NCBI GenBank assembly: GCA_029260575.1
Contig: JAJDDB010000027.1
Span: forward strand, 126,501-190,500
Direction: 5' to 3'
From: Phycisphaerales bacterium
Lineage (GTDB): Bacteria; Planctomycetota; Phycisphaerae; Phycisphaerales; SM1A02
Length of the DNA stretch: 64,000 bases
In this document: positions 1 through 64,000 of the stretch, in pieces
How positions within the stretch are numbered: position 1 is the stretch's first letter
How the letters are laid out: each line of letters opens with the position of its first letter
The notes under the pieces: generated by a model
Databases searched by the model: none
Seen by the model: the letters and a program-made list of their open reading frames with translations, nothing else
Told to the model about the DNA's origin: nothing
Position numbers and translations under genes: made by a program

Positions 1-167
1 TTCACGCCTGACTCAACTGGAAACGTCACGCCGTATTGAATCGGCCCTGTAAAGTACTGCTTGACATCACCAAGTACAAAAATCACCGCCAGCGCCAGCA
101 ACAGCGTGATCAACACGAACAGACCGGCTCTGACGTTATTGCGCATGCGATCGGATGCACTGGGCAT
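1..167 (-). CDS. mlaD: MlaD-like MCE-domain protein, 5' part only
   Basis: Only the first 55 codons lie in the window; the gene runs off the left edge. The protein opens MPSASDRMRNNVRAG and continues into one hydrophobic segment at about residues 14-32, then YGVTFPVESGV, which looks like the first strand of an MCE domain. MlaD proteins are single-pass anchored periplasmic lipid-binding subunits of the Mla phospholipid transporter, and this gene follows the MlaF-type ATPase on the same strand, which supports the call. GGAG lies 7 nt before the ATG. The MCE domain itself is outside the window, so the assignment rests on the anchor, the short strand and the neighbour. Confidence 0.72.
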   Translation of the reverse strand, partial: MPSASDRMRNNVRAGLFVLITLLLALAVIFVLGDVKQYFTGPIQYGVTFPVESGV

Positions 168-260
168 GCTCTGACTCCGAAGAAAGATTCAACACTTGTA
201 ATACTACCACCAAGGCGACTTCTCCACCGACTTGCGAGCCATCGTCGACGCTCGCCACAA

Positions 261-1163
261 TCACGCTGATCGCGTCGGCTCAATTGACGGACCGGACCCA
301 AAGCTCGTCGGCGTTTCACCCAGCAAATCCTCAGCATAATTCGTCATCGCCCGCCGCTCTGTAATCGGTCCCACCGCATCCCCGCGCAGGAATTGGCGAA
401 TCAATTGCTTGGACTCATCCAACTCATCGATGCGCTCTATCGGATGATCGCGCAGCTTCTCGTATTCAGCCCGAGTGCCGATCATCAACATCTGCCCTTT
501 GTCAAGCATTGCCATGCGGTCGGCAATCGTGAACGCTGAATCCATTTCATGCGTCACCACCACGCTGGTTACACCGAGTTTCTTGGTGAGGTCAACGATT
601 AAGCGATCAATCTCCGCGCTCGTGACCGGATCAAGCCCCGCTGACGGTTCGTCGTAGAAAAGAATCTTCGGGTCCAGTGCCAATGCTCGAGCCAGACCGG
701 CACGTTTCTTCATTCCGCCGGAAATCTGCGCCGGGTACTTGTCTGCATGTTCGCGCAGCCCGACAAGTTCGAGTTTGATCTTGACCATGATGTCAATCGT
801 GCTCTGATCCAGATCCGTGTGCTCTTGCAACGGTAGCGCCACGTTCTCCGCAATAGTCATCGAATTAAAAAGCGCACCGGATTGAAACAGAATCCCGAAC
901 TTTTTGCGGACTTCATTCAGATCAGCTTCGCGCAGATCATTGATGCTCTGCCCAAACAATCGCACTTCGCCCGAGTTCGGCCGGATTGATCCGATCATGT
1001 GCCGCAGCAACGTACTCTTGCCGGAACCGGACCCGCCCATTATGACCATGGTTTCGCCGACATGTACATCAAGCGTTAATCCACTGAGTACAGTCTGATC
1101 GCCGAAGCGCTTGACAAGTTCACGCACCTGCACGATCGGCGGATTGTCCGTTTCAGATGCCAT
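261..1163 (-). CDS. mlaF: MlaF-type ABC transporter ATPase
   Basis: A 300-residue ABC ATPase. Visible motifs: Walker A GGSGSGKST (residues 43-51), Q-loop FQSGALF (about 93-99), signature ISGGMKKRAGLARA (about 147-160), Walker B ILFYDEP (167-173) and the H-loop VVVTHEM. The FQSGALF and GGMKKRAGLAR wording is typical of MlaF/Ttg2A ATPases, which drive phospholipid transport between the membranes of diderm bacteria with MlaE (permease) and MlaD. The MCE gene follows downstream. No MlaE permease is seen between or upstream, so it must lie beyond the left edge or elsewhere. A tail of about 40 residues extends past the usual ATPase end. The preceding gene ends only 5 nt upstream, so translation is probably coupled. 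Confidence 0.9.
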   Translation of the reverse strand: MASETDNPPIVQVRELVKRFGDQTVLSGLTLDVHVGETMVIMGGSGSGKSTLLRHMIGSIRPNSGEVRLFGQSINDLREADLNEVRKKFGILFQSGALFNSMTIAENVALPLQEHTDLDQSTIDIMVKIKLELVGLREHADKYPAQISGGMKKRAGLARALALDPKILFYDEPSAGLDPVTSAEIDRLIVDLTKKLGVTSVVVTHEMDSAFTIADRMAMLDKGQMLMIGTRAEYEKLRDHPIERIDELDESKQLIRQFLRGDAVGPITERRAMTNYAEDLLGETPTSFGSGPSIEPTRSA

Positions 1164-1168
1164 GTTTG

Positions 1169-1894
1169 TTACGAACTCTCGGGCTGCTCAGGATCACCTG
1201 CGGAAACCTCGGAGGATTCGCCGTCCGTTTCGTCCAGCAATCGCTGGCGAGGATACGCCATGTCACCAAGATTGTCGTCAATGATCTGCAACCGACTGAA
1301 ATTCAAGGCGATCGTCCGTCCGTTGCCGTCCACTACGACGAAATCTGCGACTGCTTGAACTGCCCCGTTGTCAAAGTCCAGCACATACGGCACCCGCTTT
1401 CGAAAGCCGGCACCATCTGGTTGTGCAATTGCCGCATCCTCCGACATCTCGCCGAGGCGAATGCCCTGGTACTTCCCGTAGCGTCGCGAAAGTTCCGCAA
1501 GAAAGACGATCGCCTGCTCATCGGTAGCACTTTCTGCTTCGCAGCAGAAACCGGCTCGGAACCCGTCCAGATCGCCGGCAAATCCTGCAGTAAGCGCATC
1601 GATCGGCCCGGCAAGTATCGGCGTTCGTACATTGATATGCCACCACACCGCCGCGCCGATCCAGAATGCTGTCGCAATGCTCCCGATGACGATCCCAGCG
1701 CGAGCCATTCGCTTGCCGCTGATTCGCGGATCAGTCCGCATCTCCGCAAGCGCTTTCAGTCCAAACAGAGGACCCAGCACGCACGACAGCGGACAAAACA
1801 GAAATGACGATGACAAGATCGACAGTATCGCCCACGGACTCAGCTGCCGGCCGGCCGAGCTCGGTCGCGTCGGAGACGAAGGCTGCGAACTCAA
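1169..1894 (-). CDS. DUF4190-like membrane protein, paralogue 2
   Basis: A 241-residue protein with a Ser/Pro-rich N-terminus, two hydrophobic segments (about 21-48 and 64-86) and a soluble C-terminal domain of about 150 residues. The stretch ISGKRMARAGIVIGS between the membrane spans fits the DUF4190 pattern. The C-terminal domain (GFAGDLDGFRAGF, LSRRYGKYQ, DDNLGDMAYP) closely parallels that of the preceding gene (GFSGDIAGFRAAM, LRQRYGNLN, DPDLGDITFP), so the two are tandem paralogues. They overlap by 4 bp, and the mlaF start follows 5 nt later, so all are probably one transcript. The role is unknown; the membrane arms and the extracytoplasmic-looking domain suggest an envelope function, perhaps accessory to the Mla system. 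Confidence 0.8.
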   Translation of the reverse strand: MSSQPSSPTRPSSAGRQLSPWAILSILSSSFLFCPLSCVLGPLFGLKALAEMRTDPRISGKRMARAGIVIGSIATAFWIGAAVWWHINVRTPILAGPIDALTAGFAGDLDGFRAGFCCEAESATDEQAIVFLAELSRRYGKYQGIRLGEMSEDAAIAQPDGAGFRKRVPYVLDFDNGAVQAVADFVVVDGNGRTIALNFSRLQIIDDNLGDMAYPRQRLLDETDGESSEVSAGDPEQPESS

Positions 1895-2673
1895 CCGCCT
1901 TCCGCTCCGTCGTCAGTCTCGGATTCGTCAGTCACTGAATCGCCTGCCGCTGCGTCATCGTCTGCCACATCCGCGTCACTGCTGCCACCTGAGGTTGCGC
2001 CAGCCGGGAATGTAATGTCACCGAGATCAGGATCGATGATCGTAATCACTGAAGGCTTCATTACCCAAGCTTGGCCTGTCGTCTGGTCTGAGAAAACAAT
2101 CTCAGCATCGGCATCCACTGTGCCAGAATCAAATTGGAGCAAGTACGGAAAGACTTGACTTGTTGCGCCGAATTGAGGACTACTCGTACTGCCGCGCAAT
2201 TCATCAAACACTACGTCGTTGAGGTTGCCGTAACGTTGACGAAGAGTCTCGATGTATGCGGTAATTTCTTCATCAGTGGCGTTAGATGCCGGGGTATGCA
2301 TCGCTGCGCGGAAACCTGCAATATCGCCAGAGAATCCTGCAAGCAGCGCCGATTTGGGACCATCTTCCACAGGCTTAATGAAGTTCTTCTGAACCACAGT
2401 CCAGGTGCCGTACTGCACACCCGCAGCAAGGAGGCCAATGATGATTGCCGTGATCGCGAGCCCTCGCCCCTTCTTTGCGCTGCTACTGCCGGTCATAACA
2501 GCGCTTATCAGTCCAAGAAGTATGCCAAACGGAGCCGTGCACACACCAATACATGGAATGAGTCCAACTATGCTGAGAATCAGCGCTGTGATCGCTATAC
2601 CGCTTGTCTTACGCGGCTGCCCTGCCATTTCATCCTGCGGGTCGCCATACGGATTCTGCTGAAACTGACTCAT
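1891..2673 (-). CDS. DUF4190-like membrane protein, paralogue 1
   Basis: A 260-residue protein and first gene of the apparent mla operon. The ATG used here gives MSQFQQNPYGDP and has GGAG 9 nt upstream; an in-frame GTG five codons earlier sits inside that ribosome-binding site and is unlikely. Two hydrophobic blocks (about 30-60 and 70-95) flank KKGRGLAITAIIIGLL, as in DUF4190 proteins. A soluble domain of about 140 residues follows, with the same motif order as the next gene. The tail is very acidic (Asp, Glu, Ala, Gly, Ser). The Pro/Gln/Gly-rich cytoplasmic N-terminus before the first span is common in this class. No enzymatic motif is visible. Confidence 0.8.
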   Translation of the reverse strand: MSQFQQNPYGDPQDEMAGQPRKTSGIAITALILSIVGLIPCIGVCTAPFGILLGLISAVMTGSSSAKKGRGLAITAIIIGLLAAGVQYGTWTVVQKNFIKPVEDGPKSALLAGFSGDIAGFRAAMHTPASNATDEEITAYIETLRQRYGNLNDVVFDELRGSTSSPQFGATSQVFPYLLQFDSGTVDADAEIVFSDQTTGQAWVMKPSVITIIDPDLGDITFPAGATSGGSSDADVADDDAAAGDSVTDESETDDGAEGG

Positions 2674-2835
2674 CGATTCGGTCTCCACCCAAGGGGGATA
2701 GTGCGGTTCATTGGCTGCCGCTTTCGGTCAACCATCGGTGCCGCATCCTACGATGCCCGGCAAATATTGGCCAGCAGCGCACGCCCTGTCGATTGCGCCA
2801 TTAATTGCTCTGGCCGTGCCGGCATACATCCAACT
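2674..2835. promoter_or_regulatory. Divergent intergenic region between the mla-side operon and murD
   Basis: This 162-bp gap separates two divergent genes and must hold promoters for both. I see no convincing -35/-10 pair and no strong palindrome. An open frame runs through it into murD from position 2134, but that extension overlaps the divergent gene and lacks homology to MurD. Confidence 0.4.
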
Positions 2836-4185
2836 ATGACTCACTTCACCAACGACAACTTCAGTGACTTCAACGGTATGCGTATCACCGTCATGGGCCT
2901 CGGTCGATTCGGCGGCGGCATCGGCGTCACCCGCTGGCTTGCCGACCAAGGTGCACAGATCACGCTCACTGATCTTGATTCGGAATCCACCCTGCGAGAT
3001 TCAATCACGCCGCTGCATGACCTGCTTGCACACGGTTGTGTGACATTGCGCCTTGGCGGGCATGACATCCGTGATTTCGAATCCGCTGATCTGATTGTCG
3101 CCAATCCTGCTGTCGCCAAGCCGTGGGAGAATCAATTCCTGCAAGCCGCAACTACTGCTGACGTGCCGATCACGACCGAAATCGGTCTGCTCGTCGAACG
3201 TCTTGATCACACACAAATCATCGGCGTCACCGGGTCTGCGGGAAAATCCACAACCGCAGCAATGATCCACCACATTCTCACACGCCTCGGCCGCCGCGTA
3301 CACCTTGCCGGCAACATCGGCGGGAGTCTGTTGCTGTCGCTCAACAACATCCAGGCAAATGACTGGATCGTCCTCGAACTCTCCAGCGCAATGCTGCACT
3401 GGCTGAACGGCTGGTCACCCGCAACCGCTGTCATCACCAACATCGCGCCGAACCACATCGACTGGCACGGTTCCATCGAACACTACGAACATTCCAAGCT
3501 CAACATCACACGCTTCCAACAACCCGGCGAACATGTTATTCGCGGCGATCAACTGTCTGATGATGATTCGCTCAACATTCGCCTGCGCATTCCCGGCACA
3601 CACAACATCACCAATGCCCGCACCGCAATCAAGACACTCAGCTGCGCGCTCGACGTCGATCCGGCTGCTGCTGCACTCGCACTCGATGATTTCATCGGCC
3701 TGCCGCACCGTCTGCAACTTGTCACCGAAGTCGACGGACTGCGCTTCTACAACGATTCCAAGTCAACGACACCCGAGGCAACTGTGCGTGCTGTCGAATC
3801 ATTCCCAAGCCGGAAGCAGATTCACCTCATCGCAGGCGGCTACGACAAAGGTGCAGATCTCAGCGCAATCGCAGACCTCACGCCCCGACTCGCCGGGCTG
3901 TACACCATCGGCATTACATCCCAGCACATAATCACCAGTGCCCCGCCACTCGCATGCGTCTTCGCATGCGACACACTTGAACGCGCGGTCCACTGCGCCT
4001 TCGCCCGCATTCACCCCGGCGATGTACTGCTACTTAGCCCAGGCTGCGCGAGTTGGGATCAATTCACCAATTTCCAGCAGCGCGGCAACGCATTTATGCA
4101 ACACGTCAAGGAGTTGGTGCATCAGCCCACAACACTCGGCGACTCCGCAAGCTTCGCAACACCAACCATCTCACTGATCGACTGA
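2836..4185 (+). CDS. murD: UDP-N-acetylmuramoylalanine--D-glutamate ligase
   Basis: A 449-residue Mur ligase that adds D-Glu to UDP-MurNAc-L-Ala in the cytoplasm during peptidoglycan synthesis. Motifs in family order: N-terminal nucleotide-binding fold MGLGRFGGG (20-28), ATP loop GVTGSAGKSTT (130-140), ITNIAPNHIDWHG, then C-terminal FYNDSKSTTPEAT, LIAGGYDKGADL and LLSPGCASWDQF, which are diagnostic of MurD. Length is normal. The ATG used is the first within the conserved fold; a second ATG 14 codons later (MRITVMG) is possible. The gene stands alone rather than in a division/cell-wall cluster, and its last 64 bp overlap the convergent pyrD. It implies a peptidoglycan wall. Confidence 0.93.
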   Translation: MTHFTNDNFSDFNGMRITVMGLGRFGGGIGVTRWLADQGAQITLTDLDSESTLRDSITPLHDLLAHGCVTLRLGGHDIRDFESADLIVANPAVAKPWENQFLQAATTADVPITTEIGLLVERLDHTQIIGVTGSAGKSTTAAMIHHILTRLGRRVHLAGNIGGSLLLSLNNIQANDWIVLELSSAMLHWLNGWSPATAVITNIAPNHIDWHGSIEHYEHSKLNITRFQQPGEHVIRGDQLSDDDSLNIRLRIPGTHNITNARTAIKTLSCALDVDPAAAALALDDFIGLPHRLQLVTEVDGLRFYNDSKSTTPEATVRAVESFPSRKQIHLIAGGYDKGADLSAIADLTPRLAGLYTIGITSQHIITSAPPLACVFACDTLERAVHCAFARIHPGDVLLLSPGCASWDQFTNFQQRGNAFMQHVKELVHQPTTLGDSASFATPTISLID

Positions 4186-5087
4186 CACCCTTGCCGCTGT
4201 GTCCACTTTGTCAATCCCGCCATGATCGACTTCGCGCAACCCGGATCGATGAACAGTGCCGTTCCGATTCCCACTGCGGTCGCGCCCGCCAGAATCAGTT
4301 CCGCAGCATCCTCCCAGCGCAGCACGCCACCCAAACCGATGATCGGCACGTTCGCCTTCTGCGCAACCTGGTGATACACATCATGCACCATCCGCACCGC
4401 AACCGCATGCACCGCCGGCCCACTTAACCCGCCGCGCCCCCTGCTCAATCGCAGCCTGCGACTCTCCACATCAATAGCCATCGCTGAAATCGTGTTGATC
4501 AACGTCAGTGCATCAGCACCGCTGTCAATCGCCGCCCCTGCAAGCGACACCACATCCGTCACATTCGGCGACAGCTTCACGATCAGCTTCGTCTGCGTCA
4601 GCGCTGCCCGCACTTCCTTTACCATCTCACGCAAACGCGCCGCATCCGTGCCAAACTCCAGCCCGTCCGAAGTGTTTGGACACGACACGTTGACTTCCAC
4701 CGCTGGCAGATGCTGAGCCGCATCGAACGCTGCCGCAACCTGCACGTATTCTTCGATCGATCCGCCTGCGATCGAACCGAACACGATGACATCAACACTC
4801 TCCGCCCCCGGCAGTTTCTCCGCCATGAACCGCTCGACGCCGACGTTCGCCAGCCCGATCGCATTGATCAGCCCCATTTCGGACTCGATCAACCGCCACG
4901 GCGGATTGCCCTCGCGCGGCTTCGCTGTGATCGACTTCGTCGTGATCGCGCCGAAATTTCGAACATCCGTCACGCTCGGCAGTTCTTCGATGTATCCGCA
5001 TGTCCCCGCAGCAGCGACCAACGGCGTCCGCAACGTGATCCCCGCAAGATCAACCGACATGTCCGGCTGCGTGGCCATGCGGCACAT
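4122..5087 (-). CDS. pyrD: Dihydroorotate dehydrogenase, class 1 type
   Basis: A 321-residue FMN enzyme that oxidises dihydroorotate to orotate in pyrimidine synthesis. Features: N-terminal GITLRTPLVAAAGTCGY, NAIGLANVGVERF, the class 1 loop VEVNVSCPNTSDG with Cys as catalytic base, KLSPNVTD, the LINTISAMAID stretch, and the phosphate-binding GLGGVLRWEDAAELILAGA. A cysteine base places it in class 1, probably 1B (NAD-linked), although no PyrK electron-transfer subunit is nearby. The start could be this ATG or one three codons in; neither has a clear Shine-Dalgarno. Its 3' end overlaps murD on the opposite strand by 64 bp. Confidence 0.92.
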   Translation of the reverse strand: MCRMATQPDMSVDLAGITLRTPLVAAAGTCGYIEELPSVTDVRNFGAITTKSITAKPREGNPPWRLIESEMGLINAIGLANVGVERFMAEKLPGAESVDVIVFGSIAGGSIEEYVQVAAAFDAAQHLPAVEVNVSCPNTSDGLEFGTDAARLREMVKEVRAALTQTKLIVKLSPNVTDVVSLAGAAIDSGADALTLINTISAMAIDVESRRLRLSRGRGGLSGPAVHAVAVRMVHDVYHQVAQKANVPIIGLGGVLRWEDAAELILAGATAVGIGTALFIDPGCAKSIMAGLTKWTQRQGCQSISEMVGVAKLAESPSVVG

Positions 5088-5105
5088 CGTAAACGAACGA
5101 CATGC

Positions 5106-5184
5106 AAACCGTGGTCAAAGCCCACGTCTAATGGAATCGCAATGAATGCACGTGGCCAACTTTGAGCCCCCGGCACTGCCGGGA
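5106..5184. repeat. REP/BIME-like palindromic unit A (degenerate)
   Basis: The left half, CCGTGGTCAAAGCCCACG plus TCTAATGG, resembles an inverted REP. The right half carries a perfect 7-bp stem with 1-nt loop, CCCGGCA-C-TGCCGGG (5169-5183). Both halves match the palindrome family repeated at about 5.9, 6.4, 7.0 and 9.3 kb. Confidence 0.6.
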
Positions 5185-5270
5185 GAGCGTACGGCCAACA
5201 ACGCCCGCACCGTCTATCATGCAACAGACACCTACGACCCCCATCCGCGGAGCACCGCCGGAGCACCTTC

Positions 5271-5909
5271 ATGCCCACGATTGATGATCGCATTCTGCAG
5301 TTCGAGAATATGGCTGCAGCCGACCCCGATAACGAGATGGCCCACTTCAGCCTGGGCAATGCACTGCTGCAGGCCGGCCGTGCTGCTGAGGCTGCCCAAA
5401 GCTTCGAGAAGTGCATCGACATCAACCCTGAGATGAGCAAGGCCTACCAGCTCTGCGGGCAGGCAATGATCGATGCCGGCTGGGCCGACCGCGCTGTGGC
5501 GATCATGCTTAAGGGCTACGAAATCGCCCGCTCCAAAGGCGACCGCATGCCAGCCGATGCTATGGCGGACTTGCTGCGAAGCGTCGGCCGCGAACCGCCG
5601 GAGTTGTCCAAAGAAACTGAAGCCGCAGCAGCGCAATCTGCAGCATCAGGCGCGTTCACCTGCCAGCGCACCGGCAGAGCAGGCACACAACTGTCCGAAC
5701 CACCCATGCGCGGCCCGATCGGCGAGTGGATTCAGCAGAACATCGCCGCTGAAACCTGGCAGCAGTGGATCGGCCAGGGCACAAAAGTCATCAACGAACT
5801 GCGCCTGGATTTCTCACGCGAAGAAGATCAGCAGATGTTCGATCAGCACATGTATGAATTCCTCGGCATCGATGAGGACTTGTATGCGAAGTTGACGAAC
5901 GCGTCGTAG
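5271..5909 (+). CDS. TPR protein fused to a YggX-like Fe(II)-trafficking domain
   Basis: A 212-residue protein. Residues 1-95 form TPR-like helices (AHFSLGNALLQAGRAAEAAQ, then a second repeat with INPEMSKAYQLCGQAMIDAG). A linker follows, then from about residue 140 a domain matching YggX proteins: FTCQRTGRAG with the conserved Cys, LSEPPMRGPIGEWI, WQQWIGQGTKVINELRLDF and a C-terminal helix ending FLGID. YggX binds iron and protects Fe-S clusters in the cytosol. Ordinary YggX is about 90 residues and has no TPR, so this is a fusion; the TPR part may dock it to a client. GGAG lies 8 nt before the ATG. The gene stands alone between palindromic repeats. Confidence 0.75.
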   Translation: MPTIDDRILQFENMAAADPDNEMAHFSLGNALLQAGRAAEAAQSFEKCIDINPEMSKAYQLCGQAMIDAGWADRAVAIMLKGYEIARSKGDRMPADAMADLLRSVGREPPELSKETEAAAAQSAASGAFTCQRTGRAGTQLSEPPMRGPIGEWIQQNIAAETWQQWIGQGTKVINELRLDFSREEDQQMFDQHMYEFLGIDEDLYAKLTNAS

Positions 5910-5936
5910 CGAACACGCAACCTGCGAGCGCCACCC

Positions 5937-6014
5937 ATTCGCCGCGCATTCCATTACCCGAAATCTTCCAACGCGCCCGCCCCAAACCCGTTAGCCCCCG
6001 GCCCTGCAGGGGGT
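5937..6014. repeat. REP/BIME-like palindromic unit B
   Basis: Contains the spacer block GCCGCGCATTCCATTACCCG (5941-5960) shared almost exactly with unit D, then TTAGCCCCCGGCCCTGCAGG at 5991-6010, the REP stem. It lies just downstream of the TPR-YggX gene and could end its transcript, but there is no T-run. Confidence 0.65.
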
Positions 6015-6107
6015 CCACTTCTGGTACACTCTGTACGTGATGTGTTTGGTCTCGCCGCGCAGCGAACAGCACATCATGCAACACACGTCCCTACGGAGCG
6101 ACACCCA

Positions 6108-6305
6108 ATGACAACTCTCCTGGCACTCTCGACAACCAACAGCCTTGTTGGCCTGATCGTTCTGATCCTCGACATCATCGCGATCGTGATGATTCTCAAG
6201 GGCGGCAAGTCCGTCGGCATGAAAGTTCTGTGGATTGTCATCGTGCTGCTGCTGCCGTTGATCGGCATGATCCTGTACTTCCTGCTCGGCCGCGGCGGGG
6301 ATTAA
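6108..6305 (+). CDS. Small membrane protein, PLDc_N-like
   Basis: A 65-residue protein, nearly all membrane: a first span at about 12-30 (LVGLIVLILDIIAIVMIL), a short loop GGKSVGMKV, and a second span at about 41-58 ending YFLLGRGG. This two-helix layout with the LGRGG end matches the phospholipase D nuclease N-terminal (PLDc_N) family of short membrane proteins, whose function is poorly known. The ATG used has GGAG 9 nt upstream; the open frame extends 22 codons further up through repeat-like sequence without support. It is monocistronic and followed by the hairpin of palindromic unit C. Confidence 0.75.
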   Translation: MTTLLALSTTNSLVGLIVLILDIIAIVMILKGGKSVGMKVLWIVIVLLLPLIGMILYFLLGRGGD

Positions 6306-6390
6306 GGGGTAAGCCCCGTACATTCGCATCGAATCCCGCCACCACACCTTCCGATCCTGGAATTCGGGGCAGTTATCCGCTTCAAACCCC

Positions 6391-6413
6391 TTAACCCCCG
6401 GCTCTGCCGGGGG
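6391..6413. repeat. REP-like palindrome C, possible terminator
   Basis: Perfect 8-bp stem with a TCT loop, CCCCCGGC-TCT-GCCGGGGG (6395-6413), preceded by TTAA and followed by TTCTTCT. It is a REP-family copy placed between the small membrane gene and the transposase, and could double as a weak terminator. Confidence 0.65.
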
Positions 6414-6455
6414 TTCTTCTTTACGAACGCAAACACAACGTGTTACCATCCCCCC

Positions 6456-6923
6456 ATGCCCGCAACGCAAACACTGCTTGCGACCATGATCACCACCACA
6501 ACCTACGGCACTTGGCTCCCCGGCGACCTGCGCAACTACGTCGACGACGGCATCATCCTGCCCGGCGATCCGAAACTCCTCGAACGCTCGCGCGAATTGA
6601 TGACATCTGATTCGGTCTTCCTGACACCATCACAACAACGGATTGCCTTCGATGCGTTGCTGAATGCTGCAACTGAATTTGGTTACACGCTGCTGGCGGT
6701 CAGTGTCGAATCCTGGCACGCGCATTGGCTCATTGATCACAACTTCGACGATGTGAAAACCGTGGCCGGGCGTCTGAAAACCCGCATGCGCCAAGCGCTG
6801 AACTGCGGCCGCATCTGGACACGCGGCTACGATGCGCGGTATTGCTTTGATCGCGATTCCGTGAAACGCCGCAAACTATATATCCAACGCCATGCGGGCT
6901 TTCGTCCATTGAACGATTCGTAG
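6456..6923 (+). CDS. REP-associated tyrosine transposase (RAYT/IS200-like Y1)
   Basis: A 155-residue protein related to the single-domain Y1 transposases that process REP palindromes. It begins MITTTTYGTWLPGDLR (residues 11-26), a phrase typical of this family. It has the HUH-type metal-binding stretch SVESWHAHWLI (about residues 86-96), GRLKTRMRQALN, and a C-terminal helix KLYIQRHAG whose Tyr (about 141) is the likely nucleophile. Family members are usually 150-220 residues, so this looks complete. It is flanked immediately by palindromes C and D, as expected if it acts on them in cis. No Shine-Dalgarno is obvious; the second Met at codon 11 is an alternative start. Whether it is active cannot be told. 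Confidence 0.72.
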   Translation: MPATQTLLATMITTTTYGTWLPGDLRNYVDDGIILPGDPKLLERSRELMTSDSVFLTPSQQRIAFDALLNAATEFGYTLLAVSVESWHAHWLIDHNFDDVKTVAGRLKTRMRQALNCGRIWTRGYDARYCFDRDSVKRRKLYIQRHAGFRPLNDS

Positions 6924-6946
6924 CCCGGCATCGATACAACATGCAC

Positions 6947-7080
6947 CCCACGGGCAAAGCCCGCGGCTAAAGGTTCGCTACGGCCACCAACGACAATTTC
7001 ATACGCCGCGCATTCCAATTCCCGAAATCTTCACCGCAGTCCCGATCCAAAACCATTAGCCCCCCGCTCTGCGGGCGGGA
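6947..7080. repeat. REP/BIME-like palindromic unit D
   Basis: Two inverted REP copies flank a spacer. Left: CCACGGGC-AAA-GCCCGCGG (6948-6966) plus CTAAAGG. Right: CATTAGCCCCCCGCTCTGCG (7054-7073). The spacer contains CGCCGCGCATTCCAATTCCC, also found in units B and (altered) E. It lies just 3' of the RAYT gene and is the best preserved complete unit here. Confidence 0.75.
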
Positions 7081-7162
7081 CCAACGCCACGCAACACCCC
7101 GGTGCCCAACCACTCTTCCCACATGATGACGGATCGGAATCTCGATACCCGTGCAGCGCAGC

Positions 7163-7375
7163 GCCTGCGGGTTCCCCCATCGTCGCTGTACATCACCCCG
7201 CATCGAACGGGCACATCCACGCGACATGTGCGCCATGCCCCGTCGCTTGCGGGGGTTTCCCCGAAACGCTCGGGGGAAGCCCCCGATCACATGCGGACAC
7301 ACACAAAGGACGTGCGGAAGTCCCCTGCTTGCATGGGGTTGCATACAACTGCCATGCGGCGGGCCGCGTTTCGTG
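7163..7375. repeat. Degenerate 21-bp tandem repeat, about ten units
   Basis: Consecutive 21-nt units follow the loose pattern TGCGGNNNNCCCC, for example CGGGGGTTTCCCCGAAACG, CGGGGAAAGCCCCCGATC, TGCGGAAGTCCCCTGC and TGCGGCGGGCCGCGTTTC. Read in one plus-strand frame they give a 7-residue period (CAMPRRL, RGFPRNA, RGKPPIT, CGSPLLA, CGGPRFV). Units are highly diverged, so the array is old or relaxed. Coding is doubtful. Confidence 0.6.
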
Positions 7376-7466
7376 ATGTCTGTTGCTTTTTGTGCCGAAA
7401 CACCACGGGCGGCATCCCTCATTCCCTCGCATGCGGAGATTCAGCGCGCTGAAGGCGGCGTACATC

Positions 7467-7530
7467 AAATAAACGTTTTGCGGTGATACACCCACCACCC
7501 CAGCGACAGCGCGTGTTGAGCGGTGGAGTA
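7467..7530 (-). pseudogene. Duplicated remnant of the 3' end of the BatA-like gene
   Basis: The sequence from AAATAAACGT through GGTGATACACCCACCAC to CCAGC matches the last codons and stop of the gene ending at 9371, with only a few changes. After an apparent 18-nt deletion the match resumes (CAGCGACAGCGCGT against CAGCGACAGTGCGT). It encodes only a C-terminal scrap (minus strand) and is not functional. With the palindromic unit lying upstream of each copy, it indicates a duplication around the decarboxylase gene. Confidence 0.65.
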
Positions 7531-7642
7531 TGGCGATCGTGTAGTGTGTGACGTGAATCACGTGCAACGCAACTGTATTTGCTACAGATGCGTGATGATG
7601 ATGAAACTCCGTTGACGCAGCGCGCGAAAATCAGGATGAATC

Positions 7643-9073
7643 ATGTCAGAACGATCGACCGTAGGGCTTGATCTCGCCCACCGTTATGCCAAAGAATTTC
7701 TGAGCGGTCTGGATGAGAGATCCGTCGCCTCGACGGTGGATGTAACTACTCTTCGCGATCACCTTGGGGGGCCGGTCCCTGAAGTCGGCGAAGAACCTGC
7801 AGCGGTGATCGAACATATGGTCGCGGCCATCGATGGCGGAATCCTGGGAAGCACCAGTGGTCGTTTTTTTGCGTGGGTGATTGGCGGTTCGCTCGAAGCT
7901 GCATTGGCTGCGGACTGGCTCACTTCGACTTGGGATCAGAACGCTGCGTTAAGTCCGTGCAGCCCAGCGGCGGCGGTCGTGGAAGAGATAGCCGGCGCAT
8001 GGCTCCTGGATCTGCTGGCCCTTCCACGCGACGCATCTTTTGCATTCACAACGGGCTGCCAGATGGCCCATTTCACATCGCTCGCCGCAGCGCGGAACGC
8101 GGTCCTTCGCGCCCACGATTGGGATGTGAACCTTGATGGCCTGCAGGGAGCTCCTGCTGTCCGAGTACTGACGAGCACGCAGCGACATGGTTCTGTCGAT
8201 CGAGCGCTCCGCTTTCTCGGATTCGGTTCGCGGCATCTCACAACCATCGAAACCAACGAGTTCGGCCAGTGCGATATTGAAACGCTGCGAAACGCTCTTG
8301 CAGGTGGGAACGGACCCACCATCGTGATCCTCAAGGCAGGAGACATCAACATTGCTGCGTTCGATGATTTCAACCGCGCGATCCCCTTGGCCAAAGAGCA
8401 TGGAGCGTGGGTCCACGTCGATGGAGCCTTTGGCCTTTTCGCGCGAATAAGCAGCCAGTATTGTTCTCTGACTGCCGGAATTGAGCTTGCAGACAGCTGG
8501 GTAACGGATGGGCATAAGTGGCTTAATGTCCCGTTTGATTGCGGTTTCGCTGTCATCCGCGACACACGGGCGCATCGAGAGAGCATGTCCATCGGGGCGA
8601 GCTATATCTCGACTGACGCAGCGACCAGAGATCAGATTGACTGGAATCCCGAGTGGTCGCGGCGAGCGCGCGGCTTCCCGGTGTACGCTGCGCTGCGCCA
8701 ACTGGGTAGGGGTGGACTCGAGGATCTGATCAACCGCAACTGCGCGCAAGCATGCAAGCTTGTGGACGGAATCGGAGAACACTCTGGTGCCAATGTATTG
8801 TGGCGACCAACCCTGAATCAAGGCTTAGTTCGCTTCCTGGATACTCGGCCGGATGCCGGAGCCGCCGATCACGACCGCCGCACGGAGCGGATCATTCAGA
8901 TGGTCAACGCAAGTGGCGAAGCTTTTTTCAGTGGAACGACCTGGAGAGAACGGCGCGCGATGCGAATCAGTGTGGTGAACGCTCATACTGCGGATGCAGA
9001 CATTCATCGAAGCGTGGTTGCGGTCTGTGAAGCTGTTGACCACTGCATTCGAGAAGATGCGCGCAACTCCTAA
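7643..9073 (+). CDS. PLP-dependent decarboxylase (group II, aromatic/glutamate decarboxylase type)
   Basis: A 476-residue fold-type I PLP enzyme. Key features: SGRFFAWVIGG and an N-terminal swap region, ATTGCQMAHF-like cofactor loop FTTGCQMAHFTSL, HVDGAFGLFA with Asp260 expected to bind the pyridine nitrogen, and WVTDGHKWLNVP with Lys292 as the Schiff-base lysine. Group II decarboxylases act on amino acids such as tryptophan, tyrosine, glutamate or aspartate; the substrate cannot be read from sequence, and some members do other chemistry. AGGA stands 7 nt before the ATG. It is a lone gene bracketed by a duplicated repeat/gene-end arrangement, which suggests insertion of this segment. Confidence 0.88.
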   Translation: MSERSTVGLDLAHRYAKEFLSGLDERSVASTVDVTTLRDHLGGPVPEVGEEPAAVIEHMVAAIDGGILGSTSGRFFAWVIGGSLEAALAADWLTSTWDQNAALSPCSPAAAVVEEIAGAWLLDLLALPRDASFAFTTGCQMAHFTSLAAARNAVLRAHDWDVNLDGLQGAPAVRVLTSTQRHGSVDRALRFLGFGSRHLTTIETNEFGQCDIETLRNALAGGNGPTIVILKAGDINIAAFDDFNRAIPLAKEHGAWVHVDGAFGLFARISSQYCSLTAGIELADSWVTDGHKWLNVPFDCGFAVIRDTRAHRESMSIGASYISTDAATRDQIDWNPEWSRRARGFPVYAALRQLGRGGLEDLINRNCAQACKLVDGIGEHSGANVLWRPTLNQGLVRFLDTRPDAGAADHDRRTERIIQMVNASGEAFFSGTTWRERRAMRISVVNAHTADADIHRSVVAVCEAVDHCIREDARNS

Positions 9074-9220
9074 ATAAAGCCGGCTCGAGTTTGATCGGCC
9101 GATGCTGATGGTGTACTGGATACGATGGGCAGATGCGACGGGTGAGGTGAACCGGTTTTCGGAGACTCCAGCATCAGCGCGTGTGGAAGGGTGGTGCTGT
9201 GAAGAACGCGGCGTGAACAT

Positions 9221-9353
9221 CACCGCAGGCAGAGCCCGCGGCTTAAGGATGACCATATTCGACCACGACGAATTCAATCGTCGCGCATCCCAATACCCGA
9301 ATTCGCCACGGATGGTCATCCCAAAATCGTTAGCCACGGGCTCTGCCGGTGGA
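9221..9353. repeat. REP/BIME-like palindromic unit E
   Basis: Inverted REP pair: CCGCAGGCAGAGCCCGCGG plus CTTAAGG on the left (9222-9248) and CGTTAGCCACGGGCTCTGCC on the right (9328-9347). The spacer TCGCGCATCCCAATACCCG is a diverged copy of that in units B and D. It lies between the decarboxylase stop and the convergent BatA-like stop, where it could act as a bidirectional stem. Confidence 0.7.
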
Positions 9354-9370
9354 AATCAACGTCGCCGCAA

Positions 9371-11359
9371 CTAAATAAACGTCTTCCGGTGATACACCCA
9401 CCACTCCAGCATCAGCACCGCTAAGCACAGCGACAGTGCGTACGGCCACAGCGGTGTGTACTGCGTGGATGCAGCATCGACTGCATCGACGGTGTCCTGG
9501 CCAATCGTGATCTGCTGCTGCGCTGCGATGTCGCCTTCGTAGCTCGAATCCATGTTCACCGCGAACGGGCGGATCTGCGCATCATCGGATTCCGCAGACT
9601 CGTACGACAGCAGATACAGACCTGAAAGACGAATCGGCCCCCAACTGAATGATGTCGGATCGACCGGCGAAAGAACCTCGTTGGAACCGTTGGGAAGGCG
9701 CAGGTTAATGTCGGTCGCGCTGGCGGGAAGGCGGGCAGTGAGCGCTTCGCTGGGTTTGAACCCGCGGCTGGTAAGTGCTTCGCCGGTCTGACCGAGGTCC
9801 TCGATGGCGTTGACGAGAAACGTGACGAAGCTGCGCATGAACGGCCAGTTGCTGTCGAGCACATCAAACGTGACGTGTATCAGCCGCAGCGGCCCGCGCG
9901 TCAGTGTGATGATCGCCGGGCCGCGACCGCCTTCTGCGAGCACCTGTACATCATCTTCCGGCGCGAGCATGTAGGCTTTGCGGATGATGAGATTGTCCAG
10001 CGCGACATAGCGCATGACCGGATGATCCTGCCGGGCGTCGAGGATGAGCATGCCGTCATCGTTGACGCTGTATTCGTTGAGACCGAGCACCGGCGGCGTC
10101 GGGCCGAACGTCAGATACCGCCCCGGCGGGAGGTTGTCGGTCGTCGGCGTGAATGCATCAAAGACGATTGCGTCGTAGGTGTCGGTCGTGTCATTTTCGA
10201 CCAGCGCATCGAACTGCACGCCGCTGAGCAGATCAAGCTGTTTGAGCTGCGGCATGCCTTCGAGAACAGAACGCAACACGAAGTTCTTGGATTCAACAAG
10301 CGCTACAACAAGCTTCTTTGGTGGCGGCACGACGACCTGCGCGATGTTGTCTGCGATCATGTCATCTTCGCGAAGCAGCGCGACTTCGATAACAGCGCCA
10401 TACGGCAACTCGAAAGGCGTAAAGACGACATTCTTGCGCGCGGGGACGAGTGCGCCAGTCGCGCCGTCAATTGTCGCAGCAGCCATCTCGGCTTCCTGAA
10501 TTCCGAGTACGACATCATCAACGGACAATTGCATATCCGCAGAGAGAGTCTGCTGGTTGTAATTCACAAGCGCGGTAAAGACCTCAACAGAGTTCGGTTG
10601 ATCGTACGGCCGCTGCACCGAGATCGTGGTGATGCCAAGATTGTCCGGTTCCGGAGAGCCGACCGGGTAAAACACCATCTTCTCAGTGCGCAGGACGTTG
10701 TCGGCAAGATCCGCAATGCGGCCGTCGGAGAAGAGTTCGATCGTCGCCGGGCCACCGATAGCGCGTTCGTTGTCAGGGTTGGGGTTGACCGTATAGGCCC
10801 GGGCGAGTTTGAACGCGTCTTCAATTGCAGTGCTGCCGTGCGTGGGTCGAATCTGATCGATGGCAGCAAGCAGTTCACGCTTTGAAGATGAGAACCGGCT
10901 GTAGACTTCCGCGCGATCGGAGAATGCGAGGATCATGGTTTCGCCGGCGGGACGGCTGAAGATGCCGCCGGCAAACATTGTCTCGATGCGATCGCGCGCC
11001 AGTTGTTTGGCTTTCTCTAGGCGATTGGTCGCATCTCCGATGTCAGTCGCTGTCATCGAGCCGGAGTTGTCGATGAGGATGACGGTCTTGCCTGAAGCGC
11101 CCGTGCCGCCGCGGATCTGCGGCTGCATAACGGCTGCGATGAGTAACAACAGCGCAATGAGTTGCAGCAGCAATAACAGATTGCGGCGCAATTTCTGAAA
11201 CGGCGCGTTTGCCTGTAGGTCTTCGACGGACTTCTTCCACAGCAGCGTGGTGGAAATCGCCTGCGGCCGGCGGCGCAACTTGAGAAAGTACAGCAGAATC
11301 AGCGGCGGAATGACCGCAAGGCCGAGTATCAATCCGGTGATCGGCGTCAGCCACGTCAC
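9371..11359 (-). CDS. BatA-like membrane protein with VWA domain
   Basis: A 662-residue protein. Residues 1-90 match the BatA N-terminal module: a first span, LYFLKLRRRPQAISTTLLW, an amphipathic linker FQKLRRNLLLLLQL and a second span. A von Willebrand A domain follows with MIDAS motif IDNSGSM (DxSxS) near residue 97. The middle third looks like beta-rich extracytoplasmic sequence. A C-terminal span ends LEWWVYHRKTFI. Proteins of this build work with MoxR ATPases and DUF58 proteins in envelope stress or protein assembly. It is the last gene of the operon and its start overlaps the DUF58 stop by 4 bp. A scrap of its 3' end is duplicated near 7.5 kb. Confidence 0.85.
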   Translation of the reverse strand: MTWLTPITGLILGLAVIPPLILLYFLKLRRRPQAISTTLLWKKSVEDLQANAPFQKLRRNLLLLLQLIALLLLIAAVMQPQIRGGTGASGKTVILIDNSGSMTATDIGDATNRLEKAKQLARDRIETMFAGGIFSRPAGETMILAFSDRAEVYSRFSSSKRELLAAIDQIRPTHGSTAIEDAFKLARAYTVNPNPDNERAIGGPATIELFSDGRIADLADNVLRTEKMVFYPVGSPEPDNLGITTISVQRPYDQPNSVEVFTALVNYNQQTLSADMQLSVDDVVLGIQEAEMAAATIDGATGALVPARKNVVFTPFELPYGAVIEVALLREDDMIADNIAQVVVPPPKKLVVALVESKNFVLRSVLEGMPQLKQLDLLSGVQFDALVENDTTDTYDAIVFDAFTPTTDNLPPGRYLTFGPTPPVLGLNEYSVNDDGMLILDARQDHPVMRYVALDNLIIRKAYMLAPEDDVQVLAEGGRGPAIITLTRGPLRLIHVTFDVLDSNWPFMRSFVTFLVNAIEDLGQTGEALTSRGFKPSEALTARLPASATDINLRLPNGSNEVLSPVDPTSFSWGPIRLSGLYLLSYESAESDDAQIRPFAVNMDSSYEGDIAAQQQITIGQDTVDAVDAASTQYTPLWPYALSLCLAVLMLEWWVYHRKTFI

Positions 11360-12285
11360 TTCACCAGACCTCGCTTGCGCAGGTAGTCCATGAGCAGCGC
11401 GGTCAGATCAGTGCCGGTGTCAATCGTCAGGTGCATCATCCCACGGCGCACACAGAATTCACGCAACTGACCGCAATATCCGTTGAGGTTTTCCTTATAT
11501 CGCTTCAAGAGCGCAGCACTAACGGTGACTTCGGCGGTGTCCTCATCTTCAATATCAGTCAGGCGCAGATCGCCTGCCAGGCCGTGCTTGGATGGATCGA
11601 TCTCTTCCGGCGACAACACCTGCATGCAGAATGTGTCGTATCCACTGCCTGCGAGATATCGCAAGCCGCGTTCGTAGCCTTCCTTGTACATGAAGTCTGA
11701 AAGGATGACCATGACGCCCTTGCCCTGCCGGGAGAGTGCTATGGAGCGCATGGAATCTGTGAATGCGCTGCTGCCTGCAGGTTCAAGATTGAGCAGCCAT
11801 TCACCCATGTCGCGCGTCCGCCGTCTGCCGCGCAGTGACGGCAGTGGTTGCAGACCTTCGCTGTCAAAGGCATACAGCGATACGCGGTTGTGGTTGGTCA
11901 GGCCGATGTAACCGAGCGCCATCGCCAGTCGTTGACAGAATACGAACTTGCTCGGGTTGCCCCAGTTCATGGATGCGCTGGAGTCAATCGCAACGATCAA
12001 CGACAGGTCTTCTTCTTCGAGGAAGACCTTGAGAAAGAGCTTGTCGAGGCGGGCATAGATGTTCCAGTCGACGAAGCGCAGGTCGTCGCCGTGGGTGTAG
12101 TGGCGATAGTCTGCAAATTCGACGCTGATGCCGCGGCGTTTGGATCGGCGTTCACCCTGCAATTTGCCTGCAAATATCTTGCGGCTCATGATGTCGACCT
12201 GCTCGAGCTTTGCCATGAGCGCGCTGTCGATCAGTTCATCAACGCGTTTCGGCGGCGGCTGTGTTGTCTGGCCGAATACTGCCAT
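11356..12285 (-). CDS. DUF58 protein (MoxR-associated)
   Basis: A 309-residue protein with the DUF58 signature GISVEFADYRHYTHGDDLR followed by FVDWNIYARLDKLFLK at about residues 52-88, then a VWA-like fold with IVAIDSSASMNWG (near 100-112), whose DSSAS resembles a MIDAS loop. DUF58 proteins are partners of MoxR AAA ATPases. The gene sits 4 nt after moxR and overlaps the BatA-like gene by 4 bp, so the three are almost certainly translated as one set. No membrane span is visible, so it should be cytoplasmic or membrane-peripheral. Confidence 0.9.
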   Translation of the reverse strand: MAVFGQTTQPPPKRVDELIDSALMAKLEQVDIMSRKIFAGKLQGERRSKRRGISVEFADYRHYTHGDDLRFVDWNIYARLDKLFLKVFLEEEDLSLIVAIDSSASMNWGNPSKFVFCQRLAMALGYIGLTNHNRVSLYAFDSEGLQPLPSLRGRRRTRDMGEWLLNLEPAGSSAFTDSMRSIALSRQGKGVMVILSDFMYKEGYERGLRYLAGSGYDTFCMQVLSPEEIDPSKHGLAGDLRLTDIEDEDTAEVTVSAALLKRYKENLNGYCGQLREFCVRRGMMHLTIDTGTDLTALLMDYLRKRGLVK

Positions 12286-12289
12286 GGAC

Positions 12290-13333
12290 TTACTCTACCT
12301 CCCGCGGCGTATGGGTGATCAGTGTGTCGATAATCGTATCTGTATTGATGCCATCGGCCTCAGCTTCGAAGCTGCGGATGATTCGGTGGCGCAGCGCAGG
12401 TAGCGCAGCAACCTGTACATCATGAAATGCAGCAGCATATCTGCCCTCGATAAGCGCTTGCACTTTTGCTGCGGTGATCAAGGTCTGCGCGCCGCGCGGA
12501 CTGACGCCGACGTGAATCATTCGGCGGATATTTTCCGGACAGTGTTCGCCATCGGGGTGCGTGCCGAGTACGAGACGAATCGCATAATCCTGAACCTGCG
12601 GAGCAACAATGACTCGCTGAGCGAGTTGCTGAGCTGATTGAATCGTGTCGCCATCGAGTACTTTTTCGACTGTCGGATCAATGCGCGCAGTCGTCCGGTG
12701 CAGAATCTCGTTCATCTCGATGCGCGTGGCATATGGCACTGCGATTTTGAAGAAGAACCGATCAAGCTGGGCTTCGGGAAGAGAATATGTGCCTTCCTGT
12801 TCGATCGGATTCTGCGTGGCCATGACAAAGAACGGCTGTTCGAGCTGATGCGTTTGACCCGCAACTGTTACGGAGCGTTCCTGCATTGCTTCAAGCAGTG
12901 AAGACTGACTCTTGGGCGTGGCGCGATTAATTTCATCAGCGAGAACCAGTTGATGAAAAATCGGTCCCGGGCTGAATGTGAACGACCGATGTCCGGTGCG
13001 CTCGTCTTCAACAACAATGCTGGTGCCTGTGATGTCCGCCGGCATCAAGTCAGGCGTGAACTGGATTCGGGCAAAGGTCAAACCAAGTGAATCGCTGAGT
13101 GTCTTAATCAGCAGCGTCTTGCCCAAGCCGGGCACACCCTCAAGCAGCGCGTGGCCGCCTGCGAACAGACAAATCAGTGTCTGGTGTACAATTTCATCCT
13201 GCCCGACGAGCACCTTGCCAATCTCTTTTCGCAACGTGTCGAAGATGTCACGAAAACTCGCGCACGCGCGAATCACCGACTCAGTGTCGTTGAAGTGCAT
13301 ATCAAGTGACGGAGGCGCGGAAGCAGTCGGCAT
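12290..13333 (-). CDS. MoxR-family AAA+ ATPase
   Basis: A 347-residue AAA+ ATPase of the MoxR group. Walker A is GVPGLGKTLL, preceded by GQDEIVHQTLICLFAGGHAL; Walker B is LVLADEINRATPKSQ; sensor 1 region is FVMATQNPIEQEGTYSLPEAQ; and LDRFFFKIAVPYAT follows. Such ATPases act as chaperones that help assemble or activate complexes with VWA proteins. Its stop is 4 nt before the DUF58 start and its first base overlaps the last base of the upstream VWA gene. Length is normal for the family. Confidence 0.93.
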   Translation of the reverse strand: MPTASAPPSLDMHFNDTESVIRACASFRDIFDTLRKEIGKVLVGQDEIVHQTLICLFAGGHALLEGVPGLGKTLLIKTLSDSLGLTFARIQFTPDLMPADITGTSIVVEDERTGHRSFTFSPGPIFHQLVLADEINRATPKSQSSLLEAMQERSVTVAGQTHQLEQPFFVMATQNPIEQEGTYSLPEAQLDRFFFKIAVPYATRIEMNEILHRTTARIDPTVEKVLDGDTIQSAQQLAQRVIVAPQVQDYAIRLVLGTHPDGEHCPENIRRMIHVGVSPRGAQTLITAAKVQALIEGRYAAAFHDVQVAALPALRHRIIRSFEAEADGINTDTIIDTLITHTPREVE

Positions 13334-16300
13334 CAGCGAGCGTCTCCCCCGCCATCGTTTTCTTCACCCCGTGCACGACGCTTGGCCCGCAGCAGTCTGC
13401 TGGTGTAATCGCCTTCGTCTTCGTCGGCAGCCTGACCGGTATGCGAGTCGCGCCGCTTGGGCGTTTGATCATCGGCTTTGCGCGGGCCGGCGGTCGCTTC
13501 CTGACTGACATCAAACGATATTTCCGCATCGCCTTCTTCGACTTCGTATTTTCGGCTGCGATCTGCTTCTGCAGCCGCGCGATCCCTGCGTTTCTGTGCA
13601 GCGGTTTGTGCTGCGCCGGTGCGCTGGCTCATCTGGCTGCGTGTGCGCTTCCAGGCTGCAACGGCATCTGTCGATGCATCTGCACGGCTCCCGACTGCTC
13701 GTCCTGCCATTGCGCGAATCTTCGCCGGATCAATCGTGAGTCGCCGCGCTGCGACATCGAATAAGAACAGCGCTGCAGCAAGAATTGTGAGTAGATCCCA
13801 GATGCGTTTCGGACTCTTGGGGATTGTCAGATCGTCGCGTTTGAAGAGATCCGCCACTTCGGGATCGTTTGCCGCAAGCATCCGCCCGCCAGTGTCTTCT
13901 GCCAGTTGGCGCAGCAATGCCGCATTGTGCTTGACCGATTTGAATTCATCGGAATACGGCACCGCGACTGCTGCCTGCAAGTGGCTTGCGCGTTCCTGAT
14001 CACCGGTTCGATAGGACACATCAACGATGTAAGCGCCCGCTTCATCTGTGACGAACTGCATGCGGTACCTGCCCGGGCCGACCTGCTGCAACAAGACCGG
14101 CTCGGTCTCACCGCTCGGCCGATGCACCTGCGCCCCTGCATTCAGAAAGTTCAGCGATTGTGCATCATCATCAAGCGCTTCGACTTCAACAACAGCGATG
14201 TCGCCATCCTGGTGTGTCGTAATCGACACGTTCCGTTCACCCGTCGGCCGCATCACCCAGCGAACGGATTGCTCCCAGAACGTTCGGAATTCTCCCCAGC
14301 TCGGCCAGCGCCCGCCCCACCGTCCCGTGATGTCGCTTGTGTATGCAATCGACCGGCCCAGGCCATAATTCCAACTTGCGTACAGCGGATCAACGCCTTC
14401 CTTGGTGGCGATCACGAAAGCATTCTGCGTGAGCCCCTCGCGTGCAGCAGTCAACACATAACCATCGATTTCCGGAACAGCAGTGAAACCATCCGTCGGG
14501 CCGGGCAGGCGGCTTGCGACCTGCGGCTGAAAGATTTCGCCTTCCTGAATCAGCGATCGTGATACCAGTTGCGCTTCCTTCATGAAAATCTCAGGCAGCT
14601 TCTTGGGATTCGTGACGTTGTAGAAATTTCCGCCGGTCTTGTTCGCCACCGCTTGCATGTGAGATCGATCAATCAGCGTGCCGTGCCCGCCCACCATCAC
14701 CGTCGTCACAGTGATCTTCGCGCTGACGTATTGTCCAAGCAACTTCGGCGTCGGCGGCGATGGATCACCATCTGAGATAATGATGGCGTGCTTTTGTCCA
14801 GCGCGTATTGTCGTCAATCCTGCGTGCGCAACCTGCATAGACGACTGGAAATCGGGCATGTCGCCCATTGCCATTTTCTTCGTTGCAGCAAGCGCAGCTT
14901 TGCGGTCACCGACAAGCTGCATCGGGAACGCCCAGCTCGAACCGGCGAAGCCGCCTCCACCACCACCGCCCCATCCGCCGAATTCAACGATGCCAACATA
15001 GTCCAATCGACTCAGTGAGTTGATCGCAGCCTCAGCCACTTTCTGCGCCCAGAAATTGCCCTGCGGCATTTCACAAGAGTGCATGATCAGCGCCAGCGCA
15101 CCGCGCGGAAGCTGACGTGAACTCGGCGGGTCTAGTTTGACCGGCAACACCTTCGCTGTTTCCGAATCAATCCAGCCGCCCGCCCCAAACGACTGCGGGC
15201 CGCCGAGCATGATCAAGCCGCCACCGAGGTCATGCACATACGCGTGCAACATGTTGTCCTGCGCATCGTCAAAGGAATACCTCGGGATGTTGCACAGAAT
15301 CACTGCATCGAAACTGGTCAGGTACACAAGATTGACCAGCCCGCCGGGGCCGATGCGCTGCACTTCGATATTGCTGTCGCGCAGTGCCTGCATGAGATAT
15401 TGCGACTCGCTTACGCCGTCATCAATGACGAGTACCTTGCCCTCGCCGCCAACGAACGTTACTGCGTATGCGTTGTTGTTTCGATCAATGTAATCTGCAG
15501 ATGGGTCGTCCGGCTCGAATGTGGCTTCGAACTGCGTCGCGCCGGATTGATCAAGACTGATTTCAAGTTGGTACACATTGCGGCCGGATTCGAGACTGAC
15601 GCGCATGCCATCGCCATCGTCAGTTCCGTTGAGGTCCAGCACAGTGCCATCCATCTTCAGATAAATGGTGCCCGTTGTCGGCCGTTGACTGCGCAGCGAC
15701 ATTGTGATCGTTGACGTCTGGCCGACGCGTGCCCGAGCAGGGGCGCGAATGCGGTCGAAGATCACTTCGTTGTCGTACTCGTATTCGAGCAGCAACACAT
15801 CAATCGGAACCTTGTTCGCTTTTGCTATTTCCGCAGCTTCCGCCACCGAATCGACAGTCTCGTTGCCGTCACTTGCAATCAACAATCGATTGGCCGTGTC
15901 ATCAGGCATGATCGCCAGCGCGATGCGCACGCCGCTGGCCAGGTTCGTCGCTGTCGGATCGGTAACGTCCTGCCCGGCGCTGACCTCGCTGTAGACATCC
16001 GGCATCGCCGCAATGTTGGCTTCACGCGCTACCGTTACGACAGCCACGCGATCATCCGGTTCCCGGCTGTCGCGCACCAGCGACGCCTTGCGCAGGAATC
16101 TTACCGCCTCTTCCTTGAGCGGCAATGGAATTGACTGACTGCGATCGAGAATGATCGTGACTGTTACGCCTTCGCCTTTTTTCACCCATGAAGGATGCGC
16201 GAGCGCCGCGGCTAACAGCACAATTACCAGACACCGAAATGCAAACGTCGTTATCGCCTTGCCGCGCGACATGCCGCCGATCGATCGCAGCGCAAACAGA

Positions 16301-16383
16301 AATGATGGAATGATGAGCAGCAACACAAACAACCACACCGGTCGTTCAAAGGCAATCGGAAGTTCTGCGAACATCATGATCAC
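13333..16383 (-). CDS. Large membrane VWA protein with a glutamine amidotransferase-like domain
   Basis: A 1016-residue protein. Two N-terminal spans (about 14-32 and 44-62) are followed by a VWA domain with IILDRSQSIP (DxSxS) near residue 80. A class I amidotransferase-like region lies around 330-440 (GKVLVIDDGVSESQYLMQAL, FDAVILCNIP, GGGLIMLGGPQSFGAGGW), then a second VWA-like region whose first MIDAS Asp is replaced (LIMHSCEMPQ) but which keeps IIISDGDPSPP. A span near 870-890 precedes a cytosolic tail of about 130 residues rich in Arg and Asp. No amidotransferase triad is obvious, so that domain is probably structural. It belongs to the MoxR/DUF58/BatA group and overlaps moxR by 1 bp. Confidence 0.85.
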   Translation of the reverse strand: MIMMFAELPIAFERPVWLFVLLLIIPSFLFALRSIGGMSRGKAITTFAFRCLVIVLLAAALAHPSWVKKGEGVTVTIILDRSQSIPLPLKEEAVRFLRKASLVRDSREPDDRVAVVTVAREANIAAMPDVYSEVSAGQDVTDPTATNLASGVRIALAIMPDDTANRLLIASDGNETVDSVAEAAEIAKANKVPIDVLLLEYEYDNEVIFDRIRAPARARVGQTSTITMSLRSQRPTTGTIYLKMDGTVLDLNGTDDGDGMRVSLESGRNVYQLEISLDQSGATQFEATFEPDDPSADYIDRNNNAYAVTFVGGEGKVLVIDDGVSESQYLMQALRDSNIEVQRIGPGGLVNLVYLTSFDAVILCNIPRYSFDDAQDNMLHAYVHDLGGGLIMLGGPQSFGAGGWIDSETAKVLPVKLDPPSSRQLPRGALALIMHSCEMPQGNFWAQKVAEAAINSLSRLDYVGIVEFGGWGGGGGGGFAGSSWAFPMQLVGDRKAALAATKKMAMGDMPDFQSSMQVAHAGLTTIRAGQKHAIIISDGDPSPPTPKLLGQYVSAKITVTTVMVGGHGTLIDRSHMQAVANKTGGNFYNVTNPKKLPEIFMKEAQLVSRSLIQEGEIFQPQVASRLPGPTDGFTAVPEIDGYVLTAAREGLTQNAFVIATKEGVDPLYASWNYGLGRSIAYTSDITGRWGGRWPSWGEFRTFWEQSVRWVMRPTGERNVSITTHQDGDIAVVEVEALDDDAQSLNFLNAGAQVHRPSGETEPVLLQQVGPGRYRMQFVTDEAGAYIVDVSYRTGDQERASHLQAAVAVPYSDEFKSVKHNAALLRQLAEDTGGRMLAANDPEVADLFKRDDLTIPKSPKRIWDLLTILAAALFLFDVAARRLTIDPAKIRAMAGRAVGSRADASTDAVAAWKRTRSQMSQRTGAAQTAAQKRRDRAAAEADRSRKYEVEEGDAEISFDVSQEATAGPRKADDQTPKRRDSHTGQAADEDEGDYTSRLLRAKRRARGEENDGGGDAR

Positions 16384-16415
16384 ACCGTCGGCTCCGCTGC
16401 TTGCTCCAACACAAT

Positions 16416-18914
16416 TTAGGGCAGTTCCATCACCTGAACGCGATTATTGCCGGAATCGAGCACAAATGCGTTTTCGCCATCGGTATCGATACCCCACGGA
16501 TATCGCAATTCACCCGCGCCGGCCCCGAGCCGGCCATAGATGCCAATCGATCGGCCTTCGGCAGTGAAATGCTGCACACGATGATTGCCGAATTCGCACA
16601 CGAACAAAGTTCCATCCGCAAGCACAGTCAGATCATAGGGGTACGAAAGGTCGCCGGGCGCTCTGCCGAGCTGGCCGAACCCGCCGAGCCGTTTGCCATC
16701 TCGCGAGAAGATTTGGATCCGGTGGTTGCACGCATCGGCGACGAACAGTCGGCTCTTATCAGCACTGAACATCATCGACTGCGGCCGATTGAACTGGCCA
16801 TCGTCAGATCCGAACGATCCGAAGGAGTACAAGTAGTTCCCCTGGGCATCGAACACTTGAATTCGATCGTTGCCTCCATATTCGGAAACATAGAGCTCAC
16901 CTTTCGGCCCAAATTCGATGTCCGTCGGGTAGATGAATTGCCCCGGCTCTTTCCCATAGGAACCAAACCGAAGCAGTTCATTGCCATCTGCGTCGTACGC
17001 GATAACCCGATAGTAATGTGTGTCTGCAATGAAGATCCTGCCATCCGGCGCGACGTTGAGCCCGGTCGGCTTGCCGTTGTCTTTGGCGGGCATCCGCCAA
17101 TATGCCTCCGGCTCACCATCCACACTGAACCGTTGCACCCGCGCCGATTTGTCCACGACATACACAAACTCATTGGCGCGATCGACTGCAATACCGCGCG
17201 GGTAATCAAACTGCCCCAGCGACTGCCCCGGCGCGCCGAATGCAAATTCAACATCAAGTGGCTGAGGCGTGTCATCATCACGAGCGCAGCCGGACAACAA
17301 CAGTACCGGCAAGATTGCAAGACCTACAACCATGAGTTTCGCGCGACGATTCGATCGCCACAACATACCCATCAATGCCGCAGCAACTAGCACCGCAAGC
17401 AGGAGTTGTCCAAGCACTGCAAGCAGCACAGTATCCACCTGCTGATAATGCATAGCGTTGAGCACACTTGGCGCGAGTACATCAAAGCCGGCCGGCCGAA
17501 TGCCGTTTGTCAACGTGATTTCGCCCGCTGCAAGCACAGCTGCAATTCCAAATGTTGCGAAAGTTGCAGCAGACAGACGCGGCCACGTCGCCTTCAGGAA
17601 TGGCAGCAGCGCTCCAGCCTGATCCATTCGTCGAAGATCGCGCAGCTCCGCTGGTTCGCGCATGGCAAGCCATCGCCCGATGAGCGCGCCAATAAATGCA
17701 AACCGGCCGACCTGCCCGAGAATAAGAACCACCGGCGTTGAATAGACCAACGTGTGCAATACTCCCGGTCGGTTGTACGCGGTTTCGAGCGACATCGCAG
17801 CAATCGTAGCCGGTATTGAACCAAAGATAAGCCAACCCAATGCCTGAATATGTGCCAGCCCGCGAACCATCGGCCTGTGATCCATCCACATCATCGTCAA
17901 CCCAAGCGCGATCAGTGCGGCAGTGAACCCGGTTGCGAAGGCAACACCGAGCGTATTGACGACCCCCTCGCCGTAGTAGCCAGCGAATTGCTGCACGGGC
18001 TCCAACCCGTTGTCACGAACCATGCCGGCGAAGTTCGTGATGAGCAGCGCGCCTGGAATTGCAAGCGACACCAGCCAGAGAATCGCAGTAGTTACAAGTG
18101 CTGCTCGCGATGCGGATGTCTGTGCGTTGAGAACACGCTGATGCCTCGGCGCATTGAGCGTGAACCACAGCACTGCAGCTGCGAAGACTGTGATACTGAT
18201 TGCAGGAAGTGCAGTGCCTAACAACTGCGATGGCGACGCGCCCAATGCTTCGCGCGCACGTAGTTCGTTGCCGAAAGTGTAGACCGTCGCAAGATCGAAA
18301 CTGATTGTGTTCGCAAATGTGATCAGCGCGACAAGAAGCCAGCCGAGCAGCAATCCACGACTGTCGTAGCGGAACCGTACCTGCAAGCGGCGCCACCACG
18401 GCGACCCGGTCATACCCAACAAGTCATCTGCGTGCGCAGGCATGTTCTGCGCGCAACCCGCAACGCACCACGACACAATCGGCCAGGACCAGCATGTGAG
18501 CGACGCCAGTAGCGTCAATTCGCGCATCAGAGGGACAATGTCACGGCTGACAGCCCATTGGTGCAGTCCAGAACCCGGAGGCCAGGCCTGCCACCAACTC
18601 CAGAAGACAACATACCCCGGCAAGCAAACAGGAATCGCCAGCAGCAGCGCAACCGCAGCGAAACCGCGCCGACCAACTCGGCTGCCAAGCACCCGCCCCG
18701 GAATCCAGCCGAGCACAGTCGCAAGTATCGCCACTGCACCCGCCCAGCCGATGCTGCGCGCAAGCAGCATGCCGATGGGTGTCATTGCAACATCGGCATC
18801 GGGACTGCCCGTTGTACCTGCGAACTCCAAGAGTATTGCGGAAGACGGCCAGATACATGCTGCACACCAGATGACCAGCGCGAGGGCTGCCGGAATCCAT
18901 CCTGTGCTGCGCAT
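16416..18914 (-). CDS. ABC transporter permease (FbpB-like) fused to an NHL-repeat beta-propeller
   Basis: An 832-residue fusion. Residues 1-510 hold about a dozen hydrophobic spans as in iron(III)/thiamine-type binding-protein-dependent permeases; LQVRFRYDSRGLLLGWLL and ALLPFLKATWPRL are candidate coupling-loop areas. Around residues 517-543 comes MLWRSNRRAK, a hydrophobic run and the lipobox LLLSGC (Cys543), exactly like a lipoprotein signal peptide, but in frame with the permease. Residues 560-832 contain six NHL repeats (GQFDYPRGIAVD, PTGLNVAPDGRIFIADT, PTDIEFGPKGELYVSEYGG and others). No stop separates the halves. The propeller should lie outside the membrane. The solute-binding protein gene is 4 nt upstream. 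An internal start at 17333 or 17366 could also yield a separate lipoprotein. Confidence 0.82.
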   Translation of the reverse strand: MRSTGWIPAALALVIWCAACIWPSSAILLEFAGTTGSPDADVAMTPIGMLLARSIGWAGAVAILATVLGWIPGRVLGSRVGRRGFAAVALLLAIPVCLPGYVVFWSWWQAWPPGSGLHQWAVSRDIVPLMRELTLLASLTCWSWPIVSWCVAGCAQNMPAHADDLLGMTGSPWWRRLQVRFRYDSRGLLLGWLLVALITFANTISFDLATVYTFGNELRAREALGASPSQLLGTALPAISITVFAAAVLWFTLNAPRHQRVLNAQTSASRAALVTTAILWLVSLAIPGALLITNFAGMVRDNGLEPVQQFAGYYGEGVVNTLGVAFATGFTAALIALGLTMMWMDHRPMVRGLAHIQALGWLIFGSIPATIAAMSLETAYNRPGVLHTLVYSTPVVLILGQVGRFAFIGALIGRWLAMREPAELRDLRRMDQAGALLPFLKATWPRLSAATFATFGIAAVLAAGEITLTNGIRPAGFDVLAPSVLNAMHYQQVDTVLLAVLGQLLLAVLVAAALMGMLWRSNRRAKLMVVGLAILPVLLLSGCARDDDTPQPLDVEFAFGAPGQSLGQFDYPRGIAVDRANEFVYVVDKSARVQRFSVDGEPEAYWRMPAKDNGKPTGLNVAPDGRIFIADTHYYRVIAYDADGNELLRFGSYGKEPGQFIYPTDIEFGPKGELYVSEYGGNDRIQVFDAQGNYLYSFGSFGSDDGQFNRPQSMMFSADKSRLFVADACNHRIQIFSRDGKRLGGFGQLGRAPGDLSYPYDLTVLADGTLFVCEFGNHRVQHFTAEGRSIGIYGRLGAGAGELRYPWGIDTDGENAFVLDSGNNRVQVMELP

Positions 18915-18918
18915 CGGA

Positions 18919-20085
18919 TCAACGAACTCCGTTGTCAGCAGGTTCCGCGTGAACAGCAGGCTGCGTCGTTTGCACCTCGCTCAACCAGTGCATCGCAAGA
19001 GCAACCGCTTCGGCCCGCTGTGCTGCAGCAGCATCGAACCGCACACGCAAGGCATTGGGAATGTTGTATTGCGGAAACTCTTCGGCGAGTCCCGGCCGAA
19101 TCGGCATGTTGTGCGACACAGATTCCGCAATCATCCGTTCCACTTCAGCAGACAACAGAAAGTCGTGAAGCTTCTTTGCGTGTTCCGGATTCGGTCCACC
19201 ACGCACCAACGCAACAGTATTTGGAATAAGCAGCGTTCCCGTCCCGCGATCATCTGCGACTTCATGCCGTGGATACACCATCGCAACATCATGGCCGCGT
19301 TGTCTTGCCACCCACACATCGTCGGTATCGGTCAAGCCGACATCAGCTTCACCCGCAACGACCTGTTCGACCACACCGCCATTACCCGAAGAAAGCAATC
19401 GACAGGCATTGGCTGCGAGACCTTCGAGAAACGCAGCATAAAACTGCGGCGCGATATTCGTATCCCAATACGCCTGCATTGCGCCCAGATGCCCACCGGT
19501 GGTACCGAAGCGCGGGTCCGCCATTACGACCCGCCCTCTGAAACGCGGGTCGGTCAGGTCCATCCACGTCTGCGGAACAGCATCTTCGGAAACCCGCTGC
19601 GGGCTGTACACGATAACGCGGGCACGTGCTGCAAAGCCGTACCATCGATGTTCTGCATCGACAAAGCGCGCCGGCCAGTCCGTTGCCACAGGCGATTCAT
19701 ACGGCTCGAATATGCCTTCGCCTGCCAATTGGATCGTCTGAAAAACCTCCGACGACCAGAACACATCAGCCTGCGGATTGTCAGCTTCGTTGCGCAGCCG
19801 CTGCACGAGGCCGGTGGTTTTGTTCAATTCCGTATCGCCAACGAATTGAACGATGATGCCGGTTTCCTGCTCGAATCGCTCGATGATCTTCCTGCCGAGG
19901 TATTCATCAGCCGATATGTAGACCACGACTTGCGGTTCATCTTTCGTACAGCCGGTCAAAACTGCGGACAAGCTGACAATCAGTAATACCAGCGCATAGA
20001 AAACCGGCTGCTCGGGCCGCCGGTTGCGTGCGTTCGTATGATCATCAGCGCCGTGTTGCAGCACTTTCAAGAAATGCATGGTCAT
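18919..20085 (-). CDS. ABC transporter solute-binding lipoprotein, Fe(III)-type
   Basis: A 388-residue extracellular solute-binding protein. A cytoplasmic N-terminus of about 28 residues is followed by a hydrophobic run and lipobox VLTGC, so the start may lie further in than shown. The mature part reads VVVYISADEYLGRKIIERFE, PQADVFWSSE, YGFAARARVIVYSP, WMDLTDPRFRGRVVMADPRF and ADVGLTDTDDVWVARQRG, the layout of FbpA/FutA-type iron(III) or related binding proteins. The ligand is not certain. It overlaps the upstream Q-rich gene by 4 bp and feeds the permease fusion next to it. No ABC ATPase is in this cluster, so the transporter must borrow one encoded elsewhere. Confidence 0.87.
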   Translation of the reverse strand: MTMHFLKVLQHGADDHTNARNRRPEQPVFYALVLLIVSLSAVLTGCTKDEPQVVVYISADEYLGRKIIERFEQETGIIVQFVGDTELNKTTGLVQRLRNEADNPQADVFWSSEVFQTIQLAGEGIFEPYESPVATDWPARFVDAEHRWYGFAARARVIVYSPQRVSEDAVPQTWMDLTDPRFRGRVVMADPRFGTTGGHLGAMQAYWDTNIAPQFYAAFLEGLAANACRLLSSGNGGVVEQVVAGEADVGLTDTDDVWVARQRGHDVAMVYPRHEVADDRGTGTLLIPNTVALVRGGPNPEHAKKLHDFLLSAEVERMIAESVSHNMPIRPGLAEEFPQYNIPNALRVRFDAAAAQRAEAVALAMHWLSEVQTTQPAVHAEPADNGVR

Positions 20086-21830
20086 TCAGGCGTTTGCTCC
20101 GGCGTCTTTTCAGCAGGCGGCGCCGATTCAACCTGTTGCGCCTTCACCTGCTTCTCAAGCTCGCCGAAATAGTGCTTCATTGTTTCGTCGTATTTACGTG
20201 GAAGTTCGTCTTCCTGAATCGACTCGTCATACGCATCGGAAATCTCGCGAAGGGTCACTTGTGTGATCTGCCGATTCGATTCCCCGACGCGCTGCGGGCC
20301 TTCGACAAGCTGTCGGGCAATGATGTCGCCTTCGGTTGTCTTGATCGGCGCTTTGACTGCCTTGAATCCGGTTGGTGTGGCTGAACGTGGTGCTTTGCCG
20401 CCAGCCCCTTGTCCACGCTGGCCGAATGCGCCGCCTTGTTTCCATTGCTGCATTGCCTGCTGCATCGCAAGCCCCTGCCCCATTCCCTGGCATTGTCCTT
20501 GCGCCGCGTTCATCGCAGCCTGCGCTTCCTGGAGCAGCTGCTGCATTGCTTCCATGTCATCGAGTTGCTGCATCATCTGCTGACCGGCCTGGCCCATCTG
20601 ACCCATCTGCTGGCCGTTCTGACCTTGTTGTCCCGCGCCCTGCTGCATGGCCTGCGCCATTTGCTGACATGCCTGGCCGAGCCCCTGACACATCTGCTGG
20701 GCCTGTTGCTGCGCCTGCATCTGCTGCTGCAACTGTTGCTTCTGTTCCTGATTCAGATTCTTGTTGTTCTGCAACTGCTGCTGCAGTGCCTGCGGGTTGT
20801 TTGCCAAGTTCGGATCCATACCCGCCTGCTTGAGCGCTTCGCGCAACTGGTTTTGCTGCTGAGCCATGTTGTTCAGCTGATCCGCCATGTTCTGCATCTG
20901 CTCCTGCAGTTGCTGCTTCTGCGCGTCATCAAGCTGGCCCTGATTGACCTTGTCCATCAGATCCTGCATAGCTTTCTTTGCTGCGTCGAAGTCGCCGTTG
21001 GCCATCGCTTCAGCCAATTCCTTGGCGGGGCCATCGCCGGGCTGTTTCATCTGGCTGAGCGAATCTTCAACGGTAGCCGCAGCTTTGCCCTTCTCGCCGT
21101 TAAGGATCTCTTCAAGCTTGCGATTCAGATCGGTCATCCTCTTGATCGCATCGCGTCGCAATTCTTCGGGTGTGGCTTTGGGGTCAGGCGTTGAGCCCGC
21201 GCCCTGCAAGTCATCTAGCACATCGCTCAGTTCGCTCTTGAGCTGATTCGTCTGTGACAGATCCTGCACCAGCACATCGATCTGCTGCCTGACCAGATTA
21301 CGTGTCTGCTCGATGTCCGCTGCCTCCTGCACATCGCGGCTGAACAGATCAAGCGGTCCAAGCAATGATATCATGATCGTGATCAACACCAGCAGCGGGC
21401 TCAGCCACCATCCCGCAGGCGCTGTGATGTTGAATTTCCTGCGGACCTGTTCGCGCGTGCGAGTGTCACGTGCCAGTCGAATGCCATCATCCATCGCTGC
21501 TTGGGCGAACGGATCATCACGACCTTCGCAGTAGAGCGCCGTGGTGAACTTCTCTCGGAGTTCCAATCGTTCATCGACCGCCAGCGCAATCTGCATTTCG
21601 TTGCGCCGTCGTCGCGCCCAGAAGATCGCTGCGACACCCGCCACGATCACAGCCAAAGCGGGTCCGATCCAGATCCAGGGCATGAATGCCTCTGCGAACA
21701 TTCGATCCGCAGCCATGAGTGCCAATGCAATGGCCGCTGCGACAACAGCCACGAAATGCGCGTAATGCACATACGTGCTGATCTCGATGCGCCGAGCAGC
21801 TTTCTTGAGCAGGTCACGAATGTCGTTCAT
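20082..21830 (-). CDS. Membrane protein with long Gln/Met-rich coiled coil
   Basis: A 582-residue protein. Two spans at about 24-44 and 52-70 are followed by a conserved-looking cytoplasmic stretch (ALAVDERLELREKFTTALY) and a third span near 145-165. The rest is extracytoplasmic or cytosolic helix: charged coiled coil at 180-300, then a Gln/Met/Asn/Gly-rich low-complexity region to about 470, and a more ordered tail. The N-terminal half resembles large DUF4175-like membrane proteins found beside MoxR/VWA genes. It is the first gene of the operon and overlaps the binding-protein gene by 4 bp. The function is not known; the low-complexity arm may scaffold the VWA proteins encoded downstream. 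Confidence 0.75.
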   Translation of the reverse strand: MNDIRDLLKKAARRIEISTYVHYAHFVAVVAAAIALALMAADRMFAEAFMPWIWIGPALAVIVAGVAAIFWARRRRNEMQIALAVDERLELREKFTTALYCEGRDDPFAQAAMDDGIRLARDTRTREQVRRKFNITAPAGWWLSPLLVLITIMISLLGPLDLFSRDVQEAADIEQTRNLVRQQIDVLVQDLSQTNQLKSELSDVLDDLQGAGSTPDPKATPEELRRDAIKRMTDLNRKLEEILNGEKGKAAATVEDSLSQMKQPGDGPAKELAEAMANGDFDAAKKAMQDLMDKVNQGQLDDAQKQQLQEQMQNMADQLNNMAQQQNQLREALKQAGMDPNLANNPQALQQQLQNNKNLNQEQKQQLQQQMQAQQQAQQMCQGLGQACQQMAQAMQQGAGQQGQNGQQMGQMGQAGQQMMQQLDDMEAMQQLLQEAQAAMNAAQGQCQGMGQGLAMQQAMQQWKQGGAFGQRGQGAGGKAPRSATPTGFKAVKAPIKTTEGDIIARQLVEGPQRVGESNRQITQVTLREISDAYDESIQEDELPRKYDETMKHYFGELEKQVKAQQVESAPPAEKTPEQTPE

Positions 21831-22121
21831 GTTGTGTGCTCCAACTGGAGTCCTGACTATTACCGGACGATGCCGGGCGGGTCATGGCCTGATGCCTCAT
21901 CGGTGAAACGATCCGCAGTCATCTACCTTACGAACCGATTCAGGGATGGTTCTATTGCCCGCCTGGGTCTTTACTAGGAGAACCTGCCGGGCAATACAGC
22001 CGAATACCGTATCAGTAACATAGTATGATGCACTGGCGGCACGACCACCAGACAATGCGGAAAAGCCGTATTCGAGCATTCTGACGCCCGATCAGACCCA
22101 TTCGCAAGGACGATCCGACAC
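21831..22121. promoter_or_regulatory. Divergent promoter region of the MoxR/VWA operon
   Basis: A 291-bp gap between two divergent genes, less GC-rich than its flanks, that must contain the promoter of the seven-gene minus-strand operon and that of the secreted coiled-coil gene. I see no gene and no compelling operator or sigma-70 box. Confidence 0.4.
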
Positions 22122-22958
22122 ATGACTTCTTCACATCGCGCAATCCGTGTTTCGGCCATGCTCATGATTTTGGCTGCTGCTGTGCTCACAGCACCAGCAG
22201 CCGCCCAGAGCGACAGCGCGCTGCGGCGTGAGAATGATGCCCTTCGGGCCAGAGCCGGCGAGTTGGAAGCTGAACTTGCAGCTGCTCAAAAGATGATTCA
22301 AGACCTCGAAAAGACGATCGCCCGTCTTGAAGCTCAAGTGGACCGACTCAGTCGCCGGTCCTCCTCATCCGAGACACCCAAATTGGAACCCGAAAAGGTC
22401 ACGATTGATGAGTCCATACCTGATGCCAGCCCGCGGGCGTTGCTCAGGGCAATGAAAGAGAGCTATGCCGAGCAGTTCGGCGATATGGAAATTGGACCGG
22501 TCGGCGACCGCAAACGTGATGTCTATGTTCGTGCAGTTCGAAAATGGGCTACGCAGGTCAATCGCGAACATCGCGGACCAGTCAACTGGACGGTGCTCGT
22601 GATCGATGCTCAACCACCTACCACGCGTGGTGTGATGCTGAACATGCAGGCGGTCGATCCCGAAACCGATGTTGAACTCGGGGATCCATTCCCAGTACTC
22701 GTGTCCAGCCGAACACTGATTCGCCGCCTCGAAGCGCTTGAAGCTGACGGTTCACTCTTCAAGGAAAAGCTGGAATTGAAGGGTGTTCTGACGCCGGATG
22801 TTCGTGCCAACGCCAACCGCGAGTCCGAGGGCACGTTCAACAATCCGCGGTTCATCGGTCCGTTTGCGGAATTTGCCTTTGGCATTGAAGGCCAGAGCCT
22901 GCGCCCCGCAGACAAGATCAAGCAAGACGAATCACCGACGACGCGCAACGCGTCGTAA
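22122..22958 (+). CDS. Secreted coiled-coil protein, unknown function
   Basis: A 278-residue protein with a Sec signal peptide (hydrophobic VSAMLMILAAAVLTAPAAAQ, cleavage after about residue 29), a leucine-rich coiled coil at about 32-82 (LRRENDALRARAGELEAELA and on), then a folded domain of about 170 residues with SPRALLRAMKESYAEQFGDM and VNWTVLVIDAQ. No enzyme motif is seen. AAGGA lies about 11 nt before the ATG. It points away from the MoxR/VWA operon and shares its intergenic region, and its stop lies 4 nt from the convergent nrnA-like stop. Confidence 0.78.
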   Translation: MTSSHRAIRVSAMLMILAAAVLTAPAAAQSDSALRRENDALRARAGELEAELAAAQKMIQDLEKTIARLEAQVDRLSRRSSSSETPKLEPEKVTIDESIPDASPRALLRAMKESYAEQFGDMEIGPVGDRKRDVYVRAVRKWATQVNREHRGPVNWTVLVIDAQPPTTRGVMLNMQAVDPETDVELGDPFPVLVSSRTLIRRLEALEADGSLFKEKLELKGVLTPDVRANANRESEGTFNNPRFIGPFAEFAFGIEGQSLRPADKIKQDESPTTRNAS

Positions 22959-22962
22959 GCAA

Positions 22963-23991
22963 TCAGATTGCGTTCAAGGCTTCTCGCACCATTTCTATGG
23001 CCTGCGGTAAGTCGATGCGAAGCCTGGCTCCGGCAGCATGCTTGTGGCCGCCACCATCAAATCGCTGCGCCAACAGATTTACATCCACAACGTCTTCATC
23101 TGTTTCGACGCCGGTCCCGGGCTTCGAGCGAAAGCTGAGCTTCGTCAAGCCCGGCTCCGCCTGGGCGATAAGGACCGACACGCGGATTGCGCTGACTGAC
23201 ATCGGCAGATTTACAACGCCGGTCAGGTCTTCCATTGATGCGCCGATTTCCGAGAAATCGCTCGGTCCGAGCGACATCAACGCCGCTGACCCGTTGCGGG
23301 CAAACTCGAGTGAGTTCAGGACCTTCGATTCGAGCGCCAACCGAGTTGGGCTGTAGGACTCTTCCAAAGCCTGGTACAGACGGTTCTTATTCACACCCGC
23401 ACGCAAGAGTCGCGCCGCTGTAGCGAAGGCGCGGGCATCTGCGTTGCCGTGGCGGAACCAACCTGTGTCAGTCGCCAGACCAATAAACAGAGCTTCGGGT
23501 ATGCTCCCGATGGATCCATCGGTGAGGTCTACACCGAGTGCATCCATGAGATCTACCAAGATGATCGTCGTTGACGCCGCGGTTGTGTCAATAAAGCGAT
23601 TTGCTGCCAGATCATCACCACGCGCGTGGTGATCAATGACAATGATCTCATCTGTCATCGGCTCCAGCCATTCACGCATCGGTGCAAGCTGATTCCACGA
23701 TCCGGTATCCACGACAAGCACCAGATCGAATGCGTCCGAGTCGGGTGCTGAATCCACGAGTACCGGATCGTCACCCATCACGGTTTTCAGTGTGTATTCA
23801 ATTGGGCCGGCAAGTGCGACGACAGCCTTCTTACCCATTGCGTCTATCGCGCGCCGTAGCGCCAGCGATGAACCTACTGCATCGCCGTCGGGCTTGGCAT
23901 GTGTTGTAATGAGCACAGCTTCAGCATCACGGATGCGGGCTGCGACTTCAGATAATGTCGTGTTACTTGTGTAGCTGAATACGTTCGTCAT
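22963..23991 (-). CDS. nrnA: DHH/DHHA1 phosphoesterase, NrnA-like
   Basis: A 342-residue phosphoesterase. DHH-domain motifs run in order: LITTHAKPDGDAVGSSLAL, VLVVDTGSW, IIVIDHHARGDD and GLATDTGWFRHGN, which supply the metal ligands. The C-terminal DHHA1 domain carries RFDGGGHKHAAGARL, the substrate-binding GGGH loop. NrnA degrades short oligoribonucleotides and often dephosphorylates pAp; this length and motif set fit it well. It overlaps the ribF start side by 4 bp and is translated after ribF, a pairing common in bacteria where the two lie with truB/rbfA; those genes are absent here. Confidence 0.88.
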   Translation of the reverse strand: MTNVFSYTSNTTLSEVAARIRDAEAVLITTHAKPDGDAVGSSLALRRAIDAMGKKAVVALAGPIEYTLKTVMGDDPVLVDSAPDSDAFDLVLVVDTGSWNQLAPMREWLEPMTDEIIVIDHHARGDDLAANRFIDTTAASTTIILVDLMDALGVDLTDGSIGSIPEALFIGLATDTGWFRHGNADARAFATAARLLRAGVNKNRLYQALEESYSPTRLALESKVLNSLEFARNGSAALMSLGPSDFSEIGASMEDLTGVVNLPMSVSAIRVSVLIAQAEPGLTKLSFRSKPGTGVETDEDVVDVNLLAQRFDGGGHKHAAGARLRIDLPQAIEMVREALNAI

Positions 23992-24932
23992 GAGTGGGTC
24001 TTCACCGGCCTTGATCGATCAGCGATCGTAGCGACTGTTGCGCAGTCGCGCCGAATCTGCTCGATCAGCGGCTCGACGCTGCTGTACGTGACCTGATCCC
24101 GAACCCAATCAATGAACTGCAGTCGCAGCTGCCAGCCATAGTCATCAAGTTCGCCATTGAAACCAATCAGGTACGCCTCGCACGTTCTGGGCCGATCGCC
24201 GAACGTTGGTTTGGTGCCGATGCTTATCGCAGCCGGAAATTGCCGTCCGCCCGGCAAAATACCGAGCCCACCATAGATGCCGTCACGCGGCAGCAACAGA
24301 TCGGCTTCAAGTTCGAGATTCGCAGTCGGCGTGCCCAATTCCCTGCCGCGCTGATCGCCCTTGACAACAGAACCAGCCAACTCGTACGGCCGAGCACACA
24401 GTAGCGAAGCATCACGAATCCTGCCGCGCCGTATGAGCCACCGCAGCAATGTGCTGCTGGCCCGCACGACCGATTGATCGACCAACGTACATCGGACAGG
24501 TTCGAGCTCATGAACCTCGAATCCTCGGATTTGACCAAGTTCGCGCAGCGTGTCGACTGTTCCTGCCCTCCCCCGGCCGAAGTGAAAATCCGGACCTTCC
24601 ACAAATGCCTTCGGTTCATATTCCCCCAGCAATACATCAATGAACTGCTCAGCAGAGTGACCCAGCAATTCTGCGGTCGGTTCAAGTTGAACAACATCGT
24701 CGGCCCCGGCATTCAGCAGAAGCGAACGCCGCAGGGCAAATGCAGTCAATCGGGGCGGGGCATATTCCGGGCGTAAAGTCGTCAGCGGGTGCGGATCAAA
24801 GGACAACACGACGACCCGTCCATTGGGCCCGGCCACAGCGCGCGATCGGGCGATCAGGGCCTGGTGACCCAAATGCACTCCGTCAAATGTGCCGATGCTG
24901 AGAACTACAGGTGCAGACATAAGCCCCGACAT
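23988..24932 (-). CDS. ribF: Bifunctional riboflavin kinase/FAD synthetase
   Basis: A 314-residue enzyme that makes FMN from riboflavin and then FAD. The N-terminal FAD synthetase domain has LSIGTFDGVHLGHQALI, VLSFDPHPL and VEGPDFHFGRGRAG; RASSTLLRWLIRRG lies before the kinase domain. The C-terminal flavokinase domain has VKGDQRGRELGTPTANLE, DGIYGG and IGTKPTFGDRPRTCEAYL. Both catalytic halves look complete, and the length is usual. A second in-frame Met four codons in is an alternative start. It overlaps nrnA by 4 bp, and a divergent GDH gene begins 88 bp upstream. Confidence 0.93.
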   Translation of the reverse strand: MSGLMSAPVVLSIGTFDGVHLGHQALIARSRAVAGPNGRVVVLSFDPHPLTTLRPEYAPPRLTAFALRRSLLLNAGADDVVQLEPTAELLGHSAEQFIDVLLGEYEPKAFVEGPDFHFGRGRAGTVDTLRELGQIRGFEVHELEPVRCTLVDQSVVRASSTLLRWLIRRGRIRDASLLCARPYELAGSVVKGDQRGRELGTPTANLELEADLLLPRDGIYGGLGILPGGRQFPAAISIGTKPTFGDRPRTCEAYLIGFNGELDDYGWQLRLQFIDWVRDQVTYSSVEPLIEQIRRDCATVATIADRSRPVKTHS

Positions 24933-25020
24933 TACGCTGAAACATCGAACCGGCCAAGTGCGACAACGCTACGATATGGATTCACTCTCAACCCCATTGC
25001 TCGGACACAGTTGAACGGCC

Positions 25021-28000
25021 ATGACCAAGAACCTGACTTCCGCAACTGCAGATTCACAAGCGGCCACGAATGCAAAGGCCGACGGACTTATCGATGAGGT
25101 CGTCGGCGGATTCCGCGAGACCGCTGAGGATGTTGTCCCCTGGTTCTTGAGCCAGATGCCGCTTGTGTATTTTCAGGACACCGACCGGGCGACGCAGGTC
25201 ACGCATCTTCGTGCCATCATCGCGGCCAAGGCCTCCGGCCGACCAATCAAACTCACCTTGCGCAACGAAGACGGCACCGAATGGACGTCAATGCGTCCAA
25301 GCGACTCTCCGGGCGTTCTGGCTGAGCTTGTCCATGAATTGCCGACAGATCGGGCGCTGCGGGCAGCAAAGATTCACACGGCAACCGATGGCGAGTTGGT
25401 GCTTGACACTTTTGAATTCGGCGAGGCTGAACCCTTCGACCCCGCCGACCCGATACAGGCTGAGAAGCTCAAACAAACGCTGGACTATGCAGAAGACTTC
25501 GGCATGGATTTCAGCAGTGAGCAGATTACTGCGCACTTCCATCGGTGCAGCGCTGAATACGTTCTGACGCTTACGCCGCTGCGGTTGTGCAATCATCTCG
25601 ATCTGTTCAGCCGCGTCAGCGGGACCGACGGCGCTGAAGTAACGCTGGAGCCGGAAGATGATCCGAGCCAGTGCCGAATCGTGGTCGCTGCTGAAAACGC
25701 ATCAACGCGAACAATGCTGGAGCGCGTCTCCACACGCCTCAGTCGTTCGTCAATCAACATTCGACGCGCGTATCTCGATCTTGTAAACGACAAAGACGGC
25801 GGCTGGATTTCAATTCTGGGATTTGTCGTCAACGGCCCCGAAGGTGAACCGATCAACCCACGCAGCGAATTGTGGGAAGACGTCCGCCGTGATCTGTTAC
25901 GTCTGAAGTGGATCGACCAGCGGGCGCTGGATCTGACCTATAGCAACCCGGCACTGAATTTCACTAAATCCGAGGTTCTGCTGGCACTGATTCACCTTTG
26001 TCATCAGGTACTGGTCAAGAAGAATCCCTACGCGTACAACCCCGACCGCCTGGTGCAGATGGTGTGCCGCAACATTGAACCCGCTATCGCCATTGCGGAC
26101 CTGTTTCTCGACCGCTTCAATCCCAATGCACCGCTCGACGATGAGGAGTTTGAGCGAGGGTGCGCAGCCATCAAGAACGACATTAACGCGGAAGTGGACC
26201 TGGAAGACGCCCGCGCGATGCTGAAGAAGATGCTCACAGCAGTTCGCGCGGTCTATCGCACGAATGTGTATATCGACCACCGCTATGCACTGAGCATGCG
26301 CCTTGATCCGCACTTTCTCAAAACCGACGATCGCGCTGAAGTTCCGTTCGGCGTGTTCTTTGCACATGGCAGATCATTCAACGGCTTCCATGTGCGATTC
26401 CGTGATATCGCCCGCGGCGGTGTTCGTGCCGTTCGACCGCGCAGCACCGATCAACATGCACGCGAATCAGAGCGCCTGTACGACGAGGTCTATCAACTGG
26501 CCTTTGCTCAGCAGCTCAAGAATAAGGACATTCCGGAAGGCGGATCGAAAGCTGCGGTGCTTATCGAACCCAACACGCGCGTGGATCGCAGCGTCAAGGC
26601 ATTCGTCGATTCGATTCTCGATCTGATCACGCCTGATCCGGAGGTGCAGTCGCGTATTGTCGACCGATTTGGTGTGCAGGAGCTTCTGTATCTCGGCCCT
26701 GATGAAAACATCACGCCGGACCTGATCAACTGGATCGTCGCGCGGGCCAAGCGCCGTGGCTATCCCACGCCGACTGCCCTCATGAGTTCCAAGCCCGGTG
26801 CGGGTATCAACCACAAGGAATATGGCGTCACCAGCGAAGGCGTCACTGTCTTCCTTGAAGTCGCGCTGAATGCCATCGGCCTCAATCCACGCACCCAGCC
26901 GTTCACCGTCAAAATGACCGGCGGGCCGGATGGAGATGTCGGCGGCAACATGATAAAAATCATGCACCGCGAATTCGGCACTAACGCGCGAGTCATCGGC
27001 ATCGCAGACGGAAGCGGCTCGGCGGAAGACCCGGAGGGTCTGAATCACGAGGAATTGCTACGCCTTGTGGAGCGATCCGCACCGGTTGCAGCATTCGACA
27101 AATCGAAACTCGGATCGACCGGCCGCATCGCCAGTCTTGAAGACGGTGACGGCGTCATGCTGCGCAACACCTTGCACAATCGACTCATTGCAGACGCATT
27201 CGTGCCCTGCGGCGGCAGGCCGAATGCCATTCATGGCGGGAACTGGAAGCAGTATCTCACTTCAGCCGGGACGCCAAGCAGCCGCGTGATTGTCGAAGGC
27301 GCGAATCTTTTCCTGACTCCCGAGGCTCGGGATGAGTTGTCTAAGCAGGGAATCCTGATCGTCAAGGACAGCAGCGCCAACAAGTGCGGCGTTATCTGCT
27401 CAAGCTTCGAAATCATTTCATGCATGTTGCTTGACGAACAGGAATTCCTGGAAATCAAGGAAGTCTTCATCGAGCAAGTCCTGATCAAATTGCGTGGTCT
27501 GGCTCGGCGCGAAGCCGAACTGCTGCTGCGCGTGCACAACCACATGCCGCACGTTTCATTGCCGAAACTGAGTATCCAGCTCAGTGAAGTCATGATGCGC
27601 ACTGCCGATGCCATCGCCGTAGCGCTTGACGACTTGCCGGCACCGCAGATGCAGCTCGCTCGACAACTGGTCATTGATCACATGCCGAAGGTTCTGCTGG
27701 AACGGGCCGGCGACCGTGTTGCGACAAGGCTGCCCAAGACGTACATGCACTGGATCATGGCCAAGTCGCTCGCAGCACGAATCGTCTACCGTGAAGGATT
27801 CGAATACCTGCAATCCATGGCGCCGAACATGATCGCTGAGCTGGCGCTGCAATACTTGTCACTGGAACTCGAACGTCGCCAACTTTGCGATGAAGTTGAC
27901 GACTCCGGACTTCAATCACGGCAGCGCATTTCCAGTCTGCTGAGCAGCGCGGGCATCTTTGCCACGATGGGTGATGAAGCGGAACACTTTACGACTTTGC

Positions 28001-28032
28001 AGACAAAGTCCAGCAACGGCAAGAATTCCTGA
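25021..28032 (+). CDS. Large NAD-specific glutamate dehydrogenase (about 1000 residues)
   Basis: A 1003-residue protein that should oxidise glutamate to 2-oxoglutarate and ammonia with NAD. The N-terminal 400 residues look like regulatory ACT-like and helical modules. The catalytic part has FRDIARGGVRAVRP, LAFAQQLKNKDIPEGGSKAA with the substrate lysines, KMTGGPDGDVGGNMIKI (dinucleotide-binding) and RVIVEGANLFLTPEARDEL. The KNKDIPEGGSK wording and overall length are closer to the 115-kDa class known from yeast GDH2 than to the roughly 1600-residue GDH-180 of proteobacteria. It is monocistronic and divergent from ribF. Confidence 0.87.
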   Translation: MTKNLTSATADSQAATNAKADGLIDEVVGGFRETAEDVVPWFLSQMPLVYFQDTDRATQVTHLRAIIAAKASGRPIKLTLRNEDGTEWTSMRPSDSPGVLAELVHELPTDRALRAAKIHTATDGELVLDTFEFGEAEPFDPADPIQAEKLKQTLDYAEDFGMDFSSEQITAHFHRCSAEYVLTLTPLRLCNHLDLFSRVSGTDGAEVTLEPEDDPSQCRIVVAAENASTRTMLERVSTRLSRSSINIRRAYLDLVNDKDGGWISILGFVVNGPEGEPINPRSELWEDVRRDLLRLKWIDQRALDLTYSNPALNFTKSEVLLALIHLCHQVLVKKNPYAYNPDRLVQMVCRNIEPAIAIADLFLDRFNPNAPLDDEEFERGCAAIKNDINAEVDLEDARAMLKKMLTAVRAVYRTNVYIDHRYALSMRLDPHFLKTDDRAEVPFGVFFAHGRSFNGFHVRFRDIARGGVRAVRPRSTDQHARESERLYDEVYQLAFAQQLKNKDIPEGGSKAAVLIEPNTRVDRSVKAFVDSILDLITPDPEVQSRIVDRFGVQELLYLGPDENITPDLINWIVARAKRRGYPTPTALMSSKPGAGINHKEYGVTSEGVTVFLEVALNAIGLNPRTQPFTVKMTGGPDGDVGGNMIKIMHREFGTNARVIGIADGSGSAEDPEGLNHEELLRLVERSAPVAAFDKSKLGSTGRIASLEDGDGVMLRNTLHNRLIADAFVPCGGRPNAIHGGNWKQYLTSAGTPSSRVIVEGANLFLTPEARDELSKQGILIVKDSSANKCGVICSSFEIISCMLLDEQEFLEIKEVFIEQVLIKLRGLARREAELLLRVHNHMPHVSLPKLSIQLSEVMMRTADAIAVALDDLPAPQMQLARQLVIDHMPKVLLERAGDRVATRLPKTYMHWIMAKSLAARIVYREGFEYLQSMAPNMIAELALQYLSLELERRQLCDEVDDSGLQSRQRISSLLSSAGIFATMGDEAEHFTTLQTKSSNGKNS

Positions 28033-28187
28033 GGCAACGTTATTATGCGCGCCGCTGCGCGTCTGCTGCAGCGCTGCGCGCACAGTCCTGCGCACCTGTC
28101 GCAATCTGCGCACATTGTGGTTGATTGGACGACCTGATCGCCTACGCTGGCGAATGCCTGGCCGGTTCGACCCTGGAGGTCGAATTC

Positions 28188-28970
28188 ATGGATCGTCAAT
28201 CTGCTTTGTGTGTCGCGATGTGCGCGCTTTTATCCAGTGCGCTTACCGGTTGCGCATCTACCAGCGTCTACCTCGGTTCCGATCCGGGCATGCACGTGCC
28301 GCCGATTGCCGGCGAACTTGTAATCCCGCTCGATCCCGAACTTGCGGGCCTGATCGATATTCGCTCAATCGATATGCACGGCGGTATCGCAACCGAAGCA
28401 CGCTCCGGACGCTCACTGTATCTCTCCGTGGATATCACCGGTGTGCTTGCACAGCCGAACCTCGGCCTGCCACCGGGCGACAATCTCGAGCAGCGCCTTC
28501 GCCAGCGGCGCAACAAGATCATCAACGTGCTGTTGTTTGTTTCAGACTTCAACGCCGAGACCTATCTGTCGCGAGCGTTTGCGAATCGAGTGTTCATCGA
28601 TGCGGGCAATACGATTCTGCAGGACACATTGATGGGTCTCAGCAGCGGCGCAGCAGCAGCCCAGCCGCAGGTCGCCTCGGCACTCGGATTGTCCGCACTC
28701 GTCATCGGAACCGCTGCCGAGCAGGTCAACACGTCCTTCTACCTAAATCAGACCTTTCAGGCGATGGAGACGATCATCCGTACTGAACGCGAACTGCTCC
28801 GGCAGGAAATTCGCAGAAAAATGCAGCAGCACTCGTATGATGCATATTCCCTGCACGATGGCCTCTCCGATGTCCGACAGTACAGTGAGCAGTGTTCCAT
28901 ACGTGCCGGATTGCAGGGGCTGAGCCGAATTGCTGAGCATGACCGCCAGCGCCGACTTTCGAGAGATTGA
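28188..28970 (+). CDS. Lipoprotein of unknown function
   Basis: A 260-residue lipoprotein. The ATG used has GGAGG 8 nt upstream and gives MDRQSALCVAMCALLSSALTGC with lipobox LTGC. The mature part has ELVIPLDPELAGLIDIRSID, an amphipathic run LEQRLRQRRNKIINVLLFV, FVSDFNAETYLSRAF, and a Gly/Ala-rich segment followed by a charged C-terminal helix. No enzyme motif is seen. It lies 155 bp after the GDH gene, in a GC-rich gap with repeated GCGC words. An open frame extending 21 codons upstream has no signal peptide and is rejected. It may have an envelope role. Confidence 0.8.
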   Translation: MDRQSALCVAMCALLSSALTGCASTSVYLGSDPGMHVPPIAGELVIPLDPELAGLIDIRSIDMHGGIATEARSGRSLYLSVDITGVLAQPNLGLPPGDNLEQRLRQRRNKIINVLLFVSDFNAETYLSRAFANRVFIDAGNTILQDTLMGLSSGAAAAQPQVASALGLSALVIGTAAEQVNTSFYLNQTFQAMETIIRTERELLRQEIRRKMQQHSYDAYSLHDGLSDVRQYSEQCSIRAGLQGLSRIAEHDRQRRLSRD

Positions 28971-29061
28971 CGCCTGCTGACGGATGCACCCGCCAGCCCG
29001 CATCCATAAGCTCGGGGAACCGCAGCAACGCCCGGACCGGATATCGAGTGTGAATCGACTC

Positions 29062-30558
29062 ATGAATCTACGACTTTCCTTTTTAAATCCCTGCGGTTGC
29101 CTCACCACGATCCTTGCAATGATGTGGGTAATTTCCATCTCCACACCTGCAGTGAGTCAGGATGCTGTAGAAAGCAGCGCCACAATCGTTGCCGATGAAG
29201 ACCCGCCTCAAGACGAGAAGAATACCAAACCCCAGCGCGTCATCGTTCACGTCAATCGCAATCTCACAATTGCCGGCTTTGTCGAAGAACTTGATGATGA
29301 AGTTGTCATCGTTCGCGATCGACAAGGCAAAGTACATCGATTCTCGCGTACGCGCGTGTTGACTGTAACCCGCCTCGTCGATCCCGAACCCGGACAGACC
29401 GGCGTGGTCTTCCTCGCCAACGGCCAGGCCCGTGACGGCATCATTCTCGAAGACCATTTCGAGTATGTCCTGATGGAAATCGAAGGTGTCCGGGCCCGGA
29501 TCAGCCGTCCCAACGTTGATCATGTCGTACTCGAACCAACATTTGCAGAACGCTACGCAAAATTCAAAGAGTCTCTGCTGCCGGGTCAGACGCGCCGCCA
29601 TCTCGCCCTCTGCCAGTGGCTTGTCGACAACAAGAAATGGAATCTTGCCAAAGCCGAACTCGATGAACTGCTCGTTCGTGAGGACAACTTTGACGCCAGG
29701 ACACTGTTGGTCGTTGTCGATGCACAGCTGAAACTGCAAGCCGGCGGATTCAAGTCCACCAATAAAGAAAACGCCGATGAAGACTCCAATGACAGCAAAA
29801 ACACAACGGGGCCGGTGACTGCCGCTGACCTCATGCCCAAGCAGCTTGTGACATCAGACGATGTCAACATCATGCGGATATACGAGATCGATTTCAATGA
29901 TCCCCCGCGGATGTCGATCTCGCCGGACACGATTCGCACACTCATTGAACGCTATGGCACAAGTAACCTCATGCCCGCATCGCAGACGGAGCGGACAGCG
30001 CTGTTTCGTGCTGAAGAAATCGAACTTGCCAAGCTCATGTTCCGCCTGCAGGCCCGCGAGCTGTACCCGCAGATCAATGTGCTCAGCGAACCGCCAGCCC
30101 TCAACGAATTCCGCCTGCGGGTCCACGATGCATGGCTGATCAACAATTGCACAACCAGTCGCTGTCATGGCGGCCTTGACGCCGGCCGGTTGTTCTTGCA
30201 TCGCCGCAATTACAAAGACGAGCGCGTTCGGTACACCAATCTGCTGATTCTTGAACGCCTCGAACTCGATCCCGAGTGGCCGTTGATCAACTACGACGAG
30301 CCGTTGATGTCGCTGATCATTCAGCACGCATTGCCGAAACACGCAGCCCGTAAGCCCCATCCGGATGTGCCCGGCTGGACGCCTGTGTTCACGCGCGGAA
30401 ACCGCCGCACCTTGGAGACATCACTGCAATGGATTCAATCGATGTATCAGCCGCGCCCGGACTACCCGGTGGATTACGACCCGCCGAAGATAAACCAGCC
30501 AGCCCCCCAGCCGAAGCTCGACGAACAACCCGAAGACCAGGATCGCAACCCGCGTTGA
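29062..30558 (+). CDS. Secreted protein with an atypical CX4CH motif
   Basis: A 498-residue exported protein. The start chosen gives a signal peptide (RLSFLNPCGCLTTILAMMW, ISISTPAVSQ); the Shine-Dalgarno is poor. A beta-rich N-terminal domain (VIVHVNRNLTIAGFVEELDD, VFLANGQARDGIILED) precedes a TPR-like helical middle (TRRHLALCQWLVDNKKWNLA) and an acidic linker. Near residue 370 comes the motif NNCTTSRCHGG, that is C-X4-C-H, followed by YTNLLILERLELD and PLMSLIIQHALPK. This resembles cytochrome-like domains in planctomycete secreted proteins, in which a single Cys-Cys-His could bind heme c, but spacing is X4 rather than X2. Function is unknown. Confidence 0.75.
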   Translation: MNLRLSFLNPCGCLTTILAMMWVISISTPAVSQDAVESSATIVADEDPPQDEKNTKPQRVIVHVNRNLTIAGFVEELDDEVVIVRDRQGKVHRFSRTRVLTVTRLVDPEPGQTGVVFLANGQARDGIILEDHFEYVLMEIEGVRARISRPNVDHVVLEPTFAERYAKFKESLLPGQTRRHLALCQWLVDNKKWNLAKAELDELLVREDNFDARTLLVVVDAQLKLQAGGFKSTNKENADEDSNDSKNTTGPVTAADLMPKQLVTSDDVNIMRIYEIDFNDPPRMSISPDTIRTLIERYGTSNLMPASQTERTALFRAEEIELAKLMFRLQARELYPQINVLSEPPALNEFRLRVHDAWLINNCTTSRCHGGLDAGRLFLHRRNYKDERVRYTNLLILERLELDPEWPLINYDEPLMSLIIQHALPKHAARKPHPDVPGWTPVFTRGNRRTLETSLQWIQSMYQPRPDYPVDYDPPKINQPAPQPKLDEQPEDQDRNPR

Positions 30559-30813
30559 TGCCCATACTTATCAGGATTTGTAGTGTCTGCGTCAGCGACT
30601 AGAGAAAATGGCCCATGCGTTCAATTGGGGCTGTGATCCAAAATCTCAACTTCGCCAATCAAAGAAAAAAAATAGCCTGAAGACTCCTCAATCTGCTCCG
30701 GCGCGGCTAGTATGTCCTCGTTCAAAGCAGAATCTGCACGTCACAGTTCTGCCCGCACTGGCAAGCTCATTACCGGGGCGGTTATCCAGATGACGATCTA
30801 GCAAGGACATCTC
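30559..30813 (+). promoter_or_regulatory. Long leader of the cold-shock gene
   Basis: A 255-nt gap with an A-rich patch near 30659-30675 before the csp start. Cold-shock genes often have long structured leaders that control translation; length and position fit, but I cannot fold it here. A 61-codon open frame inside has no support. Confidence 0.35.
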
Positions 30814-31020
30814 ATGTCAACCGGTACAGTGACCAAATTTATGGACGACAAGGGCTTCGGCTTCATCACCCCCGATGGTGGCGGCGCTGACATCTTCGTA
30901 CACCACTCTGACATCCAAGGCGAAGGCTTCAAGAGCCTGCGACCCGGTCAGAAGGTCGAATTCGAAGTTACACAGGAAGCGAAGGGCCCCAAGGCCTCGA
31001 ACGTAACACCAATGGATTGA
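30814..31020 (+). CDS. Cold-shock protein, CspA family
   Basis: A 68-residue single OB-fold nucleic-acid-binding protein. It carries RNP1 KGFGFITPD and RNP2 DIFVHHSDI, and the C-terminal [20 protein letters not shown], all in normal position. Such proteins bind single-stranded RNA or DNA and act as RNA chaperones in the cytoplasm. AAGGA lies 7 nt before the ATG. A clear rho-independent-type stem follows about 60 bp after the stop, so the gene is monocistronic. The length and motifs match the family fully; whether it is cold-inducible cannot be told from sequence. Confidence 0.95.
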
Positions 31021-31081
31021 TCGAATTCCTCTCGGATCGATTGCTCGATTGGAGATGAAAAAGACAATGTGGGAAGACAAG

Positions 31082-31110
31082 AACGCTGTGGAGCATCGCT
31101 CCGCAGCGTT
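31082..31110 (+). terminator. Intrinsic terminator after the cold-shock gene
   Basis: Stem AACGCTGTGGAGC / GCTCCGCAGCGTT, 13 bp with one mismatch and a 3-nt ATC loop, followed by TTCATTT. Strong hairpin with a modest U-tract. Confidence 0.8.
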
Positions 31111-31317
31111 TTCATTTGGTGCTGGAAGTAACCGTTGAAGTTCATGCGGAACCTCCACCGCCGCCGGCTGTCGTACACCGGCAGCGGCTGACTCAAACCT
31201 ACGTCGCCCGATCCACGTGCAACCTCATTGCCGTGGCCAGCGAATCCTAGACAGGCCCGGCTGCAGTGATACACTGGCGGGTCTTGCCAAAATATGCAGC
31301 CAGGGAGATACCTGCCG

Positions 31318-33279
31318 ATGCGTGTCACACGTGCAACTATCCTGCTTCTCAGCTTTTCCGCTTTGTCTGTCGGCCTTACCGCCTGCGAGGATGAAGCATC
31401 CAACAAACGCCGTGAACTCCAGGAGACTGTCGCGGCTGCGACACAGGACCTGCGCGAAGCAACGCTTGTTGTGGTTGATCCCAACAACGCCGAACAGTTT
31501 CAGAGCGCCCGTAATCAGTTGACGAAAGTCGTAAGCGATTTGCGATCTGCTGATACCACAGGCAACACCGGTCAGGAAATCGCCATACACACTTTGCTTG
31601 CAGATGCTGGGCAAAAGCTTGCGTCGATGTACCTTGCCGAACTCGAACAGGCCCAGGCTGCAATGCGCAACGACAGTGCGCTGGCCCGTGCGCACGTCAG
31701 TTCAATCCTGCAACTTGATGAATTTGTGCAGGCAACTAGCGCGATCGATGTTACCGATGAGACCGAAGCGCTGAATTCCGCACGAAGTGGTGCAACGACG
31801 CAACTGGGCCAACTCAGTGACATGCTCGCCCAACTCGACGGCCCTATCGGTCAACTCACAAGCGCCAATCGCGCCGACCTCGATCGCATCAACATGCTTC
31901 GCCGAGATGCGGAAGAACTGGTCCAGATGGCGGGCGAACTCGGCCCCGCAGACGGCTTCCCGCAGTACGAGCAGGCACTGCAGATGCAGCGCGAAGCTGG
32001 TGCAATCGAAACGCAGATTTCCCATCGCGAAGTTGACCTTGCCTATCAGTACGAACCACAGCAGGAAACTGCAGATTCGCAAGCGCAGCAGTTGCAGCGA
32101 TATATCGATGCACTCGATCAGGCCAAGCAGAAGCTCGGCGAGATCGTCGACACCGTTTCCAATGAAGTTTCCAAGACCAACCAGCAGATGTCTGCACTGC
32201 AAAACGAATTGGATAATCGCTTGGCAGCCATCGCCAGCGCAGTTTCCGGCCCGATTGAAACCGCCCATCAGGAAGGCATCCAGGCTGCTGAGCAGGCGCT
32301 GAGCGGTGCGCGGTCAGCAGCACGCGACAGCAAGAGCAACTCCGGCAAACTTCTGGAAGCACAGTTATTTGAAACACAGGGCCGGCTGCACTGGTCCAAA
32401 GCCCGCGCGCTTGCTGCACAGATCAGCGTGCTGGAGCGCGTCATCGCCGCGGGCAACGTGATCAGGAGTGCATCAAACGCACAGCGCGCCTTGAACGACG
32501 CAACATCAAGCTACGAAGCTGCAATTACCAGCGCCAAGGACTCATATACCGCAGCGCAAACCGCATTGCCCGGCGGCAACATCGAAGGCATGGATGCACT
32601 GCGCCGAAGTCTCGATCTGGCAATCGGCACAATCAGCGGACAAAGCATGCAGGACATGCAGCAGCAGACGCCAACCCTGACGAACCCCGGCGCGCCAATT
32701 GCCGGCGATGGCTCCACCGATGGTTTCGCCAGCCCTGAAGCGGCACTGACAGCATTCAAGACAATTGATCCAATGAAGCCTGAGTCGTCAATGATTGTCA
32801 TCAATGCAATTCACACCACAACGCCGCTACAGGTGCAATTCGTCGACGCAGCAGCCGAGGCAAATCAGCGTTCAACTGAACTGCATTACGCGATCGAGCA
32901 GACGCTCGGCCAAAATGCTCTGGATGCACTTGCACAAATGGGTGCAGCAGCAACTCCCGACTACAGCACTGCAACAATCCTCCAACAAGATGCAGAAACT
33001 GCAACGATTGAAGCAGACATGCTCCAGCCGGGCATGAGCGAACGGTTCACGATTGGCTTGAAGCGTGTTGAGAACGTCTGGCTGGTAACTTTCGAGAGTT
33101 TTCAACAGGAGTTCTCAATGCCTGGCATGTCGATTTCCGACTCAATCAAGATGATGCAGGCAATGTCGAGCGCGCTACAGGATCTCACGACACAGGTGAC
33201 CAGTGGCAAGATCACCAATCAAGAAGAATTCATGATGGCGATCCAGACAGCAATGATGAATGCCATGAGTGGACAATGA
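31318..33279 (+). CDS. Long coiled-coil lipoprotein
   Basis: A 653-residue lipoprotein with signal peptide TRATILLLSFSALSVGLTAC. GGGAG lies 10 nt before the ATG. Almost the whole mature protein to about residue 440 is Ala/Gln/Glu-rich helix with heptad patterning (ELQETVAAATQDLREATLVV, QQLQRYIDALDQAKQKLGEI). After a Thr/Pro/Gly linker, a C-terminal domain starts GFASPEAALTAFKTIDP and includes ELHYAIEQTLGQNALDAL, which parallels the lipoproteins at 33.7 and 35.6 kb. A periplasmic structural or sensing role is likely, but no function is known. The next gene starts before this stop. Confidence 0.8.
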   Translation: MRVTRATILLLSFSALSVGLTACEDEASNKRRELQETVAAATQDLREATLVVVDPNNAEQFQSARNQLTKVVSDLRSADTTGNTGQEIAIHTLLADAGQKLASMYLAELEQAQAAMRNDSALARAHVSSILQLDEFVQATSAIDVTDETEALNSARSGATTQLGQLSDMLAQLDGPIGQLTSANRADLDRINMLRRDAEELVQMAGELGPADGFPQYEQALQMQREAGAIETQISHREVDLAYQYEPQQETADSQAQQLQRYIDALDQAKQKLGEIVDTVSNEVSKTNQQMSALQNELDNRLAAIASAVSGPIETAHQEGIQAAEQALSGARSAARDSKSNSGKLLEAQLFETQGRLHWSKARALAAQISVLERVIAAGNVIRSASNAQRALNDATSSYEAAITSAKDSYTAAQTALPGGNIEGMDALRRSLDLAIGTISGQSMQDMQQQTPTLTNPGAPIAGDGSTDGFASPEAALTAFKTIDPMKPESSMIVINAIHTTTPLQVQFVDAAAEANQRSTELHYAIEQTLGQNALDALAQMGAAATPDYSTATILQQDAETATIEADMLQPGMSERFTIGLKRVENVWLVTFESFQQEFSMPGMSISDSIKMMQAMSSALQDLTTQVTSGKITNQEEFMMAIQTAMMNAMSGQ

Positions 33280-33676
33280 GGCTCTGCCGGGCATGACCGG
33301 CCCCAACACCCAACAATCCGGCGACCAGATTCGAAACACGCTTAGTGTCATCATGCGCGTAAAGTCCGCTCTGCTTGCTATCGTTGCATTGGTGGTCGGC
33401 GGGCTGTGCTGGGTCGTGCTGCACCTCGTGCGCACAATTGCAGCGGATCAGGAAGTCGTGCTTCCAACATTCGCAGCATGGTGGCTTGAACATCCATTCA
33501 CAATCGTGTTCGTGGCAATTCCAGCAGTAATACTCGCCATATCCGGCGCAGTGGCGCATCGAGGTATGTGGGCGTGGCTGATCCTCACGCTCCTTTGCAT
33601 GTTGATCCCGGTCGTGATCGTGCTCTATTGTTTCCTCATTGTCGTCGGAACCTTGTACCGATACGAACCCTTGTAA
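33269..33676 (+). CDS. Small multi-span membrane protein
   Basis: A 135-residue protein with three hydrophobic segments at about 35-58 (ALLAIVALVVGGLCWVVLHL), 76-95 (TIVFVAIPAVILAISGAVA) and 100-125 (WAWLILTLLCMLIPVVIVLY). The start overlaps the preceding stop by 11 bp, suggesting translational coupling; downstream ATGs at 33293 and 33353 are alternatives. It lies between two lipoprotein genes in one apparent operon (the next begins 10 nt after its stop). The loop arrangement LPTFAAWWLEHPF is distantly reminiscent of type II secretion GspF-type C-terminal halves, but the match is too short to use. Function unknown. Confidence 0.65.
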   Translation: MDNEALPGMTGPNTQQSGDQIRNTLSVIMRVKSALLAIVALVVGGLCWVVLHLVRTIAADQEVVLPTFAAWWLEHPFTIVFVAIPAVILAISGAVAHRGMWAWLILTLLCMLIPVVIVLYCFLIVVGTLYRYEPL

Positions 33677-33686
33677 TTGGCACGAA

Positions 33687-34406
33687 ATGAACCACGAGAT
33701 TTCCCCCTATCGTCGCGTTCGTGAATTCGTTGTGCTCCTGGCAGTAGCCTGTCTGGGAATGGCACTGCATGGTTGTAGCGGTGGTGCCGAGCCTGAAGTC
33801 CACGCCGACTCCGCTGGCGCTAGTCGCAGCGCCAACTGGCAGTTCGATTCACCCGACCAGTTTGTAGCGTTTGCTTCTAATCTTGATGATGAACTGCAGA
33901 GAATCGAAATCTTCGAGCATATGTACGGCAAGACGACTGAAGAGCTGTGGGTGGTGCGCTATCACCGCGCTGCTGCACAAGCGGAACTCGACTATCGAAA
34001 CGCGGTGGCGGAACAGTTCGGCGACGAAGCCCTTGCAGCACTTGGTCCGCCGCAGAACCTGCAACCGATGCCGGCAACACCTGCAGATGCACGAATCGAA
34101 GAACACGGCGAGACGCGCGTTCTGATTCACTTCAAAGATACGAGCGGCATTGATGATGTCATTGTCCTGGCCCGTATCCGCGGAAACTGGACCCCGCATG
34201 CCACAACGATCACCGATGGCAATGATGTCACCGTTACATGGTGCAACATTCAACAACTCTACTACGTCGCCAATATCAAATACTACGCCGACGTCGCTAC
34301 GCAGATTCGCGAAGGTGCGTATGAAAAATCGGATGAGGCGCATCAAGCTGTTGCGCAGTTGCTCGCTGGACCTCCTCCGCCGCGCGGGTCCATTCAGATT
34401 GACTGA
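33687..34406 (+). CDS. Lipoprotein sharing a domain with neighbours
   Basis: A 239-residue lipoprotein. The ATG chosen gives MNHEISPYRRVREF, a hydrophobic run and lipobox ALHGC. The mature domain contains WQFDSPDQFVAFASNLDDEL and RAAAQAELDYRNAVAEQFGD, which line up with parts of the proteins at 31.3 and 35.6 kb (SPEA..., then Y..A....FG). This suggests a common fold, perhaps an NTF2/SnoaL-like or similar small domain, though I cannot confirm it. The C-terminus (TWCNIQQLYYVANIKYYADV) is followed by a Pro-rich end. It is last in the plus-strand set, and its stop overlaps the convergent queG by 13 bp. Confidence 0.78.
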   Translation: MNHEISPYRRVREFVVLLAVACLGMALHGCSGGAEPEVHADSAGASRSANWQFDSPDQFVAFASNLDDELQRIEIFEHMYGKTTEELWVVRYHRAAAQAELDYRNAVAEQFGDEALAALGPPQNLQPMPATPADARIEEHGETRVLIHFKDTSGIDDVIVLARIRGNWTPHATTITDGNDVTVTWCNIQQLYYVANIKYYADVATQIREGAYEKSDEAHQAVAQLLAGPPPPRGSIQID

Positions 34407-35503
34407 TCAGTTTCGCGCAATCGCCCAAGGACATTTCGAGCTGTGGTTCGCACGAGTTTATCTTCAGTCGAATCCGCAGCAATGAACTCGATCCGCTCGC
34501 GCAACAATTCCTGATTGCCTTCATGCACTGCATTACCCGCTGCAATCAGCGCATTGCGCTTCATCATGTTCAGCTTGGCCCGTTTCATTGCGGACTTTGT
34601 AAACGCGCTGCGCCGATCAGTTTCGCTCCAGTGCAGAAGCTCCAACAGGTCAAGACTGCTCAGCCTCGATTCGTAAACCCCATGCGTCTCGGCTCGACGC
34701 GATCGGCGGGTCGGCTGATTATGCGGGCAAACTTCCTGACAGATGTCGCAGCCGAATACCCATTGGCCGGATTGCTCAGCCAGATGTTCATCAACGGCGC
34801 TGCGATGTTCGATCGTCAGGTAACTGATGCATTTGGTCGCATCCACCGACCACGGCGTGATCGCATCCGTCGGACAGGCATCAATGCATTTCGTACATGT
34901 CCCGCACGGATCATCTGCATTCGGCATCGACGATTGCAGTTTGAGCGTCGTCAGAATCTCACCTAGCAGCAGGTAGCTGCCAACGCCTTGCTCGATCAGC
35001 AGTGTGTGCTTGCCAATCGCGCCCAACCCTGCCCGCGCAGCGTATTCGCGCTCCAGGAGCGGCGCGGTATCGACACACACACGAAACAATGCACCCGAAA
35101 ACTGCTGCCGCAACTCATCCGCGAGTTGTTGCAACCGCTTCTTCATCACGATGTGATAATCATCACCGCTGGCATACCGCGCGATGCGCCCCTGATCGGA
35201 TGGTGGAATTCGATCGCGCCGGCCGTCGTGATACCGATCCGCCACACAAATGATCGACTGCACACCCTGCTGAACTTTGTTCGGATCAAGCAGCGCTTCG
35301 AGATTCTTCTGCAAGTACAACATCTCGCCGTGCTTACCATCGCCCAGCCAACGCTGCAGTTCATCCACGTGTACAGTCGGCGCAGCATCACTGATACCCG
35401 CCAGCGCAAACCCGGCGTCGAAACATCGTTGCAGAATGTCCTGTTCCTTCTCGGCCATGCGGTGTACGGCATTCTCCACGACTGCCGTGCATGATGCCAG
35501 CAC
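34394..35503 (-). CDS. queG: Epoxyqueuosine reductase
   Basis: A 369-residue cobalamin and 4Fe-4S enzyme that reduces epoxyqueuosine to queuosine in tRNA, the last step of Q biosynthesis. Visible: RIARYASGDDYHIVMKKRL, REYAARAGLGAIGKHTLLI, GSYLLLGEILT, ferredoxin-like clusters CGTCTKCIDACP and CDICQEVCPHN, and ATKCISYLTIEHR. These are in the right order for QueG. The N-terminus may begin at the Met 15 codons later (MAEKEQDI). The C-terminal HEAT-like tail is shorter than in some homologues but present. No other Q gene is nearby. It overlaps the convergent lipoprotein gene by 13 bp. Confidence 0.92.
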   Translation of the reverse strand: MLASCTAVVENAVHRMAEKEQDILQRCFDAGFALAGISDAAPTVHVDELQRWLGDGKHGEMLYLQKNLEALLDPNKVQQGVQSIICVADRYHDGRRDRIPPSDQGRIARYASGDDYHIVMKKRLQQLADELRQQFSGALFRVCVDTAPLLEREYAARAGLGAIGKHTLLIEQGVGSYLLLGEILTTLKLQSSMPNADDPCGTCTKCIDACPTDAITPWSVDATKCISYLTIEHRSAVDEHLAEQSGQWVFGCDICQEVCPHNQPTRRSRRAETHGVYESRLSSLDLLELLHWSETDRRSAFTKSAMKRAKLNMMKRNALIAAGNAVHEGNQELLRERIEFIAADSTEDKLVRTTARNVLGRLRETDQSI

Positions 35504-35561
35504 GCACTGCTTGACACCTGTGCTAGGATCAGTCGCTCACACATCAATACAGGGGCGCATC

Positions 35562-36227
35562 ATGTATAGCAATCGTCGCGCACTCGAACGGATGATCGCT
35601 GTCCTTGCAATAGCCATCATCACATGCGCACCTCTTCTGCCTGGTTGTAGCTCCGGCGAAGTAGAGGCCGAACCCGTTGCCGAAGCGCCGGCCGTGGACC
35701 CGCGGTTTGCCTCCCCTGAAGCGCTCATCAAGCACTTCAATGAACTAAATGCCAGCAGCGCCCTTCGCCTCGATGCTGAAATCGTGCTTTACTACGCTGA
35801 AAATCAACTCCAGCGAGAGATGATTCGAGTCATGAAGGCGGATTCGGCATGGGTGGACTACAGTCGTGCATTAAACACGCGTTTCGGACACGAATACGAC
35901 TTTGAGTCCCGCTTCTTCTCGGAAACAGCGACTGTACAGGAAGTGAATGGCCAGAGAGCTGTGGCGCTGGCGGTCGGAAGCGAGCGCTCCCGAGAGTTGC
36001 ATCTGATCGAATATGAGAACCGCTGGTGGATCTCCGGCTACACCCTTGAGTATGACCCTATGCCAATTCCTTTTGACCTTACCCATGAGGAAATGCTCAA
36101 GGCGTCAGATACCAGCCTTACAATTCTGCCAGGTCTCGTCCGCCGCATCAACGCAGGGGAATTCGAAGACGAAGACGAAGTCTTGGAAGCGTTTGCGAAG
36201 GAGATGGAGAAACGACCGAAATTTTGA
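35562..36227 (+). CDS. Lipoprotein sharing a domain with neighbours
   Basis: A 221-residue lipoprotein with MYSNRRALERMIAVLAIAII and lipobox LLPGC. The mature domain has RFASPEALIKHFNELNASSA, a helix LYYAENQLQREMIRVM and YSRALNTRFGHEYDF, then WWISGYTLEYD; this order repeats in the lipoproteins at 33.7 kb and in the C-terminus of the one at 31.3 kb. It appears monocistronic, diverges from queG, and ends 5 nt before the convergent helicase stop. The very acidic tail (EFEDEDEVLEAF) is notable. The open frame runs 95 codons further upstream, antisense to queG, which is not credible as coding. Function unknown. Confidence 0.8.
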   Translation: MYSNRRALERMIAVLAIAIITCAPLLPGCSSGEVEAEPVAEAPAVDPRFASPEALIKHFNELNASSALRLDAEIVLYYAENQLQREMIRVMKADSAWVDYSRALNTRFGHEYDFESRFFSETATVQEVNGQRAVALAVGSERSRELHLIEYENRWWISGYTLEYDPMPIPFDLTHEEMLKASDTSLTILPGLVRRINAGEFEDEDEVLEAFAKEMEKRPKF

Positions 36228-36232
36228 CAGTG

Positions 36233-38623
36233 CTACTCCACCACTTCCAACTTTGCATATTCGAGAATCAGCGTTTTCGTCCCCACCGAATTGAACCGCA
36301 CCCGCGCGCTCGAGCCGGCCGGCCTGCGTGTGATTGCTTCGACATGACCAATCCCGAACGTCGGATGCCGCACCATCGCGCCGATACTGATTCCTGATAC
36401 ATCCGCATGACCAGCCCTGGTTGAAGCGCTGCCAGCGACGCCGAGACTGTTGCTCCCTGATCTGCCACCGCCGCGCCGACGCCACGGTTGATCCCAGTCA
36501 TCACCGCCGAAGTCGTCATGCCCGCCGGACAAATCCAGCGTGTTCACCGATTCACTCGGCAGTTCGCGTACGAACTGACTTTCAATCTGTCGCTCGCGCA
36601 TCCCACGCATCGTCCGTTGCATTGCACGCGTCAGCAGCAGATGCCGCTTGGCCCGCGTAATGCCAACAAAGCACAACCTGCGTTCCTCTTCCAATTCCTC
36701 ATCCGAGCCGATCGAACGCATATGCGGTAATAACCCCTCTTCCAATCCCGCCAGTGCGACAGCCTCAAACTCCAACCCCTTGGCTGCGTGCAGCGTCAGC
36801 AACGTCACAGCGCCTTTTTCCGGATCAATTGCATCTGAATCGCTCACGAGCGCAACCGTTTCGAGATATCGCGCAAGTTCATTGAGCAAACTCACCCCAG
36901 GATCGGCTGACGAATCCCGGGGATCATCATCATCGCGCACGCGCTCACAGAACTCTGTTGCTGCACTCACCAGTTCATTGAGGTTCGCAACGCGCTGCTC
37001 ATCTTCTTCGGTTTTCTTTTTCTTGAACTCCGCTTCGAGGCCGGAGTCGCGAATAACCTGCCCGACAAGCTCCGGCAACGTAATCTGCACGTTCCCCGTA
37101 AACATGCCAGCATCATTCGGCACACATGCGCCGCGCAATTCCAGAATCATCTTCACAAACCGCTGCATCGCATTGGCAGCCCGAGCAGACAATCCTTCAA
37201 TATCACTCGCATGCTCCATCGCTTCGAGAATGCTGACCTGCTCGTTGATTGCGTACAGTTCCAGCTTCTCGAAACTCGTCTTCCCGATGCCGCGCGTCGG
37301 TGAATTGACCACCCGCCGCAGCGACAATTCATCACGCGGGTTCACGATCAACCGCAAATACCCCAGCGCATCCTTTATTTCCTTGCGGTCATAGAACGCC
37401 GTCCCACGAGCAATGACATACGGAATGGCCGCATCGCGGAACGCCTGCTCCAGCACACGGCTGAGCGCGTTCATGCGGTACACAACCGCCATGTCCTTCC
37501 ACGCAATATCTTCATTCGTGTTGAGCTTTTGCAGTTCCGTCGTGATCAGATCCGCCTCGTGATGTTCATCGCGCGCAATCAGCAGCGCCGGCTTCTCACC
37601 ATCGCCCAGTTCCGTATGCAGCGTCCGCAACTTGCGCTTGCGGTTATTGCGAATCAGCGCATCCGCAGCTGCGAGAATATGCCCTGTGCTGCGGAAGTTC
37701 TGGCCAAGCGAGAGAATGCTCGCATCCGGGTAATGATCTTCAAAGTCGAGGATGTTTGTAATGTCCGCGCCGCGCCACCCGTAAATGGACTGATCCGGAT
37801 CACCCACAACGCAGATATTGCCATGCCCGCTTGCGAGTGTGTGCGCGATGATGAACTGGGCGTGGTTCGTATCCTGGTATTCATCGATCAGCAGGTACTG
37901 AAACCGCTGCTGCAATTCGCTGCGAACATCTTCATTGTGCCGCAGCAGCGACGCCACGCGCAGCAGCAGATCATCAAAGTCCATTGCGTCACTTTCACGC
38001 AGAATATTCTCGTACGCATTGAAGATCTTTGCGATTGATCTGCTGTAAAAATCACTCGCCTCCGCTGTGTACGCTGCTGCATCGAGCAGTTTGTTCTTTG
38101 CGTTGCTGATGTGTGACAACACCGAGGCCGGTTGCCAGTTCTTCGTGGACATCTGACACTGTTCGAGTGCGCGTTTCACCGCATCGCGCTGATCGCCGCC
38201 GTCAAAAATTGTATAATTCTGAGAGAGGTTTGCCTGCTCGGCATACCGCCGAAGCAAACGCGCGCAAAACGAGTGAAACGTGCTGACCGTCAAACCACGC
38301 CCGCCGATGCCGCGCTCATCCAGCAGCGTCCGAATACGCTCAGCCATCTCCCCGGCGGCTTTGTTTGTGAACGTCAGCGCCAGAATCTGCCACGGCGGAA
38401 TACCCTGCTGCACCAAATGCGCCACACGCCGGGTCACGACCGTGGTCTTTCCCGAGCCCGGCCCGGCCAGGACTAACAGTGCCCCATCGACGTGCTGAAC
38501 TGCCGTAGTCTGCGGCTCTGTCAGCCCGTCGAACAGCGGATCTGCCTGTTCCCCATCATTGGCATCATCAGGAATGGATTTCATCACGTCTGTCAGCGTT
38601 TCAGCGGTCTCTGGTGGCATCAT
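36233..38623 (-). CDS. pcrA: UvrD/PcrA/Rep-type superfamily 1 DNA helicase
   Basis: A 796-residue 3'-5' helicase for DNA repair and replication. Motifs: Q-motif GLTEPQTTAV, I AGPGSGKTTVVTRR, Ia ILALTFTNKAAGEM, II LIDEYQDTNHAQF, III VGDPDQSIYGWRGAD, IV LGQNFRSTGHIL, V LLTLHAAKGLEFEAV and VI FVGITRAKRHLLLTRA. The C-terminal MVRHPTFGIGHVEAI region matches the PcrA/UvrD RNA-polymerase-binding Tudor-like end. Length is slightly above the usual 730. A second Met 13 codons in (MKSIPDD) could be the start. It is monocistronic and convergent with the lipoprotein gene. Whether it is UvrD or PcrA in role is not decided. Confidence 0.92.
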   Translation of the reverse strand: MMPPETAETLTDVMKSIPDDANDGEQADPLFDGLTEPQTTAVQHVDGALLVLAGPGSGKTTVVTRRVAHLVQQGIPPWQILALTFTNKAAGEMAERIRTLLDERGIGGRGLTVSTFHSFCARLLRRYAEQANLSQNYTIFDGGDQRDAVKRALEQCQMSTKNWQPASVLSHISNAKNKLLDAAAYTAEASDFYSRSIAKIFNAYENILRESDAMDFDDLLLRVASLLRHNEDVRSELQQRFQYLLIDEYQDTNHAQFIIAHTLASGHGNICVVGDPDQSIYGWRGADITNILDFEDHYPDASILSLGQNFRSTGHILAAADALIRNNRKRKLRTLHTELGDGEKPALLIARDEHHEADLITTELQKLNTNEDIAWKDMAVVYRMNALSRVLEQAFRDAAIPYVIARGTAFYDRKEIKDALGYLRLIVNPRDELSLRRVVNSPTRGIGKTSFEKLELYAINEQVSILEAMEHASDIEGLSARAANAMQRFVKMILELRGACVPNDAGMFTGNVQITLPELVGQVIRDSGLEAEFKKKKTEEDEQRVANLNELVSAATEFCERVRDDDDPRDSSADPGVSLLNELARYLETVALVSDSDAIDPEKGAVTLLTLHAAKGLEFEAVALAGLEEGLLPHMRSIGSDEELEEERRLCFVGITRAKRHLLLTRAMQRTMRGMRERQIESQFVRELPSESVNTLDLSGGHDDFGGDDWDQPWRRRGGGRSGSNSLGVAGSASTRAGHADVSGISIGAMVRHPTFGIGHVEAITRRPAGSSARVRFNSVGTKTLILEYAKLEVVE

Positions 38624-39046
38624 TGCCGGTCAGTGTAGAGCCGAAACTCGCGCTTTCGCCGGGGCAAACTCGGGAAAATGCGTAATTCAATTCGTCACCC
38701 ACAAGATGTAGTTCGGCATCACCTGTGGACAGAGCTTCCGTCAGCATGTCGTGGTCGCGCAGCCACTGCGCGACTCTGGTAAACCTTGCCAGACACTGGA
38801 TTTGCAACAGTTTTGCAAAAACGCAACATTCTGTGCTCAAAATTGTTGCAGGCACCAGATGTAGTAGTACGATACGCCGTTGCCGTGGCAGTTCATTTTG
38901 CTCGGCATACGGGCTCGAAGCTGAATCCGCATTGGATTGCCAAGGCTCGTGTCAGGCAGGTGGGACATATCCGAGAGCCGGCCCCCGAGGGACGAGGCAA
39001 CCGGCAACTCGGAACCAAAAGCTCGTGAGTGAAAGGCGGGACGCCC
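38624..39046. promoter_or_regulatory. Intergenic region with an inverted repeat between helicase and dcd
   Basis: A 423-bp non-coding gap between divergent genes. It contains TGCAACAGTTTTG (38803-38815) and its near-perfect complement CAAAATTGTTGCA (38838-38850), with CAAAAACGCAACA between them. The patch is AT-rich against its surroundings and may be an operator or RNA stem. Open frames crossing it have no features of real proteins. Confidence 0.4.
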
Positions 39047-39619
39047 ATGGCTGTCCTATGCGATACACAAATCCGTGAACTCGTCGGCATCGAGCCGTTC
39101 GAAGACAACATCAAACGCCCGGGCTCCGTTTCCTTTGGCGTCTCAAGCTACGGCTATGACGTGCGCGTCGGCACACTCTTCAAGATCTTCACCAACGCCC
39201 CCACCCACGGCGGCACATCCATTGTCGATCCCAAGGACTTCGGCGATGACATGTTTGTCACCGTGGACTGCGCAACCACCGGCAAGGATCACATCGTCAT
39301 TCCCCCCAACAGCTTTGCGCTGGCAGAGACAGTCGAGATCTTCACCGTCCCGCGCGACATTCTCGTGATCTGTGTCGGCAAGAGCACGTACGCCCGCTGC
39401 GGGTTGATCGTCAACGTCACGCCGCTGGAGCCGGAATGGCGCGGCAAGGTCACGCTGGAGATCAGCAACACCACGCCCCTGCCGGCCAAGGTGTACGCCA
39501 ACGAAGGCATCGCCCAGATGATCTTCCTCAAAGGCGACCGCACCTGCGCAATGAGTTACGCAGACAAGGCTGGCAAGTACCAGGACCAGGCGGGGTTGAC
39601 ACTGCCGATGGTTGATTAG
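39047..39619 (+). CDS. dcd: dCTP deaminase
   Basis: A 190-residue dUTPase-fold enzyme that deaminates dCTP to dUTP. It opens [13 protein letters not shown] and contains [48 protein letters not shown] with the catalytic Glu, and [14 protein letters not shown]. These are the family motifs in full. The ATG used gives the usual N-terminus and has AGGCGGG upstream; an in-frame GTG six codons earlier overlaps that site. It lies upstream of the class II ribonucleotide reductase, so the two nucleotide-metabolism genes may be read together with the small gene between them. Confidence 0.94.
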
Positions 39620-39671
39620 GCACGTTGTAAGTGATCGCAATCTCCAGAAAATTCTTCCACGAGCAAACATC

Positions 39672-40148
39672 ATGTTGAAAACCCAAGAGCCACTAGCCAA
39701 GCACCAGACCTGCATACACCGCGCTGACGGTGATCCAATTGGACGACTCTGTCGTGTTCTTGATTGGTTTGACTATCAGGGCATTCGGAAGTACCGAATC
39801 GAATGTGACGGCAAGACCGAGAGCAGCATTAACCAGCATGAATTAATAGTCACCGATGATGTTGATGAATTGCAGCAAGCTCGTGACTTTGTCGTTTCAA
39901 TCTTCTCTGATCCCGCCTTCGTAAACGACTCACCGAAGGTTCTAGCAAACCAACTCTGCTGCGAATTGCAAGGCGTGCAGAGTGTTCGCCTCAAGTTCGA
40001 CAGCACGCCGCGGAAGTATCAATGCATTCTTGAAGTCCCAGGCGCATTACTTGGACCGGTATCTACAGGCGATTTCACAGACGATGGTGATCGACTGATC
40101 GAGTTGCTTGATCAAGAGATGGTGAGCAGGAGATTGGCCAAGACTTGA
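39672..40148 (+). CDS. Hypothetical cytoplasmic protein
   Basis: A 158-residue protein starting MLKTQEPLAKHQ; the frame is open for 20 codons more, back to a TTG that overlaps the dcd stop. It has an RVLDWFDYQGIRKYRIECDG stretch, VDELQQARDFVVSIF and SVRLKFDSTPRKYQ; predicted to be mixed alpha/beta with no membrane span or signal peptide. I do not recognise the family. It is 52 nt after dcd and 79 nt before nrdJ, both on the same strand, so it may be co-transcribed, but its composition gives no hint of a link to nucleotide metabolism. Confidence 0.65.
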   Translation: MLKTQEPLAKHQTCIHRADGDPIGRLCRVLDWFDYQGIRKYRIECDGKTESSINQHELIVTDDVDELQQARDFVVSIFSDPAFVNDSPKVLANQLCCELQGVQSVRLKFDSTPRKYQCILEVPGALLGPVSTGDFTDDGDRLIELLDQEMVSRRLAKT

Positions 40149-40227
40149 TTCTGAACCGATTGCCGGCTGCCGGTTCCCGGTTGCCGTTTCTCAAGGCCGC
40201 GCTTGAACACACGAGGAAGTGGACATA

Positions 40228-43200
40228 ATGCATATTCCCCGGCGATTTACACAACCCAACACGGACGTTTTTTCCACAGTCGAATGGACCACTCGACGCA
40301 GCCGGATTTCCAATTCCGACGGCTCGGTTGTCTTTGAAATGGATGATGCGGAGGTCCCGGCATCGTGGAGTCAGCTTGCCACGGACATCATGGTGAGCAA
40401 GTACTTCCGCAAGGCCGGCGTGCCGCAGGCCAACGCCGATGGCATTGCCAAGCGCGATGGCAAAGGCGACATCGAAACCGGCCCGGAGCGCAGCGCCCGC
40501 CAGGTCATTCACCGCCTTGCAGGTTGCTGGCGACATTGGGGCGAGCGTCACGGCTACTTCGACACACATGAAGATGCCCATGCGTTTTACGATGAACTCT
40601 GTCACATGATGCTGCACCAGATGGCGGCACCGAACTCGCCGCAGTGGTTCAACACTGGTCTGCACTGGGCCTACGGCATCAGTGGCCCTGCACAGGGACA
40701 CTGGATCACGGATGCTGACACCGGCGAAACCAGACTGGCGGATGATGCGTACACGCATCCCCAGCCGCACGCGTGCTTCATTCAGTCCGTCAGTGATGAT
40801 CTCGTCAACGAAGGCGGCATCATGGACTTGTGGACGCGCGAAGCGCGCTTGTTCAAGTACGGCTCGGGCACGGGGACCAACTTCTCGTCAATGCGCGCAG
40901 AAGGTGAATCCCTTTCCGGCGGCGGCAAGAGTTCTGGCCTTATGAGCTTCCTCAAGATCGGTGACCGCGCCGCCGGCGCGATCAAGAGCGGCGGCACCAC
41001 ACGCAGAGCTGCCAAGATGGTCTGCCTTGATGTCGATCACCCGGACATTGAGAACTTCGTGAGTTGGAAGGTGCGCGAAGAGCTCAAAGTTGCCGCGATG
41101 GTCGAAGGCATGAAGCACCTTTCGCCCATGCAGCAGGAACTTGCCAGGGACCTCGGACTGGATCTGACGTACGATTTCAACGGCGAGGCGTACCAGACCG
41201 TCAGCGGGCAGAATGCAAACAACTCTGTGCGATTGAGCGATGAATTTCTGAGTGCGGTCAAGGATGACCGTGACTGGCAACTCGTCAACCGTACAAACGG
41301 CGAAGTCGCAAAGACCATCCGCGCCCGGCAGTTGTGGGAGCAGATCTGCTTCGCCGCCTGGGCATGCGCCGACCCCGGGTTGCAGTACGACACAACGATC
41401 AACCAGTGGCACACCTGCCCGGCCAGCGGGCGCATCAACGCAAGCAATCCGTGCAGCGAATACATGTTCCTGGACAACACAGCATGCAATCTCGCATCGT
41501 TGAACATGATGAAGTACTTCGACGCCCAGTCGCAGCATTTTGATGTCGACAGCTTCGAACATGCAACGCGGCTGTGGACAATTGTTCTGGAAATCAGCGT
41601 GCTGATGGCGTCGTTCCCCAGTCAGGAAATCGCCCGGCAGAGTTATCGCTTCCGCACGCTGGGTCTTGGATATGCAAACCTCGGCGCGATGCTGATGCAG
41701 GCGGGAATTCCGTATGACAGCGATGACGGCAGAGCGATCTGCGCATCGGTGACGGCAATTCTGTGCGGCACAAGCTATGCGACAAGCGCGGAAATGGCTG
41801 AAAAACTCGGCGCATTCCCCGCCTACGACGAAAATCGTGATGCAATGTTGCGGGTTATCCGCAATCACCGCAGAGCAGCGCACGGCGATGCGCGTGATAG
41901 CGATACATATGAAACGCTGTCGATCCCGCCGGTGCCGATCGAGCACAACATGTTCGAGCCCGGCCGAATGAATATTGCCAACGCTGATGAAATGCTGACG
42001 CGCGCAACCAGAGCGTGGGATGATGCACTGGCCCGCGGGGAGCAGCACGGATACCGCAACGCACAGGTCACCGTCATCGCGCCGACGGGAACAATCGGCC
42101 TGCTGATGGATTGCGACACGACCGGCGTCGAACCGGACTTCGCGCTGGTGAAATTCAAGAAGCTGGCAGGCGGCGGATATTTCAAGATCGCCAACGCATC
42201 ACTTCGGCCGGCGCTGAAAGCGCTCGGTTACGTCGACCAGCAGATCGATGACATCGTCACACATGTCATGGGCACGCTCAGTCTGGATACGCCGATGCCC
42301 GAAGACGCACGCAGCGATGGTGCAACACTGCGCGAGTTCCTGCTCGCAAAGGGATACACCGGCGAAGACCTGGTCGATGTTGAAAATTCGCTGCCGATGG
42401 TCTTCGAATTGCCGTTTGCGTTCAGTGCATGGTCGATGCCGAAGCGCGTGCTGCAGGAATTCGACATCGATCTGGAATCTGCGAAGAACGATCAATCGTT
42501 CAATGGGCTGAAGGCGCTCGGACTCACTGCACGTCAGGTTGAAGCGCTCAATGACGCAATCTGCGGCATGCAAACCATCGAAGGCGCGCCGCATATCAAG
42601 GATGAACACCTCGCGGTGTTTGACTGTGCTAATCGCTGCGGCAGCAAAGGCCGGCGGTTCATTGCGTCGTCCGGCCACATCCGCATGATGGGCGCAGCAC
42701 AGCCATTCATCAGCGGCGCGATCAGTAAGACGATCAACCTGCCGGCAGAGGCAACAACCGACGACATCGCCAAGGCGTACTGGCTGAGCTGGGAACTCGG
42801 ACTGAAAGCAAACGCGCTGTATCGCGACGGTTCGAAGTTGAGTCAGCCGCTGAGCACGAAATCGGATGCTGCTGCGGAAGAAGATACAGATGCGCCGGCT
42901 GAATCCGCTGTTGAAACTGTTGCTGCAGCACAAGCGGAGCCCGGCGCAGCACTCTCAGCTTCCAGAATGGCGTCGACATTTGATGATGATGCAGAAACCG
43001 GCGAGCGGGATGCTGTTCGCCATGTCGAGAGGATTGTCGAGAAAATCGTCGAACGTCCGCTGCGACAGCGTCTGCCGGAAACGCGGCGCAGCGTGACACA
43101 CCGCTTCAATGTTGCCGGCCACGAAGGGTATCTGACTGTTGGTCTCTACAACGATGGCGCGCCCGGCGAATTGTTCATCACCATGAGCAAAGAAGGTTCG

Positions 43201-43818
43201 ACAATCGGCGGGTTGATGGACAGCCTGGGCACTGCAATCAGCGTCGCACTCCAATATGGTGTGCCGCTGGAGTCACTCGTCAAGAAGTTTGCCCACCAGC
43301 GGTTCGAACCGCAGGGCATGACCACGAACCGTGATATCCCCTTTGCCAAGAGCCTCGTGGATTATATTTTTCGTTGGCTTGGCATGGAATTCATTCCGGG
43401 TTATCGCGAACAGAATGCGCCCCAGCGAACAACCGCAAACAGTCAACCTGGTGCTGCCGCCAATGCACAAGCGGCCAAGTCAGAACCCGACAGCGATGAA
43501 GTGGGTTCGAATCGAATGAAGTCGCCGCGCGACTCGATTGCAGCAAAGAGCGAACGCGCGCCGCTCGGCGATCGACTTGTTTCCGGCGCATCCATCACTG
43601 AAGTCACCGCGTCACATGAAGTGTTGCAGACCCGTCCGGACGGATCAGAACTGTTGACTGCCGACTCGGTTCGCGTCACCAAAGCTGATTCACTGAGTCA
43701 ATCCACTGCAGCACTGCAAAGTGATGCACCAGCTTGCGATGAATGCGGCACCATCATGGTGCGCAATGCAACGTGTTATCGATGTCTGAACTGCGGCAAC
43801 GCGCACGGGTGCGGTTAA
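40228..43818 (+). CDS. nrdJ: Class II (adenosylcobalamin-dependent) ribonucleotide reductase
   Basis: A 1196-residue enzyme that reduces ribonucleotides to deoxyribonucleotides using B12. It shows ANGDGI-type N-terminal residues, MAAPNSPQWFNTGLHW, PHACFIQSVSDDL, KYGSGTGTNFSSMR, ASNPCSEYMFLDNTACNLAS with active-site Cys/Glu, VTVIAPTGTIGLLMDCDTTG and CANRCGSKGRRFI. After a Glu/Ala-rich linker (about 880-930) comes a second conserved block (GYLTVGLYNDGAPGELFITM, GVPLESLVKKFAHQRFEP) and a C-terminal zinc-binding end CDECG...CYRCLNCG, typical of large NrdJ. GAGGAAG is upstream of the ATG; an in-frame GTG three codons earlier overlaps it. No class I or III subunits are seen. Confidence 0.95.
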   Translation: MHIPRRFTQPNTDVFSTVEWTTRRSRISNSDGSVVFEMDDAEVPASWSQLATDIMVSKYFRKAGVPQANADGIAKRDGKGDIETGPERSARQVIHRLAGCWRHWGERHGYFDTHEDAHAFYDELCHMMLHQMAAPNSPQWFNTGLHWAYGISGPAQGHWITDADTGETRLADDAYTHPQPHACFIQSVSDDLVNEGGIMDLWTREARLFKYGSGTGTNFSSMRAEGESLSGGGKSSGLMSFLKIGDRAAGAIKSGGTTRRAAKMVCLDVDHPDIENFVSWKVREELKVAAMVEGMKHLSPMQQELARDLGLDLTYDFNGEAYQTVSGQNANNSVRLSDEFLSAVKDDRDWQLVNRTNGEVAKTIRARQLWEQICFAAWACADPGLQYDTTINQWHTCPASGRINASNPCSEYMFLDNTACNLASLNMMKYFDAQSQHFDVDSFEHATRLWTIVLEISVLMASFPSQEIARQSYRFRTLGLGYANLGAMLMQAGIPYDSDDGRAICASVTAILCGTSYATSAEMAEKLGAFPAYDENRDAMLRVIRNHRRAAHGDARDSDTYETLSIPPVPIEHNMFEPGRMNIANADEMLTRATRAWDDALARGEQHGYRNAQVTVIAPTGTIGLLMDCDTTGVEPDFALVKFKKLAGGGYFKIANASLRPALKALGYVDQQIDDIVTHVMGTLSLDTPMPEDARSDGATLREFLLAKGYTGEDLVDVENSLPMVFELPFAFSAWSMPKRVLQEFDIDLESAKNDQSFNGLKALGLTARQVEALNDAICGMQTIEGAPHIKDEHLAVFDCANRCGSKGRRFIASSGHIRMMGAAQPFISGAISKTINLPAEATTDDIAKAYWLSWELGLKANALYRDGSKLSQPLSTKSDAAAEEDTDAPAESAVETVAAAQAEPGAALSASRMASTFDDDAETGERDAVRHVERIVEKIVERPLRQRLPETRRSVTHRFNVAGHEGYLTVGLYNDGAPGELFITMSKEGSTIGGLMDSLGTAISVALQYGVPLESLVKKFAHQRFEPQGMTTNRDIPFAKSLVDYIFRWLGMEFIPGYREQNAPQRTTANSQPGAAANAQAAKSEPDSDEVGSNRMKSPRDSIAAKSERAPLGDRLVSGASITEVTASHEVLQTRPDGSELLTADSVRVTKADSLSQSTAALQSDAPACDECGTIMVRNATCYRCLNCGNAHGCG

Positions 43819-44149
43819 GGACGAATGAACCTATGTCAGAAATGTCGGTCTCTCGCTCCGAGGACCGACCGAAACCGCGATGAGCAGAGGAAGCACAAGG
43901 GAGTTGCACCACGTTTGGATGCGTAATGGATTCGCAGGACGCCGTTGGTCGCAACGATCAGGTTTGCGCCTGAATCGAACACGACCGATTCGAACGACCG
44001 CTGCTCATCGCTCGTCCCTCTGAGCCGGTTTCAAGGATGAAGCGGCTACTAGAAGATGCCTGGCCCGGATATGGGCCGCACGGGCATACTTCTTTCCCTC
44101 CCCCCGAAGTGGTCCCCACCACTGCTTCGGGGGATTTTTCTTGGGGTCA
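43819..44149. other. Intergenic region between nrdJ and the EAL gene
   Basis: A 331-bp gap between convergent genes. Just after nrdJ there is GTCGGTC (43844-43850) pairing with GACCGAC. Apart from this stem and the terminator at 44101, no gene or repeat is seen. Confidence 0.5.
44101..44139 (+). terminator. Intrinsic terminator downstream of nrdJ
   Basis: Stem CCCCCGAAG / CTTCGGGGG with inner AGTGGT / ACCACT pairing around CCCC, followed by ATTTTTC. The U-tract lies only on the plus side, so it serves nrdJ or a short RNA between. Confidence 0.8.
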
Positions 44150-45961
44150 TCAAGCGGTCGCGCTGCGCGCTGCTGATTGCGAACGCCGATCGGTGATAAT
44201 CGGATCAGTTAAATCGCCTTCTTCACGCGAGCGAATGCGCAGCTGCGCTGCTTGCTCGTGCAACTCTCGCGGATGCGAACAGGTCAGCAAAGGTTGTTGC
44301 AGGTACACCACACGAAGATCCGTCAGCGGCATTGTCTGCTTGCTGCCACTGGGGGCCTGCACGTTGTATGCACCTGATGCGTTGTCCACAGCTGTAAAGA
44401 ATTCATCACGCTGCTGTTCAAATTCTTCTGCAAGTTGTTGCATCAGATCCCGACAATCCGATGTACACACCAGCAGGAATCGATCACCACTAAGGTGCGC
44501 TGCGAACTTGATCCTGGATTTATTTTCAGACTCTACACGCCGAACTAGGCTCGCCAGCCGCAGCAACATGGCATCACCCATCTCCACGCCGTACGTCAAG
44601 TTGTACCCGTCGAAATTGCACAGATCAATAAACGCCAGATCAACCGGATCAGCAGCGCGAATGTGTTCGGCCAACCAGATGTCGGCATTCACCCGACTGG
44701 GCAGGCCAGTCAATTGTTCGTAGTGCGTGAGGCTTCGGCTTTGGGCGCGGGCCGCAGCGCGAAGCAGATCGCGCAATACGACGATGCCGACTATTTCACC
44801 GCCTCGCTGCACAACCACCGGCTGGGCTTGCGATTCGTCCGGCCGCGATGCTACGATCTCCAGCACTTCGGCCAACGATTCCTCTTCCGCAGAAACAGTA
44901 CACATCACGCGCGGACAATTCTCAAGGCGTGCTTCCGGTGCGGCATCCTTCAGGAAGTGGTCAATTGTGCCTGCGTCGATCCAGCCAATGAAACGCCGAC
45001 CGTCCTTCACCACAACTCCGTTGTGCATCACGGAATGTTCCGCTGCGTGCAGAATCTCGCTGACTTTCGCCTCGCGATCAAACGATTGCACAGGAATAAT
45101 CAACGAACCAACACGAACCGCTCGAATGTCTTCTCTACTGCGTTCAGAAACTAGCTCCTGACGCTGCAGAATCAACTTCTGCAAGTCGGAATCGAGTGTC
45201 TGCGTGTGATCGCCCGGCCGAGCCAGATAAAAGCCTTGCGCATGTGTGACACCGAGATCAATCAGAACATTCAGCTCTTCGACACGTTCGACGCCTTCTG
45301 CGATCAGTTCAATATTGCTGAACCGACTGAACCGAACAAACGTGCGGATGAGGTTCTGCTTCAGCGGATCGTAATCAATGTGATTGATCAATTCACGATC
45401 AAGTTTGATCCAGTTCGGCCGTAAGCTCATGATCTGATTCAGACCGCTGACGCCAGCACCAACATCGTCAATCGCCACCTGAAAGCCGAGTTCACGAAGC
45501 AGCATCGCGCGGACGTTCAGATCAGCGATCAGATTCGGACTCGTTCGTTCCGTGACTTCAAGTACAAGCCGGTTGAGTTGAAGGTGATCGAGATATTCAA
45601 TCTCGGCGGAAATCACTTCAACGAATGAATCACTCGTAAACACAGGCGGGCTGTTATTGAAGAACAACAGCAAGTCGCGATCGAATTCGTCGACAGCGCT
45701 GAAGATCTTTTTTCGGGCGACACGTTCAATTTCATTGATCATGCCGTACTCATCAGCTGCGATGAACATCTCAGCCGGCCCGTCGAATCCAGCCTCCTTC
45801 GATGGCCGGGAAAGGGCTTCATACCCGATTATCTCGGCGCGTCGAAGGTCAACAATCGGTTGAAAAACGATAGCCACCGCGTCATTGTCAATGACAAACT
45901 TCAGCCGCTTGCGGAGCTCCGCAGATGTTGGCTTGTCCTTCGCATCATGGCGCATGGACAT
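44150..45961 (-). CDS. EAL-CBS-GGDEF protein (cyclic di-GMP related)
   Basis: A 603-residue cytoplasmic protein. An EAL phosphodiesterase domain at about 15-250 keeps most catalytic motifs: GYEALSRPS, LEVTERT, AIDDVGAGVSG, IKLDREL and IAEGVERVEEL. A pair of CBS domains (about 285-420: VRVGSLIIPVQSF, HNGVVVKDGRRFIGW, VVVQRGGEIVGIVVLRDLL) follows. A C-terminal GGDEF-like domain (HYEQLTGLPSR) has SGDRF in place of GGDEF, so cyclase activity is unlikely. It fits a c-di-GMP phosphodiesterase regulated by adenylate binding to CBS. The gene is alone; nrdJ is convergent. Confidence 0.88.
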   Translation of the reverse strand: MSMRHDAKDKPTSAELRKRLKFVIDNDAVAIVFQPIVDLRRAEIIGYEALSRPSKEAGFDGPAEMFIAADEYGMINEIERVARKKIFSAVDEFDRDLLLFFNNSPPVFTSDSFVEVISAEIEYLDHLQLNRLVLEVTERTSPNLIADLNVRAMLLRELGFQVAIDDVGAGVSGLNQIMSLRPNWIKLDRELINHIDYDPLKQNLIRTFVRFSRFSNIELIAEGVERVEELNVLIDLGVTHAQGFYLARPGDHTQTLDSDLQKLILQRQELVSERSREDIRAVRVGSLIIPVQSFDREAKVSEILHAAEHSVMHNGVVVKDGRRFIGWIDAGTIDHFLKDAAPEARLENCPRVMCTVSAEEESLAEVLEIVASRPDESQAQPVVVQRGGEIVGIVVLRDLLRAAARAQSRSLTHYEQLTGLPSRVNADIWLAEHIRAADPVDLAFIDLCNFDGYNLTYGVEMGDAMLLRLASLVRRVESENKSRIKFAAHLSGDRFLLVCTSDCRDLMQQLAEEFEQQRDEFFTAVDNASGAYNVQAPSGSKQTMPLTDLRVVYLQQPLLTCSHPRELHEQAAQLRIRSREEGDLTDPIITDRRSQSAARSATA

Positions 45962-46143
45962 TGAGGTATTCCTCTCAGAATCGAGGTTGGTTCAGGATCA
46001 TAGAGCGGCCCTGTATCGCGAATCGTCTCGATGAGTCCACAGCATGACCGCAACACCACGACAACATTTTGAATTCAATCAGCGGGCACAGTTATCGGAT
46101 GTCGAAGAGTTGATCTCACCAATCGATTCGCTGACGCTGCGCA

Positions 46144-46536
46144 TCAGTCCCAGCGAAACACACCCTTGCGCCATGCATAGACATAGGCAATGATCGACGT
46201 CGCCACGAAGAACATGATGCGACAGAGAAACAGCGCTGCATCATTACTGCCGGGCGTCAGTTTCGTATAGGTCACTGCCCACGGATACAGGAAAATGATT
46301 TCGACATCGAAGACGAGAAACGTCATCGCCAGGATATAGAACCGTACATTGAACCGCTTGCGGGCCGAGCCGATCGGATCCATTCCGGATTCGTACGGCG
46401 TGTCCTTGCGCTCGCCATGGCGGCGTGGCCCGAGGATGTGGGTTCCAATGAGATTCACAACCGCAAAAAGCAGCGCCATGACAATGAGGATGCCGATGGG
46501 CAGATAGGCGTTGAGATCAAGGGCAAACGTGAGCAT
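46144..46536 (-). CDS. nuoA: NADH-quinone oxidoreductase subunit A
   Basis: A 130-residue membrane subunit of respiratory complex I, with three spans. The signature PYESGMDPIGSARKRFNVRF, then FLVFDVEIIFLYPWAV, is diagnostic of NuoA/ND3. GAGGAA lies 8 nt before the ATG. Normally nuoA begins a nuoABCD run, but here the downstream gene is the EAL-CBS-GGDEF protein and nothing else of complex I is present, so this is an isolated copy. Whether nuoB is elsewhere, or this nuoA is an extra copy, cannot be told. The gene upstream on the opposite strand is tRNA-Pro. Confidence 0.93.
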   Translation of the reverse strand: MLTFALDLNAYLPIGILIVMALLFAVVNLIGTHILGPRRHGERKDTPYESGMDPIGSARKRFNVRFYILAMTFLVFDVEIIFLYPWAVTYTKLTPGSNDAALFLCRIMFFVATSIIAYVYAWRKGVFRWD

Positions 46537-46708
46537 GCAGAGATTCCTCGGACAATCAGCCGGCTGAGCCGCAGAGGATACGTTGGCGTTGCACTTGGCT
46601 CAACCGTGCCCGAGACAGGTGAACTTCCATCCACCGAAGCCTTGTACAGAAGAACGACGCTGGCAATCGATCGCGTTCCCGCCGAATTGCCTACTATGGT
46701 CCGACCTG

Positions 46709-46782
46709 CGGGGCGTAGCGCAGCTTGGTAGCGCGTCTGCTTTGGGAGCAGAAGGTCGCTGGTTCGAATCCAGTCGCCCCGA
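46709..46782 (+). tRNA. tRNA-Pro, anticodon TGG
   Basis: Acceptor stem CGGGGCG / CGCCCCG (7 bp perfect), D arm GCGC...GCGC, anticodon stem TCTGC / GCAGA with loop TTTGGGA (anticodon TGG), variable AGGTC, T arm with TTCGAAT loop, discriminator A; no encoded CCA. The 3' half of this gene is the integration site of the following element and stays intact after integration. Confidence 0.97.
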
Positions 46783-46785
46783 CTT
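46740..46785 (+). repeat. attL, inside the tRNA-Pro gene
   Basis: 46-bp copy of the attachment core, from the anticodon-stem CTTTGGGAGCAG to GACTT just after the tRNA. Exact match to 57968-58013; the flanks differ on both sides (G before, C after here). Confidence 0.93.
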
Positions 46786-46851
46786 CAATAACTTGGGCCG
46801 AATCCAGCACTTCGGATACCCGCCAACTCGGCGGCGCGGCTGAAACGAAAT

Positions 46852-46880
46852 CGCAACTTTTGGTTTCTGACCAAATTGCG
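46852..46880 (+). promoter_or_regulatory. Hairpin upstream of the first integrase
   Basis: CGCAA-C-TTTTGGT / ACCAAA-TTGCG with a 5-nt TTCTG loop, ending 5 nt before the GGAGG ribosome-binding site of the integrase. It may be an operator or an RNA stem that limits integrase translation. Confidence 0.45.
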
Positions 46881-46899
46881 AAACGTGGAGGTCGTTCTT

Positions 46900-48132
46900 A
46901 TGCCGAACGCCGGATCATCGCGCAAGCCCCCGAAGTACTGTCTACACAAGCCGAGCGGCCGAGCTTTCATAACGCTGGGCGGCAGACGTCGCTACATCGG
47001 CAAGCACGGAACCGATGAGAGCTGGGAGCGATACCACCAACTGATTCTCGAGTGGCGCACGTCGAATACGCGCACAAATGCCACCGAGCAGTGTTTGGCC
47101 ATCAACGAGTTGGTCGACGAATTCTGGCGGCATGCCGAAGTTCACTATCGCGGCCCCGATGGCGCGCCCACTTCCGAGCTGAGCTGCATTCAGCTGGCGA
47201 TGAAGCCGCTGCGAAAGCTATATGGCAACGCGCTCGCTGCCGACTTCAGCCCCAAAAAACTTATCGCTGTCCGCCAGTCGATGATCGACAAGGGTTGGAC
47301 TCGATCGAGCATCAATCGCCACATCGGCAGGATCCGCCACGTCTTCCGCTGGGGCGTCGAACAGGAACTCGTCACCCAAAGTGTGTGGCACGCGCTCATG
47401 GCTGTGCGGGGCCTTCAGCGATCACGCAGTGAAGCACGTGAGTCTGAACCTGTCCGGTCCGTACCCATCGCATTCATCAACGCGATCGAGCCGTACGTTT
47501 CGAGACAGATCTGGGCGCTCATCCAGCTGCAGCTGTTGACGGCCGCCCGCGCGGGCGAGCTCGTGATTATGCGGCCGATCGATATCGATACGTCGATCAG
47601 TCCCTGGCTCTACAGGCCCGCCCGGCACAAGAACGAGCATCGTGGCCACGATCGAACGATCTATCTCGGACCCCGCGCCCAAACGATCGTTGAACCGTAC
47701 TTACGACGCGACACGCATGCGATAGTGTTCAGCCCGGCCGAAGCGGAATCCGAGCGACGGGCCAACGTGCATCGCAATCGAAATACGCCTTTGCACCAAG
47801 GCAACCGACCCGGCTCGAATCGAAAGCGACGTCCGAAGCGCGCCGCCGGCGATCGCTACAGCGTCGCCAGCTACCGCCGCGCGATTCAACGCGCAATCGA
47901 TGCCGCCAATTCCGTCGAAAAGGCGCGGGCTGAGCAGGACAACCGCGCGCCGCAACCGGTGGCCAGGTGGTCACCGCATCAGCTACGGCACACAGCCGCC
48001 ACGGCGTTACGTCGCGAGCATGGACTCGACGCGGCGCGCGTGATTCTTGGTCACCGAAGCGCAACGACAACGGAGATCTACGCCGAACCAGACAAGCTGA
48101 AGGCTGAGCAAATCATTGCTCGAATCGGATAG
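46900..48132 (+). CDS. Tyrosine recombinase/integrase 1
   Basis: A 410-residue site-specific recombinase. Catalytic residues are visible in order: Arg in LTAARAGELVIMRP, Lys in HKNEHRGHDRTI, the HQLRH box (SPHQLRHTAATALRREHG), the GH pair in ARVILGHRSATTTEIY and the nucleophile Tyr of EIYAEPD. An N-terminal SAM-like binding domain comes first. The ATG used has GGAGG 8 nt upstream; an in-frame TTG eight codons earlier is weaker. It lies directly beside attL. The second integrase begins on the last base of this stop codon, so the pair is translationally coupled and may act as a heterodimer. Confidence 0.9.
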   Translation: MPNAGSSRKPPKYCLHKPSGRAFITLGGRRRYIGKHGTDESWERYHQLILEWRTSNTRTNATEQCLAINELVDEFWRHAEVHYRGPDGAPTSELSCIQLAMKPLRKLYGNALAADFSPKKLIAVRQSMIDKGWTRSSINRHIGRIRHVFRWGVEQELVTQSVWHALMAVRGLQRSRSEARESEPVRSVPIAFINAIEPYVSRQIWALIQLQLLTAARAGELVIMRPIDIDTSISPWLYRPARHKNEHRGHDRTIYLGPRAQTIVEPYLRRDTHAIVFSPAEAESERRANVHRNRNTPLHQGNRPGSNRKRRPKRAAGDRYSVASYRRAIQRAIDAANSVEKARAEQDNRAPQPVARWSPHQLRHTAATALRREHGLDAARVILGHRSATTTEIYAEPDKLKAEQIIARIG

Positions 48133-49370
48133 TGCAAGCGCAGCAGGCGACGAAACAAAAAGCGGACCGACCGCGAGTTATGCCCACGCAGCCGGCCCTT
48201 GAACCATCAAGATGGAGATACATCCCAATGGCCCAACATCATCCTACACAGTTCGAACGACCGCCCAGCACCGTGAACGAACTCGTCGACGTCTATATCG
48301 AATGGGCGCGAGGCTACTACCTGAAGCCAGGAACGCGCCGACCGACACGAGAAGCAGAGAACTGCAACTGCGCGATGCGTGGCCTGCGAGAAGTTGCCGG
48401 CGATGATTCGATCGAATCACTCAGCGCTGAGACACTCTTCACATACCAACAGTGGTGCATCGAAGCCGACTATTCTCGTCGGTACATCAATGGATCTGTG
48501 AATCGGATCCGGCGCATCGTGAAGTGGTCAATCCGGCCGCCGCGGCGTTGGCTTTCAGCGACTGTACTGGCGGACATGCAGACCATCGAGCCACTGCGAT
48601 TTGGCCGCACAGCCGCACGTGACACGGATCGTGTTCGGCCAGCGCCACAAGAGCTAATCGACGGATGCTTGAATCAGGTCAGGCGTCAGATCGCTGCAAT
48701 GATCAGACTTCAGCTGCTTACTGGCATGCGTCCTGGCGAAGCGGTTCTCATGCGACCGTGCGATATCGAACGGCAGGACGGACCGACGTGGATCTATCGA
48801 CCATCGGAGCACAAGACCGAACATCACGGCCATGAACGCATAGTTCTGCTTGGGCCGAAATCTCGGCGGATCATCAGGCCGTTCATGCAGCGCAACCCAT
48901 CGGCCTATTTGTTCTCACCTCGCGAATCGATGCAGGAATTCCGCGATCAACTCACCCAGGCGCGCATCACGCCGCTGTCATGCGGCAATAGACGGGGAAC
49001 CAACCGAAAGACAGATCCGCAATGGTCGCCGAACGACTGCTTCACAACGCAGACGTATCGGCAGGCGATTCACCGTGGATGCAACTCCGCGTTCCCGCCG
49101 CCAGCACCGCTCGGCCGACGATCTGTGGAAACGAACGCGGAATGGGCAAGGAGGCTGACACCAAGCCAGCGCGCCGAATTGAAGGCATGGCGAATCGCGC
49201 ATCGGTTCGCGCCGAACCAGCTCCGCCACAACCGGGCGACTGAGCTGCGGCGCGCATACGGGATCGATGTCTGCGCGACGATCCTCGGCCACGCCAGTCC
49301 GGACACGAGTCTGATCTATGCCGAGCGGGATCTCGATCGCGCGATGCAGATCACCGCAGAGTCAGGATGA
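48132..49370 (+). CDS. Tyrosine recombinase/integrase 2 (His-box variant)
   Basis: A 412-residue paralogue of integrase 1. It has Arg in LLTGMRPGEAVLMRP, Lys in HKTEHHGHERIVL, and the C-terminal block NQLRHNRATELRRAYG, CATILGHASPDTSLIYAERD with GH and Tyr. The usual HxxRH motif reads NxxRH here: the first His is Asn. Domain order matches the first integrase, with similar insert lengths, so the genes probably arose by duplication. The GTG start overlaps the previous stop; an ATG 32 codons in (MAQHHPTQ) with GGAG upstream is an alternative start. The altered box may weaken or alter catalysis, or this protein may only assist its partner. Confidence 0.85.
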   Translation: MQAQQATKQKADRPRVMPTQPALEPSRWRYIPMAQHHPTQFERPPSTVNELVDVYIEWARGYYLKPGTRRPTREAENCNCAMRGLREVAGDDSIESLSAETLFTYQQWCIEADYSRRYINGSVNRIRRIVKWSIRPPRRWLSATVLADMQTIEPLRFGRTAARDTDRVRPAPQELIDGCLNQVRRQIAAMIRLQLLTGMRPGEAVLMRPCDIERQDGPTWIYRPSEHKTEHHGHERIVLLGPKSRRIIRPFMQRNPSAYLFSPRESMQEFRDQLTQARITPLSCGNRRGTNRKTDPQWSPNDCFTTQTYRQAIHRGCNSAFPPPAPLGRRSVETNAEWARRLTPSQRAELKAWRIAHRFAPNQLRHNRATELRRAYGIDVCATILGHASPDTSLIYAERDLDRAMQITAESG

Positions 49371-49465
49371 ACGACGGTCTGCGGGAGTGGGCGGCCGCCT
49401 GGCCGGTGTGCTGTTGCGCGCCGGTCGGAATTCATCGATCACGAACTCAACAGGAGCGATCAGCG

Positions 49466-49744
49466 ATGCGAAACACATACGAGTCTTGGAGATTTCTCTT
49501 GGCCGGCGGCATCATTCGCACAGCCGCAGCTGCAGGCTGGAATGTGCAGAAGACGAAACAGGCGATTCGAACTCGATCGAGCTACATCCAGCTTGAACAC
49601 CCTGTCTCCGGTCGTCGGCTGCTGGTGCGGCTGTCGGATCATCCGCCGCGGCGGTGGCGTGGCGAATTTGTATCGATCGAATACCCGGAGACGAAATTGT
49701 CGAGAGTGAGCATGCTAATCCGCAAGCTCAGAGCTGTTTCGTAG
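49466..49744 (+). CDS. Small basic protein, unknown
   Basis: A 92-residue protein starting MRNTYESWRFLL; AGGAG lies 10 nt upstream. An upstream in-frame ATG at 49367, overlapping the integrase stop by 4 bp, would add 33 residues rich in Trp and Cys and is less likely. The sequence is basic (Arg-rich C-terminus, RRWRGEFVSIEY and LSRVSMLIRKLRAVS) and might bind nucleic acid. No known family is recognised. It lies between the integrases and the 361-residue gene on the same strand. Confidence 0.55.
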   Translation: MRNTYESWRFLLAGGIIRTAAAAGWNVQKTKQAIRTRSSYIQLEHPVSGRRLLVRLSDHPPRRWRGEFVSIEYPETKLSRVSMLIRKLRAVS

Positions 49745-49803
49745 AATGATCCCAGTTCGGGAAGGACGGCTGATCGCCGGCTAGGCGGCGCCGGGATAGT
49801 GTG

Positions 49804-50889
49804 ATGAACATGAACGATCAGAGAAACCCTGAAGAACTACCTCCCGACTTCGATGCACCGTCGATTGACGAATTGAATTGGAAACCTGCGCCAAATCTTC
49901 GGTGGATCGCAGAGCAGCTCAACGAGAACCTGCTGCCGAAACCTCGTCGCGGTCATGTTGTGCCGGTCGAAGATCTTCCAGATGACATACGCGAGCTGTT
50001 CGAATACTGCCAATCCGGCCCGGCTCTTGGGTGGGAGCCATATGACGCACGAGCACTCGAGGTCAGAATAAACTGGGCATGCGAGTGGACGTTTCTGGTT
50101 GCCGGAAGCCCTATCGTGTTGGCCTATATTCTGACGTCGCTGAGGAATGCGCCGAGCGAGCCGTACCCTTCCGGCCCTAGCTCCATAACGATTCGTGACG
50201 TCATCGACGAAGATCTTTTGCGTTTACCCAACGATGTTCAACGCGCAGTGAGCGACGCGAGATCAAAGCAGCCTACTGATTTGGTACTGAAGCTGCTCGA
50301 TCGTCATTACACCGCGATTTGGGTCGAGACGATCTTCGAAATCATGGAGCAATGGGAGGCATTGGCAAGGAACCGTCTTCGAGATCGCGGATTCACTCTC
50401 ACCGACGACGGCACGTTCGACTCCGACTATTCTGCGGGCGAGATCGAAGAACTCTCGAAAGATCCGGAAATCGTCGAAGCCATGGTGTGTCTGTCTCAAT
50501 CGTTTGAATTTCGACACGCACTCGTACAGCGCGACGTCTTTCGAGCAATCATGCTGGCGTTCAACGTCGGGAAGGCCGGCATGGCCATTACATTCGACTC
50601 GCCGTTGCGCAAGGGCGAGGAACACTACACCCATGCGTTCGCGCCGGATCTATGGTTACATTTGCCTCCGCTCGAAAAGAAGATCGCTGATTACATGGCG
50701 CCCCGAGACTCTGCCGCTGTCGCGGAGTTGTACAAAGCATGCTGGGGTGGCCGTTACACGACGGAGCGGAGAGCCTCGATCAAGAAATCATTGAGCACGC
50801 TCTCAAAGGCGCTGGCTGATCTCGGCAAGAACGTCAGATATTCTCTCAAAGGTGATCTAGTGACGAAAGTCACAGACCAAGCTGAGTAA
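49804..50889 (+). CDS. Unknown cytoplasmic protein of the element
   Basis: A 361-residue soluble protein that I do not recognise. It begins MNMNDQRNPEELPPDF (an in-frame GTG precedes it by one codon), contains RGHVVPVEDLPDDIRELFEY, WACEWTFLVAGSP and EKKIADYMAPRDSAAVAELY, and ends in a lysine-rich helical stretch (KSLSTLSKALADLGKNVRYS) that could be a small winged-helix-like DNA-binding end. It lacks membrane spans and metal clusters. It stands as its own unit between the integrase end and the excisionase-like gene, with about 55-100 nt on each side. It could be an element-specific regulator or defence cargo; nothing in the sequence decides. Confidence 0.75.
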   Translation: MNMNDQRNPEELPPDFDAPSIDELNWKPAPNLRWIAEQLNENLLPKPRRGHVVPVEDLPDDIRELFEYCQSGPALGWEPYDARALEVRINWACEWTFLVAGSPIVLAYILTSLRNAPSEPYPSGPSSITIRDVIDEDLLRLPNDVQRAVSDARSKQPTDLVLKLLDRHYTAIWVETIFEIMEQWEALARNRLRDRGFTLTDDGTFDSDYSAGEIEELSKDPEIVEAMVCLSQSFEFRHALVQRDVFRAIMLAFNVGKAGMAITFDSPLRKGEEHYTHAFAPDLWLHLPPLEKKIADYMAPRDSAAVAELYKACWGGRYTTERRASIKKSLSTLSKALADLGKNVRYSLKGDLVTKVTDQAE

Positions 50890-50985
50890 CCGAAAACGGT
50901 AACCAAAAACCCCAACAGTTACGGCCCACCGTATCTGCAAGTAGTTCACGATCTGCACTCCACACTCATATGCAGGAGGCAAGTC

Positions 50986-51327
50986 GTGACAAACAGCAGC
51001 GAAGAGCAACTCATCACACTACAGGAGGCGACGCGGCTGTTCGGCTCGCATCGCCCTCACGTTTCGACAATCTTCCGATGGGCTCGTCACGGTGTTCGTG
51101 GCGTGCGATTGCCGTACATCCGTGCCGGCCGTCGCATGCTTGTGAAACCTAGCGATGTTCATGAGTTTTGCCGACGGCTCGCCGAAGCTGACACTGATCG
51201 TGACGTCCTTGCTGATGACGTTGCACATCGAATCTCGGGCAGCAACACAACTCGCCAGCGTTCACCGAAACAAGCTGCAGCCGACCGTCGACGCGCAGAT
51301 CGCAATCTTGATCGGGCGGGGATCTGA
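50986..51327 (+). CDS. Excisionase-like helix-turn-helix protein
   Basis: A 113-residue DNA-binding protein. The GTG start is strongly supported by AGGAGG 8 nt upstream. Residues 8-70 form a MerR/excisionase-like HTH: ITLQEATRLFGSHRPHVSTI, FRWARHGVRGVRLPYIRAGR and RMLVKPSDVHEFCRRL, the usual pattern in which the wing binds DNA and the last helix follows. A basic tail (RQRSPKQAAADRRRADRN) is added. In phage and integrative elements such proteins act as recombination directionality factors or regulators. It is 2 nt from the next gene. Confidence 0.8.
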   Translation: MTNSSEEQLITLQEATRLFGSHRPHVSTIFRWARHGVRGVRLPYIRAGRRMLVKPSDVHEFCRRLAEADTDRDVLADDVAHRISGSNTTRQRSPKQAAADRRRADRNLDRAGI

Positions 51328-51329
51328 CG

Positions 51330-51845
51330 ATGGGCAGCTACGACATCACCCAGATCGACTTCGCAGCGATGGACTCGACAGCGGAACAGCTTCGCGCGGC
51401 TGAAGCCATCGGCCAGACTGAACTGATCGAACTTCGCGAGCAGCAGCAAGATCAAGCGATCCTGATGAATTGGGCGAAGGTACGAAAGCGCCCACCGCGG
51501 GATCTTTCTGACATCGAGCGCGAGGCGCGGCAGCGCATCATCGCCGGCGACGTCGAACAGATTTGCGGACTGATTCACGAGTCACAGGTTGCAGAGATCA
51601 GGGCTCGTCGCCGAGCAGCTCATATCGGCACCCGAGCGATGAAGCTCATCATCCGTGGCGAGGCGCTGCGCGATACAGGGAAGCTTGCACAGGCAGAACG
51701 GGCGCTTCAACCAGCTGAACAACTCCTACAACAACTGGTCGCAGCGAAGAATGACGAACGCGCAGCCCAATTCATGGGTGCCCAGTTGGTGCACGAACTG
51801 AGCGAACTGCAGCAATCGCCACATGCGTCGTACCGCGATGAGTGA
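51330..51845 (+). CDS. Helical coiled-coil protein of the element, unknown
   Basis: A 171-residue, almost wholly helical, charged protein (STAEQLRAAEAIGQTELIEL, EARQRIIAGDVEQICGLIHE, LAQAERALQPAEQLLQQLVA). Starts 2 nt after the excisionase-like gene, hence co-translated. No motif is recognised. It might be a structural or regulatory helper; a leader region with two hairpins separates it from the replication-type protein. Confidence 0.7.
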   Translation: MGSYDITQIDFAAMDSTAEQLRAAEAIGQTELIELREQQQDQAILMNWAKVRKRPPRDLSDIEREARQRIIAGDVEQICGLIHESQVAEIRARRRAAHIGTRAMKLIIRGEALRDTGKLAQAERALQPAEQLLQQLVAAKNDERAAQFMGAQLVHELSELQQSPHASYRDE

Positions 51846-51853
51846 AAGAAATA

Positions 51854-51930
51854 CGTCCCGCCCGCGCGGCGGGTGTTTGTGCCGAAGCGCAGACGGGACG
51901 CAAGATAGGAACTCGGGGCACGAACCCCGG
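51854..51930 (+). promoter_or_regulatory. Mutually exclusive stems before the replication-type gene
   Basis: CGTCCCG (51854-51860) pairs with CGGGACG (51894-51900). The alternative CCCGCC (51857-51862) / GGCGGG (51868-51873) shares bases with the first stem and is followed by TGTTTG. A third stem CGGGG / CCCCG lies at 51914-51929, just before AAGGA and the next ATG. The layout resembles an attenuator. Confidence 0.4.
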
Positions 51931-51950
51931 GCCGATCAAGGACGATCGAC

Positions 51951-53042
51951 ATGGCATCATACGAGAGTGCTGATCGTGGGCGAATTATTCGCATTGTCAA
52001 GCACACGAAGAATTACGTCGTTATTCAACGCCAATCGATCGTTGACAATAGGCTCAGCCACCGAGCTACGGGGTTGCTGTGCCATCTGCTCGCAATGCCA
52101 GATGACTGGGTGGTTCGAATCGCGCATTTGGTCAATGCTAAGACTGAGGGACGTAATGCCGTGCGCAAAGCTCTCAGTGAACTGAAGCAGTGCGGTTACT
52201 ACAGGAAATATCGTCGGCGCGATTCTCGTGGCAGATTCTTCTGGGTCGACGCCGTATACGAGACTCCCGACCGTAGAGCTGAGTACGAGCAACCAGAATT
52301 GTTCGAGGAGTTCATGCAGACAATCGCACCGGGGTCGCAAGCTGCAGGTGATGCTTCTGGAACGTTGTTTGAATCAACGGATAAAGCTTCGAAACCAACG
52401 CTGGCAGATCCTCAGTCCATAGACGGAAAACCGGCGCGTGGACTCAACACTCGCCGTGCCGAAGGTCGCTTTCCGGCGCTTGGAGTTCCAGGAGGTGATT
52501 CCACTGACGGGATTCCGGCGCATGGAGAACCGAGCGCCGAAAATCAAACCGTACCAAGTAATGATGTAACAAGTAGTGATCAGCAGCAGCAGCGTGCTGC
52601 TGCTGAACTCATCACAGCATTGACTGATGCAGGAATCGGCGAACCCGTACGGAGCGAGCTGGCCAACACAGGGCGTCTGACAGCCACGACAGTGCGACGT
52701 GAGGCGTCGAAATGTCGTGAGCGTGGTAAGGGGACCGGAGCCCTGGTGAACAACCTGCGGGCAATCGCGACGCGGTCGCGCTCGCAGAGTACTGGCTCCA
52801 ATGCGCCGGCTCTGACGAACGAGCTGCCTGACCAACGGGCTGCAGATGAGGAATATCGAACAGAAGCCGCTGCGATCGACGAATGGCTGATCGGCCTCGA
52901 TGACGACGAACGAGAGAGACTCACGGCGGAGACGCTGGACGCAATGAGTAATGCGGCGCGGAGACGTTTGCCTTACGAAGACCCGAGGCAGTCGAAAGCG
53001 CTGGCGCGTCGTATGTACGCGGCGATTCACCAACCGGCATGA
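51951..53042 (+). CDS. Winged-helix (HTH_36-like) phage-type replication or regulatory protein
   Basis: A 363-residue protein. The N-terminal 90 residues form a winged-helix domain typical of replication initiators and DnaD-like proteins of phages: VVIQRQSIVDNRLSHRATGL, LCHLLAMPDDWVVRIAHLV and RNAVRKALSELKQCGYYRK. A Ser/Gly/Gln-rich linker (with QQQQ near 210) leads to a C-terminal helical region, KCRERGKGTGALVNNLRAI, as seen in small replication proteins. No polymerase or helicase motif is visible. It overlaps the next gene by 4 bp. Function as an element replication initiator is inferred, not shown. Confidence 0.72.
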   Translation: MASYESADRGRIIRIVKHTKNYVVIQRQSIVDNRLSHRATGLLCHLLAMPDDWVVRIAHLVNAKTEGRNAVRKALSELKQCGYYRKYRRRDSRGRFFWVDAVYETPDRRAEYEQPELFEEFMQTIAPGSQAAGDASGTLFESTDKASKPTLADPQSIDGKPARGLNTRRAEGRFPALGVPGGDSTDGIPAHGEPSAENQTVPSNDVTSSDQQQQRAAAELITALTDAGIGEPVRSELANTGRLTATTVRREASKCRERGKGTGALVNNLRAIATRSRSQSTGSNAPALTNELPDQRAADEEYRTEAAAIDEWLIGLDDDERERLTAETLDAMSNAARRRLPYEDPRQSKALARRMYAAIHQPA

Positions 53043-53257
53043 GCACTCAATTAGACGGCGATCCCGACTTCAACGCGGCGCTTTCTGATGCGGCCAACGC
53101 ACAACTCGCTACACCGCCCGACCTGCAAGAGTTGCTGGATGCCATGAGATCGATTCCTACGGCCGAACGACGGGCGATCGTCCGACACGCTCAAATGCTG
53201 GCAACGATGCCACAGACGCAACGGTGGGCTATCCTGACACTTACGAGAGGTCGATGA
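53039..53257 (+). CDS. Small acidic helical protein of the element
   Basis: A 72-residue protein (MSTQLDGDPDFNAALSDAAN, then DLQELLDAMRSIPTAERRAI). It overlaps the replication-type gene by 4 bp, so translation is coupled. Predicted to be three helices; no family recognised. The coupling suggests that it partners the larger protein. Confidence 0.65.
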   Translation: MSTQLDGDPDFNAALSDAANAQLATPPDLQELLDAMRSIPTAERRAIVRHAQMLATMPQTQRWAILTLTRGR

Positions 53258-53385
53258 CGCGGCCTACCGGAAGAGAGCGGGTCCTTTCTGGCCGATCGAC
53301 CGTGCGCGCCCCCTACGGGAACAGTCGCAAAACAAGACACACTTTCTTTCTTCGATGTAGACGGCCAATGTGGGCTGTGCACACC

Positions 53386-53640
53386 ATGAGCAAGGGCAAG
53401 GGACGTCCTACTGGCAGCCGAACTCAAGAGCCGTTGTTCGTCAACGTACTGCCTGGTCGATGCCCAGTTTGCGGCTCTCGACATACCGCATGGAGCACGA
53501 CCCCACTCCGGCGGCGATGTAGCGGAACTTCTCCGTTGACTGGGAAACCATGCACCGGCATCGTCCTGACGCGCAAGCGATGTCGGTGTGGTCAGGTCCG
53601 GATCGAGCGGGAGTATTCTGAGGTGCATGGTGGCCCGTAA
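53386..53640 (+). CDS. Zinc-ribbon protein 1 (phage-type)
   Basis: An 84-residue protein starting MSKGKGRPTGSRTQ. It has a four-cysteine ribbon: CPVCGS at about 29-34 and CRCG at about 67-70, with a further pair (RRCSGTSPLTGKPC) between. Such small ribbons in phage genomes include Ogr/Delta-type transcription activators, HNH-like or terminase-associated proteins. The basic N-terminus could bind DNA. The upstream open frame extends 54 codons without a good start. Its 3' end overlaps the next zinc-ribbon gene by 14 bp. Confidence 0.65.
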   Translation: MSKGKGRPTGSRTQEPLFVNVLPGRCPVCGSRHTAWSTTPLRRRCSGTSPLTGKPCTGIVLTRKRCRCGQVRIEREYSEVHGGP

Positions 53641-53893
53641 ATCGCCCCAACGCGCGCGCCGCAAGCCATTCGTCGGCATCGATGACCCCGCACCAATGAA
53701 GATGACGCCGGCAAGCGATCCTCCGGCACCTGGATGCAATCTGCGTACCGTGCATTGTCGGTTGAACCGGTGCGATGTCTGCGGATCGGCCGAGTTGAAG
53801 ATCCGGAAAACCATCGACCTCGGCAACCGTATGAAACTGCAATACATGTTTTGCAAAGAGTGTGGTAACCGGTTCAAGTCGCGCTGGACGTGA
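53627..53893 (+). CDS. Zinc-ribbon protein 2 (phage-type)
   Basis: An 88-residue protein with a basic N-terminus MVARKSPQRARRKPF and a treble-clef-like ribbon NRCDVCGSAELKIRKT...FCKECGNRFKSRW (C-X2-C and C-X2-C). The spacing and the ending FKSRW resemble small phage-borne zinc fingers such as the Ogr/Delta family of late-gene activators and the NrdR-like ribbons, but it is too short to assign. GAGG sits near the ATG. It overlaps zinc-ribbon 1 by 14 bp and is followed by an inverted repeat and a hairpin before the next gene. Confidence 0.65.
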   Translation: MVARKSPQRARRKPFVGIDDPAPMKMTPASDPPAPGCNLRTVHCRLNRCDVCGSAELKIRKTIDLGNRMKLQYMFCKECGNRFKSRWT

Positions 53894-53898
53894 GATTG

Positions 53899-53915
53899 AT
53901 TCCACTCCGTGGAAT
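53899..53915 (+). promoter_or_regulatory. Perfect inverted repeat upstream of the late-like genes
   Basis: ATTCCAC-TCC-GTGGAAT, a perfect 7-bp palindrome, followed by AT-rich sequence (GTATATTACAAAG) about 70-85 bp before the start at 53984. Possible operator for the following genes, perhaps bound by one of the zinc-ribbon proteins. Confidence 0.4.
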
Positions 53916-53957
53916 GAGCCACAGATTCGAGGCGTATATTACAAAGTGGACAACACA

Positions 53958-53983
53958 GGTGCGGCGGGTACGGAGACCGCACC
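53958..53983 (+). promoter_or_regulatory. Translational hairpin with the Shine-Dalgarno in its loop
   Basis: GGTGCGG / CCGCACC, a perfect 7-bp stem with 12-nt loop that contains GGAG, ends exactly one base before the ATG at 53984. Such a stem could gate ribosome access to this gene. Confidence 0.5.
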
Positions 53984-54724
53984 ATGACCGAGACAACGCA
54001 AACGTCGATGTTGAACGAAGCTCAGATTGCAATTGAGCTTGGGTTCACCGGTCGCGATTCACTGCTGAAAACCAAGCGATTGCTCGCCAAGTCGCGAATC
54101 GGCCACTTTCCACAGCCAGATGGTTCGGCCCGGGTCGAGGCACCAGATCTCGCGCAGTATCTTCGGCGTGGACAGCCAGACCGAGATCCGCCGCGCTACA
54201 GCGGCGCATGGTTCGACAATCAAGGCATCGCGGCGTCGGCTCGCTCATTTGAGCGCAGGCTACGAGGTGCCGTCGGAAAGCTCCCCGAGCAGCGGCCGGC
54301 TGCGGACATTGTCAACGTTCGACCGTCGCCGGCGATGCGTGCGCTGATATCGGAACTGATGCCAGAGTCTCGCGCACTGTCGCGACGCTACCGCGAAGAC
54401 CCACTCAAGTCGAGAATGCTTCGGTCAAGCGATGCGATGCTGGTGCTGATGCTTCGACGGACGACTCAGGGCGTGATTCGTCGCGGCGGAATCAAGACTA
54501 GCTACGGCAGTTCCATCGAGCAGCTCTTCGCTTCGGCAGCTGCATATTCCAAATTCACGGCCGAGGCGATCGATCTTCTATTCGATGGCGTTCTCACAAC
54601 TATCTCGAAGAGCTATGCGCGTACAGGACATGCAGGAGTCACTGACAACGTTGTGTTTGCGGTTCGGACTCGCGATCTGCTGACCCGCGCTGATCTTGAT
54701 CGGGCTGTGTCCATCGCATTCTGA
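53984..54724 (+). CDS. Unknown element protein with an N-terminal DNA-binding-like domain
   Basis: A 246-residue protein. The first 65 residues look like a helix-turn-helix (MLNEAQIAIELGFTGRDSLL, KTKRLLAKSRIGHFPQPDGS). The rest has LRSSDAMLVLMLRRTTQGVI and a long helical part with AAAYSKFTAEAIDLLFDGV. No enzyme motif is seen. It starts a second gene group of the element, with the translation start in a hairpin and a palindrome upstream, and precedes the coiled-coil and tape-measure genes. A structural or morphogenetic role is possible by position only. Confidence 0.65.
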   Translation: MTETTQTSMLNEAQIAIELGFTGRDSLLKTKRLLAKSRIGHFPQPDGSARVEAPDLAQYLRRGQPDRDPPRYSGAWFDNQGIAASARSFERRLRGAVGKLPEQRPAADIVNVRPSPAMRALISELMPESRALSRRYREDPLKSRMLRSSDAMLVLMLRRTTQGVIRRGGIKTSYGSSIEQLFASAAAYSKFTAEAIDLLFDGVLTTISKSYARTGHAGVTDNVVFAVRTRDLLTRADLDRAVSIAF

Positions 54725-54789
54725 CGCGGGGATAACAGCAATGTTCGAAGAGCGACTAACAAAGTTGGTTCGTGCTGAAAGGAACCGCC

Positions 54790-55392
54790 ATGACCCCGAG
54801 CATCGAGTTTTACACCGAGCCGTTACAGCCATTACCCGTCTTGAACTGGCTTCCGAAGCCAATCCAGGACAAGGTGAAGATGATCAACGGCGACGTGCAG
54901 AGCCTGCAGAAACGGCGCAGCAACTTCGCTACCTCGGCAAAGCGGATCCGCGTCACGCGAATCGAGGACATCGACCCGGCTGAGGTGTCGAGGCAGGAGA
55001 GCGAGTTCCAGCAAGCGATGATTCGGATCTTGCAGGACGAGCTCGCGCTTCAGAATGACATGAACGCCGTCGTCGAAGAGATGAATGGCTGTGTGATGTC
55101 CGCCAAGGAGCGAGCTAACAAGAAGCATGCTGACACTCGAGCCCGGGTGAAGAAGAAGCTCGAATCGATCGGCTACATCGATACCGGCGGCAAGCTTGAT
55201 TTGCGCGTACCCGGCAGCATCTCACCCGACATGATCGCCAGACACCCCGACGTTTGGGAGGCTCGAGTCAGCGCCCAATCATTCGACCCGAGCAGCTCGA
55301 TCGCAGACCTGAAGAGGAAGATTTCAGCCGCGATTCGGAAGATCGAGGACATCTTCGATCAGCTGCTCAATCGCGTAGTCGGCGGTTCGTGA
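54790..55392 (+). CDS. Coiled-coil protein next to the tape-measure gene
   Basis: A 200-residue, mostly helical protein (VKMINGDVQSLQKRRSNFAT, FQQAMIRILQDELALQNDMN, RANKKHADTRARVKKKLESI). AAAGGA lies 7 nt before the ATG. It ends 13 nt before the tape-measure-like gene. In phages the genes just before the tape measure make tail assembly chaperones, but this one shows no slippery frameshift site and no resemblance that I can see. Position hints at a tail role; nothing else supports it. Confidence 0.65.
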   Translation: MTPSIEFYTEPLQPLPVLNWLPKPIQDKVKMINGDVQSLQKRRSNFATSAKRIRVTRIEDIDPAEVSRQESEFQQAMIRILQDELALQNDMNAVVEEMNGCVMSAKERANKKHADTRARVKKKLESIGYIDTGGKLDLRVPGSISPDMIARHPDVWEARVSAQSFDPSSSIADLKRKISAAIRKIEDIFDQLLNRVVGGS

Positions 55393-55405
55393 ATAGAGGC
55401 CTCGA

Positions 55406-57691
55406 TTGACCGGAGCAGGAGCAATCCGAGCAGGACGCGCGTTCGTCGAAGCCAACCTCGACGACACCAAACTTGTGCGCGGACTGCGCCGTGCCCAGGC
55501 GAAGATGAAGGCGTTCGGTGCCGGCGTCAGCAGCATCGGTCGATCGCTGTTGGCAGTGAGCGCTGCGGGCCTCACTCCGTTCATTGCCGGTATCCGCACG
55601 TTCATCTCTATGGGCGATGAGCTCGACAAGATGAGTAAGCGCACCGGCTTCAGTGTGGAGACGCTCAGCGAGTTGAAGTTCGCTGCACGCGAAACCGGCA
55701 CAGATCTGAGCACGCTGGAGCGCGGCATCAAGACGATGCAGCGATCGATCACCGATGCCGGCCGCGGGCTGTCAACGCAGGTTGATGCACTCGGTGATCT
55801 CGGTCTGTCGTACGACGACCTGGCAAGCAAATCGCCCGAGGAGCAATTCAAACTGATTGCCGATCGGATTGCATCGATCGAAGATCCCACCAAGCGGGCA
55901 GCGCTGGCGCAGATGCTGCTGGGCCGAGCCGGCACGCAGCTGCTGCCGCTGTTCGAACGCGGGGCTGCGGGCATTGAAGAATTCCAGCGCAAAGCTCGCG
56001 AGATGGGACTGACACTGAGCACGGAGGCGGCTGCAGATGCAGCCAAGCTCGGCGACACACTCGGGCAGTTGTGGGACATCATCAAGATCGGCGCGTTCAG
56101 CATCGGGGCCCAGCTGGCGCCTTCGCTAATCACAGCAACGAAAGCGCTGCATGGCCAGGCAATGGAAGCTGTGGCGTGGATCAAAACCAATCGCGAGATG
56201 ATTGTCACGATCGCGCAGTGGATCGCGAAGATCGGCGTTGCCGGCGTCGCGCTGGTGGCCGTTGGCGGCACGATCCAGCTGGTGGCCGGAACCGTCGGCA
56301 CGCTGATCGGTGTCATAAAGGGCCTGGGGGCCGCGATGGCATTTCTTGCGGTCAATCCCATGTTCCTCGCACTCGGCGCCATCGTGGCCGGATTTGTCGC
56401 GCTGGGCATAGCAATTGATCGAGCATCGCAGTTTACTGCGCAATTGAACGACAGCTTTGCAAAGGCTCGCGCGGCAGGCGATCAGATGCGTGCGCAGGAT
56501 CTCGATCGCATTCAGCGTCTGCAGCAACTTGCCGCCAAGGAGAAGCTCAGTAACAGCGAGCTGGAAGAAGCCCAGGGGATTGTCGTTGTGCTGACCGATC
56601 GGTACGGAGATCTCGGAATACAAGTCAGTGCCGCGACAGGTGCGATCGAAGGCGTTGCCGCTGCGGGCGCGCGTCTGCTGAAAGTCTTTCAGCAAATGAC
56701 AATCCGACAGCTGCAGCAGGAGCTGGACGAGGCACGCAAGAATACGGCCGAACTCAAGAAGGAATTCGACGCGGTGTTCACGGCCGCGAATTTCGGCGCC
56801 AACTTTTCTGATTCGCAGCGGATCCCGGACAAGTCAGACACGACTGCTGAAACCACGCGCGTGCAGAAGCAAGCGGCAGAGGCTCGCCGCAAACTTGAAG
56901 ATGCGCTGCGGGTTCAACGTGAAACACAGCGTCGAATCGACGCAATTCGCGGTGGCAATCTCGACGCGCTGACGGCTGCGCCTGGTTCCACCGCCGCGGG
57001 TTCACCGCCAGCCACTGAGTCGATCGGCGCAACGAGCGATATCGACGCGCTGCGAAGCCGTGTCGATCAACTCGGCCTCGAAGGGATCGAAAACCAAGCG
57101 CAGCGCGAGCTGGCTTTGATCAGATTCAAATTCGAGAAAGAGATCGAGCTTGCCAAGCTCGAGGAAAACAACGAGGAGAAGCTGTCTCTGATCAAGAAGG
57201 CTCGGCGACTCGAGATAGAAGCGCTCGAGCGCCAGATTCACCAGCGCGTGTTCGCGGAGAAGCAGCGGCAGATCGAGCGCATCGCCATGAGCGAGAAGCA
57301 GCTGCAGCGCGAGATCGAACAACTGGAGATCTCTATAGCAGGCGGTCCGGATGTGGAGGGCAAGCTCCTGGAGCTTCGCCGCCAGAACGCACTCGAGGAT
57401 GCGCGTGAAGAGGGCATCAATCCGAACCTGATCAATCGACGATTTGACCTTCAACTGCGCGCGATCGATACGATGCAGGGTGCAGCGGAGCCGGCACTGC
57501 GCACTGTCGGATCATTCAGCGGTGCAGAGCTCGCCGGCATGGCGTTCCCCGGCTCGCAGACGATCGACAAGACCGAAGAGAAGAAGACCGCCGAGGAGGC
57601 GAAGAAGATCGCCGAAACCGCCGAGCAGATCAGTAACCGCTTGAGCAACATCGAGATCGTCCTGCGCGAAAGCGGACTGGCGTTCGCCTGA
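55406..57691 (+). CDS. Phage tail tape-measure-like protein
   Basis: A 761-residue protein. It has an N-terminal AFVEANLDDTKLVRGLRRAQ leading to the TP901-type ISMGDELDKMSKRTGFSVET, LSELKFAARETGTDLSTLER block, with LAQMLLGRAGTQLLPLFERG. A long hydrophobic region follows at about 255-345 (GVAGVALVAVGGTIQLVAGT, GFVALGIAIDRASQFTAQL), then coiled coil to about 700 (EARRKLEDALRVQRETQRRI). That combination is the layout of tape-measure proteins of long-tailed phages, which set tail length. The start is a TTG with AGAGG 7 nt upstream. Length would give a tail of roughly 115 nm by the usual ratio (about 1.5 angstrom per residue), but no tail tube, sheath or baseplate gene is in the element. Confidence 0.82.
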   Translation: MTGAGAIRAGRAFVEANLDDTKLVRGLRRAQAKMKAFGAGVSSIGRSLLAVSAAGLTPFIAGIRTFISMGDELDKMSKRTGFSVETLSELKFAARETGTDLSTLERGIKTMQRSITDAGRGLSTQVDALGDLGLSYDDLASKSPEEQFKLIADRIASIEDPTKRAALAQMLLGRAGTQLLPLFERGAAGIEEFQRKAREMGLTLSTEAAADAAKLGDTLGQLWDIIKIGAFSIGAQLAPSLITATKALHGQAMEAVAWIKTNREMIVTIAQWIAKIGVAGVALVAVGGTIQLVAGTVGTLIGVIKGLGAAMAFLAVNPMFLALGAIVAGFVALGIAIDRASQFTAQLNDSFAKARAAGDQMRAQDLDRIQRLQQLAAKEKLSNSELEEAQGIVVVLTDRYGDLGIQVSAATGAIEGVAAAGARLLKVFQQMTIRQLQQELDEARKNTAELKKEFDAVFTAANFGANFSDSQRIPDKSDTTAETTRVQKQAAEARRKLEDALRVQRETQRRIDAIRGGNLDALTAAPGSTAAGSPPATESIGATSDIDALRSRVDQLGLEGIENQAQRELALIRFKFEKEIELAKLEENNEEKLSLIKKARRLEIEALERQIHQRVFAEKQRQIERIAMSEKQLQREIEQLEISIAGGPDVEGKLLELRRQNALEDAREEGINPNLINRRFDLQLRAIDTMQGAAEPALRTVGSFSGAELAGMAFPGSQTIDKTEEKKTAEEAKKIAETAEQISNRLSNIEIVLRESGLAFA

Positions 57692-57967
57692 CCTGGGATA
57701 GAGTCGTATCGGCTCTCGGTGTCGTTCATTTTCCTTTGCGGAACACCGCGCTGTCCAACCAGGCGGCGCGGTTGTTTCGTTTGCTGACCACGACTTTGGT
57801 GTCGAACTCACTACCCGTTGCCCACATGCCAGAGAGCGCATGTATTGTTGATAATTGACCAAAAACAGTCCAATGACGTGCGATGATTTGCAATTGATGC
57901 AACGGGTAGGTAGCGTTTGAATCGCTTCAGCCGCTGGGAACGCCGAGTCGGCAAGCTCTCGATTATT
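57692..57967. promoter_or_regulatory. Non-coding right end of the element next to attR
   Basis: A 276-bp gap without a gene, less GC-rich (AT patches TTGTTGATAATTGACC and TTTGCAATTGATGCAA). TTGCA / TGCAA (57888-57902) forms a short inverted repeat. Integrase arm sites or a host-factor site would be expected here; none can be proven. Confidence 0.4.
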
Positions 57968-58013
57968 CTTTGGGAGCAGAAGGTCGCTGGTTCGAATCCA
58001 GTCGCCCCGACTT
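57968..58013 (+). repeat. attR, 46-bp copy of the tRNA-Pro 3' end
   Basis: Exact match to 46740-46785, not followed by the 5' half of a tRNA, so not a functional tRNA gene. It marks the right border of the element. The next gene starts 32 bp later. Confidence 0.93.
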
Positions 58014-58044
58014 TAAGGCACATCAAATATGTAGGTTCTCCGGA

Positions 58045-58680
58045 ATGTCGATGAGCAGACGACAATTCATTGGAGTCGTTGGAGCCGCAACAGCTGTCAC
58101 GCAATTGTCGCCGCTGAGTGCCATCACCCTCGAGAACGATTTGTACTCCAACGAGCGTCTCGGCTTCTCTATTGGCAAAGCTCCAACATGGCAGTTCGCG
58201 CGAATCTGCGACTTCGCAAGAGTATTAGACAAACAGACCTCGACTCAGACTGATCCGGAATTGCACCGTGATCTTCGCGAAATCTCCGGCGAGCCGATTT
58301 TGGTGATTTCCAAATACCCACTCGAACATGATGCATTTACGCCAGTGGTTCAGGTATATGCGTCCCAGCCGAGCTTGTCACAAATCAAGTCGTTTGAGTC
58401 GCACTGCGCATTCGCGCCTCACGCGCTTGCCCCATTCCATCCCAACTATGAAGTCACTCAGGAGGCTATCTTCAGCACACTTTGCGGGTTTCAAGCAGCG
58501 ACGTACGCAATGCAATTTGACTACGAATGTGACGGTGTGATTCATCCCACACGTTGTGAGGTTGTCGACGTTCTCACGGATCGGGCACACTTCGGATTCC
58601 AGTTTTTTGGTTCAGTAACCGGCCCGGAGCAGGCGATTGATGATCTTCGCCATATGCGCGAGTCCATTCGCCTCTGGTAA
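58045..58680 (+). CDS. Tat-exported protein of unknown function
   Basis: A 211-residue protein with a twin-arginine signal: MSMSRRQFIGVVGAATAVTQ. The mature part contains the conserved-looking LGFSIGKAPTWQF, GEPILVISKYPLEHDAF, and FFGSVTGPEQAIDDLR; four or five Cys and no cofactor site that I can identify. The chosen start also allows the next Met (codon 3). It begins only 32 bp past attR, outside the element by the att evidence; before integration it would have lain directly behind tRNA-Pro. Its present promoter may therefore lie inside the element. Confidence 0.72.
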   Translation: MSMSRRQFIGVVGAATAVTQLSPLSAITLENDLYSNERLGFSIGKAPTWQFARICDFARVLDKQTSTQTDPELHRDLREISGEPILVISKYPLEHDAFTPVVQVYASQPSLSQIKSFESHCAFAPHALAPFHPNYEVTQEAIFSTLCGFQAATYAMQFDYECDGVIHPTRCEVVDVLTDRAHFGFQFFGSVTGPEQAIDDLRHMRESIRLW

Positions 58681-58747
58681 ACAGCCGAGCGATCACATCG
58701 AAAAGCCGAGTCGCTGGTATCGAACCGCGCGTCGCTGAGCCTGCTGC

Positions 58748-59683
58748 TCAATGCGCACCAAACAGCTCTGCCAATGCAGATTGAAGTGTCGAAAACTCAA
58801 ACGTGAAACCCTCCTCGGCCAATCGCTTGGAAACGCAATACCTGCCGTACAAGGCAAGTTCCGGATCTGTGCGCAGTACCAGCGGCGCTCCGAGCCGAAC
58901 CATCCACTCCAATGCAGGCAACCCGATCGGCATGCGCATGGCGCGCCGAAGCTCTTGCATGAATTCACGATTGGAAACCGGCTGCGGCGCCGTCGCGATA
59001 TACGTGCCGGACATCGCAGTATCAGTCATCGCTCGCTCGAACAACCGATTCATGTCCAGTTGATGTATCCAACTGATTCCCTGTCTTCCGGTGCCCACAG
59101 TTCCGCCCAGTCCGAATCGAACGAGCTTCGACAATCGCTGCAATGCGCCGCCGCCGCGTCCGATGACAAAACTTGTGCGCAAGATCACGGACCGCATTGC
59201 GGGTAACACTGCATGGGCAAATGCCTCTTCCCACGCCATACCAACTGTTGGCGCAAGTCCATACCCGATTGCGCTGTCTTCATCGCAGACGACAACCGGC
59301 GGATCACCATAAATATGTGCAGTACTCATCTGTACCCACACCGGAGGAGGCACGGCAACACGCCGAATGGCTTGCCCGAGCACACGGGTCGATTCAACTC
59401 GCGAACGCAAAATCGTATCGCAATGCTCCGGTGACTTGATGCAATCAACACTGCGTCCGGCCAGATTCACAAGGCCGGTCGCGCCGTCAAGCTCGTCGAC
59501 CCAGCTACGAAGTGTCCGAGCATCCCATTGTCGCCACGTCCACGGACCGTCAACCGCAGGCACATGTCGTGAAAGAATGACTACGTCGCATCCGGCGTCA
59601 CAAAGCCGATGCGCGAGACTGCGCCCCAGAAAGCCGCTGCCGCCGGCGATAATGATGCGACCTGTTGGTGTCGGCCATTGCAT
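58748..59683 (-). CDS. NAD-dependent epimerase family protein, TIGR01777 (YfcH-like)
   Basis: A 311-residue SDR-fold protein. The Rossmann motif is [19 protein letters not shown] at about residues 9-27. The family signatures follow: [13 protein letters not shown], a stretch [72 protein letters not shown] and [16 protein letters not shown]. It matches the TIGR01777 epimerase family (SulA/YfcH), whose substrate is unknown. The open frame continues 91 codons upstream, but no conserved sequence lies there, so the Met just before the Rossmann fold is taken. Confidence 0.85.
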
Positions 59684-59792
59684 GAAAGCAGTATATGTGG
59701 CGCCGACATAGGCCCCAAGTCGTCGCATACTTCTGCTGACCGATTCCGCTGATACAATCTTGTCACAGAAATTTCTCTGCGGAGACTGCACG

Positions 59793-59927
59793 ATGTTCCT
59801 TATCGAATGGTGGGCGGATCTCCCGGTGTGGCTTTGATATGGAGTTGCGATTGCGCTGTTACTGATCTCAACGCTCGTGTAATTTCTCGCAAACAGAATC
59901 TGGCCCGGGGGTTGCTCGAGCAATTGA
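59793..59927 (+). pseudogene. Small membrane protein gene with two in-frame stops
   Basis: A good GGAG site 8 nt before ATG starts [14 protein letters not shown], then TGA (59835), then [14 protein letters not shown], then TAA (59880), then [10 protein letters not shown] and a final TGA at 59925. The three pieces in one frame read like a single small membrane protein (Trp-rich amphipathic start, a hydrophobic span, an Arg-Ile-Trp-Pro end). The first stop could be CGA (Arg) mutated to TGA. This suggests recent inactivation, or less likely stop-codon read-through or sequencing error. Confidence 0.55.
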
Positions 59928-59946
59928 ATGCGACGTACAACCAGTA

Positions 59947-60474
59947 ATGGACACATTATTAGTAATGCGCGACATTTGCATCCGTACAGCTCGAGCAGCC
60001 GATGCTGCGCAAATGATCGCCCTGTTGAATCCGATTATTCGTGCAGGCAATCTGACTTCGATGCGCGATGAACTGTCGATCGAAGAGCAAGTTGAATTCA
60101 TTCGCAACTTCCCGGATGCAGGCGTGTTCAACGTGGCGCACCATCGTGACTCCGGTTGCGTGCTCGGCGTTCAGGATGTGATTCCAGTTGTACAGACACT
60201 GGACAGCGCAACTCGTGTTGGATCGATCAGTTCGTTCGTTGCGATGCAGGCGCAGCGGCGCGGCATCGGCGCAGCTCTGACACGTGCAACAGTCTGCAAA
60301 GCGCGCATTCTGGGATTCACGGCGATTCAAGCGCACATTCGAATCGACAACACGTCAGCACTCTCGTTCTACGAGTCGCAAGGATTTCAGCGTGTCGTAT
60401 CACAACTTTCCGCACCGACGGTGAACAATCACCCAACTTCAACAGTCGTCCTGGAGTGCGCATTGGGCGAATAG
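59947..60474 (+). CDS. GNAT-family N-acetyltransferase
   Basis: A 175-residue acetyltransferase. It begins [20 protein letters not shown], has the acetyl-CoA loop [11 protein letters not shown] (motif A, Q/R-x-x-G-x-G) at about residues 98-108, and ends [18 protein letters not shown], with the typical Tyr. The substrate cannot be read. It starts 19 nt after the broken membrane gene and may be read from the same promoter. A second Met six codons in (MRDICIRT) is possible. Confidence 0.88.
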
Positions 60475-61108
60475 TCTGCACAGTCGTTGTGGACAACTAC
60501 CTGTAAAACTCTCCAAGGTCACTATCTAACCTATTCAGCCCTCAAAAGACCGGACATTCAGTGAAAAACACGTCCCAAAAGTCTATGCAGATTATCGGTC
60601 TATAGGGAGTTTGGGCCGCCCCGAACCGGCTCCTGGAATTCGACGTAAACTACTGTATCTAAAGTATTTACATGCACTGCCCGCCGGTTGCAAAAGGGCC
60701 TCCCCACCAGAAAGTCTCGCATAGTCCAACTTGGTTACCGCATTGCGCCGTATCACATCAGGGAATTTTCGCGGCTTATCCTGTTGCAGCCTCTGCATTT
60801 ATCAGTATTCTACGACCTAGCAACAGCTTCGTTAGTATCGGACGCTGAAGCATTTAGACGGATACCCGTTTGGTGAGGGGAAATCTGAATTTCAGATCGA
60901 ACATCAACACTCGTATCCATGATTCGGAATGGACACATTTCAGTGCGCGCCTCGTGCGCACTGCAATGTGAATCGCAGTACGATCTCGTTTCTGACGCGA
61001 TCGATTGAGAAAGTGATCACGTCGCGAGTCGGCACCGGGCCGGCTCAGTGGATCGAAACAAATCAAGAAGGATCCCACAACCCAAGACCATTTGAGGAGG
61101 GCAATTCA
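60475..61108 (+). promoter_or_regulatory. Long AT-richer leader before the secreted-protein gene
   Basis: A 634-bp region without a supported gene, markedly more AT-rich than its neighbours. It has the perfect palindrome ATCTGAA-T-TTCAGAT at 60883-60897. Just before the start, GAGGAGGG (61094-61101) is a very strong ribosome-binding site. A regulated promoter and structured leader are likely. Confidence 0.5.
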
Positions 61109-62383
61109 ATGGGACCGAAGCATTATGTTGGACTTATGGCATGTGGTGCAGCCGCTGCACTCATGGCTGCCGCGCCAGCGTCGGCGCAGCAGGATCGCAT
61201 TAGCGGTACGGAAAAAGGCAGCTTGCTGATCTTTTCCAAAGTTGAAATTCGTTGGGACAATGCGGGCAATCTTCAGCAGGACACTTTCCTGCAGATGACC
61301 AACGACTTCCCAGGCGCTGTTGACGTACAGATGTACTTCATCAACGGTGATCCGCCGCTGGCAGCCAATGGTGCAGAGCGCGCTCACCCGGGTTGGAACT
61401 GGCTCGACAACAAGATTCAGCTCACAGCTGATCAGCCGACCTATTGGTCAGCAGTGACCGGTCTCGGTGGCAACGGTCCGATGGACCCCACCTTCAGCCC
61501 GTTCACCGTTCTTGACCCCGGCTTCCCCCCCGGACGTCCGAATCCCGAAGGTGCCGGTCGTCTTCTGCGTGGCTACATCGTTGCGTGGGCATGTGACCGC
61601 ATCTCCGGCAACCAGATTCGCTGGAACCACCTCTGTGGCAACATCACAGTGGTCAACTACGCTCTGGGCGCTGCATGGGAAGTCAACACATGGGCAGCTG
61701 CCGTCAATCCGAATGCCGCCGCTCATGGCGCACAGTTCGGCGTTGGTGGTGTTCTGAACCTGAATGGTGCTGAGTACGCCCCCGGCTTCGCCGAGCTGCT
61801 CTTCAACTTCCAGGCAGTCGGCTCGATCGCATTCAGTGGTCCCCGTTTGGTTCAATCCAACACGGACGTCACGCTGCATCCGATCAGCGCAGACCTGCGT
61901 CAGGAAACTGACGGCCCTGTTACGACCAAGGCTCACTACCTTGTCTGGAACATGAACGAAGGCAAACTCTCTGGTGCATTCCGTTGCATCACGTGCTGGG
62001 ATCAAGCTCTGCTGAGCTCTTATGGCATCCCGAACCACTTCGGCTTGCTCGATCTGCAGACCGATCACGGTAAGGCACGAGTTGACGGCCTCGCCAGCCA
62101 GTTGTGCGATCTGGACCTCTTCGGTCCTGGTGGCCCGGGCACGCCTCCCGATGGCATCCTTGACGTAGTCAGCCAACCGGCTTCACTGCTCGGCATCGTT
62201 GTCAAGCAACTGAATATCGACGGTGGTGCAGACTTCGCCGCTGCCGGAAGCAACATGTTCGGTTTGGGCACTGAAAACGCCGTGATCCTGTACGATCCGG
62301 AAGATGCCCCGCCGGAGCAGACTGGTGGTATCGTCACTGAAGTGAATAAGATCGCTCGCAAGGCTCTTCGCAGCCGCAAGTAA
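61109..62383 (+). CDS. Secreted protein, probably highly expressed, unknown function
   Basis: A 424-residue exported protein with signal peptide (MGPKHYVGLMACGAAAALMA, cleavage after APASAQ). The mature sequence opens SGTEKGSLLIFSKVEIRWD and looks beta-rich, with WNWLDNKIQLTADQPTYWSA and Cys pairs (WACDRISGN...NHLCGN; FRCITCWDQ; SQLCDLDLFG) that could form disulfides. The GAGGAGGG site, the long leader and the perfect terminator stem suggest strong expression. I recognise no family; it might be a surface or matrix protein. The open frame upstream to 60929 lies in the leader and is rejected. Confidence 0.82.
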   Translation: MGPKHYVGLMACGAAAALMAAAPASAQQDRISGTEKGSLLIFSKVEIRWDNAGNLQQDTFLQMTNDFPGAVDVQMYFINGDPPLAANGAERAHPGWNWLDNKIQLTADQPTYWSAVTGLGGNGPMDPTFSPFTVLDPGFPPGRPNPEGAGRLLRGYIVAWACDRISGNQIRWNHLCGNITVVNYALGAAWEVNTWAAAVNPNAAAHGAQFGVGGVLNLNGAEYAPGFAELLFNFQAVGSIAFSGPRLVQSNTDVTLHPISADLRQETDGPVTTKAHYLVWNMNEGKLSGAFRCITCWDQALLSSYGIPNHFGLLDLQTDHGKARVDGLASQLCDLDLFGPGGPGTPPDGILDVVSQPASLLGIVVKQLNIDGGADFAAAGSNMFGLGTENAVILYDPEDAPPEQTGGIVTEVNKIARKALRSRK

Positions 62384-62412
62384 TCTGATCACTTGATCAT
62401 TGACCCGATGAT

Positions 62413-62459
62413 GACGGGAGCAATGCTGGGAGTTACGCTCCCCATTGCTCCCGTCGTCT
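62413..62459 (+). terminator. Intrinsic terminator after the secreted-protein gene
   Basis: GACGGGAGCAATG / CATTGCTCCCGTC, 13 bp perfect, continued inward by GGGAG / CTCCC, followed by GTCTTTCC. The T-run is weak, but the stem is very strong. Confidence 0.8.
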
Positions 62460-62718
62460 TTCCCGCCTGCCTTCACGGGAAACGACAGCGATATCTGGTC
62501 AAGAAAAGAGTCAAAGAAGGCCGACCTACTCTCGCAGCGTTGCATACGCTGTATGACGGGTCGCCTGGACACGCAGCAGACCGAATCTCGGTTGTCGAGC
62601 GTGCCTGAGCGACCGGTCATACGGCAACACCGATCAGCTCTGTCTCTGCTGATCACACATGGATGTGAATCGTTGCAGTGTCAACTGCAGAACCGCCGAA
62701 GGAAAGGACCGAACGACG
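62456..62718. other. Non-coding spacer before the lipoprotein pair
   Basis: 263 bp with no credible gene after the terminator. It contains the stem GATCAGC / GCTGATC (62632-62654) near the start of the next operon; promoter of that operon is expected here. Confidence 0.4.
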
Positions 62719-63633
62719 ATGTCATGGTTCCATGCCCGAATCGGGAATACTGTCGGCTTTCAGACGTGCGCATTGACCTTAATGCTCTGTGCTGCGTTAC
62801 CGCTGACAGGCTGTTCAAAGACTGATGGCAATCCCTCAGTCGAGTCGTCACCTGATACGACTGATGCACAAGACGATCCAGCCGCAACATCTGAGCCAAC
62901 AACAGAAGTTGCGGCGTCTGCTTCGGATCGTATGCAACGGCTTACTGACGCGGCGATGCGCGTCTGGGAAGCACGTGTTGCCGAAGACTGGGCAGTCGTT
63001 TTCGAATATCAGAGGCTTGTCGGTGACGAGCAGTACGACGTTGAACAGTACATCGCGTGGTCGAAACAAAATGAACCGTTCGTTATCCATTCGTACCAAT
63101 TCGAAGACATCTCGATCGAAAACGACATCGGTTGGGTAACACTGAAGTGTGAATCGACTATTCGCCAGTTCCCGAATGCTGCACCCAAGACAACAGCACG
63201 CATTGAAAAGTGGCAGTTGATTGATGACAAATGGAAAATCGTTCCGCCCCAGGAATACGACCTGCATAACGAATCGCCATACGTGCGCGACATCGATGCT
63301 GAGAACGTATTGCGCGAGCGTTTTGAAGAATCCTGGCAGGCACGCCTCGAGAGTGACTGGACCGGGCTGTATCAGATGTCTGATCCAAAAGATCATGCCG
63401 ACATTGCAGAACATGAACTTGCTGAAGCCAAAGATCTGACGATCTACATCGACAGAGAAATTCACTGGATACAGGTCATCGGCGACTACGGCATTGTGCG
63501 GGTTGCCATAACACACAAGATCAACGATCCCAATCTCACGAAACTGCCCGCACGCATCATTATGAAAGATGAACAGTGGGTGCGTCGTGATGGAACGTGG
63601 TATCTCGATCTCCGACCGGAAGGTGCGAATTGA
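62719..63633 (+). CDS. Lipoprotein of unknown function
   Basis: A 304-residue lipoprotein. The ATG chosen gives MSWFHARIGNTVGFQ and a hydrophobic run ending in lipobox LTGC; AGGA is about 10 nt upstream. An earlier in-frame ATG (62659) lies before the ribosome site. After a Ser/Thr/Asp-rich linker, two repeated domains follow: MRVWEARVAEDWAVVFEYQR and RFEESWQARLESDWTGLYQM, each followed by an alpha+beta region (WVTLKCEST / GIVRVAITHK) ending in a W-K or W-Y motif (IDDKWKIVP / RDGTWYLDL). The duplicated fold may bind a ligand or act as an anchor. It overlaps the next gene by one base. Confidence 0.8.
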   Translation: MSWFHARIGNTVGFQTCALTLMLCAALPLTGCSKTDGNPSVESSPDTTDAQDDPAATSEPTTEVAASASDRMQRLTDAAMRVWEARVAEDWAVVFEYQRLVGDEQYDVEQYIAWSKQNEPFVIHSYQFEDISIENDIGWVTLKCESTIRQFPNAAPKTTARIEKWQLIDDKWKIVPPQEYDLHNESPYVRDIDAENVLRERFEESWQARLESDWTGLYQMSDPKDHADIAEHELAEAKDLTIYIDREIHWIQVIGDYGIVRVAITHKINDPNLTKLPARIIMKDEQWVRRDGTWYLDLRPEGAN

Positions 63634-64000
63634 TGGGTATTGCACGCTGGACTTGCTGCTCGTTCATGCTGACGGCCATGGTTGGCTGTGGTTCGTCAAC
63701 ATTGCCGGATTCGACCGCTGCCGATTCGAATCAGAGTGATGACGCCACTGCCATTCAGACAGCAAACCAAACGCAGTCTTCGAACAGTGATAGTGATGTG
63801 AATGAGCGCGAAGATTCATCTGCTCCAACGCAGACAACAGCGGTCAATGCGGCCACTGATGATCATCCGGAACCATCACCTGTCACGTTCACGTTGTGCT
63901 CAGAAGGGCTGCCAACCAGCGGCATGTGGAAGTGCGATCCTGTCTTTGCAGACGTCAATAAGGATGGAAACATGGATCTTGCTGCGATCCCACGACTTGG
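63633..64000 (+). CDS. FG-GAP-like lipoprotein, 5' part
   Basis: The window ends inside this gene; 122 codons are visible. The signal peptide has lipobox AMVGC, followed by about 65 residues of Ser/Thr/Asn/Asp-rich linker, then TFTLCSEGLPTSGMWKCDPV and DVNKDGNMDLAAIPRLG, the start of an FG-GAP/VCBS-type beta-propeller repeat with a calcium-binding DxNxDGxxD. Such proteins are surface-anchored and large. The start codon overlaps the stop of the preceding lipoprotein gene, so the two are co-translated and probably act together at the cell surface. Confidence 0.75.
   Translation, partial: MGIARWTCCSFMLTAMVGCGSSTLPDSTAADSNQSDDATAIQTANQTQSSNSDSDVNEREDSSAPTQTTAVNAATDDHPEPSPVTFTLCSEGLPTSGMWKCDPVFADVNKDGNMDLAAIPRL

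Follow-up and report, generated by a model that had tools for sequence, protein, structure and literature searches.

What is the gene cluster that begins at a tRNA-Pro gene in this Phycisphaerales contig, and how would it move between cells? The 64,000-nucleotide stretch analyzed here (the window) had been predicted, from its letters, to hold an integrative element that might be a phage satellite. We put a probability of about 0.6 on the reading that the island is an integrated satellite of an undescribed family, which would rely on a helper phage for the head and most of the tail while supplying its own tape measure protein (TMP); helper use and chimeric tails are parts of this reading that we infer.

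The integration site at tRNA-Pro

The boundaries of the island are as follows.

46709-46783, plus strand: intact tRNA-Pro (anticodon TGG), the integration site (ARAGORN; Rfam RF00005)
46740-46785, plus strand: left att repeat, 46 bp, within the 3' part of tRNA-Pro, identical to 57968-58013
57968-58013, plus strand: right att repeat, a tRNA 3' fragment, identical to the left copy

The direct repeat covers 49 nt with one mismatch (46740-46788 and 57968-58016), its first 46 nt being identical, and the two copies start 11,228 bp apart, enclosing an island of 11.2 kb. An exact 46-nt match is far beyond chance, and this pair was the sole direct-repeat family of at least 18 nt found between 45 and 60 kb of the window. 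The left copy lies within the intact tRNA and the right copy lacks the tRNA 5' half, which fits the expectation for an att remnant. With recombinase genes adjoining the intact tRNA, the predicted element in tRNA-Pro and its exact 46-bp repeats 11.2 kb apart are both borne out; like a satellite, the island is integrated and has its own integrase and att repeats.

The original prediction would have fallen if all relatives carried the segment at a fixed position. Its proteins were absent from the 3.5-8.1 kb read past the tRNA in all 15 informative family relatives that have the nuoA/tRNA-Pro neighborhood. An exact empty tRNA-Pro site was not found in these 15 relatives, because the genes of the right flank are also absent from them. 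Neither a helper nor a circular form was found for the window element. Integration, together with the absence of recognizable head genes, is well supported.

A tape measure protein without head genes

Thirteen likely genes lie between the repeats. All read along the plus strand, with two tyrosine recombinase genes in the lead, in agreement with the predicted one-stranded, integrase-headed layout.

46876-48132, plus: Int1, tyrosine recombinase, 418 aa, TTG start (PF00589, 1.6e-12; phrog_1, 4.6e-28)
48132-49370, plus: Int2, second tyrosine recombinase, 412 aa (PF00589, 3e-11; phrog_1, 3.2e-23)
49367-49744, plus: p125, overlapping the Int2 stop; no family match
49801-50889, plus: p362, orphan protein
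50986-51327, plus: excisionase-like DUF1580 protein, 113 aa (PF07618, 4.4e-10; phrog_66, 9.9e-5)
51330-51845, plus: p171; no significant family match
51951-53042, plus: replication-initiator-like HTH protein, 363 aa (phrog_4707, 3.8e-19)
53039-53257, plus: p72, small, weakly supported ORF (ORF alone)
53224-53640, plus: p138, zinc-ribbon-like (Cys pattern by eye; tblastn to phage contig L025, 6.5e-11)
53588-53893, plus: 101-aa protein, zinc-ribbon-like (Cys pattern by eye; phrog_5516, a family of unknown function, 6.8e-4)
53984-54724, plus: p246, common to the G044 element (30% over 243 aa, 1.1e-17)
54772-55392, plus: p206, element-family marker, predicted helical hairpin (profiles; model pLDDT 65)
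55406-57691, plus: TMP, 761 aa (phrog_8462, 5.7e-42; alignment)
57745-57772, plus: terminator-like hairpin 3' of the TMP gene (hairpin search)

Int2 is 37% identical to Int1, carries Asn in place of the first His of the Int1 HxLRH motif and had no match in phage records at E<=0.001. The DUF1580 protein, which would fit a planctomycete origin, also matched TIGR01764 (4.9e-4), and the initiator-like protein matched HTH_36 (3.6e-4), both below the cut-offs of those families. No match to p362 was found in protein families, in phages or, within the order, in 120 other genomes, and its structure model (pLDDT 40) was useless; neither p362 nor the TMP had matches among named genome contigs. Divergent head genes in the element were rejected as well: a head-protease profile match of p171 (E=0.073), the sole hint of them, is noise. 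Searches of IMG/VR with p246 and p206 gave no matches. Terminator-like hairpins were not enriched overall (15 found against 10.0 +/- 3.6 expected).

Across 53039-53893 we favor the reading with three small plus-strand ORFs over one with an overlapping minus-strand ORF of 264 aa (53191-53985), the latter being the choice of a simple ORF caller from which some gene maps were taken and which occasionally picks the wrong strand. The p138 homolog in L025, located between TerL and portal, backs this choice; p72 lacks independent support.

The last gene, overlooked in the earlier reading, is a virion gene. Its product is a complete TMP, running from the conserved N-terminal domain through the conserved GLAFA-like end (phrog_8462 match and alignment). 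The N-terminal domain shares about 40-53% identity with prophage TMPs, and the single relative in IMG/VR comes from an ordinary phage contig. Relatives of this TMP usually sit in phage late operons: of the 69 relative loci whose upstream sequence spans 9 kb or more, 60 hold terminase, portal or capsid genes. The statement that most island proteins are unrecognized had missed the TMP, the excisionase-like DUF1580 protein and the replication-initiator-like protein.

No portal, terminase or capsid match was obtained in Pfam scans of all 13 island proteins, in PHROGs (12 of 13, p72 lying outside the scan) or in NCBIfam (10 of 13), and HMMs for the head proteins of the TMP's own phage group found nothing in the whole window at E<=0.01. 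The same three family collections gave no relaxase, type IV secretion or conjugation family among the scanned island proteins; the predicted lack of recognizable capsid, terminase, portal and transfer genes stands. The terminase, portal and major capsid genes of an autonomous prophage, and with them the gene set of an autonomous virion, were not found in the element, the TMP being the only virion gene recognized; among the scanned proteins, the relaxase or type IV secretion genes that define an ICE or IME were not found either. Integrases and a TMP, without recognizable capsid or DNA-packaging genes, suggest that the island probably moves as a hijacker of phages, whose tails would incorporate a part that it supplies.

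The two prophage-like loci resident in the genome carry a TMP type different from that of the element, and shared no DNA segment with it beyond control level. Shared DNA as a packaging signal was discarded: the longest exact element-prophage match was 16 nt, within the range of four control segments, one of which had no match and the others matches of 16-18 nt exact or 20 nt at 95%.

An element family marked by p206

The gene directly before the TMP encodes p206, a coiled-coil protein that was not found in the late operons of phages with related TMPs and was missing from 107 other loci, mostly prophage (phmmer E<=1e-4). Five elements from a single bacterial order carry this marker: the window element and the following four.

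G044 element: 31-bp repeat at tmRNA; tail genes TMP and c3
G620 element: tRNA-Arg adjoining the integrase, no second att copy found; tail genes TAC (tail assembly chaperone) and TMP
G685 element: 40-bp repeat of tRNA-Cys; tail gene c5
G695 element: 53-bp repeat at tRNA-Gly; a large protein of unknown function, no tail gene found

The five adjoin five different tRNA or tmRNA genes, with exact repeats of 31-53 bp in four of them. Head genes were found in none, as judged for G685, G695 and G044 from HMMs of one phage group and from PHROGs on part of the proteins. Genes of the central tail module occur in four of the five (TMP; TMP and c3; TAC and TMP; c5). The suggestion of a phage satellite stands, with four further elements adding support.

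Among 131 genomes, the protein closest to the c5-like protein of G685 is encoded by a prophage in that very genome; 60 kb separates the two c5-like genes. The closest TMP homologs in the G044 and G620 genomes are the elements' own, so no related prophage resides there; comparison of the window, G044 and G620 TMPs neither shows nor excludes a single-clade origin. p206 is not itself a TAC: it did not match the TAC profile, and in G620 a p206-like protein occurs alongside a true TAC (4e-45). Foldseek searches of BFVD and PDB with a single-sequence AF2 model of p206 (pLDDT 65) gave nothing at E<=0.001. Structure 2r9i, 'Putative phage capsid protein', is a non-significant lead (profile E=0.054, fold E=2.6). 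Weak matches in G062, G287, G357 and G425 (E 0.004-0.008), in G589, G018 and G729 (E 0.006-0.010, gone when the five-row model was used at E<=0.05) and at L075 (0.0013) were not accepted as members.

A temperate phage in tRNA-Pro that lost its head and most tail genes, leaving the TMP alone, would explain the prophage-like N-terminal domain of the TMP, the phage-like initiator and the p138 homolog in a phage contig. All 13 frames are open, however, and the att repeats are exact; p206 is absent from the mostly-prophage loci yet common to five differently integrated elements, and the same type of reduction would be required repeatedly. We regard such decay as unlikely. A non-phage genomic island, mobilizable or passively spread, with the TMP as passenger cargo, is a poorer candidate still: it would accommodate the tandem recombinases, the orphan genes (p125, p362, p171) and the want of an identified helper, but not the lack of relaxase and conjugation matches among the scanned proteins or the recurrence of tail genes in four of five related elements. 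Least probable is a TMP acting as an anti-phage weapon, a dominant-negative part in an invader's nascent tails with no role in transfer, since the full-length TMP retains its conserved C-terminus, G620 pairs its TMP with the chaperone, and PADLOC returned nothing convincing among eight window proteins.

Relation to known satellites

PLEs integrate differently from tyrosine-recombinase integration in tRNA-Pro, the mode of the window element. Vibrio PLEs encode a TMP and a TAC and assemble chimeric tails that include helper parts, according to a report (PMC12987554, Nature 2026) that, as of March 2026, stated that no other satellites were reported to encode a TMP. As that report describes them, Vibrio cholerae PLEs resemble the window element as headless satellites carrying their own TMP; the TAC adjoins the TMP in PLEs as in the G620 sister, and some carry an extra tail part (BhuB in PLE11; c3 or c5 in p206 elements). 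The TMP of the window element, however, belongs to another phage group, and the element's backbone is probably a different one; the comparison with PLE genes covers TMP and TAC. The TMP-TAC pairing is found only in G620; no TAC-like ORF was detected in the window element (TAC HMM with filters off, best 0.39).

Some cf-PICIs encode putative tmp genes (PMC12987554, Extended Data Fig. 10 legend), but capsid genes are theirs by definition, and neither these nor packaging genes were found in the window element. PICIs are defined by divergent regulatory genes adjoining int, followed by primase or replication genes. The element shares with them a size of about 10-15 kb (PMC11364771), an integrase and a replication gene, and with PICMIs, as described in PMC10803314, the lack of capsid-remodeling genes. 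Unlike in both, all its genes, excisionase-like and initiator-like ones among them, lie on one strand, no divergent regulator pair was seen and a TMP is present. Siphophage-like prophages from the same class (L027, L026 and L028 among them) have homologous TMPs, and of their tail proteins, c3, c5 and TAC turn up again in the sister elements; unlike the element, they have TerL, portal, MCP and MTP and no p206.

Under the satellite reading, the element would respond to a suitable siphophage growing in its host cell: it would excise, replicate with its own initiator and be packaged into the helper's head, and its TMP would replace the helper's during assembly, giving a chimeric tail. Sister elements with chaperone and TMP, TMP and c3, or c5 suggest that different satellites swap different pieces of the central tail segment. 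Such swaps may favor the satellite's own particles, evade anti-tail defenses, or alter tail length or DNA ejection.

More tentatively, and with somewhat less than even confidence, we propose a separate tail-remodeling lineage unrelated to PLEs, in which a p206 backbone has repeatedly acquired siphophage TAC, TMP, c3 or c5, in one genome apparently from a resident prophage. Particles of its members would have satellite-specified tail cores, and p206 would serve to hijack the helper through its capsid, packaging or tail.

The PLE report notes that candidates in other Vibrio and in cf-PICIs suggest a broader place for tail manipulation in satellite biology (PMC12987554). An independent satellite family with its own backbone would, if true, back this view and mean that tail takeover has arisen more than once in evolution. 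With the p206 profile the element family can be searched for, and the G685 genome, which holds both a satellite and a likely donor prophage, would offer a concrete setting for studying satellite-helper co-evolution.

Site-specific integration and gene content of the element

The tRNA-Pro(TGG) gene lies at 46709–46783, and its left copy is whole. The exact 46-bp att repeats claimed in the original prediction were recovered at 46740–46785 (the 3' part of the tRNA plus the following bases) and, identically, at 57968–58013. Because the right copy starts only at the tRNA anticodon loop, the side with the restored tRNA is the left one, where the recombinase genes come next. The element had been described as entirely plus-strand and headed by integrases; indeed, all 13 accepted genes between the repeats read in the plus direction, the stop codon of one overlapping the start of the next in several cases, and two adjacent tyrosine recombinases open the row. 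The plus-strand calls at 53039–53893 represent a judgement over an overlapping 264-aa minus-strand ORF. G+C content of the element did not depart from the rest of the window, and Rfam, at gathering thresholds, matched the tRNA only.

Int1 and Int2 share 37% identity across 367 residues, and Int2 carries Asn at the position of the leading His of the HxLRH motif in Int1. They are followed by p125, p362 (an orphan), an excisionase-like DUF1580 protein, p171, an HTH protein resembling replication initiators (phrog_4707, 3.8e-19), p72, two small Cys-rich, zinc-ribbon-like proteins, p246 and p206. The last gene encodes a 761-aa tape measure protein (TMP; phrog_8462, 5.7e-42) that keeps the N-terminal domain and the end conserved among its relatives. 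This overlooked TMP is the main correction to the earlier gene inventory, in which no capsid, terminase, portal or transfer gene had been recognized. PADLOC analysis of eight window proteins gave nothing convincing (one match at 0.0097).

Relatives of the element and evidence for mobility

Of 59 places with nuoA, 30 were read; 19 of these, the window locus included, have tRNA-Pro(TGG) within ~1.5 kb of nuoA. DNA 3' of tRNA-Pro was taken from 18 relatives, of which 15 were informative; the stretches at L221–L223 lacked length or covered the opposite side. In the ~3.5–8.1 kb after tRNA-Pro of these 15, tblastn (E≤1e-5) found no element protein, which indicates that the element is absent there in 15 of 15 and argues against a segment fixed in all relatives. 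The right-flank genes are missing from the same relatives too, so an exact empty site was not demonstrated.

Four sister elements carry homologues of the marker protein p206 or p206-like genes. In genome G044 (contig C33), p246 and p206 homologues (p228 and p193) also lie 5' of a TMP; the element encodes a primase/helicase (phrog_3022, 5.5e-101), p228, p193, the TMP, the tail-operon protein c3, an integrase and a protein of 278 aa, and an exact 31-bp repeat occurs in copies 14,038 bp apart, the right one overlapping a tmRNA 3' end. In G620, the genes beside a tRNA-Arg encode an integrase, an initiator-like protein, a p206-like protein (detected with a two-row profile at E=9e-4), a tail assembly chaperone (TAC, 4e-45) and a TMP; no second att copy of at least 14 nt was found. 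Among 301 genomes of the order, a three-row p206 profile matched eight at E≤0.01: the three known carriers, three with weak matches that were not counted, and two newly found with strong matches (G685, 2.7e-23; G695, 2.2e-18). The elements of these two are integrated as well: G685 has an exact 40-bp repeat of the 5' part of tRNA-Cys, 12,927 bp apart, and G695 a 53-bp repeat at tRNA-Gly (12,480 bp), with a 1400-aa protein of unknown function 3' of p206. No TMP was found in either. Of 238 genomes of the class, a five-row profile matched three, each already known; p206 had no phmmer match in the other 107 loci and no match in phage or plasmid records.

HMMs for the large terminase subunit (TerL), portal and major capsid protein (MCP) matched none of the five elements. 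PHROGs searches covered 12 of 13 proteins in the window element, 10 of ~18 in G044, six in G620, eight in G685 and two in G695.

The ends of the G695 element (L171 ~12434–12782; L171/L172 ~24893–25262 of the joined stretch) hold, in addition to the att repeat of 53 bp, several identical blocks of shorter length in register, as if an earlier insertion of similar kind had left a remnant of its integrase end.

Tape measure proteins in prophages and putative satellites

TMP matches occurred in 17 of 61 related genomes and, at E≤1e-20, in 77 of the 298 class genomes searched. We read 112 loci, comprising part of these matches and some reached via p246, and counting the window and G044 more than once; 110 contain a TMP match and 69 offered at least 9 kb upstream. 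HMMs of the terminase, portal and capsid proteins typical of this phage group matched in 60 of the 69. The other nine are the window, G044, G620, L065 and L068 (terminase and portal of another type by PHROGs), L066 (gene clusters common to L065 and L068), L075 (a negligible match), L111 and L062.

At L111 (G628:C26:1200–21100), a gene that by eye looks like a serine recombinase lies directly 5' of a shortened major tail protein (MTP) gene, interrupting a prophage late operon; this is possibly an element inserted into a phage late gene. L062 (G043:C25:1–16000), at a contig end, has a short, divergent TMP of 453 aa and a small ORF resembling (9e-15) an HTH-like protein of 74 aa from the G044 element. 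PHROGs matched none of its five scanned proteins, no head gene being among those five, and L062 is a candidate for another TMP-bearing element lacking p206. At L074 (G161:C1:4362000–4381900, ~10.4–16.1 kb), a p246-like protein lies beside an initiator-like gene and a protein of 606 aa that by eye resembles an OLD-type nuclease; there is no TMP. Genomes G039, G043, G047, G055 and G059, of the same order, have 4–9 TMP matches each, several related prophages occurring in one genome.

The host genome itself (G000) contains two prophage-like loci with a full late gene set; four blocks of the one match the other at 79–86% identity.

Resident late-gene clusters of the host genome
G000:C3, ~153–174 kb (L027, L156)
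G000:C4, ~184–203 kb (L026, L158)

The integrase HMM gave no match in the region read around the C3 cluster. Both loci carry TMPs of the 780-aa class, differing in type from the window TMP. Among 70 non-element TMP rows (median 664 aa), 54 measure 650–677 aa, nine 779–790 aa, and the remaining seven either are outliers or run off a contig; the window TMP falls outside both common length classes. The two narrow classes of prophage TMPs match two TMP types on a common late-operon backbone.

The three satellite TMPs form long branches inside prophage diversity in both N-terminal-domain trees (99 and 78 rows). The trees need two and three changes, of which well-supported branches force one and two; a single clade for the three was not rejected (p-AU 0.51). 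Satellites may have recruited TMPs repeatedly. The clearest sign of local recruitment is in the G685 element, whose 228-aa protein is a relative of c5 (encoded two genes 3' of TMP in late operons). It best matches (5.6e-28) an ORF scoring 1.8e-46 with the c5 HMM and located in a prophage of the same genome; this prophage holds TMP, TAC, MTP and c3, with TerL and portal on an adjoining stretch and no match to the MCP HMM. Their position makes a role in the distal tail or tip probable for c3 and c5, neither of which PHROGs names.

A probable PLE-type way of working

At the level of sequence, site-specific integration, no recognizable head genes, a common marker, and central tail genes in four of the five elements are shown. 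PLEs are tail-remodelling satellites of Vibrio cholerae; as described in PMC12987554, PLE virions contain the satellite TMP to the exclusion of the helper TMP, their tails are ~10 nm shorter, matching the prediction from TMP length, and deletion of tmp reduces transduction by 96% in PLE1 and 99% in PLE4. The likeness to PLEs lies in the probable way of working; membership of PLE, PICI, cf-PICI or another named family is not shown. In the open-licence PMC literature consulted on phage satellites, TMPs, chimeric tails and planctomycete or Phycisphaerae prophages, no description of such elements was met. By analogy with PLEs, the elements would excise during helper growth, borrow the helper head and most of the helper tail, and contribute the tape measure. 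In its way of working, the window element most likely resembles tail-remodelling satellites of the PLE type.
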